Shown here piece by piece: positions 1 through 64,000 of a stretch of DNA of 64,000 bases. The stretch comes from Tomocerus qinae (taxonomy: Eukaryota; Arthropoda; Collembola; Entomobryomorpha; Tomoceridae): NCBI GenBank assembly GCA_020055645.1, contig CM034546.1:129787875-129851874 (forward strand). Direction: 5' to 3'. Positions within the stretch are counted from its first letter, which is position 1, and every line of letters begins with the position of its first letter. A program made the translations under genes and the position numbers. The notes beneath the pieces were generated by a model, which saw only the letters and a list, made by a program, of their open reading frames with translations, did not search any database and was not told where the DNA came from.

Positions 1-3000
1 GGATTCCAGACTGGTGGACTACATTCGAGATAATGCGGGCCTCAAAGGAACAAAGTTCATGTGTCGGGAAGGAGGCTGTGGAGCTTGCGTCGTCTCTGTC
101 CGAACAAAGGATCCTGTAACTGGAGAAGAAACAACGAAATCTGTCAATTCGGTATGATTAGTACATTAACATATTTTTATTCTAATTAAAATGTCTGCAC
201 TTTACTTTACGCTGTGAAAATAATTTAATTTCACTGGTACTTATACTTTAAAGAAATTTTTCTCGTGTAATTTTTTGAAAAATTTTGGCTTACACCAATG
301 TTCAAATTATACAATCGCCGCAGGAAAATGAGAGCAATATAATTAGGAATATATTTTTATTGTATCATGCCACGAAGTCTGGATCGGAATATTGTTTTGA
401 ATATCGATTTGTTTGATGTTTGCAACAAAAATATTTAAAGGGCAAAAAACGTATTATCCGGTATATTTTCAGTGTTTGACTCCAGTTTACAGCTGTGATG
501 GTTGGGAAATCACAACCGTTGAAAGTCTGGGGGACAAAGAAAATGGTTACCACGCTATTCAAAAAAGACTGGCCAAATGCAATGGAACTCAATGTGGATT
601 TTGTACTCCTGGATTTGTCATGAATATGTACAGGTTAGTCCCATTGTTTTCTAAATTATATATTTTCGTTATTGTCCGAATTTTTCATTTTCTTTTACTA
701 GCTTGAAAGTATATTACAATTGATTTTTGTGGAAATATAGCAGCAAAATCAAGAAAAATGAAAATAATAATGTCAATTAATTCTGACAGAAAATTATAAC
801 GATGATGATAGTATTACATCGTACATCGTACAGCAAGTGCATTTTTGCGTTCAATCGCTTGTCATTTTCAGAATTAGGAATGCTATGTTTTCATTATAAT
901 GCACCGCTTCATAACATTTTGACCTTTAATCCTTTGAACCACTTTTTGGAAGGAGTTTTGGAATTCATAAGTTTTTTTAGCGTAATTAAATATACTTTAT
1001 AGATCCGACGAGTTGTTATTAATTTAGTACTCTTTTTAATAGTTTGTTGGAATCAAAGCCTGAGTTAACTGTGCAAGATGTGGAGGATAATTTTGATGGG
1101 AATATTTGTCGCTGCACGGGCTATCGACCAATCCTTGATGCATTCAAGTCCTTTGCTGTTGATGCACCTGAAGAGCTTCGTCAGCAATGCTGTGGTGGTG
1201 GCGACATTGAAGTAAGACTTAGCATTTAGTAAATTATCTTTTAGCAAACAAATAATAATACAAAGTATAATAGAAAGTTTTTTAATAGGACTGTGCAGGT
1301 TGTCCAGGAAAGAAAGACAAAGATGGAGTTCCAGCAACTTGTAGCAAAAAGTCAGTGCCTGCCAAGCCTGCAGGAAAAAGTGGATCATCTTTGGCTAAGC
1401 TTTTAGCAAAAGACAGTGGTATCTCTGCTCCAGAAAATAAATTCACCCTTCCATCTGGAGAACAGTGGATTCAAGTGAATGATGTCAAATCATCCCTTTC
1501 TTCTCTAGAACATTTGAAAAGTGCTGGATTGAAATATCGAATCGTTGCTGGAAATACTGGAGCGGGTAATGAATTGTACTGTCTTATTACATTGGAGAGT
1601 TACCACTCGGATTATCATTATAATAATAGTATAAAATGTGATTTTTCAGGAGTTTATAAGCACGATGGACCTTATGAAGTTTATTTGGACATCAATGGAG
1701 TGGAGGAAATGAAAACGTCGACTTTGGATGCAAAAGGTGTGGTTCTTGGGGGAGGGGAGTCGTTGACATCTGCAATTGCCCTTCTGAAAGAAGCTTCTAA
1801 ATTGGAAGGATATGCTTACACGGCTAATATGGGAAAACATTTAGAAAGGGTGGCAAATGTTCCTGTTAGAAATGTAAGTACAATTAAGTCATAATGCATT
1901 TAGAATCTCTTCTAGCGATTGAATATTATTTTAATAATTTTTGATGTTTATAGTTCGGTACTCTAGCTGGGAATTTGATGTTGAAACACTCCCACAAGGA
2001 ATTTCAATCCGATGTGTTTGTCATTTTGGAAACTGTTGGTGCCAGTCTTAACATTGGTAAATAAAAATAATTGCTTCACTACAAATGACATTAGTAAAGT
2101 GATACTAACCTAACTAACCTAACCAAAAACTAATACTGAAATTAAAATTAACAAATTTAGCTGCTGCAACAGGAAGTACCAAGGCTTATTCCCTGGTTGA
2201 ATTCTTAGCTCTCGATATGGTCGGGAAACTACTAGTTTCTATCAGTTTACCTCAACTAAATGACCATTATGTTTTCAGAAGTTTTAAAGTAAGTATTACA
2301 TAATAATAAAATACCAGAATGGTTAAAATATTATTATGCTAAAATATGATATGTTATTTGACGATGACATATTTATTCAGGTAATGATTAATTGCTAAGA
2401 AAATTATTTTAAATGGTACAAACTTGCATGTTCTGTTTATTTTCAGATTACTAAGCGATACCAAAACGCTCATGCTTACGTGAATGCTGGCTTTTTGTTT
2501 AAAGTCGACTCAACGAACAATTACAAAGTTCTAGAAAAACCTAGAATTGTTTATGGCGGAATTAGTGCAGATTTTGTGAGTTAAAACGACACTTTTACAC
2601 TGAATTGGAGCCACTTTGTTATAAGGGACAAAGGCCATATCATCATAAGCGACAACTTGAATTTTACTGTATTTTCGTTATTTCTCAAGAACTATGTAAA
2701 GTTTAAAGTTTAAATATTGTAGTTTGTAGGTATTTGGTCTGGCTATTTTTGGCATTACCCATATTGAGGTAATTATTTGCGCAGGAAAATTATTGACATA
2801 ATTGTACTTAAGATGGCAATTGTAGTCATAAGTACAACACTTTTACATGCATATAGCACTACAACTTAGTTTCACTAAATCTGTTTGGTTTTTATTTTTA
2901 TTTGTTGATTTAATAGACCATTTTGGGGATTATAGAGCCAAAAACTAAAGCAACAATTAAATCCGGCGGCAGTGACCTTGAGAAAAATATAAGTAAAGGA

Positions 3001-6000
3001 AAGCAAACCTACGACGTTGTTGAATCGGAATCAATTTTGTATAAGAATATTGAGAAAGTAGAAGGGATAAGACAAACTTCTGGAGAAGCTGAGTTTGTTG
3101 GTGACATTCCTCAATTTTCGAATGAATTGGTGGCTGTTTATGTTTTAAGTACCGTTGCAAATGCAGATTTGAAAAGTATCGACGCTTCTGAAGCTCTTGT
3201 AAGTTTTTTGATTTTATAAATTTTAAAGTACAAAAAAATGGTGCAATTTAATTGTTTTTTTGATAATTAAAAATAGACAGATTTAGTTATGTTATTTTGT
3301 TTGTAAATTATGATTATAACAAATTTTATTTCCTATTCCTACTATAGAAAATACCTGGAGTAGTAAGATTTGTTTCTGCAGAAGATATTCCGGGTGACAA
3401 CCAATACATGGGAAACATGGGATATTTCCCTACCGTTATGGTGGAGCCTGTAAGTTTAATAGTAATAGAGTTTTGACTGTATAACAAGATTTGAAACTTC
3501 TTTCCTAAAGTTTTTCCATGAATTTTGTTTAGATTTTTGCACAAAGAAAAATTTACCACTATGGACAGCCATTGGGGTTGATTCTTGCAAAATCCCATGA
3601 AATAGGAGTAGCAGCTGCCAAAAAAGTTACAGCCGTGTATGAAAACATTCAAAAGCCAGTCGTAGACATTGACACTGCAATTCAAAAAGTAGAAACTGAA
3701 GGGACGATAGAAAAATTCCTCATCGGGACATTTCCTAGTAAAGATCAACCGGAAGAGGAGCCAAAAAATAGCTTGAAGGGAGAGTTTTACACAGGCGGGC
3801 AATATCACTTTTACATGGAAACCCATTCGTGTTTGTGTGTTCCAAAAGAAGACAGTATAGATGTTTATCCTTCAAGTCAGTGGAAAGATCATGTCGTCAA
3901 AACCTTGAGCGATGTGGTGAAAATCCCTTGCAATAGGTAAAAACATATTTTACAGGCTTTTTGAATTTAAAAAATATTTAATATGAATTTTTGAATATTT
4001 ACAATTTGAAATGAAAAATGCAATTAGTATTAATACTTATTATTAATTAGTATTAATTAATTCTTAGTATTAATGTCTACGTGCGACGTTTGGGCGGCGG
4101 ATTTGGAGGAAAATCTAACCGGGCGTCTCAAGTTGCAGCGGCTTGTGCTGTAGCTGCAACTTTAACACAGAAGCCTGTCAGATTGGTCTTGGACATGGAA
4201 ACGAACATGAATATGATTGGAAAAAGACCAAATTTTCTTATGAAATATAATGTAAAAAATCTTAATCGATGAATTTAAAAAACAAAATAATTAGATCATC
4301 TTTAAAATTGCAGGTTGGATTTGATGACAATGGAAAAATAGGAAAATTAAATACAGAGGCATATATTGACTGTGGCTTTGGTCTAAATGAACCTACCAAT
4401 GCTCTCGTTGCAATACATTTACAAGGACCTTATGCAGCAGTTGGTTGGCTTACAAAAGTTTTCACAGTACCAACAAACACTCCTTCCAATCCTGCTTGCA
4501 GGGCTCCAGGTAACTATTTCTGATAATTAGCATAATTTGGAAATTATCTCAAAAAATCTAAATAATATTTATTCCGTTTTTTGCAGGATCTCCAACATCC
4601 ACTTATTATATGGAAACAATAATGGAACATATCGCTAAAACCCTCGGTAAAGATGTGATGGAAGTTCGAGAAGTAAATTACATGAAACCTGGAGATTCTT
4701 TGGTTCATCCTCCTATGCCTTTTAGAGGAGAAAATTTGATTCCTAGATTGATTAAAGATATTAAAAAATCTGGGGATTACGAACAAAGAAAGAAATACAT
4801 TGAGGAGCTCAATTCGGTAATTTTTGCTATTCTATGTCTAGAATTCAAAATTAATTGCAAAAATTTCACAATTTTGCCATAAAAAAATAAAACTCCAGAT
4901 AAATGTAAAAAGTAGTCACAAAAAGCTGAGCATTGTATTTAATTTTCAATTTGTAACTTTTTGCAGGCAAATCGGTGGAAAAAACGTGGAATGGCTCTAA
5001 TTCCAGTTGAATACACTGTTGTTCTATTTGGCAATTTTCCAGTTCAAGTCGCTGTGTACCACAAAGACGGTAGTATTGCTGTTTCGCATGGCGGAATAGA
5101 TATGGGACAAGGACTAAATACTAAAGTAAGCATGAAAAAAGGAAAATAAGCATTTTGATTATTTTTATGGATAAATGTATCTGCAATTTTATTTTAAGGT
5201 GGTTCAAACGGTTTCCCATATTTTAAACGTCCCAGTGGATAAAATACTGGTCAAACCAAGTAATTCGTTCATTAGTGCCAATGGTAGCTTAAGTGCTGCT
5301 GGAATGGTCACTGACTCGTGCTGCAATGTAAGTTATATTTTTAAATTTCGAAGTTTTTTCAATAGAAATTTTAGAATTAAATTTTAACATTTTTAAAGGG
5401 AGCTAGGAAAGCATGTGAGCAATTAGCAGAAAGAATGAAGCCAATTAAAGACCAAATGGATAATCCTTCATGGGAAGAGCTGGTTAAAGAATGTCACAAA
5501 CGAAGTGTGAACCTAAATTCCCAATCCTTGTAAGGTTTTAATATTTATTTGGAATAATTAAATTCACAATAACAATTTTATTTTGACTAAAATGTTGGAT
5601 GGAATATCTAGACATAGCCCAGCAGATGGAATCAGGCCTTATCATGTTTGGTTGGTAAATCTAACCGAAGTGGAGGTTGACATTTTAACTGGAGAGTATA
5701 AGGTTTGATAATAAGATAGTATGAATGTTTATAGATTAGCTTATAATATAATAATTAAATTAACGAATTAAATCGAAGGTTGTGAGAACGGACTTGATCG
5801 AAGATGCTGGAAAATCTTTAAGTCCTGGGATTGACATTGGACAGTAAGAACTTAATTATCCAAATCAAAATTTTATTTAGGGTTACATTAATTCAAATAA
5901 TTTATGCAGAATTGAAGGAGGTCACATTTTTGGCCAAGGGCTCTTTACAACGGAGAAATTATTATACGACAAAGAGTCTGGGAAACTACTTACGAATAAT

Positions 6001-6490
6001 ACCTGGGTAAGTAAACGGAATAAACTTCGTATACTAGTTTTGTTGGAACTTTTGATCTGTATTAATAATTACGATTTGTAGGAATACAAACCCCCAGAAT
6101 CAAAAGATATTCCAGAAGATTTTCGTGTTACTCTTTTAAAAAATGCTGATAATCCAGGCGGTGTTCTTGGCTCTAAATGTAACTCATTTAAATTACAATT
6201 AAATAATTAACTGTAGGTTAATATAAATTATTTCGGAATTTTAATACAGCTACTGGAGAACCTGTAGTCGTTGCAAGTAGTGCAGTTGTGTTTGCCCTAA
6301 GGAATGCAATAACAGCAGCAAGGAAAGATGCTGGCATTGAAGATTGGTTCCAGATCGGTAATAACCTAAATATTTTCTATATTTTTACATATTCAAGCTA
6401 ACAAAATATATTTTCTTTGTAGATACTCCTGTTACCCCGGAGGAGGTTGTTCGTCTTTCCCTTTCATCTAATCAACATTACAAATACTAA
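1..6490 (+). CDS. Aldehyde oxidase/xanthine dehydrogenase-like gene, copy A (5' end cut by window)
   Basis: Molybdo-flavoenzyme that oxidises aldehydes or heterocycles in the cytosol using two 2Fe-2S clusters, FAD and a molybdopterin cofactor. Exons seen: 1-151, 473-633, 1043-1211, 1289-1565, 1650-1873, 1954-2056, 2161-2288, 2447-2575, 2917-3198, 3348-3449, 3533-3936, 4068-4251, 4314-4509, 4587-4816, 4967-5125, 5199-5327, 5399-5529, 5612-5702, 5779-5843, 5910-6006, 6082-6178, 6250-6357, 6423-6490. The plant-type ferredoxin motif ([12 protein letters not shown]), the second 2Fe-2S domain ([27 protein letters not shown]), the Mo-domain [10 protein letters not shown] motif and the late TGEP motif with the expected catalytic Glu are all present. 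Exons 1-2 and 28 bp of exon 3 lie outside the window. The 168-bp exon present in copies B (13259-13426) and C (21767-21934) is missing between 2575 and 2917; the reading frame survives. Substrate, and the choice between oxidase and dehydrogenase, cannot be read from the sequence. Confidence 0.93.
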
Positions 6491-9400
6491 TTTTCTTCTT
6501 GATTGTTTCCTTCAAAAATAAATTAATATTTGTTCGTCCAATATTTTCAAAGCGCTTATTATTTCTCCTGTTGTTTTCTCTATACGAAAACTGAATTGTC
6601 AGTTAGAAAGTTTTAGTCTTGTGTGTTTTATATTATGAAACTAATCACAAGCTGTAACAGAAGCTCGCCTGAGTAAAGGGTTCCGTGTACACATCTTTGG
6701 TGAAAGAAAGGTGGAAGTATATTAACCATGACTATCAAAACTTATTGTAATTCAATGTTAATTAGTGTTAATTGTCAATATTGAAAAGTTTAAAAGTAGA
6801 TTAACCTTGATTACCCAATAGAAGTTCAAAGTTAGATAATATTGACAAAATGAACAGAAAATCAAAATTTATTAATATTTACTATCAAAATTAAAAAAAT
6901 AAAATTGATTAATATTGACTATTAAATTTAACAGAAATTAAAAGTATTAATGCATTTACAATTAAAATCAGCATACACAAAAAGTATATTAATACTTTAC
7001 TGTTTTCAATTTATTTCTTTTTGTATAGAAGTGCATTTTACTTTGCTTAAATATTTAAAGGTGTTAGACATATATGGGCAATGTTTTTCAGTATTTTTTA
7101 CAGATCAACTTGTAAGCGTATATGCAGAGGACGTTGAAACTTGGCAAACAAATCACGTAGAATGTCGTACCGATAGCATGACGATTGAAAACGGATTTAA
7201 GTCGTGCTTTTCGTATTTGTCACTCTTGGTTTGTTATATTGGGAAATTTAATCCAGATCCAAGTGGTAGTGGAAGAACCGTCTCCGTTTTGAGTAGTGGA
7301 TGTAGATTTGACAACATATTCGAATTTAGCGAGCATATTAAATATCAGAGAGAGTCCCTTCATCATTGGCTCCATTACGACTTCCTCCACTAAACATTTT
7401 TTACTATAAGAAATGCAGTGTATACAGTTACATCTTAAGCTATACGAACCAAAAACAGTCATTTCCCTAAACAGTAGTTGCATTTCGTTATTCGATGCCC
7501 CACATATCTGAAGCAGCGCCTCTTGATGAATTAATTTCCGGAATTCCTGTTCAACCCAGCATTTGTAACGCCGACTACAAACGAAATGAATTACTAATTT
7601 ATGATATTTTCATTGATAAATATTTTTAATTGGATGATTGTGGATCCAAAATAAAGAATTAGTTAGATAAATTAAAACATACACAACAGTTACTGTTCTC
7701 ATGTCTTTAGCATGTATAACGTGTAGTAACGTGTTGCATTTATAATACGCCGAGTACTTTTTGGATATCTCGTTTAATTAAGTGCACAATACTATTTCAA
7801 ATAGATGGTTGTTGGAAATTTCACATAATTTATGATACACAATATTATGGTTTTCTGGAGAAATTCACAAATTGCGGTCTGCAACTGAGATAATTCAATT
7901 CAAGGCTTTATTGAAAAACTAAAGAACTAATTACGGTTTTTTAAATAACACAAATGATCACGTAGATCAGAAAAGATAATTACAAATTTTACACAGGTGT
8001 AATGTTACACTTAACGTTGCACTCACACAATATTTTGCTCACTAGGCTTTTTGTATAGTTTCACATTTTATTTTTTAGAGTTATTATTTTTTGAATACAT
8101 CTTGCAATTCTTTGCAATTCATAAATGTTATAGACAGGACGGAGAAACATTATTTATTTCATCTACTAAATAAAATTCAAATAAGTACAATGCAAACCCA
8201 TACAAATTCTAATTCAGCAACAACTTTTAGCAAAGTCTAGACCAACATGCAATCGCGTAATTTATTTTCCTTATTTGCCCCATATTGATATCATAATTAT
8301 ATATAATATGCTTTACCTGAAGGAGCCCTATATAATATTCATACGTTCTGAGCTTAATACTTACTTACAAATTACAAGGTATCGAAAAGCTCGGGGTTTT
8401 TTGGGTTTAAGGGTTTTTATATAATTATCATTATGGGCATAATTGCAAGCTTATATTATATAATTTTTAACGTATTTACTAAATAACTACCACTAATTTT
8501 GTTAGTGCTTATATTATTACTTACTATTTGATAACTACTAAAAAACTATGCACATAGGTTTTCTGACTACTCAAAAATACGATTAGTTTAAATTAAGCTT
8601 TAGTGAACATTATCCTAAGCCCTGTAAAACACCCAATAAAGAGTTTTTTAAATGAAGTGCATTGGGTTTTTCGGCAAAAAACCCCAAGCCATAAAACGTC
8701 GACCCACAACCCTGATACTTACCTACCTTTACTTTGAGTTGAAACAAATGATTTTATACATTGTGAATATAAAATCAGTAATGATAAGTTTGTTCATTCT
8801 CAATACATAATCCATTTAGGTTTTGTATTAACATTGCATGTCTTGCATAGTTTTAACTGAACTCCGTGCATGATTTGGGTTGGACTCATTGAATAAACGG
8901 AGAATCATGCACGCAACTGTTCCGTCACCCGTTTAACAACATAAGCCGCAATGGCATTACAAGTGTATCCTATATACCTACTTATGTAGACTTTAATTTG
9001 CAAGAAAACAAATGAAATGAGCATTATAGTTAGATTCAGGTACATTGCCAGCCCTAGAGCTACTCTTATCCCGTAGTATTTCAATATCAATTCACTTTTT
9101 TCATCGATAACCGAAGTGCAACTCTATTCGCATTAGTCGCACGACGTACGGACATTCGGACTGTGCGGTTCTATAAGCTGCTTTATTCGGGCGAGCTAAA
9201 GTCAGCGTTTGACATGAATTGTTAGCGAAATGAATATATGTTTTGTCTAGTCTAGACTTTTAACATTGTGTCTGTGATCAAATTCTTATGCATGAAAATC
9301 GCAGCATAGCCATTACAAATTGCAATCAAGGTCATGCAAACAAAGTCTCTCTGTTTACATAACCTACAATATGTTATATTGCTATATTTATCATTCTGCC

Positions 9401-10212
9401 TCTGTTGCATCTCTATTGGTGTAGATTTAGACAGATATAGATACAGATAGAAAATCATGATAAGTAAAATTTATATATATGCTACACATGTAAAAAATAA
9501 GCTATATAAGTTTAGCAATGTATTTTATATTGTCAACATGTACGGATAGCGCGCCCTTAAATCCGGGACAAAAAAATTATCAAAAATTTCTAAAGATTTT
9601 ACAGCGCTTTAAGCAATAATTAAAATTTTGACATACTTTTAATTTACAGATTTTATTATAAAAACAGCCAATTGACAATGCAATAATTAAATAGAGTTTC
9701 ATTTGTCTTATACACAACAAAGCCCCTCATATTAGTACTCGGACTGTATGAGCTTCTGCTACTGTTGCTGATAGTGGTAGAATCTGTTCTTGTGTTCAAC
9801 AAGTATCAAGTCTGTATTTCTGATTTCACAAAATTTGCATAGTCCTACATTATTTCCCAATTTAAATAGTATTTGCAAAATAATAATATAGTTGTTAGCA
9901 GTTCATTTATGTGTAAATAAATAGTTAACTCTCGCATAGTGAGTTAATAATTACAGGTAAATTATGCTCTCGGTAAGTATTTTGTGTATGGGAATGAAAT
10001 TCGTTGAGCTAAGTAAATATTCATTAAGCGTTTATAATAATTATTATATAACGACAAAGCCTATTACATAATATTCGATGCGTATTATCACTTTTTATTT
10101 ACGGATACAAGTGTCGAGATGAGATAGTGTGATGTATCAATATGCTTTATCATTCCTCAACACTTCATTTATAAATGATTAATGATAATGATAAGTACTA
10201 TTAATATTTGTA
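6491..10212. other. Intergenic region between oxidase copies A and B
   Basis: AT-rich spacer. A poly(A) signal (AATAAA) follows copy A near 6517. There are only short open frames, including hydrophobic ones on minus at 8905-9090 and 9252-9458 that match nothing I recognise. An inverted pair GGGGTTTTTT (8393-8402) / AAAAAACCCC (8676-8685) suggests a degenerate insertion of about 350 bp. No RNA gene or conserved coding exon was recognised. Confidence 0.5.
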
Positions 10213-10503
10213 TGTTGTCCTTCAAACGATTGTCTCTCCATTATATTATCTGCATCTCTATGCTTATGCTCTCCACAGTCCCGATTTTTTAATATACCCA
10301 GTGCAAAAACACTTATATAATTATGTCAAACATTGAATATCCATTCCCAAGTCAAACAAGCAAAATATAAATATAGTGAATTGCATGCTGCATCTCCTGC
10401 TTTTGCAACAGAGACACTGGTCAATTGAAATAGTTTATCCTACGATTTGTTCACAGACGGAGTAAATCGTTTAACAGGACGCATCTATTAAAAAGGAAAT
10501 ATC
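10213..10503 (+). promoter_or_regulatory. Upstream region of copy B, conserved with copy C
   Basis: About 290 bp before the first codon align with 17886-18172 upstream of copy C. Shared blocks include TATGTTGTCCTTCAAACGA, CTCTCCATTA, ATGCTGCATCTC and CGTTTAACA, separated by diverged sequence. The duplication therefore carried its promoter and leader, and the conserved blocks are candidate regulatory sites. No transcription start is defined by sequence alone. Confidence 0.5.
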
Positions 10504-13500
10504 ATGGGAAAAGGGTAAATACGAATTTCGAATATTGATTTTGTTAATATGAATATTTTAATTTATTCTTATTCTACTTCTATATTATTTTAAGTGTATC
10601 GACTGAACTGAATTTCGGAATAAATGACTAAGTGTACAAATACATTCACGTTATTCCTGTGTATGTAAATTGTAATTTACCATTTAGTGGTTTTTGAAAG
10701 TCAATGCAATTTATGAATTAAAAAATTGTACACTCTGCTCGGTCTTCTCACAAAAATAATATAATATATTACACTAAATTGTCATTTATAAAATATAAAT
10801 TAATAAAAATCAAAGGAACATTAAGATATAACGATATGCATTTGGATTATTAATAATGTAATAGAAGTGGTACAGCTAACTCAAGCACGTTTGTAATTGG
10901 CATGTTTTAACTACCGTATCAATTGATTTTGCAGAGAAGGGAGCGGTGTCAACTTTGTCATCAATGGACAAACCTATAATGGTAAGATAAAATAATAAAT
11001 ACTGATAAACATAAAATCAATTTATTTTTTATATGTACATGCTTATATATATTCCAATAAGGGGATCCAGTGATTTTTTTATTTTCACGTGGCCCTAATT
11101 GATTACTTTAATAAAATATCAGTGAATCCCTCGGTGGATAAATTAAGCGGGGATTCCCGCTTGGTGGACTATATTCGAGATAATGCGGGACTCAAAGGGA
11201 CAAAGTTGATGTGTCGGGAAGGAGGCTGTGGAGCTTGTGTCGTCTCTGTCCGAACAAAAGATCCTGTAACTGGAGAAGAAACTACGAAATCTGTCAATTC
11301 GGTATTTCTATCTATTTTTATTCCCATTGTAATGTAACTCTCAAAATTTTTATTTTTATTAATCCGGTTTTCAATGACATTCGTTTTAATGTTTCTTAGT
11401 GTTTAACTCCAGTGTACAGCTGTGACGGTTGGCACATCACGACCGTTGAAAATGTCGGCAACAAGACCCAAGGTTATCACTCTATTCAAAAAAGACTGGC
11501 CAAATGCAATGGAACTCAATGTGGATATTGCTCACCTGGCTTTGTCATGAATATGTACAGGTTAGAATATCATCATTTTCTAAGTATAGACATATCTATT
11601 GACCAATTGAGTATATAGATCGTTTAAAAGACGTTCCAGATACAAAATCCTGTATCTATACTATTTTAGTGTTGGAAACGAGATTTATTTCTCCAGAGAA
11701 ATCATAATCTTGGATTTTAAACAGCTTTAGAGAAATTGATTACATATTTGAATAGTTTGTTGGAGTCTAAGCCTGAATTAACTTTGAAGGACGTTGAGGA
11801 CAATTTTGATGGAAACATTTGTCGTTGCACGGGCTACCGGCCGATTCTTGATGCATTCAAGTCCTTTGCTGTTGATGCACCTGAAGAGCTTCGTCAGCAA
11901 TGCTGTGGTGGTGGCGACATTGAGGTAAGTCAAGAACATGTACGTATTTAGTAAATAAATAATAATAGAAAGTAAATAATAAAAAGTTTTTAAATAGGAC
12001 TGCGCAGGTTGTCCAGGAAAAAAAGGAAAAGATGGAGTTCCAGCAACTTGTAGCAAAAAGTCAGTGTCTGCAAAGCCTGCCGGAAAAAGTGGATCACCTT
12101 TGGCTAAGCCTCTAGTAAAAGACAGCGGTACAGAAAATAAATTTACTCTTCCATCTGGGGAACAATGGATTCAAGCGAGTGATGTCAAATCAGCACTTTC
12201 TTCTTTGGAGCATTTGAAAAGTGCTGGATTGAAATATCGGATCGTTGCTGGAAATACTGGAGCCGGTAATTAATTACAAGTTATTGCTATAAATGTTAAT
12301 ATTCTTAAACGGATTTTAATATTGAATTGCTTTGTAGGAGTTTATAAACACGATGGACCTTATGAAGTTTATTTGGACATTAATGGAGTGGAGGAGGTGA
12401 AAAAGTCGACTTTGGATGTCAATGGCGTTGTCCTTGGGGGAGGAGTCTCGTTGACATCTGCAATTGCCCTTCTGAAAGAAGCTTCTAAATTGGAAGGATA
12501 TGCTTACACGGCCGATATGGGGAAACATTTAGAAAGGGTCGCAAATGTTCCTGTTCGAAATGTAAGTATGCGTCATATGCACTTCGTTTATGAATTTCTG
12601 AAGTATTTTACTAAACTATTGATGTGGAATCCAGTTTGGCACTCTTGCTGGAAACCTGATGTTGAAACACGCACACAAGGAATTCCAATCAGATATATTT
12701 GTAATCTTGGAGACTGTTGGTGCCAGTCTTAACATTGGTAAGGAAGTATTACGGGGATTAATCGTTACAGATAGTAAAATTCTTATTTAAAGTTTAGAAA
12801 GTCTACACCTAATCTTCTTTTAATTTAGCTGCTCCAATAGGAAGTCCTAAGGCTTACTCATTGGTTGACTTCTTAGCTCTTGACATGAATGGAAAATTGA
12901 TTGTTTCAATAAACTTGCCTCAAAGACAAGGCGGATATGTTTTCAGGAGTTTCAAAGTAATTTTGAAATAAATTTAATCAAATATTAAAATACGTTAATT
13001 TAACTTTGACATTAATCCTTTTTATTGCAATCTAGATCACTAAGCGCTATCAAAATGCTCATGCATATGTGAATGCCGGTTTTCTGTTTAAACTGGACTC
13101 TGCAAACAATTATAAAGTCGTAGATAAGCCGAGAATTGTTTTTGGTGGAATCAGCGCTGAATTTGTGAGTCAATTCAATTATATCTGCCCAATTATTGTT
13201 TGGGCCAAAAAGCTTTAATAAATATTTGTAATTTTAATTAAAATTTTCTATTACGTAGTCTCACGCATCGGCCACGGAAGCGTATCTAATGGACAAATGT
13301 TTAGGGGATGAAGCCACTTTGCAAGGAGCGTTGGCAACTTTGGATAAAGAAGTTAATCCTGATTTACGACCATCGGAAGCCACCGTTGAATACCGAAAAG
13401 CCTTAACAAAATCTTTACTTTACAAGGTCATTTAAATATTTCTGTAGTGTTTTAACTACATTTATTTGTAATGAAATTCCTTATTATAAGTTTATTGATA

Positions 13501-16500
13501 TAGTATTTCAATGTTAAAATTATATTTTATAATAATTATATCATTATTTTGATTTGACAGACCATTTTGGGAATAGTTGAGCCTAAAACGAAGGCGACAA
13601 TTAAATCTGGGAAAAGTGATCTTGAGAAAGGTATAAGCAAAGGAAAACAAACGTACGAAAAAGTTGAATCCGAGTCGTTGCTTCACAAGAGCGTGACGAA
13701 AATCGAAGGGATAAGACAAGTGGCTGGAGAGGCTGAATTTGTTGGGGATCTTCCACAGCTACGCGATGAGTTGGTCGCTGTTTACGTCTTAAGCACCGTT
13801 GCAAACGCTGATTTGAAAAGTATTGACGCGTCAGAAGCATTGGTAATAAATTCTTGCCATGTTTATAGAAATTTTAAAAACTGAAATGAAACTAATTCCT
13901 TCCTTATCATTAGAAAATGCCCGGAGTTGCAAGTTTTGTGTCGGCGGATGATATTCCAGGCAATAACCAATGTATGGGATTTATTGGTTTTTTCCCTACT
14001 GTAATGGAGGAACCTGTAAGTACAATATCACTGTCAAATAGTTTAAATATAGAAAATTCATCTGGGGCAAAAAAATGAGGTGAAAATATAAAAATAAATT
14101 GTAATTAATTATTTCATAAAAATATTACTTAGATTTTCGCAAAAGGAAAAATTCACCACTATGGACAGCCATTAGGCTTGATTCTTGCAGAAACCCGTGA
14201 AATCGGTGTGGCAGCAGCCGCAAAGGTTAAAGCTGTCTATGAAAATGTGCAAAAGCCCATCGTGGATATCGACGCTGGAATTCAAAAAATGGAAAATGAA
14301 GGCACGAAGGATAAATTTCTTATTGGGGCGTTCCCAAGTAAAGATCAACCGACAGAAGAGCCTAAACATAGTGCAAAAGGTGAATTCTATGTTGGGAATC
14401 AATATCACTTCCACATGGAAACTCACTCGTGTGTATGCATCCCTAAAGAAGATAGTTTGGATGTCTACGCTGCTACGCAGTGGAAAGATCATGTTATGCA
14501 GACACTGAGCGATGTCCTCAATATTCCTTGCAATAAGTAAGAGTTATGCATTTCAATTACTGAAAACTTGAATGTTAAAATAAAGTAATTGATTTCAGCA
14601 TAAATGTTTACGTGCGACGTTTGGGTGGAGGATTTGGAGTAAAAGTGATGCGAGCTACGCAAGTGGCCGCTGCTTGTGCTATTGCTGCAACTGTAAGCAA
14701 GAAACCTGTTCGGCTAATTTTGGATTTGGAAACCAACATGAATATGATTGGAAAACGTCCGAATTATCTTTTGAAATATGACGTAAGACTTTTGAAGTCA
14801 AAATTTTAAGTCTCTCAATTCATATTTTCTTGCCATTTCTAAATATTTTGCCATTCCAGGTTGGATTTGAAGACAGTGGAAAAATAACCAAATTATATAC
14901 AGAAGTGTATGGAGATGTTGGTTTTGGATTAAATGAACCAACACCGGCAAATGTTGCAATGCATCTGCAAGGGCCTTATGCAGCTGTTGGATGGCTCACT
15001 AAAGCGTATTCAGTGCAGACGAATACTCCATCAGCAACTGCTTGCAGGGCTCCGGGTAATAACAATTTATTGAAAATTCTTTACTAAGCTGTACAAATGT
15101 AGTTCAGGGATATCTTAAAATAGTAAATATTAAAACTAGTTGATTAAATTGTTATATAAATAATTTAGGATCCCCACAAGCAGCTTTATTAATTGAAACC
15201 ATAATGGAGCGCATCTCTAAATCCCTTGGGAAAGACATTTTGGAAGTGCGTGATGCCAATTATTTAAAACCTGGAGATCCGATGATACCCGCCGGTCAGC
15301 CTTTTGAAGGAGAAAATCATATTCCTAGATTAGTTGAAGAAGTCAAACAATCTGGAGACTACGAAGCAAGGAAGAAGATTATTGAAGAATTCAACGCTGT
15401 AAGTCTTTCGGACAACTAATTATCCAATTCACTAGAAATTTCTGTATTTGTTGGAAAATTAATGCTTTATAGATTTAATTATTTATTTTCGCGTTTGATA
15501 CAATTTTCATAACTTAAAAAAACATTACAGGCAAATCGCTGGAGAAAGCGAGGAATGGCGTTAGTTCCTGTCGGATATGGTGTTTTCTATTTCGGGACAA
15601 AATTTCCAGTTCAAATAGCTGTTTACCATAAGGATGGGAGCATTGCTGTTTCACACGGTGGAATCGAAATGGGTCAAGGACTCAACACTAAAGTATTTTA
15701 TAAATATTATATATTTAATTAGTATTTTTAGTATTTAATTTACAATTTAATTTTAATTGTATTTAATGTTTAGGTGGCTCAAACTATTTCCCATTTCTTG
15801 AATGTGCCTATTGACAAAATTCAAGTAAAGCCAAGCAATTCGTTTACCGCGTCGAATGCTATGTGCAGTGGAGGATCTATTGCTAGTGAGCTGTGCTGTG
15901 ATGTAAGCTAAATTAATTTATTACACATTAACTATGCACTTTAATTATTTTCAATGGCTAATTGTATTAAATTAAAACTAATTTAATTAATTAATAAAAT
16001 TAGGCTGCAATGAAAGCCTGTAGGCAATTACTTGAAAGAATGAATCCCATTAAAGAGAAAATGGACAATCCATCATGGGAAGCTTTAGTCGACGAATGTC
16101 ATAAGCAAAGCGTGAACCTGAATTCCTATTACATGTAAATAATTAGTTTCAGTTATTAAAGCTTATTAATTTACTATTTACTATTGAATTTTTTAACTAA
16201 TACTATAATTGTTTATTATATTAAATTCAGGCATGGCGCCACCGAGGATTTAAAACCATATCATGTTTGGCTGGTAAATCTTACCGAGGTGGAGGTCGAC
16301 ATTTTAACTGGAGAATATAAGGTCAAGAAATAAAGCAAATCTTGAAATTATTTGTGGCTATAAAATGATTATCTTCCTATCAATTTAGAATTCTGGAGCT
16401 ATTGAAAATGATTTTATATTTAATTATGTTTTCTGACAGGTTTTACGAACTGACTTGGTTGAAGATGCTGGAAAGTCTTTAAATCCGGCAATTGACATTG

Positions 16501-17211
16501 GACAGTAAGCTATTTTGCATCAATTACCAACAAAAACCAATAATAATATAATACAAGCAAATTTGAAGGATGCAATATTATTTGAACTTTTAATTTTATT
16601 TAGGATTGAAGGAGGTCACATTTTTGGCCAAGGTCTATATACAACAGAAAAACTCGTTTTTGACAAGGAGACTGGGAAATTACTCACCGATAACACTTGG
16701 GTAGGGATTCGTCATAAAAATTAATTGAAAAAAATGGACAAAATTGATCTTAAGTTGGACTTCAATTATTTTTAGGAATACAAGCCACCAGAATCGAAAG
16801 ATATTCCGGAAGATTTCCGAATTACTCTTTTGAAGGATGCTCCTAATCCAAATGGAATTCTAAGCTCCAAAGGTAGGAAATTAACAAAACAAATTTACCA
16901 ACGAATATTTCACGGGGGTTTATATTCAAAAGAATTACTTTCTGTACAGCTACTGGAGAACCGGTTCTTTGTGGCAGTTGTGCAATTGTATTTGCATTGA
17001 AGAATGCTATTGCCTCAGCAAGGAAAGACGTCGGAAATGACGAGTGGTTTGAGATCAGTAAGTAATTACTGTGCTCTATTTATGAAGTTACAATTGTTTA
17101 GCCCTTATTTTACAGTCAATTAATTTAAATCGGGTTTAATTAGGTACTCCTGTAACTCCGGAGGTGGTGGTCAGCCTGTCTCTTGCATCAGATCAACATT
17201 TTGGATATTAA
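10504..17211 (+). CDS. Aldehyde oxidase/xanthine dehydrogenase-like gene, copy B (complete)
   Basis: Complete 26-exon gene for 1310 aa, close to the family's usual length of about 1330. The first exon is tiny (10504-10514, ATG GGA AAA GG); the others are 10935-10981, 11123-11301, 11400-11560, 11756-11924, 11998-12265, 12338-12561, 12635-12737, 12829-12956, 13036-13164, 13259-13426, 13561-13842, 13914-14015, 14133-14536, 14599-14782, 14860-15055, 15169-15398, 15531-15692, 15774-15902, 16004-16134, 16231-16321, 16440-16504, 16604-16700, 16776-16872, 16950-17057, 17144-17211. All introns are GT-AG and exon lengths sum to 3933, a multiple of three. Domains in order: 2Fe-2S ferredoxin fold with CREGGCGAC, 2Fe-2S helical domain ([16 protein letters not shown]), FAD domain (VAGNTGAG), CODH-type FAD C-terminal domain, then the molybdopterin domain ([28 protein letters not shown]). 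It looks functional. Confidence 0.96.
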
Positions 17212-17885
17212 TGCTGTTTAACTGGGAAAGTGTCGTCACAAATAAATTCCTCTGTTCTTTTTATTATCTAATGATGTAAATGTCGTATTAAAGAATTGCT
17301 AATACCCAGCATAAAATTCGATTTAATTTTGGCATAGTTTATACCAAAGTTGAGCTAAATAGTGAGAAATGTGTTATTAGAGGTATACCCCCCAGAGATA
17401 AATAAATAATTACTGAATCCGTTCAACATCATTTACAGATTTCAAGTATTATAGTATTCATCCAATAGAAATATAAAAGTTTATCTTATATTAGAATTTC
17501 TATTATTCATCCGAATTGATTAATAATTATAAGAAAATGAATGATTAACATTCTACTGCAGAATTATCACAAAGCTATCTGCAGTATTTAAATTACCATG
17601 GACTCTAAATTATTAATATTCGTGGGTTTAAAATATTTGTCTGTTGGCTACTCTCAGTTAGTATTGCCTAATTAAATTTATTTATAACTACTTATTAATA
17701 ATTAATTACATAATTACATCTCTATAGACCTTTATATAACTTTAAATACGTACTACTTATTATTGTCATAATATACCTGTAAAAAGTCTGCTATTGAAAA
17801 TATAAAGTGCTTTATCATCTCTCAAAACTTCAATTTCATTGTAGTAATGAATATATCGCTTTTAGCACATGAGCTGTGATTTAGT
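17212..17885. other. Intergenic spacer between copies B and C
   Basis: AT-rich sequence with a probable poly(A) signal (AAATAAATTC) near 17240. No open frame, repeat or RNA gene of note was recognised. Confidence 0.5.
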
Positions 17886-18172
17886 ATGTTGTCCTTCAAA
17901 CGAATCTCTCCATTACTATCTGTATCTTTATGGTTATGCTATTAGCAGGCAGTCTGTCTTCATAACATTGTGTAAAAGTACTTATGCGGTATCTCAAACA
18001 TTAAATATTCATTTACAAGTTAAATAAACAAGGTAGTTATATAATAAGTGAATATTCATGCTGCATCTCGTGATTTTGCTGCAGAGGACTTTAACAATCG
18101 ATACACTTTATTCCACAATCTGTTCACATAAGGAAGAAAACGTTTAACAAGACACAGCTAGAAACAATAAAC
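17886..18172 (+). promoter_or_regulatory. Upstream region of copy C, conserved with copy B
   Basis: This is the counterpart of 10213-10503, with the same ordered blocks before ATG at 18173. Blocks near the start (TGTTCACA, CGTTTAACA) and further upstream (TATGTTGTCCTTCAAACGA) are retained while the sequence between has drifted, so these are candidate regulatory elements kept after duplication. Confidence 0.5.
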
Positions 18173-21100
18173 ATGGGAAAAGGGTAAATAAATCGTAACA
18201 ATAATATTTATCAATTAACTCTATTTAATTTTTATTCGTAATTCTAATCTTATTTTCCCACTATGCAGCTAACTCATTTTTTAACCATACTTTTATTTTT
18301 GAACTAAATTAGAAATTTTAACTTATATTTTAAAGTCATAGTTCAGAAATATGATGCCTATAATTTACGTAGTAGAAGGGAAATCTTTTGTAGAAACTGA
18401 TTTTTAATAATTTCATATTGAAAAAAAAAGTTCTTTAGACGAAGAAAAATAACGAAATTCTTTAGTTAAAAATATAGTTATAAAGAATATAATACAGGTT
18501 AGCAATTAAACAAAATAAGTATTATAATATGAAACATTCCCACCCGAACTAACATTAATAAATATGCATAAAATAATATTGTATATATAACACAAAATTA
18601 ACATACGTTATGTTAATGTTAATTCCAGCCAAACTGAAGTGCGTTTGTAATTTTTATAGTCTAAAAATGATAATAATAGTATGTGTATTTTGCTGTTGCT
18701 CAATTCCTTATTATCGGGCTTACTTTTGTTTTGAATTCATATAAATTGGTTTTGCAGAGAAGGAAGCGGTGTCAACTTTGTCATCAATGGACAACCCTAT
18801 AATGGTAAGATAAAATAATAAATACCGATAAGTGCTAAGTGATAGGGAGACAACTGAACTCAAATAGAAATCAAATGTCATAACGATAATTACAATTACA
18901 TGAAATATGTATTCTTTAAAGTGACAAAACATGGTCTTAAATTGGCCATAACTTCACAATATTTTAATTAGGCCTATTATTAAAGCTTTCACGTGACATT
19001 CCATATAGTAATCTATTGTTTAAAGCAGAAGCAGTTTATTTTTAATTAATCTTTAACATGGCTGATATAGTAAACACATAATCGAGTGCATTTTTCTACT
19101 TTGTACATTGATTTTAATTACTAATTATAATAAAATACCAGTGAATCCCTCGGTGGATAAATTAAGCGGGGATTCCCGCTTGGTGGACTACATTCGAGAT
19201 AATGCGGGCCTCAAAGGGACAAAGTTGATGTGTCGAGAAGGAGGCTGTGGAGCTTGTGTTGTTTCTGTCCGCACAAAAGATCCTGTAACTGGGGAAGAAA
19301 CTACGAAATCTGTCAATTCGGTATTTTTATCTATTTTATTTACATCGTTACGTAACTCTCAAAATTTTTATTTTTATTAATCCGGTTTTCAATGACATAC
19401 ATTTTAATGGTCTTAGTGTTTGACTCCAGTGTACAGCTGTGACGGTTGGGACATCACAACCGTTGAAAATGTGGGCAACAAGACCCAAGGTTACCACTCT
19501 ATTCAAAAAAGACTGGCCAAATGCAATGGAACTCAATGTGGATATTGCTCACCTGGCTTTGTCATGAATATGTACAGGTGAGATAATTTTCATTTTCTAA
19601 GTATAGGCATATCTATTGACAAATTAAGTAGATAGATCGTTTAAACGGCGCTTTGGATACAAAATCCTTTATTTATACTTTTTCGGTGTTGTTCGAAACG
19701 AGATGTATTTATACAGAGATAATATTCGGATTGTGAAACAGCTTGCAATTTAGAGGATTTTGATTTAATTACAAATATTAAAATAGTTTGTTGGAGTCTA
19801 AGCCAGAATTAACCGTGAAAGATGTTGAGGATAATTTTGATGGAAATATTTGTCGCTGCACGGGCTATCGACCAATTCTTGATGCATTCAAGTCTTTTGC
19901 TGTTGATGCACCTGAAGAGCTTCGTCAGCTATGCTGTGGTGGTGGTGACATTGAGGTACGAGTATGATAAATGCATTCCTATCATATCTACTGTGTCTCT
20001 AAATATAACCATGTAACTACAATAATACAATGACAGCGTGACCAGCAAAATATTTTTTCTAAAGTGGCATCGAAGGACAGGAAGAATTTTTTGTGCAGAA
20101 GTTTGTTTCGCATATTTTTAAGCTGGAGGCGAGAAACAGTTTTTAATGGATATATCATGATGCTTGAATTTAACCGTGAATGACAATGGAAATTTATTTT
20201 TGTCTGTTTTCCAATAGCCATGGTCATTTTTAACTGGTAGACATATTTCTTTCAATTAATAGTTCCATGAGGAATCGGTAATTCGGAATACCGGTTCAAA
20301 TATCAAAACATGTTCGTATATTATATTACATTTGTGTAATTAAGCGATACTGATTTATACAGCTATTCTTGGTTCTTTTTGTAGCCAGAGCCAGATCGAA
20401 TTTATCAATGAATTAATAATGCACAAAGGTGTACACGGTGATTATTAATTTGCAAATTCTACAATTAAATAGGACTGTGCAGGTTGTCCAGGAAAGAAAG
20501 ACAAAGATGGAGTTCCAGCAACTTGTAGCAAAAAGTCAGTGCCTGCGAAGCCTGCAGGAAAAAGTGGATCATCTTTGGCTAAGCTTTTAGCAAAAGACAG
20601 CGGTATCTCTGCTCCAGAAAATAAATTCACTCTTCCATCTGGAGAACAGTGGATTCAAGCGAGTGATGTCAAATCTGCCCTTTCTTCTTTAGAGCATTTG
20701 AAAAGTGCTGGATTGAAATATCGAATCGTTGCTGGAAATACCGGAGCGGGTAATGAATTGTACTGTCTTATTACATTGAAGAGTTATTACTCGGAGTTAG
20801 TAAAATGTGATTTTTCAGGCGTTTATAAGCACGATGGACCTTATGAAGTTTATTTGGACATCAATGGAGTGGAGGAGATGAAAAAGTCGACGTTGGATGC
20901 AAAAGGTGTTGTTCTTGGGGGAGGAGTCTCGTTGACATCTGCAATTGCCCTTTTGAAAGAGGCTTCTAAATTGGAGGGATATGCTTACACAGCTGATATG
21001 GCAAAACATTTAGAAAGAGTCGCGAATGTTCCTGTTCGAAATGTAAGTATGCGTTTTAGTCTTAGGTCCAGTATATTATCTTCGTTTATGAATTTCTGAA

Positions 21101-24100
21101 ATATTTTACTAAAATATTTATGTGGCATTAAGTTTGGGACTGTTGCTGGAAACTTGATGTTGAAACACGCCCACAAGGAATTCCAATCGGATCTATTCGT
21201 AATCTTGGAGACTGTTGGAGCCAGTCTTAACATTGGTAAGGAGGATTTCTTGTCACAGATATTAAAAAAATTTTAACTAAAGTTTAGAAAGTCTTTACCT
21301 AATCATTTTTTCGATAATTTAGCTGCTCCAATAGGAAGTCCTAAGGCTTACTCATTGGTTGACTTCTTAGCTCTTGACATGAATGGAAAATTGATTGTTT
21401 CCATTAGCTTGCCTCAAAGACAAGGCGGCTATGTTTTCAGAAGTTTCAAAGTAATTTTCAATCAATGGCATAAAATATTAAAGTAGGTGAGCTAAATATT
21501 TACTTTTTTAATCCTGAATGATTTACTAAAATCTAGATCACTAAACGCTATCAAAATGCTCATGCATATGTGAATGCCGGTTTTCTGTTTAAACTGGACT
21601 CTGCAAACAATTATAAAGTCGTAGATAAGCCGAGAATTGTTTTTGGTGGAATCAGCGCTGAATTTGTGAGTCAATTCAATTCTGCCCGATTCTGCCCAAT
21701 TATTGTTAAGTTAGCATTAATAGATATTGTAATTCTAATTAAAATTTTCTATGTCTACGTATGCAGTCTCACGCATCGGCCACGGAAGCGTATCTAATGG
21801 ACAAATGTTTAGGGGATGAATCCACTTTACAAGGAGCGTTAGCTACTTTGGATAAAGAAGTTAATCCCGATTTACGACCATCGGAAGCCACCGTTGAATA
21901 CCGAAAAGCATTAACAAAATCTTTACTTTACAAGGTCATTTAAATCTTTCTGTACCATTTTTTACCTTTATCTGCAAAAATTACGTTTACGTTCATTGAT
22001 TTTAATGTTAAAATTGTACTAATATTTTAAACTAATAATTATTTATGCAGACCATTTTGGGAATTGTTGAACCTAAAACGAAGGCGACAATTAAATCAGG
22101 GAACAGTGATCTTGAAAAGGGTATAAGCAAAGGTAAACAGACGTACGAAAAAGTAGAATCGGAGTCGTTGCTTCACAAGAGTGTGGAGAAAATCGAAGGG
22201 ATACGGCAAGTGGCTGGAGAAGCGGAATTTGTTGGGGATCTTCCACAGCTAAGGGATGAGTTGGTCGCTGTGTATGTCTTAAGCACAGTTGCAAACGCAG
22301 ATTTGAAAAGTATTGACGCGTCAGAAGCATTGGTAATGTTTATATCAAAGTCAGTCATGACCTGATTTATATTCGAATTACTTATATTTAAAAAAATTAA
22401 TTTGTAGAAAATGCCCGGAGTTGTAAGATTTGTGTCCGCCGACGATATTCCTGGCAAAAATCAATACATGGGATTCCTTGGATTTTTTCCAACTGTAATG
22501 GAGGAACATGTAAGTGAAATATTACATTTCAAGTAAAATTATGGCAAAACTAAAATAAAGTAATTATAATATTTCCATGAATTGTACACAGATTTTCGCG
22601 AAAGGGAAAGTTAACTTCTACGGACAGCCATTAGGGTTGATTCTGGCAAAAACCCGTGAAATCGGAGTAGCAGCAGCCGCAAAAGTTACGGCTGTCTATG
22701 AAAATGTGCAAAAACCCGTCGTGGATATCGACGCTGGAATTCAAAAAATGGAAAATGAAGGCACGAAAGATAAATTTCTTATTGGGGCATTTCCCAGTAA
22801 AGAGCAACCGACAGAAGAACCTAAACATAGTGCAAAGGGCGAGTTCTACGTTGGGAATCAATATCACTTTCACATGGAAACTCACGCTTGTGTATGCATC
22901 CCTAAAGAAGACAGTTTGGATGTTTATGCTGCAACGCAGTGGAAAGATCATGTTTTACAGACTATAAGCGATGTCCTCAATATTCCTTGCAATAAGTAAG
23001 AGCTACTATTCATTTACACAAATTTAATATTTGTAGGACAAATTTTAAATAATATTATAATAATTGATTTCAGCATAAATGTTTACGTGCGTCGATTGGG
23101 CGGTGGATTTGGAGTAAAGGCAATGCGAGCTACGCAAGTGGCCGCTGCTTGTGCTATTGCTGCAACTGTAAGCAAGAAACCTGTTCGGCTAATTTTGGAT
23201 TTGGAAACCAATATGAACATGATTGGAAAACGTCCCAATTATCTTTTGAAATATGACGTAAGAAATGTAGAAGTATTTTTTAATTTTGCAGAAATAGAAC
23301 CGATATTGCAGAAATAGGGCTAAATTTGTTGAAGTAGGACCAACATTGCAGAAATAGCACCAAAACAGCAGAAATAGGGCCGACATTGCAGAAATACGGC
23401 CAAAATAGCAGTAATAGGGTCGAATTAGCAGAACGAGGGTCAAAGAAGAGCTCTAAGCTTTAATTACTATGCTTTTTATGCCAATTTTAACCCTCATGAT
23501 ATTTTCGGACTAAAATGTCAAATAAATGCCATCTAATAAAAAAGGCTTGCGATTTAATAAATATTTTTGTCATTTCAGGTCGGATTTGATAATAATGGAA
23601 AAATAACCAAATTACAAACTGAAGTGTTTGGGGATATTGGATATGGACTCAATGAGCCAACTCCAGTAGCTGTTGCAATGCATTTACAAGGGCCTTATGC
23701 AGCTGTTGGGTGGCTCACTAAAGCGTATTCAGTGCAGACGAATACTCCATCAGCAACTGCTTGCAGGGCTCCAGGTAATAACAAATAATTGAAAATTCTT
23801 TGTTAAGCTGTAAATGTAGATCATGAATATCTTAGAATAGTAAATATTAAATCTAGTTGACTATAAATTGTTTTATAAATAATTTAGGGTCCCCACAAGC
23901 AGCTTTATTGATTGAAACCATAATGGGGCGCATCTCCAAATCCCTTGGGAAAGATATTCTGGAAGTGCGTGATGCCAATTATTTAAAACCTGGAGATCCG
24001 ATGATACCCGCCGGTCAGCCTTTTGAAGGAGAAAATCATATTCCTAGATTAGTTGAAGAAGTCAAACAATCAGGAGACTACGAAGCGAGAAAGAAGATTA

Positions 24101-26012
24101 TTGAAGAGTTTAACTCTGTAAGTCATGATTTTGTAAAATTAACGTTCTCGTTTATTGTACTTAATACATTTATTGTTTTTATTTACTTGATTGATATTTC
24201 GTTTTTTATGTGCTCTATTTCAGTCAAATCGCTGGAAAAAGCGAGGAATGGCTTTAGTTCCTGTCGGATATGGTATTAACTATTTCCCAAGTAAATTTCC
24301 AGTTCAAATAGCTGTTTACCATAAGGATGGGAGTATTGCTGTTTCACACGGTGGAATCGAAATGGGTCAAGGACTCAACACTAAAGTATTTTATTAAAAT
24401 GTTGGTTGAAGTAAGGCAGTATGGTTTCTCAAAAACATGTCAATGGTATTGTTTTAATTGGGTAAAGTCTCTCAAAAGAGGTTGACATACCTTGTGTATT
24501 TTTAATGTATATTGTAACGTATGGATTTTTAAAATGTGCAACCTTGGCCTTACTTCAACCAAAAGGGTATATTATATTTAATTAGTATTTTTGGTACTTA
24601 ATTGTATTTAATGTTTAGGTTGTCCAAACTATTTCCCATTTCTTGAATGTGCCTATGGATAAAATTCAAGTAAAGCCAAGCAATACGTTTGTGGGGGCAA
24701 ATTCCATGGTTAGCGGAGGCTCTATGTCTAGTGAATTGTGCTGTGATGTAAGTCTATCCATACTGAAATTAATTTATACACAGTTATTGAATGTTGTACG
24801 TAATAAATTAATTAATTTAAAGGCTGCGATGAGAGCGTGTAGGCAATTACTTGAAAGAATGAAGCCAATTAAAGAGAAAATGGACAATCCATCATGGGAA
24901 GCTCTGGTCGACGAATGCCATAAGCAAAGCGTGAACCTGAACTCCCAATACTTGTAAAAATAATTCTTAATCAAAATTTTTACAGTTACAACGTAATTAT
25001 TTACAAATTATTACATTTCTTTAGGCATGGTCCAGACGATGAACCGTTAAAAGGGTATCACGTTTGGCTGGTTAATCTTACAGAGGTCGAAGTTGATATC
25101 TTAACAGGAGAATATAAGGTCAGAAAATAAAATATTGCTAATTTATGGCTGTGAAATAAATCATTCCAAGGGATTTAAAAATCGCTACTGAAAATAATTA
25201 TTATAATTCATGACAGGTTTTACGAACTGACTTGGTTGAAGATGCTGGAAAGTCTCTGAGTCCAGGAATTGATATTGGACAGTACGATAATCATTTATCA
25301 ATCTTTCTTTAAATTATAAATATAATCCAGGATTAATGACAGACCTTTTTTTCTTAATAATACAATAAATGATAAATATTTGAACACATTTAAATTATTT
25401 AGGATTGAAGGAGGTCACATTTTTGGCCAAGGTCTTTATACAACAGAAAAACTCGTTTTTGATAAGGAGACCGGCAAATTACTCACAAATAATACTTGGG
25501 TAAGGTTGAAGTCACATTATAATCAATTGAAAAATACATGTAAAAATATAAGTTCAATTTATTTACTCATTTTTAGGAATACAAGCCACCAGAATCGAAA
25601 GATATCCCTGAAGATTTCCGAATTACTCTTTTAAAGGATGCTCCTAATCCAAATGGAGTCTTGAGTTCTAAAGGTTGGGGATAAAATAGTATTTTCAGCT
25701 ATATGGAATTGTTTTAATTAATTTTAATTTCATCTTTTTGATACAGCTACTGGAGAGCCGGTACTTTGTGGCAGCTGTGCCGTTGTATTTGCATTGAAAA
25801 ACGCTATTGCCTCAGCAAGGAAAGACGTCGGAAATGAAGAGTGGTTTGAGATCAGTAAGTTTATTTGATTTTTGAAACTATTTTAATAATTTATATTTTT
25901 AAGGATAATCGGATTCAATTAATAATAATCGGGTTTATTTATAGGTACTCCGGTCACCCCCGAAGTAGTTGTCAGCCTATCCCTTACATCTAATCAAAAT
26001 TTTGGATATTAA
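18173..26012 (+). CDS. Aldehyde oxidase/xanthine dehydrogenase-like gene, copy C (complete)
   Basis: Complete 26-exon paralogue encoding 1314 aa. Exons: 18173-18183, 18758-18804, 19142-19320, 19417-19577, 19787-19955, 20473-20749, 20819-21042, 21133-21235, 21323-21450, 21537-21665, 21767-21934, 22051-22332, 22408-22509, 22592-22995, 23074-23257, 23579-23774, 23888-24117, 24224-24385, 24619-24747, 24823-24953, 25025-25118, 25217-25281, 25403-25499, 25577-25673, 25747-25854, 25945-26012; they sum to 3945 nt. Both 2Fe-2S motifs, the FAD domain and the molybdopterin-domain motifs ([28 protein letters not shown]) are intact. It is closest to copy B over most of its length, but around exons 5-7 and intron 6 it is closest to copy A, which suggests gene conversion. 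Three introns have gained extra sequence (19956-20472, 23258-23578, 24386-24618). It looks functional. Confidence 0.96.
19956..20472. other. Expanded intron 5 of copy C
   Basis: This intron is 517 bp, whereas the same intron is 77 bp in copy A and 73 bp in copy B. About 440 bp were gained. The extra sequence shows no clear terminal repeats or coding potential that I can identify. Confidence 0.6.
23284..23455. repeat. Degenerate minisatellite in intron 15 of copy C
   Basis: Head-to-tail degenerate copies of a unit of about 20-21 bp built around GCAGAAATAGGGCC. It is absent from the matching introns of copies A (62 bp) and B (77 bp). Confidence 0.7.
24402..24562. mobile_element. Small MITE-like insertion in intron 18 of copy C
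   Basis: Perfect 16-bp inverted termini, TTGGTTGAAGTAAGGC at 24402-24417 and its complement at 24547-24562, flank about 130 bp of non-coding sequence. The corresponding intron of copy B lacks it, so it is a recent non-autonomous DNA transposon or fold-back element. The target duplication could not be fixed with certainty. Confidence 0.65.
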
Positions 26013-26373
26013 CGCTGTACAATTAAGCTATTGTCTTTAAAGATAAATACCTTGGTTGTGTATTTCCATCCTTGTTTATTTATAGGTGTCCAAATAAATA
26101 ATAATATTTTAATTCAAATACATTTAACTGTTAACTTGTAAGTAAACGAATGCATTATACCGTGTGCTTATGACTAATCTGTGTCCAACTATTTACAGAA
26201 CTGCTCCACCACAGAATTAGTAGTATATCTACACTGTAAAACAATCCTGCTATATTCAGAACAGAAATAAATTTAATGGTACAATCTCCTCCAAATGTCC
26301 TCTATCGTCCTCCAACGTCCTTTATCGTCCTCTAACATCTACTAAAGTCCTCTAACGTCCCACAACGTTTAGT
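26013..26373. repeat. Downstream region of copy C with short CGTCCTC repeats
   Basis: Holds possible poly(A) signals for copy C (AATAAA near 26092) and, at 26284-26368, a degenerate tandem array built on CGTCCTCTAA/CGTCCTCCAA of about 11 bp. Nothing coding was recognised. Confidence 0.55.
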
Positions 26374-27911
26374 TTAGTATTTATTGAAATTCAAGATGAA
26401 AATCAGAAAAAACTGGAAGAGCTTTATAATTAGTCTTCTGAACAATGCATACATTATTTCTGCGCAGAAGACAAGAAAGTCAAGTGCATAAAGAAAAGAA
26501 CCCAAGTAAAAGAGGGAAACAATATTTGAATTTTTGATGTTACTCATTACGTCATCATTCTCTAAATTCTTCAATTCCCTTAATTCCGAAGCCTTGAATA
26601 TATAATTTCCCACTTCTCGAATAATCGGAAAATTCCAGAGCTCATTAGTAGTTGTGCACGGTGATAAGCAATATGTATAATTGGAAACTTTGGAATCCTA
26701 ATTAGAATAGTTTGACGGAAAAGCTTGTCCTTGCCTTGAATGAATTTGGGATTAGAAAATATTGATTTCTTTTGAATATTCAAATTGTGTGAGTAATCAA
26801 TATACGCTCTATTCTCACAGTTTCTAATGAATTCGCTATATTTTTTATAAATTAGATTTTTATTTTGAGTTGTAGATGGGTAACATCTGTTCTGTTGTGT
26901 AGATATCCTATTAAAAAGCGCGTTGGAAAAATAGAATATTTCGGTTTTTGATTCAGTTCTGTACTTTTACTATTAAAGGTCAAAATTTCCGTCCAGTGCC
27001 ATTCCGTTATATCATTAGGGCTTAAGCCTTTTCCAGCAAGTGTTTTTGCTGCTATAAAACTCAACGTTTTGTTTTGACAAACATCACTAAATCGAGGATC
27101 CCATGTTTCCACAGAACAGTTTTTTCTTAAATCAGTCTCCCCACATGAATCAAATGTTGAATGCCCAATTATCTCACTGCAAATACAATACTGAATTAAA
27201 TTTTGAATTGATACAATTCCTTCAGCGTATGATTTCGAAGGGCCGGCTATTAGTTCTGCCTTATTGTCTTGAAAATGCATTATTACGTTAAATTTAAAGA
27301 TTTCAACATTCGCACTAATTAATATAAACCCATTCAGGTCTCTGAAAAGGTTGTATTGGTTTTGTGGTTTAAGCGGTAAAATAATCACAGATGAAATTAC
27401 ACATTTATAGGCATTGCTAATTACTACTCCGAAAATAATCCAAATTCCCGTAGTAAATACTAAAAGAATGCCCCACTTTTTTGGTATCACTCTCAAAACA
27501 CTTTGTTCTAGTAAAATAGCAAAATTTATGAATATTTTTTGGAGAAGATTTCTTAAAGTGTGCATTCCATCACAATTTTTAGATTGGGAATATTGATGTT
27601 CTTGTAAAATGGTTAGAAATGCAAGAATTAAGCTGAAAATTATGATTACGTTCCAGGATTTAGTATCATATGGATTAGTATACATTAGCCATGATAGACG
27701 ATGATGTACTCCAGAACAAGTAATAAAATTCCAGCTTCTTGATCCTATTATCACAATCGTACGACCGGAATTTAAGTTTATCGATAACATGGATATTCCT
27801 GGCAAGTATGACATAATATTTTTTATTTCAAAACGTTTCAAGGTTCTTCGGATTTTAAAATCATCAAATATAAAGTGTTTGAAAATACTCACAAGATCCA
27901 AATTTTTTCCC
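26374..27911 (-). pseudogene. Ionotropic receptor, C-terminal part (channel and tail), broken
   Basis: Minus-strand reading frames encode the channel half of a variant ionotropic (chemosensory) glutamate-type receptor. Segments in order are: a stretch after the first ligand-binding lobe with the first membrane segment (WNVIIIFSLILAFLTILQ), a pore/second segment region (LLVFTTGIWIIFGVVISNAYK), the second ligand-binding lobe, and the last membrane segment (NIVSLFYLGSFLYALDFLVF). They lie in three different frames: 27911-26852, then 26783-26580 preceded by in-frame sequence from about 26880, then 26613-26374. The changes fall near short homopolymers, around 26860 and 26625. There is no start codon of its own; the frame runs upstream into the element at 27903. 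The signal peptide and first lobe are found at 32008-32841 on the same strand, so this is the distal half of one gene cut by an insertion. Confidence 0.75.
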
Positions 27912-28098
27912 ACTTTTATTTTTTTTTGTGTGTTATGGGGTGGGATTTTTTTAATTTTTTCCCACTTTCAATTATTTACGTTTTATAGGGTGGGATTTTT
28001 TAAATTTTTTCCCTCTTTTAATTATTTATGTTTTATGGGGTGGGATTTTTTTTCATTTTTTCAAACATGTTAATAATGATTTCATTTTATTTTATTCA

Positions 28099-28850
28099 AT
28101 GCAGAACCGTCCAGTGACGATGCAGCTTCTCTTGGACCAAGTCATGTCATCTTTAATCAACAAATATGATGAAGACGAAGGCAGGCCACTGATGAAGAAA
28201 CTATACGTCCTATCCAGAAAATTTTTTACGCCGAATCAGTTCCGCGCCGTAAATCGAGCAAGAAATGAAGGGAGATCGGATAATTACTGTACCTTTTGCC
28301 ACAAAACTTTCAGTAGCGGCGGATGGACAACGCACTGCGAGTAAGTGTTTTTTTTAATTTTTTCCCACTTTTAATTATTCATGTATAATTTTTTCCCACT
28401 TTTAATTATTCATGTATGTTAGGGGGTGGGATTTTTTTCATTTTTTCCCACTTTTATTTTTTAATGTGCTGTTATGTTGTTTTTTTTGTTGCTTTCAGTA
28501 CCCACGTAATTAATGGGGACCGGTTCCACTGTGTCGTCGAGAACTGCTCTAGGAAATTCATTTCTGCCTGGAGGATGAGACAGCATATGATATCTGGACA
28601 TAAGATGACCGATGCGGCAACCAAAACAGCCATGAGAGGGATCAAGAAGGTGTCATCTGGGATTGCAAAACCAGATATGGACTACGATCTCCACGACGAG
28701 CGAGCAGGAGCGAGCGTTCAAGCCAGGAAGCGTCGAAGGAAAATTATTGCGGTGATTGCTGCTGTCATGCCACCAGAAGATGATGATGATGATGAAGACG
28801 AAGAGGAGGAGGATCAAGGCGATAACATCGACGACCTGGATGACGCTTAG
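28099..28850 (+). CDS. Two-finger C2H2 protein with acidic tail
   Basis: Two exons, 28099-28340 and 28499-28850, joined by a GT-AG intron, encode 197 aa. Finger 1 has C64, C67, H79 and H83, and is split by the intron at codon 81. Finger 2 has C92, C97, H110 and H115. A basic stretch (QARKRRRK) is followed by an acidic C-terminus (about residues 177-197, rich in D/E). The fingers suggest DNA binding; the acidic tail could contact other proteins. The intron contains the element's 26-bp palindrome at 28427-28452, and two more lie just after the stop. A natural hypothesis is that this protein binds those palindromes, but nothing in the sequence proves it. An acceptor-like TGCAG at the proposed start means that an upstream exon is possible. 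Confidence 0.65.
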
Positions 28851-29499
28851 TTTTGTGGGATTTTTTCTTAAAATTCCCACTCCTGTTTTATACTATTATA
28901 TTATTATTTTTATGTATACCTTTTGTGGCAGCTCCTGTTTTATACTATACTATTCTATTCTATTATACTATTAAACTATATTATACCTTTGTGGGAGTTT
29001 TTCTCAAAATTCCCACTCTATGATGAATTATGCTATGTGTGTGTGTGTGTATTTTATTGTAATAATATATTGTAATAATAAACTGTAATAATTGAATTAG
29101 TTAATAAGTTAACCTACATGATATTATTTATTTATTTGGGAAACAACAAAAAATACAAAACGGGGTATAACTACTAACTACAGGTGGGAAATAACCTAAA
29201 AACTCCCACAAGTCGCATTGGGGAGTTTAATTATTTTATGTTAATTAAATAAATAAATTTACAACCTACATGATATTATATTATATTTAAGAACAGATCC
29301 AACTTATCTGTTTAAAATAATAACTACTATTATTTATATTGCCTTTTTTCCTAAACAGTTGTAAAAAAGTTGTGAAAACTACTTATTTATATGAAAGTGG
29401 GAAAAAATCAAAAAATTCCCACCTCATGAATAAAAAATCGTATTAAGTACTTAAAGTGCGAAAACTAATAAATTTCCGTACTGATAACACTTTGTTCTG

Positions 29500-29897
29500 C
29501 AAAACACGAATCTACATATTATATTATTATATAATAATATTTTAGGAATGCCAGCAAGAAATACCAAACGGAGTTTATAATTTGTCTCAAAAAACATATT
29601 CCGTTACTTTATTTACCAAAACACGTATCTACATATTATTATATAATATTTTATAGATGCCAGCAAGAAATACCAAACGGAGTTTAAAGTCTATAAAACG
29701 GACTTAGCAGGGTTTATGTTCATCTCAATATCATTTTTGACGTTACATATCAAATGGGCACAGTAGTTAGTATAAAACGGGGGTTGTGGGAAATAATTGA
29801 AAAAATACCACTAACATTTATTGAGCATTATTTTTTAATCAGAGCACAGTAGTTAGTATAAAACGGGGGTTGTGGGAAATAATTGAAAAAATACCAC
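29500..29897. repeat. Two pairs of direct repeats between the convergent genes
   Basis: Pair 1 (about 29508-29580 and 29624-29686) shares TCTACATATTA and GCCAGCAAGAAATACC. Pair 2 (about 29759-29811 and 29844-29895) shares CACAGTAGTTAGTATAAAAC and ends in a GTGGGA...TACCAC palindrome. They fill the gap between the 3' ends of the two element genes. Confidence 0.75.
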
Positions 29898-29987
29898 TTC
29901 ACTTCACTAAAAAGTTCAGTCTCCGCGTCACTTGGTGGATCATCGTGATCATTTTGTAATGACGGTGGTGTTGGCGGAACTGGGATA

Positions 29988-31427
29988 CTAAGTGGTAACA
30001 CCGGCATTAGCATCGTTGTTGACATCTTCCTTAATGTAGTCGGCGATTGGTTTGGACGTTGTTTGAGTGATTGTATCTCCCTCAAGGGTCCATTCAACGA
30101 AACTGGTTACTTCTTCGTTTCCTTCCTGAAGTGGGAAAAAATGAAAAAAGTCCCACATTAAATACTGCAGCCCAATCAGAAGTACTTGATGTGGGAAAAA
30201 ATGAAAAAAGTCCCACACTTACATATAACTTTTGTTTGACGTGGATGCTGGTGATGCGACGAGCAATCGCTTTCCCCAAGTTATCCCTCATATCTTTTGA
30301 TTCCATCTTCCTAGTCTTTAATATATGTTTTATAAACACATTTGGTTTAATGTTTGTTGTAATGACTCTGGGCATCATAGCTGGAATATCGATATGGCTG
30401 TGTTTGTACGAAATTGTTCTGGAAGTGGGAGAAAAGACATAAAATCCCACATATATATATACCATAAAAAAATATAAAAAAACATACCTCTGAGTGTTTG
30501 GTGACAATAAAGCCAAAAAAATGGTCAAGTCTAATGACTCCAAGGTCATCTCATTAAAGATTAGACCATGATGTACAGTAGGATTAAAACCTTTGAACCC
30601 TTCATTTTGATTGACCAACTTATAGGTCGGGAAAAGCGCCATCATCCATTCGGTTTTACCCAAACCGGGTTCTCCATGCACATATAGGCATCGCTTTTCA
30701 TCTGTCATCATTTGATGAACACGATCAGGTAACGTCTAAACCACACATAAACGAATTAACACTAAAGTGGGAAAAAATGTAAAAACTCCCACACTGGGAC
30801 TAACTAACCTTGACTTTAAACGTATTGATGTCCCTTGCTACAAAATCGGGTTTCCTAAAAAGTGACTTGACATAATCCATGAATGTGGTGGAAGCCAAAA
30901 ACCCAGGATGACTGCTGGATACCGCGTTAACAGCTTCCTCATAGGTTGCTGACTGTTGCACTGCTATATCTTTGGCAATTTTGAATTCTGGCCTTTGCTT
31001 CTTTTTAGGCTGTAACCAAAAAAGTGGGAAAAAATTACAAAATTCCCACAATCCAAATAACCAATTAAAAAACTTACAAATAAAACTTTTTTAACTTTTT
31101 TCCGCTTTCCAACTGGTTCATCGTCCTCCTCCGTTGTACTTAACGCCGATCTCACTCCAGACGTAGACTAAAAATTTAAAAATGCGTGTTTATGTATATG
31201 TGTGTGGGAGTTTATTAATAAATTCCCACTTAAAATACGAAGTTGCTTACTTGTACATCTTTCAAATTTTTGAGGGCTGTAGCATTTTCCAATAATTCTA
31301 CACGATATTTGTCCATCTCAACTTCTTCTCAACTTCAATTCTAAAAAAAATTAAAAATATTTACCTCTTCTTGGGGATTATCCTGATAAAATTTGATCCA
31401 ATCCTCGATATCTTTTTTATCACACAT
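29988..31427 (-). CDS. CRESS-Rep-like SF3 helicase, seven exons
   Basis: Exons on minus: 31427-31365, 31316-31251, 31167-31078, 31009-30809, 30735-30488, 30418-30223, 30125-29988. They sum to 1002 nt and encode 333 aa with all GT-AG introns. Residues 1-73 are charged, with a possible coiled coil and basic NLS-like patches (KRKKVKK, PKKKQR). Residues about 90-135 resemble the linker between nuclease and helicase in CRESS-virus Rep proteins. Walker A is GEPGLGKT (161-168), Walker B LIFNE (198-202), motif C VITTN (241-245), then a basic ARR segment (about 271-273). This matches the superfamily 3 helicase of Rep. No HUH nuclease motifs are present. Each intron except the first contains one or two copies of the 26-bp palindrome. 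TTCGAC repeats upstream could serve as its origin or promoter sites. It is apparently intact. Confidence 0.75.
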
Positions 31428-31633
31428 TTTGCCGGATGCAGGAGATGTTCACTGTAGCACGACCACGGAATGACTACTGAAACAAACTGTAATTCAATCT
31501 TAAACAAAAACTCAACTTTTGGTTCGTGCTTCGTGCTTATTGGTCAGTGAAGTGTCACGTGGTTAGCCCCCTAGATATAAATTTTGCACATTTCACATTC
31601 GACACACAGTGGGTAAACAGTTAAATTAAATAA

Positions 31634-32018
31634 AATGTTCGACTCTTCAACTATTAATTATGTTCGACGTTCGACGATCACGGACACCAACAGTTAATGT
31701 TCGACTCTTCAACTATTAATTATGTTCGACGTTCGACGGTCACATGGTAAAGCTTTTATATTTATAAATACAAGGACATAATCTTTTGTGGGAGTTTTTG
31801 ACAAAATTCCCACAAAATGATAAACATTCAAAAAAGACAACACCAAACAGTTAAATTAAAAAAAGAGGTTCGACGTTCAACTATTAATTATATTCGACGT
31901 TCGACGTTCGACGTCACGTGACCTAGTTGCTGTATATATGTAAAAAACAAGAAATAAGGGGTGGGCTTAAATAAATTAAAAAAAGAGGTTCGACGTTCAA
32001 CTATTAATTATATTCGAC
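31634..32018. promoter_or_regulatory. TTCGAC iteron array upstream of the helicase gene
   Basis: Four copies of a composite repeat start near 31634, 31697, 31867 and 31987. Each has TTCGAC, a short gap, TTCAACTATTAATTAT and then TTCGAC; three continue with further TTCGACG units. The first two and last two form similar pairs, and the last pair is exactly 120 bp apart. CACGTG-type motifs (TCACGTGACC at 31914-31923) adjoin. Iterated short sites beside a Rep-type helicase gene recall replication-origin iterons. They could instead be promoter elements. Confidence 0.6.
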
Positions 32019-32841
32019 ATGGCTTAAATGGAGTTATCCAATTTGTATTGAAAGAATTGTTCGTTTTTTCTGCTTGTTCATACATAAAATTGCCCTTTTT
32101 TGGATTGTAAACAAATGTTCCACAATAACTTGCCTCTGGTCTTTTCTTTTTGTCAAAGTGGAAATCAAAAATAATATTCCGAAAATATTGCAGAGTATAT
32201 TGCTGTAAAGAGGAGACAGTTTTGTTTTCAATTACTGAAAATGCATCGAAATAGTCACACACTGTTGGACATCCAGAACAAATCAAGTAAATGTAATTTA
32301 TCTCTACAGTTATTTCATTCGAAATATTTTCCGTCTCTTCCAATTTGATTTCTAAGGGCAAATAGATATAAAATACTCTGTACAGCTGTGATTGGGAAAT
32401 GCTCGAAGCAATTAAAATTCGGTAACCAAAACTGTCTGTACACAAATCGTTGCTCCTTTCAATTTCGTCTGCACAAGTGTTAACCACCATTTTTTCGCTA
32501 TTTAAATTAATAAAAATTATAGCAAATTGTAAAACCCACTTTCTCACAACAGGTTTACCTGGAAATTGATCTAGATATAGAATCTTGAGAGGACGATTTC
32601 CCGTGTATTCTATTGCATGGTAATTATCATCATTGTAAATAATTGAAATATCGCAATCCCAAAATGTGTCAATAATTAATTTCAAATCTTCACTTTTAAC
32701 TGGATGTTGCCTTTTAGGCTTTTGGATATTATTATTGGACTTGAACGAAGGAGACAGCGGTAATGGTGAGGCATTGAAAACTAATGGAAACGTACAACAT
32801 AATAAAACGACACTAAGGATAATACCAATTAAAGAATGCAT
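32008..32841 (-). pseudogene. Ionotropic receptor, N-terminal part (signal peptide and first lobe), cut
   Basis: ATG at 32841-32839 begins a hydrophobic signal peptide (MHSLIGIILSVVLLCC) followed by about 255 aa of extracellular domain with several cysteines, as in divergent arthropod ionotropic receptors whose odour or taste ligand binds outside the cell. The frame runs to the boundary of the Rep-helicase element and stops a few codons inside it (TAA at 32008). Transmembrane segments are missing here; they occur at 26374-27911 on the same strand. Together the pieces form one receptor gene disrupted by insertion. The family call rests on the combination with the downstream channel half; the N-terminal domain alone is too divergent to be certain. 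Confidence 0.65.
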
Positions 32842-33809
32842 TCTATTTAGTTGGTTTTTTTATTATTTGAATATCATTTAAGACGTTTCCACACAATAAT
32901 TACCAACGTTGGAAAGAAGAGCTAAACTTTTTTTAGGGTTAAGTTGTGAGATATCAAAGACTCTAAGAAAAGAAATTTCTTCAACTCAATTTTGTTAGAC
33001 AATAAGTCAATCCTAGAATAATAATAAAAAAGTAGGACCAAAATATTTCATTCGGTCTACCTTTTAGCAGAATAAAAGTATTATTGTGAAGGTTTTTAGG
33101 ATTTGAATGTATTTCTGTGTTTTTCAGGGAACAAAAGAGATACTCCTTTTTCACAAAAAAGGTAAAAAGTACTACTTTTTCTAAAAAAGCAGTCCTTTTT
33201 GCATTTTTTACATGTAAAATGTGGGAGTAAATGGGACATGCTGGTACATCAAAAAAGGCAAAAATGGACTGCTTTTAAAAAATCTTTTCCTACTTATTTT
33301 ACAAAAAAGGCAAAAAAGTTCCTTTTTAGCTCCCTGTTATTTCTTTGCATTTAGTTCTGTTTTCGTCAAACACGGTCGAGTAGTATCGTTTGACAATTTC
33401 ATTGGCAAATGGCTACTCAAGGTTGCCATTTATTTAGTATATTATTTTTATATATTTTTATACTACTAATAAGTAAATACTCAATGTTATCAAATGGTCC
33501 TTCAAGAAATTAAGAGTGGTATTGTTTTAGCTTAGTATAGGCTTTAGCCGAATGAAATTGTTAGTAAAAAAGTCATTTGCTTTGGCAGTATAATTTGCTA
33601 TATGGACGGTTATATTACATGTAAAGAGGCATTTTCAAACTCGTTTGAGGTTTATTTGTGTACCTAAATCTCTTGTTATAAGAAAATTATGTGTAATTGA
33701 AGTATTTCTGTATTCTTTTTGAGTAGATACTACAGCTTTCATACCACTTTCAACTTCAAACAAAGATTTTTGCATTATTGATGAAAATCGTCAGGCTTGC
33801 ACTTGCTAA
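32842..33809. repeat. Upstream flank of the receptor gene with a hAT-like repeat
   Basis: Non-coding. From 33125 (CAGGGAACAAAAGAG) to 33336 (complement CAGGGAGCTAAAAAGG) imperfect inverted termini enclose A-rich sequence with repeated AAAAAAGG blocks, which looks like an old hAT-type non-autonomous copy. The bases outside the termini do not form a clear 8-bp duplication. Confidence 0.4.
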
Positions 33810-34007
33810 GTGCCTAAAATAGAACGTAATGCTCCCAATTCCAAAAACGTATTCTTAAAAACAATTTCAGAAAGAACTCATGACGACAAGTACTTCAATT
33901 CAATCATTCAAAAGTCTAATTTGAGTTTGAATATTGAAAGAAAGAGATGTTTATCAACGTCCAGTATTAATGGTGTGATAACTAATTTTGTACAGAATTT
34001 TAAATAA
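33810..34007 (+). other. Possible last exon of an unrecognised gene
   Basis: A 65-codon basic, Ser/Asn/Lys-rich frame ends in TAA within TTTAAATAAAAG, so a poly(A) signal overlaps the stop codon. The sequence around its 3' end reappears in decayed form near 58090-58140 beside the neprilysin gene, which fits a real gene end copied in a segmental duplication. No family is recognised. Confidence 0.25.
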
Positions 34008-34011
34008 AAGA

Positions 34012-34420
34012 TGCCACCATTTGAAATAGCTTGATTAGCCAGTAATTGATTTGATTACGAATATAAGATATTGATTTTTTATATTTAAAGTTTTTTTATT
34101 ACACTAAATCAATACGTTAGGGATTATCTGTGCGTTTGCATGACAATACCGCTTCTATCGCAAATGCATGATAATGTATTAACCTTTCTGAAATTATATA
34201 TTTTTAAGTATGTATGATAAATTCCAAATTTCTTAAACTGTTCAAATTACTTGCGAGAGACTTGGAATTGGAAATAAAGCTCATTAAAAAACTAAATTGC
34301 AAAAATTAATTAAAAATTTGATTTTCGCAAGTGCTGCTGCTTTTTTGAAAATTCTTTGTTATTAGTCATCACCCTAAGCACTCAAATAGAATCCGCATTA
34401 TGGACGGAATTGGACTGAAG
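34012..34420 (-). pseudogene. Duplicated neprilysin 3' end fragment
   Basis: This segment aligns with 58140-58550, the 3' flank and last exon of the neprilysin-like gene. Shared blocks include GAAATAGCT, TTGCAAAAATTAATTAAAAATTT, ATTAGTCAT and AATCCG.ATTATGG. The coding part has deletions relative to the intact exon, and no further exons follow. It is a relic of a segmental duplication that now lies upstream of receptor gene 1. Confidence 0.65.
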
Positions 34421-35789
34421 TGAACCAAAAATTAGTACGAATGACATTAAGACATTATGACACTAATTAGTAGCATGAAAAACTAAATTTTCTAAAACTG
34501 CCCTACATAAAAGGATGTTATTTTATAAAAATAGTTAATAGACCACATGTCCAACATAAAGATGATTGTCGTTTTGACTTAAGAACTTTACTTTCAAGAA
34601 ACTTAAAGTGTCACTTAAAATCTATTTTTCATGAATTTTTTAAAGTAAATTATCTTAATCTGCATAGTAGTCACTATTTATACACATATGTTTTCTCTGA
34701 TCAGAAAAGAACTCAAGTGTTAGTAGGTATTTACTATTTACCATATCTTTCCTGTATAGTTCTATTGGCTTTCTTGTACCAAGACTAAAAAATATTTTGA
34801 AAATAAAAGAAAACAATTTTCTGCCAACAAAAACATATTATATTTCACTGATTTTTATATTTAAATTTCCAACTGGATTTCAAAAGAGAGGTTTTCTAAT
34901 AGGTTAGGGCTAGGCGATCATAAGATCGTCGTTGACATTGCATCATATTATTCCCAATATCTAGATGTTCGCTGACATATGATAACCTCTATGCCAAGTA
35001 TGGAATGTCCAACCAATGTTAAAACTGTGTTTATTACAAATTACAATTTTCACAATTCAACCAAGCATAAAATTTCCATTTCATTTTAAATTTATTACTG
35101 AAAACAATAATCAATCCTGGAAACAAAGACTAAAGCAGCAAACGTGCATCTTTGTATCAAATAATCAAGAGCAAGCTGAGGATCACATCCACAAATATTA
35201 GCTAGAAATATAAAGTGTCTGTTCTTTTCAGTTTTATAATGTATTTCAATTGCAGCTTAATTCATGCGTTCTTGTTTCAACCTTAGAACCAGCAAGCATT
35301 TCGGTTGAGAATTCAAACGATAATGGCCAAATCAAAGCTTTAATGTCAAGTATAGCTCAGAAATATCAAAACATACTACACTATTCTCCTGCCTCGGGCA
35401 TAAAGGTCTAACAGTAATATAACGTTTGAAGTTCAGGAATTAGCATTTTCTTCGTTATGAAATTTATTCGAAAATGCAGAAACAATTTTGGAGTCCAAAT
35501 AATTCAAAAAAAAGAGCCTGAAAAATTATTTCGAAACGGTATTACAAATAAAACCAAAATGCTGTTGGGATAGAGTGCAATAGTATATTGAATCACAAGA
35601 TATTGCCTTTGGTTGATTGGTAGGAAATTTTCTTACCAGATACCCATATTTTGGATTATGTGGATGTAATGATAAACAAGAATAACAAAATAAAGTATAT
35701 TACAAAAATGGTGAACATAAGATTAAGATTAAACCCTTCAAGCCCTTCATTTATATCTGTATTTTAACACAATAATAATATTTAGGCCT
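34421..35789. other. Spacer with no recognised gene
   Basis: AT-rich non-coding sequence. Only short open frames occur (for example 35016-35201) and none shows a recognisable domain or splice context. Confidence 0.5.
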
Positions 35790-36135
35790 ATTTCGTATTG
35801 CCACTTCGTATTACCAAAATGTTAGATCTTTACTTTTGGAATTTTCAGTAGGGATGATAGAGGAACACAATCTAATTCTAAATGCAAAGCTACAAAAGAC
35901 TAGGGTAAAGTGAGTTGGGGCAGTCCATGGTTATATTCCTATACATAGAAATAGTGCTACATAGTGCATACGCAGAAGCCAATAGTAAATCAATAGTTGC
36001 AAGCGAATATGAACAACGTGAGCTGCATCTCTTTGCTTTGCAAAAATAAAAGTCCTACTGCACTATACTTTTTCAAGTTTATTACATAATTATGAAAGCT
36101 TGGCTGTGGACAGAATAAAACAGGTAAACAAATAT
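35790..36135. repeat. Duplicated block upstream of receptor gene 1 (pairs with 38840-39175)
   Basis: Nearly identical to 38840-39175. Both contain GACTAGGG.AAAGTGAGTTGGGGC and AATAGTGCTACATAGTGCATACGCAG. The blocks show that the tandem duplication of the receptor genes included more than 1 kb of 5' flank. Confidence 0.8.
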
Positions 36136-36772
36136 TTCATACATATCAAAGCATGCATTAGTCATATTTCATAATCCAGCATGCTTAAAAAAGATTCTTC
36201 AAATACATAATGATTTACTTTTGTATAGCACAAACATTTTCATAGTATAAGTACGTGAAGAATATTTATTTGTCATTTTGTTTTTCCATTACTCATCCTT
36301 CCCTTTTATCTTTAATCAATCAATCAATACAACCAGATAAAAATTAAACTTTTTTCGCTCAACCAAATACAAATCTTCATTTTATTCATTTATAGCAGTG
36401 TAATGCTTATTCAATACTGCTGCTGTATTGCAGCTGATGGTGATAGCTGAATTCTCAACTGTTGAGACTTTATTCACTAGGAATATTGTTGGTCCTTTTT
36501 AGTGAAAATAATGTTATACTATTAATAAAATAGAGTTGGTAAAGCTGTTATTTAAAAATATTATGACAGGGGTATTATGATCCTCATAGCATGTTTAGAT
36601 CCAATTAACTTATCCAGGCATTTAACCACATTTTATGGCTGTATATATGGTGACTACTTCGTGATTGCATTTAAGACAAACTTAAATTGAACTCCGACCT
36701 CATCATATTTTGTATCAGAGTTGAGTCGAACTAAACTTACAAACAAACTAACTTTGTGTCGTTGCTATTTTC

Positions 36773-36821
36773 AGAGTAACTTTTTCACAGCAAGATAAAA
36801 GCCAAAACATAATTTATCTTG
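36773..36821 (+). other. Probable 5' leader exon of receptor gene 1
   Basis: A short block bounded by a CAG acceptor-like site and a TTATCTTG|GTATGT donor is conserved at 40988-41035 before receptor 2. In both genes an acceptor (TATACAG|ACAAGATAC, at 37008 in gene 1) lies just before the start codon. This fits a non-coding leader exon spliced to an otherwise intronless coding exon. Confidence 0.5.
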
Positions 36822-37039
36822 GTATGTATCAAGGTAGTCTATTTGCATCATATCATGGCTGTTTTTTAATTTGAGACCATTTTGACAACAAAAAATACAG
36901 ATATACTACTTTCTTTTTATTTTCGAAGATAATTTTCGAAAAATAAACATATGTAAAATTTTATAATTGAAACGTTCTTAAAATACTTTATTTTATTCTG
37001 CTATACAGACAAGATACGTTGAACATCGCCAAAGTCATA

Positions 37040-38323
37040 ATGAAAGCTGTGGAATTACTGTTAATTATTTTGGCCTTTTTTGCTAAAAATTCGGAGACAT
37101 CTCCAGACGAAAACAGATTACTCCATCATCTTCTAGACAAGTACAACATTTTGGAACGGCCCGTGGAAAGGCACTCGGAGCCCGTTGTTGTCAAGTTTGG
37201 GAGGATGACCTTATTACAAATTATCGATTTATGTGAACAAAGTCAAATTCTGACGACAAATGCATGGTTGCGAATGGAATGGGTGGATTCGAACTTGAAA
37301 TGGAACTCTTCAGAGTTTGGGGGCATCGAAGAAATTCCTATCCCGCCCCACCGAGTTTGGAAACCAGATATTTTGATGCACAACAGCGCCGGCATGACAC
37401 TCGACTCCAACTTTCCAACTAATGTTGTGGTTAAATATAATGGCGAAATTGTCTACTGCCCTCTGGGTATTTTTAAAAGCTCTTGCAATACCGACTTGAC
37501 ATTATATCCGTACGAAGAACATAAATGCGAAATGAGATTCGGTAGTTGGACCTACGATAAAAAAAGTTTAGATGTGGAATTTCAACACGAATATGAAGAG
37601 AATTGGGATAGTTTTATAGAAAATTCTCAATGGCAAGTTCTAAAAATTCCAGTAGAGACAAATTCGTATGCTTCCAATGAACGGAATGCGATTGTGACAT
37701 TCACGCTCCATTTACGGCGCCGTGGAGAGGGAGTGCTGCATCCTTTAATCTTCCAATTTGTACTCATTTCTGCAATCTCCTTATTTGGCTTCTTCCTCCC
37801 TGTCAACTCTAAAGCCAAGTTATTTCTAAACCTTGCAGCTATTTTCTGTATTATGTTCATGATCAACACTGTGAACACAACTCTGTCAGTCCCTCTTGGT
37901 CATGTCCCCTTCTTTTACAAATATTTCTCCGCTTTAACAATTATTGTACTATTATCGACTCTCTCATCGATATTAATTTTGAATTTTATTGCCAACTCAA
38001 AAAACCCTGATGAAATACCCCAATGGAGTCGAGTTGTTTTGTTGAAATATATGCCATTTATTTTATTTATGACTCGAGGTAAATTAAATGATGAAAGAAA
38101 ATATGGCGGCTGCGAAATGGACGAACAATACTTAGTGAATCAAAATTCTGAGGTTTCAGTAATTCGTAGTGAGATTAGAGTCATCAATAACAAACTTCGA
38201 AAAGATCAAGTTCGAGAAGATATAGCCAAAGATTGGGTATTCGCGGCCAATGTTGTTAACCGATTATCTCTGATTACTTTGACTATCATTACGGTCATAA
38301 TTACTGCTGTATTTTTGTCATAA
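37040..38323 (+). CDS. Cys-loop ligand-gated channel subunit 1 (nicotinic-like, no CC pair)
   Basis: Single-exon coding region for 427 aa, starting at the ATG conserved in gene 2. It has a signal peptide (MKAVELLLIILAFF), loop D (WLRMEWVDSNLKWN), loop A (VWKPDILM), a canonical Cys-loop with 13 residues between cysteines (C149 and C163, with YPYEEHK inside), loop B (GSWTYD), then M1 (LIFQFVLISAISLFGFF), M2-M3 (AAIFCIMFMINTVNTTLS, SALTIIVLLSTLSSILIL) and a last membrane segment at the C-terminus. This is the nicotinic receptor fold, a pentameric ion channel at the plasma membrane. The paired cysteines of loop C are absent (SYASNE), so it is of non-alpha type, and the usual GEK motif before M2 reads SKAK. 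Ligand and ion selectivity are not predictable. Confidence 0.9.
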   Translation: MKAVELLLIILAFFAKNSETSPDENRLLHHLLDKYNILERPVERHSEPVVVKFGRMTLLQIIDLCEQSQILTTNAWLRMEWVDSNLKWNSSEFGGIEEIPIPPHRVWKPDILMHNSAGMTLDSNFPTNVVVKYNGEIVYCPLGIFKSSCNTDLTLYPYEEHKCEMRFGSWTYDKKSLDVEFQHEYEENWDSFIENSQWQVLKIPVETNSYASNERNAIVTFTLHLRRRGEGVLHPLIFQFVLISAISLFGFFLPVNSKAKLFLNLAAIFCIMFMINTVNTTLSVPLGHVPFFYKYFSALTIIVLLSTLSSILILNFIANSKNPDEIPQWSRVVLLKYMPFILFMTRGKLNDERKYGGCEMDEQYLVNQNSEVSVIRSEIRVINNKLRKDQVREDIAKDWVFAANVVNRLSLITLTIITVIITAVFLS

Positions 38324-40987
38324 AAATTTGTTTTCAAATAGAATTCCTAAATGTCACAATTATAAGTAATGCGAAAGACTTTCCATTCGTTGTATATCAA
38401 ATTGTAATTAAGATGTGTAAATAAAACTTAGCCCAATTAGAACAGCCTTAAAATAACAATCATGCTTCATCTAATGATCTTTCTCTGCTCAATTATATCA
38501 TTTCATTTTAGTTTAATAGATTTTTGCATTTTTAACCCATGGCAAACAAGAAATAAAAAATATTACAAAAATGGTACATAAATTGAAGATTAAACGACCC
38601 CTTTATTTATATCGGTACGACTTTAACACAATAATATTATTTAGGCCATTTTGCTAAGAGCATTAATTATACTTTATTATGTTTGTCAACTCATGTCGCA
38701 TTATGTCATAAAATTGTTAGTTGATATTTCTAAAATATGTCAGTTGATCAGCAAATGTAATGAAGGAAGTTAAATTGGTGGTTGCAACCAAGTCATTGAT
38801 GTATAAATAAGTTAATATTCTTCGTAATAGGCCTATCTGTATTTCGTGTTACTTTCCATTATCAAAATCTGCACTGTTGGAATTTTTAGTAGGGATAGAC
38901 AAACACAACCTAATTCTAAACGCGAAGTTACAAAAGACTAGGGCAAAGTGAGTTGGGGCAGTCCATCGTTATATTCCTATGCATAGAAATAGTGCTACAT
39001 AGTGCATACGCAGAAGCCAATAGTAAATCAATAGTTGCAAGCGAATATGAACAACGTGAGCTGCATCTCTTGGTTTTGCAAAAGTAAACGTCCTAGTGCA
39101 CTACAGTTTTTCAAGTTTATTACATAATTATGAAAGCTTGGCTGTGGACAGAATAAAACAGGTAAAAATATAATTCATACTTGATTTTATCAAAGCATGC
39201 ATTAGCCATATTATTTCATAATACTTCATATTTATTCATTTGATTTGCATTAAAGTTGGCTAAAATCTTTTTCAAATACAGAATGATTTACTTTCGTAGC
39301 AAAAACATTTTAAACAAATATCAGCTACTATTGCATGTTTTCAACGACACCGGAAATCTATATACCTTATTGATACAATTTAAATATATTCAATATATAA
39401 TAGTCAATTCAAAAATTGGTTGTAACCCTATATCCGTCAACAATGACCAACAAAAGAATCCCTGACAAAAGAAAATATTTGCTGATCGATATCCACTACA
39501 AAACATTCTTCTGAGGCAAAAATCATTTATTCTCGACATTGTCGTCAATATTCAATATTGATTCACGCACCATATTGGTTCTCACAATTGATATTTAATT
39601 ATAATTTGCTGTTGCCGGCTGCTATTGGTAGCTATTATAACATATCAAGCCATTTAACCACAATTTATAACTGTATATTATACTAGTGAACCCAGCTAAG
39701 GGGGCAAGCCTAGCACTCAAGAGAAATTCAGCAGGTCACCCAACACAGTAATAAAAACAATTTTGAAAAGATCCCTTACGTCCCAAAATAATAACTGTAG
39801 ATCGTAGCACCGAATACAGGGAACAATGAAAGGTTTCCATTTTTGAAAAAAATCCCACAAAGTCGCCAAAAAGCTCCCTTTTTAAATCAGAAATATAAGA
39901 TTCTCTCTGGGATTTTGGAAAAACGTACACATTGTATGATTACAACTTACGAATAAATATTTAGTTACCCAGTACTGTTATTTATTTCTACAAATAGGTG
40001 TGCCAACTACCAAAGGAATCAAGAGGGTAGTAAAAAAGTAAACCCAGCTCTACTAAAAAAATCTCTATATAATGTTAAATAAGTTTGTCGATATAACAGA
40101 ACCAATTTGGACTAGAAGTTTTGAAATACTATTTAATAAGGCCCATTACGATACTTACGAAATGTCCCCTTTCGCTAATCATTTCCATTCAATCACGAAT
40201 CACCACCATTCAACCATCTCATGTAAATTTCTACTATTATTTTGATGTTACAATAATATGAAACGACAACGACTCATTTTGGTTGTTTACAGTAATTAAT
40301 GTTTTCAATAATGTACCCCAACGCATACCTCCATGTACTAAATTTAGCACATGAAGGTATGCGTTGGAGTACATTATTGAAAACATTAATTGGGCATGCG
40401 CATTTTGCTTTTAAAGGAACATGCATATATTAGGTGTGCAGTCTATGGGAGGAGCAGGTACTCAAATGTGCTGCAGTCAGCACTTGCGTTAAACATGGGG
40501 GAGAGGATTTTGCATTACGTATTATATGTAGATTTCCTAAGTTCTCCTACCAGACAAACATAGATAGATTGGTAATTTTTTTCAAGTCTAGGATTATATT
40601 ATAGATGGGGACTGCGTGACTGCATTTAAGACGAACTTAAATTGAACGCCGACCCTCATCATATTTTATACTAGTTGAATCCTAGCACACATAAAGTGTG
40701 CTAGAAAATGTTGAAATCAGTAAATTTCTAGCGACTGCGCATTGGCCCGAATTTCATAGACCGTTGATTGGACTCAGTACTGATAGCCTAGTCCTTGCTC
40801 ATTAATTACAAAATATTACCCTTACTCATTAATTACAAAATATTACGGACATAGATACAAACATTTATTTATTCAAGAATGTGAAAGAATCCCTTGCGCA
40901 TGCCCCACTTTATCTTTATGTAGAGTAAAGATCATAGATTCGAACTAAACTTACAAACTAACTAATTTTGTGTCGCTTCTATTTTCA
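38324..40987. other. Spacer between the receptor genes, with duplicated and inserted DNA
   Basis: Begins with the poly(A) signal of gene 1 (AAATAAAAC near 38422). 38545-39175 repeats the flank 35683-36135 of gene 1. Relative to that flank, two stretches look like later insertions: about 39680-40605 and about 40680-40935. No coding sequence was recognised. Confidence 0.6.
40295..40390. repeat. Long near-perfect palindrome
   Basis: Arms of about 44 bp, beginning ATTAATGTTTTCAATAATGT and ending with its complement, flank a short centre (ACTAAATTTAG). It would form a stable hairpin or cruciform. It is probably a fold-back transposon fragment, because it lies in DNA absent from the gene 1 flank. 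Confidence 0.75.
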
Positions 40988-41220
40988 GAGAATCTTCTTC
41001 ACAGAAAGTTAAAAGCCCAAACAGAATTTATCTTGGTATGTAAGAATGTAGCCTATTTGCATCCTTAAAGTGGCATCATGACCATCATTTAATTTTAAAT
41101 CTTTTTGACAACTAAAAATACAGGTAATACTTTCTTTTTACTTTCATACTACTCTACATACGCCCATATTTTTAATACAACTATGGCACTCTAATTTTCA
41201 CTCTTGAGAATGTAAGGTAC

Positions 41221-41405
41221 CAAGCACGTATTTAGTAGGGGGGCGGGGGGGCGCAGCGCCCCCCTAAATCTGAGAAAAAGAGAATTTTTTTCTCAAAAAT
41301 GGCCTAAAATTGAAAAATTTTTTCGCGCTTCGCGCGAATATGTCTTGTTTTTGGTATAATTTTTGCTTCCGCCCCCCCTTGAACAAATTCCTAGATACGT
41401 GCCTG
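41221..41405. mobile_element. 185-bp hAT-type MITE
   Basis: Inverted termini CAAGCACGTATTTAG and CAGGCACGTATCTAG (read inward) with an 8-bp target duplication TAAGGTAC at 41213-41220 and 41406-41413. The interior is G- and C-run rich and non-coding. The 8-bp duplication and CAGG-type ends are hAT hallmarks. The ends differ from those of the hAT copy at 61757. Confidence 0.85.
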
Positions 41406-41883
41406 TAAGGTACGTATCTAAGTACCTTAAACTCTCGAAAAAATGCGTAAAAAGCAGATATGGCATTATTTCTTATTTCAAGGGATTTTTCTTGAAAATG
41501 AAATATTTGAAATAAATGCAATTCGCATGTGTACACGCATGTGCGTTTAATTTATTTCAAATGAAATTTATTGAAATTTTTGAAATAATGATTGATTTTT
41601 GAAATAAGAAATTTCATTTTTCAAGGAAAGTGGAAGTGAAATATTTCGCAAAATATTTTAAAACTTTCGCTAATTCATTTCTGAGAAATATATCAAGTGC
41701 CATGTGCGTTAAAAAGTGAGTGAGAGTTTAGTCGTTAAAAATATGGGCCTTGATTACTTATATTTACCATATTTACAGCTCGAAGATAATTTAAAAAAAA
41801 ACAAATCTTGAATTTTAAAATTGGAACGTTCTTAAATTATTTTATTATACAGACAAGATACTTCGAACATCGCCAAAGTCATA

Positions 41884-43245
41884 ATGAAAGCTCTGGAATT
41901 ACTGTTAATTATCTTGGCTTTTTTTGCCAAAAATTCGGAGTCATCTCCAGACGAAACAAGATTACTCCATCATCTTCTAGACAAGTACAACATTTTAGAA
42001 CGGCCCGTGGAAAAATACTCGGAGCCCGTTGTTGTCAAGGTTGGGATGATTTTATTCCAAATTATCGACTTGTGTGAAAAAAGTCAAATTCTGACGACAA
42101 ATGCAGGGTTTCGTATGGATTGGGTGGATTCGAACTTGAAATGGAACTCTTCAGAGTTTGGGGGCATCGAAGAAATTCCTATCCCGCCCCACCGAGTTTG
42201 GAAACCGGATATTTTGATGAGCAACAGTGCAGGCATGACACTCGATTCCAACTTTCCAACTAATGTTGTGATTAAATATGATGGCAACGTTTTTTACTAC
42301 CCTCTGGGTATTTTTAAAAGTTCTTGCAAGATCGACCTGACATTATTCCCTTATGAAGAACATAAATGCGAGATGAAATTCTACAGTTGGACCTACGGTG
42401 GATATCATTTGGATATGGATTCTCAAGTTGAGGGAGATTTGACTAAGTTAATAGCTAGTCCTGAATGGGAAGTTGTAGAAATGCCAGCACACAAGAATAC
42501 AACTTATTATACGTGCTGCCCGGAACCGTATATAGATGTGACGTTCACAATCCATTTACGACGCCGTGGAGAGGGAGTGCTGCATAATTTAATGTTCCAA
42601 TTTGTACTCATCTCTGCAATCTCCTTATTTGGTTTCCTCCTCCCTGTCAACTCCAAAGCTAAATTATATCTAAACCTTGCAGCTATTTTCTGCATTATCT
42701 TCATGATCAACACTGTGAATACAACTCTGTCAGTCCCTCTTGGCTATGTCCCCTTCTTTTACAAATATTTCTCCGCTTTAACAATTATTGTACTATTATC
42801 GATTCTCTTATCGATTTTAATCCTGAATTTTATTGCCAACTCAAAAAACGCTGATGAAATACCCAACTGGATTCGAATTTTTTTTTTGAATTATGTTCCT
42901 ATTATTTTATTTATGACTGGAGCTAAATTAAACGATGAAACAAAACATGGCGGCTGTGAATTGGATGAACAATTCCCACTTAATCTAAATTCCGATCTTT
43001 TAGTAATTCGTAATGAGATTAAAGTCATCACTGACAAACTGCGAAAAGATGAAGTTCGAGAAGATGTTGCCAAAGATTGGATATTCGCGGCCAATGCTGT
43101 TAACCGATTATCTCTGCTTACTTTGACAATCATTACGGTCATTTTTATCATAACCATAGTTTCGGATATTCCCATTTCCCAGAAAATTTTGGTTGGACAC
43201 CGGGAATTCCCACCAATTTGGGAAATGGGAAATACTGGGAAATAG
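41884..43245 (+). CDS. Cys-loop ligand-gated channel subunit 2 (nicotinic alpha-like)
   Basis: Single-exon coding region for 453 aa, paralogous to 37040-38323. It has a signal peptide (MKALELLLIILAFF), loop D around W80 and W87, loop A (VWKPDILM), a Cys-loop with C148 and C162, loop B (YSWTYG), and loop C with YYTCCPEPY (C211-C212), the adjacent cysteines that mark acetylcholine-binding alpha subunits. Four membrane segments follow. The pre-M2 motif is SKAK as in gene 1. After the last membrane segment the protein runs about 25 residues further than gene 1, because a 244-bp repeat inserted at 43158-43401 supplies the new C-terminus and stop codon. The Polinton element inserted right after its poly(A) signal (AAATAAAAC near 43518), so mRNA 3' ends may be altered. 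Confidence 0.9.
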   Translation: MKALELLLIILAFFAKNSESSPDETRLLHHLLDKYNILERPVEKYSEPVVVKVGMILFQIIDLCEKSQILTTNAGFRMDWVDSNLKWNSSEFGGIEEIPIPPHRVWKPDILMSNSAGMTLDSNFPTNVVIKYDGNVFYYPLGIFKSSCKIDLTLFPYEEHKCEMKFYSWTYGGYHLDMDSQVEGDLTKLIASPEWEVVEMPAHKNTTYYTCCPEPYIDVTFTIHLRRRGEGVLHNLMFQFVLISAISLFGFLLPVNSKAKLYLNLAAIFCIIFMINTVNTTLSVPLGYVPFFYKYFSALTIIVLLSILLSILILNFIANSKNADEIPNWIRIFFLNYVPIILFMTGAKLNDETKHGGCELDEQFPLNLNSDLLVIRNEIKVITDKLRKDEVREDVAKDWIFAANAVNRLSLLTLTIITVIFIITIVSDIPISQKILVGHREFPPIWEMGNTGK

Positions 43246-43401
43246 TGGGAAATGAGTGTCGCCATCTTGCAGAATTAGGGTCTATTTCCCACTAAATTTT
43301 TCTATTTCCCATTTTCCCACCCACTTGGCCTTTTTGCTTCCCACTTTTCCCACTGGGAAATGGGAAATGTCCAACTTCTTTCATTTCCCACTCGAAACCA
43401 T
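43158..43401. mobile_element. GGGAAAT-rich insertion in the 3' end of receptor gene 2
   Basis: Comparison with gene 1 shows about 244 extra bp carrying many GGGAAAT/ATTTCCC units in both orientations. The ends look like GTTTCG...CGAAAC, and AACCAT is duplicated at 43152-43157 and 43396-43401. It is a small fold-back type element that changes the receptor's C-terminus. Confidence 0.65.
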
Positions 43402-43527
43402 GATCATAACATTTTGTTTTCGAATAGAAATCTCCCAAATATTACAAATAATTACCTAGTTCATCTAATACGATAATATTCTCATTCGTTGTACACCAAA
43501 TTGTAATTCCGATGTTTAAATAAAACT

Positions 43528-43533
43528 GCCCTC
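43528..43533. repeat. Polinton target-site duplication, left (GCCCTC)
   Basis: GCCCTC here and at 57659-57664 immediately flank the inverted termini. Six bases is the duplication length known for Polinton integrases. Confidence 0.92.
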
Positions 43534-45056
43534 TGTGTATAAATAGGTGACGGTGGTTTCCAGCGCCAAAACATTTGAATTTCCAAGGTATGTATCTCAC
43601 GTGGTCATGTTTCAGCCGGATGTTACCGGGAAGTCTAACCACCCTAATCACTTTTGTGGTTTCTGAATTTATGTGACTACCTTACCCATTATTACTTATT
43701 ATAACTACCTACTGAATGTAAATTACGTACTAATATGTACATTACATCACTACCATTGAGTTTCTTATTATTTATCTATGAAATGAATGTACCTAATTTT
43801 CTCCTACTATAGACAGCATGCTTGAATGTACCTACTATAAAAAGCATTGCTTGAATGTACCTACTTATGTAGTAATGCCGAGTCCCTATAAACCAGATAT
43901 ATTAGTTTCATTAAATCCATAGACTTGCGAAATATTTGGTTTTGATAGCCAGTTTTTTTACAGAAGGAGTCTACTACTGTTATTGATTTTAAAAAAAAGC
44001 CAATAACACTAGCTATAAAATAGTCGATTGGGATTTTCATAATAGTTTTAAAAATCAAAGAAAAAAGTAAAAAATTATTTTCCAAAATTTCAAAAAATTT
44101 TTTATCTCACTAACAATCAGGAAAACCTATAGGATTGTAGGGAAAAGATTTCTTTATTTTTAGAAATTAATTTCATTAAAATCGGTCTACAAAATAAAAT
44201 TTTACAATTTATTTACAAAAAGTATAAAAAATTTTCAATAACACTGATAAAATCTATAATTTTTAAGTTTTTAAAATTCTTTCTCGTGGGCCTCTAGCGA
44301 AGGTTATTGGCTATAACGTACGTTAAGTTAAATTAATAAAAGTTAACGGGAAATTGGGTTGGTTACGCGACTAAAACATCACCAATAAAATTTTTTTTTA
44401 AATTATTTTTTATCACATTAACGATCAGTAAATTTAAAAAATTAACTTTGAAGGATTGTGGAGAAAATATTTCTTTATTTTTAGAAATTAATTTGATTAA
44501 AATCGGACGACAAAAACAAATTTGACAATTTATTTATGAAAATTTCAAAATTTTTTCAAAAACACTGATAAAATCTATAATTTTTCAGTTTTTCAAAAAC
44601 TTTCTCGTGGACAGTTGGTAAAAGCTTTTGGCTATATTTTGGGCTAAAAATTAATATTAAAAGTTATCTGGAAAGTTGGTTGGATTGAACACTAAAAAAT
44701 CACCAATAAAAAAATTTTTTTTAAATCGCCAATAAAAAACAATTTTAAAAATCACTAATAAAACGTAATGTTAAAAATCAAAGAAAGAGCTATTTTGAAC
44801 AAAGCTATTTACTATTTTTTGATACCTGTTTTGGCAATAAAAGTTTTAAGCAAAGGGGAGTAGTTTTAATTATTTATTAGCTATTTGTTATTGACCCGTT
44901 TCTGCACGCCCTTTGCCCACCCGCCCGCCCTGTGCCCGCCAGCCTGTTAGCCGCGAGCCTGCCTGTCCGATACCCTGCGAATGCCAATAATATAATTTTA
45001 TGCAAAGCTAAGAAACTCTAATACATTTGTAACAAGGGGTCGTTATCACTAACCGC
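43534..45056. repeat. Polinton left terminal inverted repeat
   Basis: 1523 bp, the inverse of 56135-57658. The differences I noticed are one substitution (44190 against 57002) and one T-run that is a base shorter here (near 44580). The inner end is at CTAACCGC. The region near 44900-44975 is GC-rich with CCCGCC runs, unlike the AT-rich remainder. The repeat contains only short frames. Confidence 0.93.
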
Positions 45057-45137
45057 CCAATTAATTCTGGCAGTGATATACCAGGAAACATTTCTTTCGA
45101 CAACCATTTGGATTTCATCCACTGAACCGATAACACC

Positions 45138-45834
45138 ATGGCTGAAGAAAGCGGAGAAGAACTCGTTGTAAGTATTTATAATTAATATTATACTTTCGAA
45201 ATCTAATACATATTATTTTCTTAGACGGTCGAGTTTGAAGAGACTATTGATTTAATTAAATCATCTTTGAGTCACGAATGGATAAAGTCCTATAGCACTC
45301 CTGCTAATATGGGAGAATTGAAGATCTGGTTTTCATATCTTGACAATGGACAAAGCTATCTTCACATGAGAAGACTACGCCTGAATAAAACCATTCAGTA
45401 TTTCAACTGTCCAATGTCTTTAATGGGAAAAATAAAGGCACTGTTAATGCACTACACTTTAGTAGACCAATATATGGTACAGGAAAGCACTGCACCATCT
45501 CTTAAATGGCATACATTTGATGAGATTTTGGACTGTGGAGTGGAAATCAAAAAGATCCATAGAAGTGTGTGTAGGTAGCGACCTGGCTGGATTTGAGCTC
45601 ATAAGGAACGGAGCAAAGAAAAAGTATTGCTTACAAGTTTCAGTTGCAGAAATTCCATTTATTGTCTACAAATTTGGAAAGTTTCAACAAATGTACACGA
45701 AAAGGTGCCCTCATATTCCACTGATTGGCTCTCCTATGGAAATTGATTATGCCTGCCCAACAAACTGTGAGTGCAAAACTGAGGAGGGGAAAAAGATGGA
45801 AAGAAAGATGGAAGGAAAGGATGAAGATGGTTGA
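45138..45834 (+). pseudogene. First Polinton gene, unknown function, one frame break
   Basis: Exon 1 (45138-45167) starts with ATG and ends at GTAAGT. A 57-bp intron leads to an exon from 45225, where the frame runs to a TAG at 45576-45578. An overlapping frame from about 45517 continues to 45834 with a plausible protein (for example GFELIRNGAKKKYCL, VAEIPFIVYKFGKF) and a Lys/Glu-rich end. The gene thus appears split by a frame change between about 45517 and 45578. No domain is recognised. Its place before the integrase is typical of variable accessory genes in such elements. Confidence 0.45.
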
Positions 45835-45900
45835 GAAAAATGTTGAAATAAATTGAAAAATTCTGTAATAATGAATACGTGGCATTAATTATTTTGTAGC

Positions 45901-46014
45901 ATAATTAGCATTCATAAAACGTTTTTAGTATTAATTAGTGTAAATTAGCATTCATAAAACGTTTTTAGTATTAATTAGTGTAAATTAGCATTCATAAAAC
46001 GTTTTTAGTATTAA
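45901..46014. repeat. 40-bp tandem repeat before the integrase gene
   Basis: Nearly three copies with an exact 40-bp period containing CATTCATAAAACGTTTTTAG. It lies between the first gene and the integrase, where a promoter would be expected. Confidence 0.85.
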
Positions 46015-46260
46015 ATATGACGTTAATTAGTATTATTCAGTATAAATTCGCGTAAATATGTACCAACTTGACGAATGAACAAATTTCATCATTATATCAA
46101 GTTCAATCGCTAGATGGTATGAAAGAAGCTTTCCTGACATTACGGCATAAAATGTTTCATTCATGATGGTGCCTAGGTGGCTCTGAGGAAGCTAATTTGT
46201 CATTCCGGCCGTAGTATTTATTACTTTGTGAATAAACAAATACATTCATTATCACTCAGG

Positions 46261-47222
46261 ATGGCGACCAATATTAAGCGTAACTATCTCAATCCAAAGT
46301 TTGCAGGCTCATTCAGCGGAGCTGCTACGTTTATCAAAAACCGGAAATACACAGATAGGAAAGTTGTACTGAATGAACTCTATAAATTAAAACCATATGT
46401 GCTACATAGGCCTGTTGTTAATAGATTCCCCAAAAGGAAATTCATGGTTCATTTTCGTCTGTACCAATTCCATTGTGATTTACTAGACTTATCTAGGTAT
46501 GCAAACGAAAATAATGGATACAAATACTTTTTAACTGCTATTGACGTTTTCTCTAAAATGGCTCATATGGTTCCAATGAAAAATAAAACAGTTGATACTG
46601 CCCTAAAAGCTCTCAAGCAAGTTATTAAGGTACTGGGAAACCTCAGACTTTACTTACAGATTTAGGCTTGGAATTCCTAGGAAAGCCAATGAGAGACTAT
46701 TTAAAACACATTGGTGTGCGCCACATATTTGCCTATGGAGAAAATAAAGCTTCAGTTGTGGAACGTTGGCATCGTACAATAATGTCTCGTTTGGCAAGAT
46801 ATTTTACATACAAAGGCAACCACAAGTACATTAATGTGTATAAACAAATATTATCTTCTTACAATTCTACTATTCATTCTACGACAAAGTTTAGACCCCG
46901 TGATGTAAATGATAGTAATGAAAATGAAGTGTGGAAAAATACTTTTGGCCACCTCATCAATGTAAAGAAGAAGAAACCAAAATTTAAAGTTGGGGATACT
47001 GTTGTAGTGGCTCGAATCAAGAAAACATTTTCTAAAGGATATTTACCTGGATTCGTAAATGAGGTTTTTAGCATAGCTAAGGTGTATGATACAATTCCCC
47101 CTACCTACCGATTATTTGAAAGTGAACAAGAACAGCAGCGAAAAGCTGAAGAAGATGCAGCACGTATTAAAGCTGGTAAAAAGCCAAAAAGTACCTACAC
47201 TCTCAATCGGCAGACCTTATAG
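46261..47222 (+). pseudogene. Polinton integrase (DDE, retroviral type), frame break in the core
   Basis: Start chosen at the ATG at 46261, giving the family's usual N-terminus (NPKFAGSFSG). The catalytic core begins with the first acidic residue in FHCDLLDLS and the conserved YFLTAIDVFSKMA. The frame closes at 46663-46665; the region with the second Asp (LLTDLG), the Glu (ASVVERWHRT) and the C-terminal SH3-like domain (FKVGDTVVVAR, FSKGYLPGFVNEVFSI) lies in another frame running to 47222. The shift falls near 46630. Integrase inserts the element and makes the 6-bp duplication. Since the insertion looks young, the break is either very recent or an assembly artefact. Confidence 0.85.
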
Positions 47223-47278
47223 AGGGCATATTCTACGACCAAGAGTTGTCTCACTTCATTCCTACTTAGACAGTCGTC

Positions 47279-48331
47279 ATGGACGCATTCTATGTTGAAA
47301 TTGCGAGTCCTTGGGACGTTTACAAAAAGTCACCTGGAATATTTTCCAACATATTGTACAAAACAATTAATCTCCCACCTGACCAATTTGAGTGTGGATT
47401 ATCTCAAATTCAATTTACTACTACCAATAGAAAGTTTTTTAAAAGTGACGACAGTTGGTTCTCTATTCGAACCGGTGATGTTGATCGAAAAACTGTGACA
47501 ATACGCAATTTGGCATTTGCAGATATTTTGAATGACTTATCCACCAAATTACAAAAACAGGGAATTAATGTTACTTTAATGAGAGGCAATGTTATAAAAG
47601 TACAAATAACTGTACACGACGAAAAGAAAATATTTACATTTGACCCTCATTTGGCAAGATTATTAGGATTTTCTACTCGGGAATTTAAAACTGGATCACA
47701 TGTCGCACCCAATCCAATATCTGAAAACTTTTATCATCACTATATCCCTGAAGATCATACATTCACTTTTACTATAGTGAATGATTTGCCTATATACAAT
47801 CTTACCGTCAAAGAACCGGATAGTTTCAGCCTATCAGAATTAGCAACTGCAGAAATCAATACTGCCTTGGAATCAGAATTTCCCTACATAAACTTTAGTG
47901 TGCACGAGTTGACAAAATTGGAAATTACAAATAAGGACGAAGACGGTGCTCAAAACGTAGACATAAGATTTGGCCCTCGAATGAAGGATTTATTTAAAAC
48001 TTCAGGTGTTTTACTAAAAGTTGGAGAATCAGTATTCCTTAATGACGTCGACCATAGTCAATTAGGACCACGACATGCAGTAGTACTCACTAATGTTACA
48101 AAGAATCAGTTCTTTGGAAGTCGATACCTACCTATAATAAAATCTATTCCAATTGCTGATCATGATTCTGCTATTGTTAATTTATCATTCGATCATATTG
48201 AGTATTGTCCAGTTTCAACCTCAGAGTTAAAAGAAATTTCTATACAAATACTGGATGAATATTTAGAATCGATATCAGTCGCGAATTCGCCGTGTTACGT
48301 GAAACTTCATTTCCGTCGTAAAAAGTACTGA
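47279..48331 (+). CDS. Polinton minor capsid (penton-like) protein
   Basis: 350 aa, uninterrupted. The C-terminal part (ISIQILDEYLESI ... CYVKLHFRRKK) is the pattern seen at the end of Polinton minor capsid proteins, a single jelly roll related to penton base. It lies directly before the small basic protein and major capsid gene, the usual order. It would form capsid vertices if virions are made. Confidence 0.75.
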   Translation: MDAFYVEIASPWDVYKKSPGIFSNILYKTINLPPDQFECGLSQIQFTTTNRKFFKSDDSWFSIRTGDVDRKTVTIRNLAFADILNDLSTKLQKQGINVTLMRGNVIKVQITVHDEKKIFTFDPHLARLLGFSTREFKTGSHVAPNPISENFYHHYIPEDHTFTFTIVNDLPIYNLTVKEPDSFSLSELATAEINTALESEFPYINFSVHELTKLEITNKDEDGAQNVDIRFGPRMKDLFKTSGVLLKVGESVFLNDVDHSQLGPRHAVVLTNVTKNQFFGSRYLPIIKSIPIADHDSAIVNLSFDHIEYCPVSTSELKEISIQILDEYLESISVANSPCYVKLHFRRKKY

Positions 48332-48333
48332 AA

Positions 48334-48528
48334 ATGGAAGTTGTTCAAATCGGAGGGGGTTTAGGCCCTCAAAAATCGTCCTACTCTATCCCAATTCCAA
48401 ATAAACCTCCAGTACCAGAGAAAAAGAAGCCCATTCCTAAGAAGAAACCCGTCAAGGCAACACCTCGCTATCGTGCGCAGATTGGGAAAGGAAAAAAGAA
48501 GATTATTAAAAAGAAGAAGAAAAAGTAA
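48334..48528 (+). CDS. Small lysine-rich basic Polinton protein
   Basis: 64 aa, starting two bases after the minor capsid stop. It has proline/lysine-rich repeats (PIPNKPPVPEKKKP, PKKKP) and a polybasic C-terminus (GKGKKKIIKKKKKK). The composition suggests nucleic-acid condensation, comparable to core peptides of adenoviruses. This is inferred from composition and position only. Confidence 0.6.
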   Translation: MEVVQIGGGLGPQKSSYSIPIPNKPPVPEKKKPIPKKKPVKATPRYRAQIGKGKKKIIKKKKKK

Positions 48529-48530
48529 AA

Positions 48531-49901
48531 ATGGCAGAAGTTTTCATGACCGAAGGGAGTACATCCATTATTCGATCGGAATTGGATTACTTTTCCAAGC
48601 CAATTAGTGACGTCAGTGTCTCTCACTCTTACATCCAAAATATTTACCCATTAAATTCACTCAGTGAACGTTACGCGGCACTTCAGTTCTTTATTCTTGG
48701 AAATTCATCATTCATTGACCTAAAAAACAGTCTTTTATGGCTTCGCTTCAAAGTATTAAAGCAGGATGGAACAGCGGTGCCTGCTGGCACAGTCGTGTCA
48801 GTGATAAACAATATCATGCACTCGCTTTTCCAAACAGCAGGACTCAGTATCAATGATTACCCAGTCACTTCTCTATCCAACACTAATGGATATAAATGCT
48901 ACATTCAAACGGCATTGGGTTATAGGTAATAACAATAATAATATTCTTTACAATGTCAATAATTTAAAACTAATATATTTTGGGGATATAGTAAAGCATA
49001 TAAAGATGCTCAAGGCCAGGCCAGTGGATACTATGAAGATACTGAAGGAGACGATTTTACAGCAGACAATACTGGGAATGAGTCACGTAAAGCTCTGATA
49101 AAGGAAAGTGGAGTCGTTGAAGTCTGTGGACCTCTATTACTCGACTTTGCAATGCAGGACAGATTCGTGCTAAATAACTGTGACGTCAAAATAAAATTAA
49201 ACAGAGCTCTGGATGAATTTTTACTTTGGACGGCTGTTGCAAAAGTGAATAATGCTGTTCCATTCAAAATTGAAATGCTAGACGCCCTATATTTGTGTCA
49301 ACGGCATATTCTCACTCCAGTTGCATTCAACTACATTCAAGAATCACTAAATACTGAGGCTGCAAGATATCCAATATCAAGGTGTGAAGTAACTACTTTT
49401 AATGTGGCTGGCGGACTGCAAACCACAGTGGTGAATAATCATATTACTGGTCAAATTCCACAGTTGCTATGTGTGGGTATGGTACGAAGTGATGCTTTTG
49501 CAGGGGATCATACATTGAATCCCTACGACTTTAAGCAATTCAAATTGGCAAACATTTCCATTAATGTGGACAATGATCAAAGTCTGTATCATGCTATTGA
49601 CTTTACTGATAAGAAATACTTGGAAGCTTACAAAAACTTAAATTTGGCGGCATTCAACAAAGCTGACGGAAATGGAATAACAATTACACAGTTCAAGAAA
49701 GGATTCTTTTTGCTGGTGTTTGAATTGATATCCGCAAGCAGTGGAGACTCTTTAAAACCAGAGCGACGGGGCAATTTGAGCCTTGAAGTTAAATTCGCCC
49801 AGGCATTGGAAAAGTCTATTACAGTGTTAACTTTTGCACAGTATCAGAATAATGTGTATATTGATAATGCTAGAAATGTTAAATATGATGCAATGGTATA
49901 A
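48531..49901 (+). CDS. Polinton major capsid protein, with one 66-bp intron
   Basis: Two exons, 48531-48925 and 48992-49901, code for 434 aa in one frame if the GT-AG intron 48926-48991 is removed; unspliced, a stop follows at once. The N-terminal region (YAALQFFILGNSSFIDLKNSLLW, NNIMHSLFQTAGLSIND) matches double jelly-roll capsid proteins of Polintons and adintoviruses. The stop codon overlaps the protease start (TAATG at 49899-49903). The length is towards the short end for the family. Confidence 0.8.
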
Positions 49902-50314
49902 TGGATACAAACCAGCTGAAAGAGAAATTGTTAGTAATAGCAAATAAGTTTAAGATAAGTGACGTAGATGTAATTCCTAGAAATAGATTAGTTATTAAGA
50001 ATGGTATGTATATAGTAAACTGCTGCACTGGCTCTTATAAGGGTTTGCACTGGTGTGCTGTATATGTAGATAATGATAAGGTTTTCTTTTTTGATTCACT
50101 AGGACAGAGTCCCACTAATTATAAGTTTGACATACCTAATGCTGTAGTAGTTAATGATAAAATGTTACAAAGCGGGCCGAATTGTGGTCAATTTTGCCTG
50201 TTCTTTCTTTATCACATTAATGTACTACCTATACGTAAAGTAATGAACTTGTTCACTTGTAACGCTAAGAAAAATGACATGCTTGTACAACGATTCGTTA
50301 ATAAATTGAAATAA
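49901..50314 (+). CDS. Polinton adenain-like cysteine protease
   Basis: 137 aa. The catalytic His lies in LHWCAVYV (His at codon 50), the acidic residue in FFFDSLG, and the Gln-like/Cys element in SGPNCGQFCLFF. This is the arrangement of the C5/Ulp1-type protease that matures capsid proteins. The length is typical. It shares one base with the capsid stop codon, and appears intact. Confidence 0.82.
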   Translation: MDTNQLKEKLLVIANKFKISDVDVIPRNRLVIKNGMYIVNCCTGSYKGLHWCAVYVDNDKVFFFDSLGQSPTNYKFDIPNAVVVNDKMLQSGPNCGQFCLFFLYHINVLPIRKVMNLFTCNAKKNDMLVQRFVNKLK

Positions 50315-50363
50315 ATTCGAATTTTACTGTCATTCAACAATTGATTCTCTTCCCGTCAACATA

Positions 50364-51471
50364 ATGGCATCAAGACGCCCGTACCAACTGAACGCAAGGG
50401 TATGTAGTAACTGTCATTCACTATTGCATCATAAATTAATAATTTATTTCTTATTAGTACACTTGTGAAGTACCTGGTTGCAAATACAAGACCTACAACA
50501 CTAGGCAAATGAGGGAACATTCATTTAAAAAGCACGAGTGACCTAACTGCGGTGAAAAATTCCGGTTCATCACACAGCATTTACCATGCACAGCACCACA
50601 AGCTCCACAATTCGGCTATGGTAATTTGGACATTTCACCCTTTTTTGAATTCGGCTCTGCCCATCATGATCAACTGACAACATTCAGATGCAACTCTTTG
50701 GAAAACATTTTGGATATTCCCAGCGTGTTTGAGTATTTACAATCAACTGTATTTCGTATCTTAAATCATTATCTTAACAAAGATAAAGGTATGAAAGTTC
50801 ATTTTACTATTAGTGCTCGATTGTATAACAAAACAGACGACATTTATAGGAACGAACACTTTAGAACACCATCTATGACTATTGTACATGGTAGCAGCAT
50901 TTCTTTTGTACTTAGTACTGCTTTGACTCATGAAATTGCAGTTATGGAATTATTTGTCGGTCCTGAAGGCAGTGGTTGGTCAATTGACTCTTTTAATTAC
51001 ATTGATATGGCTATAGCTAAATATGTGCCATTGAGAGTTCGTGGGTATATACCTATACCAGCAGTGTTTAAAAGCAGGCAGGGACTATTGAACATAGAAA
51101 ATAATGATGAAAAGTGTTTTTTATATTGCATTGCTGCCAGATTTCATTCTGTGGGTGGCCGTAAAAGAGTAAGAGTGCAAGCAAGACACTATTTAAATGA
51201 GTTTACAAAGTATAAATACGTTGAATCTGATTTTCCAATGAAAATTCAAAATATTCCAAAATTTGAGAAAAACAATAATGTATCAGTGAACGTATACACA
51301 TACTCTGAAAAGACAGTATATCCTATACAGATTACTACACATGAAATTGACAGAAGTAGGCATGTAGATTTACTCTTGCTTGAGCAATATGGTAGTGATA
51401 ACAGTCACTTTGTATTAATAGAAAACTTATCAGCCTTTTTAGGCAATGACCAAAAAATACGATTTGTGTAA
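50364..51471 (+). pseudogene. Zinc-finger and pre-polymerase module, in-frame TGA
   Basis: Exon 1 (50364-50399) is followed by a 58-bp intron (50400-50457, GTATGT...TTAG) and an exon coding for a C2H2 finger (CEVPGCKYKTY ... HSFKKH). A TGA at 50539-50541 interrupts this frame, which then runs open to 51471. The 281-aa part after it (EKCFLYCIAARFH, IPKFEKNNNVSVNVYTY, HFVLIENLSAFL) is the module that in related elements precedes the polymerase in one polypeptide. The last 26 bases overlap the polymerase frame, with a shift at a run of six A. The break at 50539 is either a mutation, an unrecognised splice or recoding. Confidence 0.7.
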
Positions 51472-54400
51472 GTACTGCCTAATAAAAAGAACTGTAGTAT
51501 CCAAGTTACAACTGCACAAAAGACTATGTAATGGCATTGTTGAGTCAGATATTGAACAACTAAATGATAGTTTTATTGATGACGATGGAGCTGTGGATTA
51601 TGGTATTGAATATATTGAAATGTCAGACGCTTCTGAAGCAGACGAAGATTTGGAAAATGACATTCTTTATTGTCAGGATTCAGACGACTCAGACAATGAA
51701 GAACCATTAGCTAATAATGATGATCCAGAGTATGAGGAATGCGATAAATGTCACAATAAATATAACAATGTGTCACCATTAGAAAGACATGAGAAAACAT
51801 GCAGAACTATTAAACCTCCTGTATTAAAATTTTCAGAGAGAAAATATAATAAATTTAGAAAATACGGGCAAACACTACCAGCGGATGTCATAACCATTGC
51901 GGACTTTGAATCATTTCTAGTTCCCGCAAGTCGTACTACAGATAATAATAATACAATTATTCGAGATAAACATGTCGCCCAAAGTTATGGATATGTAATT
52001 TGTTCTGAAACTAAAATCGAGAGCAGTAAATTTTATGACGGGCCTAACCCCGCACAAGACTTTATTAATAGTTTGTTAGATGAAGCTAATATGCGTATAG
52101 AAAGAATAAAAAATTATGAGACTATGAGACTCACTCCTGCAGATCAGCAACAATTTGAATGTGAAACATTTTGCTCACTCTGCAAACGAGATTATAATGA
52201 CCCTAAACGTCAACTGATTTTCAAGGTAAATCTGCCTAGGATAATTTCAAACAGACATCATGCCCACTGTGATCAATGGTTTAAATCAAAGTGGTATACA
52301 GCAGGGCAATACATTTGCTCATTGTGCAGTAGATGTAATTTTCAATTAAAATATAAAAAGCAACTTTTTGTATACCTACACTCCTCAATGAAATATGATA
52401 ATAAATTGTTAATAAAAGAATTACCTCCAGAACGGGTAAAACAAGTTAAACTACTAGGTAGAACAACTGAACATTTTTTGTGTATTGAAATTGATGGAAT
52501 TGTACGTATTACTGATAGTTTAAACCACCTTCAATCCTCTCTTGCCGTTTGTGCTAAGACTTTACTTGAAAGTAAGAAACAGTTCAAGTACACAAGGCAA
52601 TTCTTTTCTTATCTCACTGATGATGAGTTTTCAGGAGTAACCCGTAAGCAATTATTTCCATATAGGTATTTAACAGGACCTGAAGTGTATAGTGACACTT
52701 GCCTACCTGATAAAAGTTATTTTGATAATGATTTATCTGGTGAGAAGGCAACAGACGAGGATATCGAACATGCAAAGAAAATGTGGGGTGTATTTAAATG
52801 TTCAACATTTCAAGATTATATTCGTGCTTACTTACAAGTAGATGTCCTCATTCTAGCTGATGTTTTCATGAATTATAGGTCAGAGGCCTATCATAAATTC
52901 GGAATTGACCCTGCAGCTAGTATAACTGGATCATCATACAGTTGGCAGGCTTGCTTATTTAACAGTAAAGCAAAAATTGAGACAATTAGGTCAATGGATA
53001 TCTATCAATTTTGCAAGAGAGGATTAAGAGGGGGCATATGCACATCAAATCAAAGGTTTGCTAAAGCAAACTACAGGGATTTACCAGGATTTGATCCATC
53101 AAAACCAGAGTCTGCAATCATACAGGTTGATTGTAATAGCATGTACCCTCATGTAGCAAAGCAACCTCTTCCAGTTAGTGATTATCGCTTTTTAACTGAG
53201 CCAGAAGTGGCCAATTTTGATTTAAACTCATTAGGGTCGGTAAAAAACAAGGGACAATTTCTAGCTGTCGATTTAGTGATTCCAAATTCACTGCATGTAG
53301 CTCAATATATGTTGCCATTAGTGCCACAGAAGCGTATTGTGAGGGAAGATGAGTACAGTGAATACCAATTGCAATTATTAGACCAAATCAACATGAAAAA
53401 TCCACATGCAGCTGAACGTCTTTTATTATCATTTCATCCCAAGGAAGACTATGTCGTTCATCACAGAGTGTTGAAATTCTACATGGAAAAAGGCATTCAA
53501 GTGAAAAAAATTAGACAGATATTAGAGTTTACGGAAAAGCCAATTTTTAGGGATCACATGAATGATTTGTTAGATAGTAGAAGAGATGCAAAATTTCAGT
53601 CAGAAAAGCATGCCCTGAAAATTAATGCAAATTCCATCCCCGGGTATAGTATGATGGATCCTAGCAATTATATAAACATCCAAATATGTTTAGATCCCAC
53701 TCATTGTGAAAATTTAGTAAAACTAGCAACATATAAAACCCATTATTTGATTGAGGGCCGTAGTGGTATGAGTGTAATACAAATGAAAAGGAGTTCTGTC
53801 ACCTTTGAAGGCAATTTAATGATTGGTCTATCAATTTTGGATTTGTCAAAAATTGAAATGTATTCTTTCTATTTTGATGTTCTGTCTCCACATTTTAATA
53901 ACAGACTACGATTGCTATTCACTGACACTGATAGCTTGGCAGTTTTAATTGAAATAGCCAGTTCTGGTAAAAATTTGCTACATTTGCTAGAAGAGTTGAC
54001 ATTTTATATGGACTACTCAAATATTCCTCCTAATTCATATTTCTCACCATTATTTAATACTAATAACAAGGGTGTGAGCGGTAAATGGAAAATTGAAATG
54101 TCTCACGCACGAATCTTAGAAACAGTTTCACTAAAACTGAAACAGTATTCCATATTGTTGGAGGATTCAAGTGAAGTACTGAAGCAAAAAGGTATTAATC
54201 GTTCCGCCCTATTAGACAATGGAGAAGTAGGTGATTTACAGATAATCAAGCATAAGGTATATAAAGATATTGCACTTAATGGTGGTGCAAAGTATATCAG
54301 AATGAATTATATTAGTTCTAAGAACCAGAACCTTACAACCCGATCAGTTAGGAAAATGGGCTTTAATTCATTCAGTGCTCATAGGTATTTAATGCCTGAC

Positions 54401-54511
54401 GGAAACAATTCTCGGCCATACGCGTTTGATCACTCGTTGAATCACCTTGTCAAAGATGATCTGTACGACGTAGATGTCGAAATGATAGACTTGACGGACG
54501 ATGGAGTTTAA
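51446..54511 (+). CDS. Polinton protein-primed DNA polymerase B
   Basis: 1021 aa. An N-terminal zinc-binding segment (CKYCLIKR) is followed by an acidic region and CDKCHNKY. The exonuclease motif (ADFESF) begins near residue 155. The polymerase motifs are DCNSMYP (about 562), KINANSIPGY (about 725; the canonical spacing is altered) and DTDS (about 827). Type-B polymerases of this group copy the element using a terminal protein as primer. The frame overlaps the preceding module by 26 bases in the other phase, so in this copy the two are separate reading frames. The stop codon overlaps the ATPase start region. Confidence 0.92.
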   Translation: MTKKYDLCKYCLIKRTVVSKLQLHKRLCNGIVESDIEQLNDSFIDDDGAVDYGIEYIEMSDASEADEDLENDILYCQDSDDSDNEEPLANNDDPEYEECDKCHNKYNNVSPLERHEKTCRTIKPPVLKFSERKYNKFRKYGQTLPADVITIADFESFLVPASRTTDNNNTIIRDKHVAQSYGYVICSETKIESSKFYDGPNPAQDFINSLLDEANMRIERIKNYETMRLTPADQQQFECETFCSLCKRDYNDPKRQLIFKVNLPRIISNRHHAHCDQWFKSKWYTAGQYICSLCSRCNFQLKYKKQLFVYLHSSMKYDNKLLIKELPPERVKQVKLLGRTTEHFLCIEIDGIVRITDSLNHLQSSLAVCAKTLLESKKQFKYTRQFFSYLTDDEFSGVTRKQLFPYRYLTGPEVYSDTCLPDKSYFDNDLSGEKATDEDIEHAKKMWGVFKCSTFQDYIRAYLQVDVLILADVFMNYRSEAYHKFGIDPAASITGSSYSWQACLFNSKAKIETIRSMDIYQFCKRGLRGGICTSNQRFAKANYRDLPGFDPSKPESAIIQVDCNSMYPHVAKQPLPVSDYRFLTEPEVANFDLNSLGSVKNKGQFLAVDLVIPNSLHVAQYMLPLVPQKRIVREDEYSEYQLQLLDQINMKNPHAAERLLLSFHPKEDYVVHHRVLKFYMEKGIQVKKIRQILEFTEKPIFRDHMNDLLDSRRDAKFQSEKHALKINANSIPGYSMMDPSNYINIQICLDPTHCENLVKLATYKTHYLIEGRSGMSVIQMKRSSVTFEGNLMIGLSILDLSKIEMYSFYFDVLSPHFNNRLRLLFTDTDSLAVLIEIASSGKNLLHLLEELTFYMDYSNIPPNSYFSPLFNTNNKGVSGKWKIEMSHARILETVSLKLKQYSILLEDSSEVLKQKGINRSALLDNGEVGDLQIIKHKVYKDIALNGGAKYIRMNYISSKNQNLTTRSVRKMGFNSFSAHRYLMPDGNNSRPYAFDHSLNHLVKDDLYDVDVEMIDLTDDGV

Positions 54512-55204
54512 CACAAATCTTAGGATTCCTTATAGCCTAATAATATCAGGTAATATTTGCATTTTCATTGGTTCTCGAATATTCTCTGTATTTGTTTCTT
54601 ATATGCAGGTTGCAGTTTCAGTGGAAAGACACAAACGATATTAGAACTACTGCGTAGGAGAAATGAGGTGCACGCTGTCAATATTAAGAAAGTGTATTAT
54701 GTGTATCAAATGTGGCAGAAAGCGTATAACACAGTTAGAGATCCATCCATAGAGTTTATTAATTCTATCGATGATATTCGCCATATGTTAGAAGACGAGG
54801 AGTCTGACTTATCAGAATGCATTATTGTTTTCGATGACTGCATGCAATTGTTTAGTAAGCGATACAACGATTTCTTGGTAAACTTGTTTGTGAATTACTG
54901 CCACCATAAAAACTGTGGAGTAATATTGTTTGTTCAAAATAGTTTTGCAAAGAATTTGCGTGAAGCGAGTATAAATGCTACCTATTTTTTGTTAGGGGCT
55001 TATCCTCGTGACGAAAATTTTATTGCAAGGTTAGGGGCACAAATAGCCCCACGTAAATATGATCATATTGTATTTGCCTATGAGCATGTTATGAAAAAAC
55101 CCTACCAGTTTCTATTTTTAGACTTTAACCCATTGACACCTAAAAAGTGCAGAGTTAGGAGTAGTATATATCCTGATGAAGCCATCGTTTATGCTCCAAA
55201 GTAA
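54501..55204 (+). CDS. Polinton packaging ATPase (FtsK/A32-like), intron in the P-loop
   Basis: Exons 54501-54549 and 54609-55204 give 214 aa. The start overlaps the end of the polymerase gene by 11 bases. A 59-bp GT-AG intron interrupts the Walker A motif between its first Gly and CSFSGKT, so the P-loop exists only after splicing. Walker B is CIIVFDD, and GVILFVQNS follows as the sensor strand. This is the genome-packaging ATPase related to poxvirus A32. Apparently intact. Confidence 0.85.
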
Positions 55205-55207
55205 ATC

Positions 55208-55504
55208 ATGGAGGGCTTGAATACAGAGTTCCTTAAAAAGTTGGTCCACGCCAAGCGTACTGCTCGTATTAAGCTAATTAAAAAAGCCAGTGACGACGAC
55301 CTTGCTGCCATCGGGACTTGTATTTTAAACGTAAAAGTAAATAAATATAAGTTACAGATAAAGCAGTTTAAGAAAATTAAGTTTTCTGTCAACAAGTTGC
55401 GAAAGTACATTGTAAAAAACATTAAGTTTATAGTATACGTAGTAGGTACTATACTAGCTTGTATTATTGAAGACGGGATAGGAGCTGTGTGCAGTCATGG
55501 CTAA
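55208..55504 (+). CDS. Small conserved Polinton protein, basic with hydrophobic end
   Basis: 98 aa. It matches the small protein found next to the ATPase in many animal Polintons (EFLKKLVHAKRTARIKLIKKAS ...). Its C-terminal part (FIVYVVGTILACII) is a possible membrane segment. The start lies three bases after the ATPase stop, and the end overlaps the next gene by 8 bases. Function unknown. Confidence 0.65.
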   Translation: MEGLNTEFLKKLVHAKRTARIKLIKKASDDDLAAIGTCILNVKVNKYKLQIKQFKKIKFSVNKLRKYIVKNIKFIVYVVGTILACIIEDGIGAVCSHG

Positions 55505-55910
55505 AATGTATAGGCTCGTGCCTGTAGATAGGTTTAATAATATACACGAAGAGCCAGAAGTTGAGCCAGAAGACAAAATTCAGACAGTGCTGAAGCTGAT
55601 TAGTCCACTACAACGGAATCGCTGCGAAAGATTACTCAATGCTCTGCTAATTCCTGGAAATTTTTCTTGGAAGTCTACCGGTGAGATAACATTCAACGAC
55701 ACTACTGTTTCAGCTTCACACATTGCCAATTTATGTTCGCTAGCCACGAAAAACTTGCCTACAAAGAACATGGGGACTCCAGGCATGAATACTTTTATTC
55801 AAGCTGTAAAGAAAAATAATGTACCACTGGACATACTGTCAACTCAGTTTAAATCATTGTTATCTGAGGAAGAACCAAAATCGTTTAATTATAATGCTAT
55901 AAATGCGTAG
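55497..55910 (+). CDS. Conserved Polinton protein of unknown function
   Basis: 137 aa. It contains the recurrent Polinton pattern ISPLQRNRCERLL, FSWKSTGEI and NVPLDILS, often encoded last in the element. Overlaps the preceding gene by 8 bases. No enzymatic motif is visible; a virion or packaging role is only a guess. Confidence 0.65.
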   Translation: MAKMYRLVPVDRFNNIHEEPEVEPEDKIQTVLKLISPLQRNRCERLLNALLIPGNFSWKSTGEITFNDTTVSASHIANLCSLATKNLPTKNMGTPGMNTFIQAVKKNNVPLDILSTQFKSLLSEEEPKSFNYNAINA

Positions 55911-56134
55911 TATAATTATAAGTAAGTATAACAGTAGTATTAGTATAGCAGTAGTATAAGTATTTGTATAACCATAGTATAAGTATTAGTATAACTGTAG
56001 TATAAGTTGTAGTATTACATTATTATAAGTTGTAGTATTACAGTAGTATAATTTGTAATAATACAGTAGTATTCTGGTGTAACTGTATGAAAATAAATAA
56101 ATAATTGGTCTGTAATTCTTGGTTTTATCATTTT
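55911..56134. repeat. Degenerate AGTATAAGT repeats after the last Polinton gene
   Basis: Low-complexity tandem variants of AGTATAAGTATT/AGTATAACTGT fill the space up to the right inverted repeat, with an AATAAATAA poly(A)-like signal near 56092-56103. Confidence 0.7.
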
Positions 56135-57658
56135 GCGGTTAGTGATAACGACCCCTTGTTACAAATGTATTAGAGTTTCTTAGCTTTGCATAAAATTATA
56201 TTATTGGCATTCGCAGGGTATCGGACAGGCAGGCTCGCGGCTAACAGGCTGGCGGGCACAGGGCGGGCGGGCGGGCAAAGGGCGTGCAGAAACGGGTCAA
56301 TAACAAATAGCTAATAAATAATTAAAACTACTCCCCTTTGCTTAAAACTTTTATTGCCAAAACAGGTATCAAAAAATAGTAAATAGCTTTGTTCAAAATA
56401 GCTCTTTCTTTGATTTTTAACATTACGTTTTATTAGTGATTTTTAAAATTGTTTTTTATTGGCGATTTAAAAAAAATTTTTTTATTGGTGATTTTTTAGT
56501 GTTCAATCCAACCAACTTTCCAGATAACTTTTAATATTAATTTTTAGCCCAAAATATAGCCAAAAGCTTTTACCAACTGTCCACGAGAAAGTTTTTGAAA
56601 AACTGAAAAAATTATAGATTTTATCAGTGTTTTTGAAAAAATTTTGAAATTTTCATAAATAAATTGTCAAATTTGTTTTTGTCGTCCGATTTTAATCAAA
56701 TTAATTTCTAAAAATAAAGAAATATTTTCTCCACAATCCTTCAAAGTTAATTTTTTAAATTTACTGATCGTTAATGTGATAAAAAATAATTTAAAAAAAA
56801 ATTTTATTGGTGATGTTTTAGTCGCGTAACCAACCCAATTTCCCGTTAACTTTTATTAATTTAACTTAACGTACGTTATAGCCAATAACCTTCGCTAGAG
56901 GCCCACGAGAAAGAATTTTAAAAACTTAAAAATTATAGATTTTATCAGTGTTATTGAAAATTTTTTATACTTTTTGTAAATAAATTGTAAAATTTTATTT
57001 TCTAGACCGATTTTAATGAAATTAATTTCTAAAAATAAAGAAATCTTTTCCCTACAATCCTATAGGTTTTCCTGATTGTTAGTGAGATAAAAATTTTTTT
57101 GAAATTTTGGAAAATAATTTTTTACTTTTTTCTTTGATTTTTAAAACTATTATGAAAATCCCAATCGACTATTTTATAGCTAGTGTTATTGGCTTTTTTT
57201 TAAAATCAATAACAGTAGTAGACTCCTTCTGTAAAAAAACTGGCTATCAAAACCAAATATTTCGCAAGTCTATGGATTTAATGAAACTAATATATCTGGT
57301 TTATAGGGACTCGGCATTACTACATAAGTAGGTACATTCAAGCAATGCTTTTTATAGTAGGTACATTCAAGCATGCTGTCTATAGTAGGAGAAAATTAGG
57401 TACATTCATTTCATAGATAAATAATAAGAAACTCAATGGTAGTGATGTAATGTACATATTAGTACGTAATTTACATTCAGTAGGTAGTTATAATAAGTAA
57501 TAATGGGTAAGGTAGTCACATAAATTCAGAAACCACAAAAGTGATTAGGGTGGTTAGACTTCCCGGTAACATCCGGCTGAAACATGACCACGTGAGATAC
57601 ATACCTTGGAAATTCAAATGTTTTGGCGCTGGAAACCACCGTCACCTATTTATACACA
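56135..57658. repeat. Polinton right terminal inverted repeat
   Basis: 1524 bp, inverse of 43534-45056, beginning at GCGGTTAG and ending at CTATTTATACACA. See the left repeat for the differences noticed. Confidence 0.93.
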
Positions 57659-58420
57659 GCCCTCAACTAAAACAGCATTAAAGCAACAATAATTCCATTT
57701 AATAATCTTATACTGCTCAACTACATCATTTCATTTTAGTTTAGACGTTTGTATTTTTAACCTTTTTAGTAAATAGAGTAACTATATATTACTTTGTATT
57801 GCGATATCTGACTGACTATATTATGAATGGTAAAGTTAATCTAATGATGATAATTTTATTTAAACATTGGCAATAACAATGGAACCTAAAATAAGCAAAG
57901 TGATATAAATATTTAGTCCGTGAAAGTAACATACTATCATGTTAACCTGCTTGCAATGGGCTACATGAATTTATGTCTTCGCATAAAAATATTAGCATGA
58001 GACTTTTCCCCTTTTTGAAGTTCCTGTTTTAAGAAAATGATGCTTACCTAATTGAAGTGTTTTCCCTAAAAATTAGTGGTAAGGGTATAAATGGTAAAAA
58101 ACAGTTTTATATAAATTCCATACAGAATATTAAACAAAAATTGGGCAATAAAATTTGAAATAGCTAGATTAGCTGGTAATTAATTACAAATGAGATATTG
58201 AAATTATATTTAATGTTCTTTTTGTCGTACTAATTAAGTTTAGTACTAAATAAGTTTTTACAAATCAACACTGCGGCTATCACAAATGTATTATTTATAT
58301 TAACCTTTTTGAAATTACATATCTTTAATATACGTAAATCTAAATTACTTAAACTGTTCACAATACTTGCGAGAGGTTTAAAAAAGAAACAAAGCTCATT
58401 AAAACAATAATTTGCAAAAA
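57659..58420. other. Right target duplication and receptor-2 downstream flank
   Basis: GCCCTC (57659-57664) is the right target duplication. The following about 170 bp match the DNA behind receptor gene 1 (38440-38560), for example ATCATTTCATTTTAGTTTA, so this is the interrupted 3' flank of receptor gene 2. Further on, 58140-58420 is the neprilysin 3' flank that recurs at 34012. No coding sequence. Confidence 0.75.
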
Positions 58421-61400
58421 TTAATTAAAAATTTCACATTTGCTTTTAGCGTTATATATCGCATCCAATGGACAATTGAATGCTTTTGCAAATTCTTTAT
58501 TATTAGTCATTGCACCAAGCACACGAATGGAATCCGAATTATGGCCATTAACCAATTCGATTTCTTCGTCAGGGGAATACTTTCGACAAAACTTCTGAAA
58601 AGAGAGGATAAAACATTTCGTAAGTATATACTCGCCAATGAAATTAGAAATTGAGTGAAAAATACCGATTTGCTTGCCTGTGCCGCACCGATGAAAAATA
58701 TTTGACTTTGTGTAAATTTTTCTAAGCCAGGCAAAATTTGTAAATCTTTCCAATAGTTATCAAAGTAAGATTTGTAAGCCACTTGGAGTCCCCCTACATC
58801 AGCAAAATTCTCATTAAGGGATAGTAACCCATTCACATGGACATTGTCCACACTAAGACCACTGTAGAGTTCTTCAACGCATTTTAATTTAGCGAGGAAT
58901 TTATTTGACGATTTTAATTTTGGTAAGAGAAAAGCAGAGGCATCATCATATTTCAATTCTGAAATAAAATATACATAAACCAGATTTAGACGTACAAATA
59001 TTATGTTATTGTACTGCTATTTCAACCAGTTTTCTACAGCACCGACCCATATCCGCCAATTTAAATTCAATTAAGGAGACTAAATATTAACGAGCAAATG
59101 TAAAGTTACAATAACAATGTGCTGGAAATGTTTACCTTTATAGCAGTATGTATAAAAGGCATGTGTCAATTCGTGACCAATAGTAAATCCTAATCTGGCA
59201 TAATTAATGATAGTTGGGTAGAAGAAATCGAAAAATGGCTTTTGTTCCCTCCCTGCTAAAACGAAGACTTCATTTCGCGAAGTGCTGAAATGTGCATTAG
59301 ACTCGATTATATTAATTTTTGAATTGGAAACCTCATTTACTCCGGGAGAGTAAATGAGTTTGTCGATATTTTTGTAGTACGAATTATTTTTTATTTCGAG
59401 ATGTTTGTAACGGGCATCAGTTTCCTCTTTGTCCATCATCGATAAAAGGAATCCGTTCGCAAATGTGAGATTGGCAAACATTCCCAGGACATTTTCTTTG
59501 CTTTTTTCATCCATCCATGAAAGACCTTTTACTAAATTAGTGTAAGTCTCGTATATCCCTTTGTATGCTTTCAGAATAGCCTCCGATTTCTCTTCCGTTA
59601 TTGTCTCCAACACAAATAACCGACCCATAACATCAGGAAAATTCTTATATGTTTCTTCTGCACATTTGAAAGACATATCTAGAGCATGAAAATATATTTC
59701 AGCATAATTGATTTAAATGATACGACTAATTTATGTGGTTGGTTTAATACAATTTGGATAATATATGTCGTCTGTATATGCGGATTCATTTTCAAACTCT
59801 AATGCATGTTGTGGAACGCGCGATTTCAGTCTGGGAATATTTAGTTGATGGATTTTGGATTTTATAAAGTTCCACTGTAAATAGTTGTCGACAGTTTCCC
59901 CGTTATTGTCTGCGAGCATGTTTGACAACAAAATTCCAACATCTTCTATATATTTTAATATACTTTCAGATGTCAACAAACTCAATTCTTCTACATCTTC
60001 TGTGGAAAGCCCAATTTCATGCTCAAAATATTCTTTCCAAGAAATCTATAAAAATAAAATATAGCTTTATACAATAAAATACCTTATTTTTATTGAGATT
60101 CTTACATACTACTCACTTACATAAGGGAAAGTCTCTTGCATTTCCTCAATTGTACGAAAAATATGTTTCTCGGACAAAATATTTGTTGTCGGTGTTATCA
60201 AAGCGAGTTTCTTTTCAAAATCGATTACTGACGGCACTTTCTGTCGAATTAAATCCTGGTCCCTATTTGTGAAGTTTTCTGTCAACTGAATTTTTAAGTC
60301 CCGATTGATATTTTCTGCATTTATATTATTATTTTATTACTTTTCCAAATTTTTAGTTTTACCTGTGACAAAAACTTCAAATATTCCAAAACCATACTTT
60401 CTGAATTCTGGTTCAAATAATAATAATTTACTGGCAAGGTTAAGCCGCCACTGACAATCTATATTTTGCCCATTTATATTGTTATTATGTTTAGCATCAA
60501 TTAACATTTTTATCTGGAGAAAAGAGCGGGAAAATTATGGGATTACTTGGAATACGTCTTTTCTGTTATTGTCTTGTTGAACCCTCCTTAATTTAAAGAA
60601 TGCTTCAAACATCTTTGTATTTCCACTTGACTTCTGAAAACTTGACCAATTTTCATCATAATCATCATTTTGATTTTCTGACATGAGATTTTCAAAATAT
60701 GATTCGTCTTTGTCTTTGTCCGCATTAAGACAAGAAATATAAAAGTCATGAGCCTTTTTTCCAGCTGCTGACTTTTTCTGTCGATTAAATATTTGAATAT
60801 TCTCATTATTTTTCTTCTCATCTTCTGACTTAAATCGGTATCCGTTTTTATTTTCGGCAGCTTCTTCAGATTCAATTTCTTCATCTTCGTCATACGTTTC
60901 TAATAGGCAATGAATAATCAAATAATACTAATTGGACAATAAGTAGATACTATTAATTATTATTTTGCATGCTTTCTAAATATGAGAGTGGAATAGTGGA
61001 CACATAATACCCAAAATCTTCTGTATCGTCTTCCTATTATTTATATCCATTTCGCCCACTATATTTTTAAGAAGTGTTCCTTCAGGTAAGATATGGTTCC
61101 TCCACAAGAATACTATAAAAATAAGAAATGTCATATTAATGACATTTAAGGATGCATAGATATTTGACTTGGGTTGCATAACTGTATTGTAGGCGCATTA
61201 TAATTAGCAACACCATGATCTAACTTCAGGATAACGTCGTCGTCTCAGGAGCAGCCAATTTTGACCATTACACTTTGTCATAAGCCACCGACTGCCCTAA
61301 TTATAGTCTCTCCTCCAAGTCGTTTAGGTAAATTTTTTCATTATAATATAATTTTAGCATACAAGTACCAATACAATATATTGGAAATTAATTTTTATAG

Positions 61401-61662
61401 TTTGGGTTGCTAAACCTTAAAGAAATTAGTACAGGGATCATATGTTTCGTCCATGAAAGATTTCATTTCCAATACAGCTTCCTTACAGATATCGTTAGTG
61501 CATGTTTTACCTGTAAATAAAAAAAGATTTTCGGTATTGACACATTACATTGGCATGATACTTTATTTTTTAATTTACTTAATTTACTAATTACTCACTG
61601 ATTAATTTCTCATTTTCCTTTGAATCATTATTAGGGTCGCTTTTTACAGTGCTAGTTGAGGC
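58421..61662 (-). CDS. M13 (neprilysin-like) zinc peptidase, N-terminus incomplete
   Basis: Exons on minus: 61662-61599, 61510-61416, 61112-61011, 60899-60547, 60513-60363, 60314-60121, 60045-59751, 59678-59136, 58958-58666, 58594-58421. The first recognised exon leads into the extracellular start (KTCTNDICKEAVLEMKSFMD, then YDPC). The zinc site is GHELTHAFY, the third zinc ligand is in ENFADVGGL, and the end is FNCPL...KCEIFN, all as in ectopeptidases that cleave small peptides. Spacing of HELTH and ENFAD (58 residues) is normal. Splice phases agree throughout except between exons 61510-61416 and 61112-61011. There, at the usual CGGW motif, the frame changes and a stop follows. So the gene is either broken by a small deletion or has an exon I missed. 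No membrane anchor exon was found; the hAT element lies upstream. Confidence 0.8.
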
Positions 61663-61756
61663 CTGGAATATGAAATTTTCAATTACTTCATTTTAATAAT
61701 AAATAGCTGCAAGCCCGTCCTACTACAGGGAAGACAGTTTCAAAGAAGGAAGAAGC

Positions 61757-63024
61757 CAGAGGCGGCGCACCCTATGGGCGAATCGGGCGACCGCCCAGGG
61801 CCCCGCGCTTCTTGGGGCCCCGCGCTTGAGTTTTTCTGGCATATAATTTGTACCTTTTAAATGCATTACGTGTAATGTCCATTCGCTATCAATTACCACA
61901 AATTGGAGACGCATTATTAGTATTTATAAACTCATTCGACGATTCTCAAGTTGTAAGTGAAGCCAATTCCTTATTTGAACTGACAATGAAGTACGAATTT
62001 GTTTTGTCCGCAATTATCTGCCATGATATATTACACAAAGTTCACTGTGTCAGTCAGTACATGCAAAAGAAAGATTTTAAGTTGGACGAAGCCGTTAATC
62101 AATTGGAAAAAATTTCTAAGTATTTTATTGAACTTCGAGAGAAAGGAATGTCATCATCGGAGGTTGATGCAAGAGGAATTTGTGATGAGCTTGAGATTGA
62201 AAGAGCCTTTGAGACAAAAAGACGAAGGAATTGAAACGGTTTCATGACGATGAGGTTCCCAATAACAACCCTATTGAAGACGAAAAGGAAATATTTCGCC
62301 GACAGTTCTTCGTGGTTTTACTGGATACAGTAATAAAATGTTTAGAGGATAGATTCAAGGAGTTGAAAAACCATAAGGCTGTGTTTGGATTTTTATATGA
62401 TATTTCCAAATTGAAAAACGAAAAACCAGACACAATTCTTAAACTTTGCAAAGATTTAGAAACTCGTTTTACAGATGCTGATAATAACGCCATTTCAGAT
62501 GTGGACGGAAATGAACTGTGCGATGAACTACATATATTGGCATTAATTCTGCCAGAAAACTTAACTGTTTTTGAAACCCTGTGCTATCTTAAAGAAAAAA
62601 ATATGATTAATCAATACCCAAACATACGAATTGCCCTACAAATAATTTTAACAGTCCCTGTAACAATAGCAACGGCGGAGAGGAGCTTTTCTAAATTAAA
62701 ATTGATAAAAACATATTTAAGATGAACAACATCTCAGAACAGACTGAATGGGTTAGCTATATTGTCCACCGAAAGTAAAATTGCTGAAGAACTGGATCTG
62801 GGGAATTTGATTACAGAATTTAGCGAAAAGAAGGCTCGGAAAGCATTATTTTAACAATTGATTGTAAAGTAAAGTAATGAGTGGAACTTTTGCAAAATGA
62901 ATTGTTTTTGGTTGCGTAATTAATTATATGACTTATATTGAAATAAAATAAAAGAATGGTATACATAAAGGGCCCCGCTTTCAAATCTCGCCCAGGGCCC
63001 CGCGGGTACCTTGCGCCGCCTCTG
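61757..63024 (+). mobile_element. Decayed hAT transposon, 1268 bp
   Basis: Inverted termini CAGAGGCGGCGCA at both ends and a perfect 8-bp target duplication GAAGAAGC (61749-61756, 63025-63032). Inside is a 5'-truncated hAT transposase reading frame. GC-rich blocks next to both ends (GGGCCCCGCG) contrast with the AT-rich interior. It inserted near the start of the neprilysin-like gene. Confidence 0.9.
61848..62853 (+). pseudogene. hAT transposase remnant (ZMYM1-like type)
   Basis: Frame 1 (61848-62234) covers part of the middle region. Frame 2 (from 62231) covers the region up to the dimerisation domain with ALQIILTVPVTIATAERSFSKLKLIK. A stop at 62723 interrupts it, and in-frame sequence continues to TAA at 62851-62853 (NGLAILSTESKIAEELD). 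The N-terminal zinc finger and the early catalytic region are missing. Non-functional; it could only move with transposase supplied in trans. Confidence 0.82.
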
Positions 63025-63113
63025 GAAGAAGCCATATGACAATGAAAATAATATGTATGACTAATGTCAGTTGTACTGATATTTTTTATATCACAGTTTC
63101 ATGTAATATTCCA

Positions 63114-63551
63114 AATAGGGAATTAAAATGCTTTAATAGGGAATTAAAATGCTTTAATAGGGAATTAAAATGCTTTAATAGGGAATTAAAATGCTTTAAT
63201 AGGGAATTAAAATGCTTTAATAGGGAATTAAAATGCTTTAATAGGGAATTAAAATGCTTTAATAGGGAATTAAAATGCTTTAATAGGGAATTAAAATGCT
63301 TTAATAGGGAATTAAAATGCTTTAATAGGGAATTAAAATGCTTTAATAGGGAATTAAAATGCTTTAATAGGGAATTAAAATTCTTTAATAGGGAATTAAA
63401 ATGCTTTAATAGGGAATTAAAATGCTTTAATAGGGAATTAAAATGCTTTAATAGGGAATTAAAATGCTTTAATAGGGAATTAAAATGCTTTGCTCTAATA
63501 GGGATTCAAAATGCTCTAATAGGAATTCAAAATGCTCTAATAGGGATTCAA
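63114..63551. repeat. 21-bp minisatellite (about 18 + 3 copies)
   Basis: About 18 almost perfect copies of TTTAATAGGGAATTAAAATGC (in 20-base notation TTAATAGGGAATTAAAATGC plus one T), followed by three variants with GGGATTCAAAATGCTC. Only single-base differences occur in the main block, which signals recent expansion. Because 21 is a multiple of three, an open frame runs through it, but nothing suggests coding. Confidence 0.95.
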
Positions 63552-63790
63552 CATGCTTTAAAAAGGATGGACAAACAGACAACTGCAAATTATAGTATAG
63601 ATTTCAATACAAAAAAATGCGAAGTAAAAACATAGTATTTATAGGTTTAATTATGACTATCTATATGAATTTATCATTGGTGTGATTTTAATTGTCATAA
63701 TACTATTATCTGAAACTGCAAAAGTATGCAGAAAATTTAGATACTACTGCTGTTTAGATATGTTATCATGAAATAATCTATATACCGTAA
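63552..63790. other. Non-coding stretch after the minisatellite
   Basis: AT-rich, no gene or repeat recognised. Confidence 0.4.
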
Positions 63791-63798
63791 TAATCGAT

Positions 63799-63909
63799 AT
63801 AATTCCGCGTACTGAAATAGTTCCGCGTACGCGGAATTATTTCGATTTTACTTCGCCTTTTTGGTTGTTAATGGTAATAGTTCCGCGTATCGAAATAATT
63901 CCGCGTACC
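63799..63909. repeat. TTCCGCGTA direct and inverted repeats
   Basis: TTCCGCGTA occurs at about 63803, 63821, 63882 and 63899. At 63821 it forms the palindrome TTCCGCGTACGCGGAA. Spacers carry ATAATCGATAT-like and GAAATA motifs. It is a CpG-rich island in AT-rich DNA, and could be the sub-terminal repeat of a transposon. Confidence 0.7.
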
Positions 63910-63926
63910 TGTACCTAAAAAAATTA

Positions 63927-64000
63927 CGAAGAGTAAATGTCGACTCTGCTGTCATCCCAGGAGGATGTACTAAATACATCCAGCCAGCAAATGTCAGCTG
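63927..64000 (+). pseudogene. Pogo/Tigger-like DDE transposase fragment (cut by window end)
   Basis: An open + frame encodes VDSAVIPGGCTKYIQPANVS, the pattern around the conserved IPGG-T-x-QP segment before the last catalytic residue of pogo/jerky-type DDE transposases. No in-frame start is visible here; the rest lies beyond the window, so intactness cannot be judged. Confidence 0.55.

What the first reader, a model, noticed from the sequence alone, without database searches (positions are those of the whole stretch)
27940..31814. Fixed-length 26-bp palindrome GTGGGA-N14-TCCCAC repeated at least 13 times
The outer hexamers and total length of 26 bp are constant while the central 14 bp vary. 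Hexamer centres are 20 bp apart, about two helical turns, as for a dimeric protein site. Copies lie in introns, 3' flanks and spacers of one element only. This points to selection on spacing, such as a binding site for the element's C2H2 or helicase protein, or an RNA hairpin.
Basis: seen in the sequence. Interest (0 to 1): 0.87.

Follow-up and report, generated by a model that had tools for sequence, protein, structure and literature searches.

The report
Fixed-length palindrome array in mobile-like element
A roughly 4-kb stretch that looks like a foreign element, sitting in what is probably an arthropod gene region, carries sixteen copies of a 26-base mirror-image DNA word of fixed length, placed outside its predicted coding parts, which probably serve as docking sites for a paired DNA-binding protein.

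Summary
GTGGGA-N14-TCCCAC occurs 13 times, all at 27940-31813. No other spacing from 0 to 60 occurs there. Three more copies have one mismatch and the same spacing. All 16 lie outside the predicted coding sequence of one ~4.1-kb unit, in predicted introns, UTRs and spacers. The unit holds a gene with an SF3-helicase-like core, a convergent gene for a two-finger C2H2 protein, and 13 TTCGAC iterons.

The centre is not free: 8 of its 14 positions are A/T in 104 of 104 letters, giving GTGGGA-N-WWWW-N4-WWWW-N-TCCCAC. Similarity stops at base 26. RNA folds differ between copies and no stem change is compensated.

Best reading (inferred): sites of a homodimer, most simply the two-finger protein, working much as papillomavirus E2 sites do beside an SF3 helicase. 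Rivals: RNA hairpin (favoured by a strand bias), a spreading 26-bp micro-repeat, host Su(H)/CSL sites (spacing does not fit).

No relative of either protein was found. Splicing is predicted, not observed: 7 copies lie in or overlap frames that stay open. The whole-genome motif search did not complete, so linkage to further copies of the unit is untested.

The parts
27940..27965 (.). palindrome copy (exact), left end, perhaps in a 5' intron or leader of the C2H2 gene
27990..28015 (.). palindrome copy with one mismatch, spacing exact
28426..28451 (.). palindrome copy (exact), predicted intron of the C2H2 gene
28855..28880 (.). palindrome copy (exact), 4 bases after the stop codon of the C2H2 gene
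28991..29016 (.). palindrome copy (exact), presumed 3' UTR of the C2H2 gene, ahead of AATAAA at 29077
29184..29209 (.). palindrome copy (exact), between the convergent genes
29397..29422 (.). palindrome copy (exact), between the convergent genes
29786..29811 (.). palindrome copy with one mismatch, in a 55-bp duplication
29872..29897 (.). palindrome copy with one mismatch, second unit of the 55-bp duplication
30131..30156 (.). palindrome copy (exact), last predicted intron of the helicase-like gene
30191..30216 (.). palindrome copy (exact), last predicted intron of the helicase-like gene
30425..30450 (.). palindrome copy (exact), predicted intron of the helicase-like gene, 6 bases from the acceptor
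30767..30792 (.). palindrome copy (exact), predicted intron of the helicase-like gene
31024..31049 (.). palindrome copy (exact), predicted intron of the helicase-like gene
31204..31229 (.). palindrome copy (exact), predicted intron of the helicase-like gene
31788..31813 (.). palindrome copy (exact), upstream of the helicase-like gene, among the iterons
28099..28850 (+). gene for a small protein with two C2H2 fingers (one split by the predicted intron, one canonical) and an acidic tail; exons about 28099-28342 and 28499-28850; 5' end uncertain
   Evidence: ORFs; finger spacing read by eye; Pfam matches below cut-off
29990..31438 (-). multi-exon gene with an SF3-helicase-like core (GEPGLGKT, LIFNEM, RVITTN); exon ends set by eye, the first exon uncertain
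   Evidence: weak match to parvovirus NS1 (E 0.2)
31598..32018 (+). iteron-like region: 13 TTCGAC, 4 AACTATTAATTAT, upstream of the helicase-like gene
   Evidence: 3 other TTCGAC on the + strand of the window, and 7 of its complement GTCGAA, one of them in the unit (28732)
27902..32035 (.). approximate extent of the unit between two parts of an ionotropic-receptor-like gene; ends not proven (possible 6-bp flanking repeat ATCCAA at 27896 and 32036)

Best explanation
The 16 palindromes are cis-acting DNA sites of one fixed architecture (GTGGGA - N - 4 A/T - 4 free - 4 A/T - N - TCCCAC). A homodimer reads the two GTGGGA hexamers on one face of the helix, about two turns apart, across two A/T tracts. 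The simplest candidate is the two-finger C2H2 protein coded by the same unit, since two fingers read about six bases (recalled rule). Bound all along the unit but kept out of coding sequence, it would regulate both genes and help the SF3-like helicase to start replication at the iteron region, or hold the unit to chromatin, as papillomavirus E2 does with E1. Shown here: the pattern, spacing, A/T tracts, sharp edges and position. Predicted: exons, introns and domain calls. Inferred: that a protein binds, which protein, its dimer state and all downstream functions.
For: Exact spacing only. Hexamers identical in the 13 exact copies (chosen for that), inner part 60%, flanks 31-33% against a background of 30% (the two closest pairs left out of the means). 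G/C 0 of 104 at columns 8-11 and 16-19 against 28% in the surrounding non-coding DNA; 22 of 26 tracts are pure A or pure T against 6.6% of non-coding 4-mers (copies are not fully independent, e.g. 30131 and 30191 are identical). The right-hand tract is TTTT in 8 of 13 copies, AAAA or TAAA in 4 and TTAT in 1, which fits a constraint on A/T tracts better than simple copying. 29 of 33 half-sites in the unit are in exact-length copies. None of 16 overlaps the coding model, about 1609 of 4121 bases. The two-finger protein and helicase-like gene are in the same unit. Precedents, passages only: E2 sites ACCgN4cGGT, often with A/T-rich spacers, 17 in BPV1 (PMC3161962, PMC4545946), and 14 NS1 sites on the MVM genome (PMC7592911).
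Against: No binding shown, no relative found, no other copy of the unit seen. The T-rich strand follows the presumed sense strand (14 of 16 copies with T > A, two near-symmetric; sense assigned by me from position), which a symmetric DNA site does not demand and an RNA function would. Splicing is unobserved: without it 3 copies (30131, 30191, 30425) lie in the 213-aa open frame of the helicase-like gene, and 4 more (27940, 27990, 28426, 31024) lie in or overlap other open frames. One unpaired half-site (28040) fits N15 best. In BPV1 12 of the 17 E2 sites are clustered in the URR, so even spreading is not the rule there. The finger residues do not obviously predict GTG GGA (by eye, recalled code), and Pfam calls neither finger above its cut-off.
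Confidence: 0.53

Rival explanations
1. RNA hairpin: the sites act in the pre-mRNAs, as GUGGGA/UCCCAC stems with U-rich loops bound by a protein that controls splicing, stability or export.
For: T-rich strand is the presumed sense strand in 14 of 16 copies, switching between 28991 and 29184, in the stretch between the convergent genes; every copy is in a predicted intron, UTR or spacer; stems fold at -6.6 to -12.5 kcal/mol in the 13 exact copies. Inner self-pairing exceeds letter shuffles (63 of 5000 reach it).
Against: Copies fall into two different folds (6-7 bp stem with a loop of 12-14, or 10-11 bp with a 4-nt loop). No compensated stem change in any of 16 copies; both independent hexamer variants break a pair. 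Inner self-pairing is below that of mixed halves (30 against a mean of 40.5). T-rich flanks in many copies could give the bias. No Rfam match at E <= 1.
Confidence: 0.22
2. Micro-repeat: a 26-bp palindromic unit that spreads by itself or by hairpin-primed copying within the element and only looks like a selected site.
For: Similarity ends abruptly at base 26 on both sides; local duplications exist (30131/30191, 29786/29872, the 50-bp units at 27901-28062).
Against: No flanking duplication: longest flush repeat is 2 bases in 1 of 13 copies and 0-1 in the other 12 (11% of random intervals reach 2). Right-hand tracts swap as blocks while hexamers stay the same; length holds in run-rich sequence; no copies elsewhere in the 64 kb.
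Confidence: 0.13
3. Host transcription-factor sites: paired sites for Su(H)/CSL, whose core is GTGGGAA, borrowed by the element as some viruses do (recalled).
For: Head-to-head GTGGGAA is the CSL paired site (PMC7685452 passages); the right half reads GTGGGAA in sense in 12 of 16 copies (counted).
Against: The cooperative gap is 15-17 bp between heptamers for mouse Notch; here it is 12. The left half has A at position 7 in only 4 of 16.
Confidence: 0.08

Closest known systems
Papillomavirus E2 binding sites with E1 SF3 helicase and E2
   Same: Many fixed-length palindromes with a spacer, often A/T-rich, on a small DNA that also codes for an SF3-type helicase; BPV1 has 17
   Different: Site sequence and length differ (12 bp ACCgN4cGGT; none in the unit); 12 of the 17 BPV1 sites are clustered in the URR; candidate binder is a C2H2 protein; the unit here is chromosomal, with predicted introns
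Parvovirus NS1 sites (ACCAACCA) on MVM
   Same: 14 sites on one small genome for the virus's own SF3 protein, which dimerises on them
   Different: Direct ACCA repeats, not palindromes; none in the unit; no HUH nuclease domain recognised here
Notch/CSL sequence-paired sites
   Same: GTGGGA(A) head to head
   Different: Gap 16 (15-17) between heptamers there, 12 here; seventh base not kept on the left
Subterminal repeats of DNA transposons (Ac/Ds, En/Spm; recalled)
   Same: Multiple short sites for an element's own DNA-binding protein
   Different: Here spread over the whole unit, in predicted introns and UTRs, as fixed-length palindromes

Membership tests
Papillomavirus E1/E2 system | E2 site ACCgN4cGGT | tested here: not met
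   ACCGN4CGGT: 0 in the unit, 0 in the window; looser ACCN6GGT: 0 in the unit, 3 in the window
Papillomavirus E1/E2 system | SF3 helicase gene on the same DNA | tested here: inconclusive
   Walker A, B and motif C-like stretches read by eye; Pfam hits below cut-off, NS1 E 0.2; fold failed (pLDDT 33.3)
Papillomavirus E1/E2 system | E2-type DNA-binding domain | tested here: not met
   No such Pfam family among the hits of the ORF pieces scanned; a diverged one could be missed
Parvovirus-derived element | NS1 site ACCAACCA | tested here: not met
   0 in the unit on either strand
Parvovirus- or CRESS-derived element | HUH nuclease upstream of the helicase | tested here: inconclusive
   Five HUH-pattern hits in six frames of the unit, all in stop-to-stop frames of 14-55 residues; a diverged domain, or one split by introns, could be missed
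Notch/CSL paired site | two GTGGGAA 15-17 bp apart | tested here: not met
   hexamers 14 apart in 16 of 16, that is heptamers 12 apart; left heptamer in 4 of 16
DNA transposon with terminal inverted repeats | TIRs and target-site duplication | tested here: inconclusive
   Only a 12-bp A/T-rich inverted match near the ends and a 6-bp candidate duplication ATCCAA; joining the frame there would hit a stop (reasoned by hand)
Dimeric DNA-binding-protein site | binding by a dimer | not testable with these tools
   needs gel shift or SELEX
Element-linked motif | enriched in other copies of the element in the host genome | not tested
   The genome search unanswered

The most novel reading that the evidence does not exclude
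An unrecognised class of arthropod mobile element that keeps a plasmid-like replicon in a chromosome: an SF3-type initiator with TTCGAC iterons as origin, and a two-finger C2H2 partner that coats the unit through about 16 fixed-length palindromes parked in introns and UTRs, an independent counterpart of the papillomavirus E1/E2 arrangement.
Probability: 0.16. Interest if true: 0.83.

Novelty: new variant of a known kind. Interest (0 to 1): 0.6.

Why it matters
Sixteen bipartite sites of exactly one length in 4 kb, outside the predicted coding sequence and in 6 of the 7 introns predicted inside the two genes, make an unusually clear case of constraint on site geometry inside a mobile-like element. 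If the element's own two-finger protein is the binder, this gives a small, testable replication or maintenance system beside an SF3-type helicase, with no relative found in the searches made here.

Tried and rejected
RNA self-pairing of the whole 26 bp: not the common feature. Rfam: nothing in 27800-32100 at E <= 1. Relatives of the helicase ORF: 68 candidates, none at E <= 0.001; of the C2H2 ORF (28389-28850): 33 candidates, none. The same collection holds many arthropod proteins (1222 hits for a neighbouring receptor ORF, 120 listed), so these blanks carry some weight; but the queries were exon-sized or held intron stretches and could miss relatives. Viral contigs by protein: none in three scans; by site pattern: 2 contigs (one match in each), 0 and 0. 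The pattern was stricter than the bare motif. IMG/VR is mostly not arthropod DNA, and the tool may leave out the window's own genome. Structure of the helicase ORF without an alignment: useless (mean pLDDT 33.3), so no fold search was made. PHROGs: best E 0.02, no function. Flanking duplications round the 26-mers: none beyond chance. Papers: the listings of searches (15 of 74 shown; 0; 15 of 166; 10 of 63) showed nothing that I recognised as this motif or element; the library is partial.
Full report
OBSERVATION. The motif GTGGGA-N14-TCCCAC occurs 13 times in the 64-kb window, all between 27940 and 31813; 100 dinucleotide-preserving shuffles give none. Changing the spacer from 0 to 40 gives no other hit in this region and one N36 hit elsewhere, at 43245. 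Allowing one mismatch per hexamer, with spacers 0-60, adds three copies, each with one mismatch and exactly 14 (27990, 29786, 29872), and nothing else in 27851-32060. Outside the unit the same loose scan (at most one mismatch in total) gives 9 pairs at seven other spacings, 7 of them at 43.2-43.4 kb, none at 14. Among all hexamers with at least three G/C the next best inverted pair has 2 copies in the window, and ten simulated windows reach at most 2. A/T-only TTTAAT N5 has 18, 17 of them in a tandem repeat at 63132-63468.

ANATOMY OF THE SITE. The centre is not arbitrary. In the 13 exact copies the columns 8-11 and 16-19 hold G or C in 0 of 104 letters, the other six spacer columns in 23 of 78; non-coding DNA of the unit outside the sites is 28% G+C. 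Of 26 tracts, 22 are pure A4 or T4, against 6.6% of non-coding 4-mers. Read in the presumed sense, the left tract is TTTT in 11 of 13 and TTTA in 2; the right tract is TTTT in 8, AAAA or TAAA in 4, TTAT in 1. The architecture is GTGGGA-N-WWWW-N4-WWWW-N-TCCCAC: two 11-bp half-sites round 4 bp. Outside the 26 bp the pairwise identity falls at once to background (0.325 and 0.314 against 0.302; inner part 0.60; the pairs 27940/28426 and 30131/30191 were left out of these means, and the sites were selected for perfect hexamers). Twelve of 13 spacers hold A or T runs of four or more, yet all 16 copies have the same length. Of 33 half-sites in the unit, 29 are in these copies; four are unpaired (27908, 28040, 28363, 28394), in or next to the 50-bp tandem units at 27901-28062 and 28349-28467. 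Against strict spacing: the one at 28040 fits N15 best, with two mismatches; the other three have no partner with fewer than three mismatches.

SETTING. The sites lie in a unit of about 4.1 kb between two minus-strand parts of an ionotropic-receptor-like gene (26852-27967, Lig_chan E 0.0008, below its cut-off, and 32008-32859, no Pfam match). That the two parts are one interrupted gene is inferred. A neighbouring open frame matches nicotinic receptors, and the named best hits are arthropod, so the host is probably an arthropod. The unit holds two convergent genes. On the minus strand (about 31438-29990) is a multi-exon gene with Walker A GEPGLGKT, a Walker B-like LIFNEM and RVITTN, in the order of SF3 helicases (by eye); database support is weak (AAA_22 E 0.0007, below cut-off; parvovirus NS1 E 0.2) and the lone-sequence fold failed. 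On the plus strand (about 28099-28850) is a small protein with two C2H2 fingers, one across the predicted intron, and an acidic tail (fingers read by eye, not above Pfam cut-off). Upstream of the helicase-like gene are 13 TTCGAC and four AACTATTAATTAT in 31598-32018, which look like origin iterons beside A/T-rich DNA. The ends of the unit are unproven: a 6-bp ATCCAA flanks it, but joining the receptor frame there would meet a stop (by hand).

LOCATION. None of the 16 copies overlaps the predicted coding sequence, about 1609 of 4121 bases (exon ends by eye). Five introns of the minus-strand gene, printed as 67-94 bases, carry a copy each (the last has two), and the short one near the start, whose status is doubtful, carries none; the intron of the C2H2 gene carries one. 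This rests on predicted splicing. If introns were kept, 30131, 30191 and 30425 would lie in the 213-aa open frame of the helicase-like gene, and 27940, 27990, 28426 and 31024 in, or overlapping, other open frames.

DNA OR RNA. The T-rich strand of the spacer is + for the five copies up to 28991 and - for nine of eleven from 29184 on, the other two being near-symmetric; the switch falls in the stretch between the convergent genes. The sense of copies outside the gene bodies is assumed. The bias suggests either an RNA role or the T-richness of introns, since many flanks share it. Against RNA: the copies would fold in two different ways, no compensated stem change exists in 16 copies, both independent hexamer variants break a pair, and inner self-pairing (30) is below that of mixed halves (mean 40.5). 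For RNA: inner self-pairing is above letter shuffles (63 of 5000 reach it). One DNA pattern covers all copies; no one RNA fold does. Papillomavirus E2 sites also show spacers that flip between A and T by position (PMC3161962 passages), so a strand bias does not exclude a DNA site.

MECHANISM. I commit to a homodimer reading two hexamers about two helical turns apart across A/T tracts, most simply the two-finger C2H2 protein of the unit (two fingers, about six bases; recalled rule), acting on transcription, on replication with the helicase-like protein, or on attachment to chromatin. The pattern is shown; the binder and the functions are inferred. Precedents for 14-17 sites on small DNAs with SF3 proteins are BPV1 E2 sites (PMC3161962, PMC4545946; passages), though 12 of those 17 are clustered in the URR, and MVM NS1 sites (PMC7592911; passages). 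Membership in either is not claimed: their site sequences are absent, and no HUH nuclease or E2 domain was recognised.

OTHER READINGS. CSL/Su(H) paired sites share the hexamer and the head-to-head order, but the gap there is 15-17 between heptamers (PMC7685452 passages) and is 12 here; GTGGGAA is kept on the right in 12 of 16 copies and on the left in 4 of 16. A spreading micro-repeat would explain the sharp edges, but no flanking duplication beyond chance exists and the tract swaps are hard to reach by copying.

LIMITS. No second copy of the unit was found in the window or by the scans made of IMG/VR. Everything therefore rests on one locus.

Noticed in passing
31598-32018: Iteron-like array: 13 TTCGAC in one orientation and 4 AACTATTAATTAT, upstream of the helicase-like gene; 3 other TTCGAC on the + strand of the window and 7 of its complement.
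   Followed up: partly
46177-55907: Plus-strand run of long ORFs that look like a Polinton/Maverick (integrase-, protease-, capsid-, DNA polymerase B- and ATPase-like by eye); no family search was made.
   Followed up: no
36971-38320 and 41836-43242: Tandem pair of nicotinic-receptor-like genes, 91-92% alike in DNA stretches; the first matches arthropod nAChR.
   Followed up: partly
1289-24954: Three tandem sets of similar ORFs that look like aldehyde oxidase genes (by eye).
   Followed up: no
62952-63632: Tandem repeat that reads (F)NREL(K) 18 times in one frame.
   Followed up: no
43192-43386: Cluster of GTGGGA/TCCCAC-like words at other spacings, in GGGAAAT-type repeats; unrelated to the N14 sites by spacing.
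   Followed up: partly
27901-28062 and 28349-28467: 50-bp tandem units whose borders fall inside the palindrome, with half-destroyed copies.
   Followed up: partly
29758-29898: 55-bp perfect duplication, each unit with a palindrome that carries the same single mismatch.
   Followed up: yes
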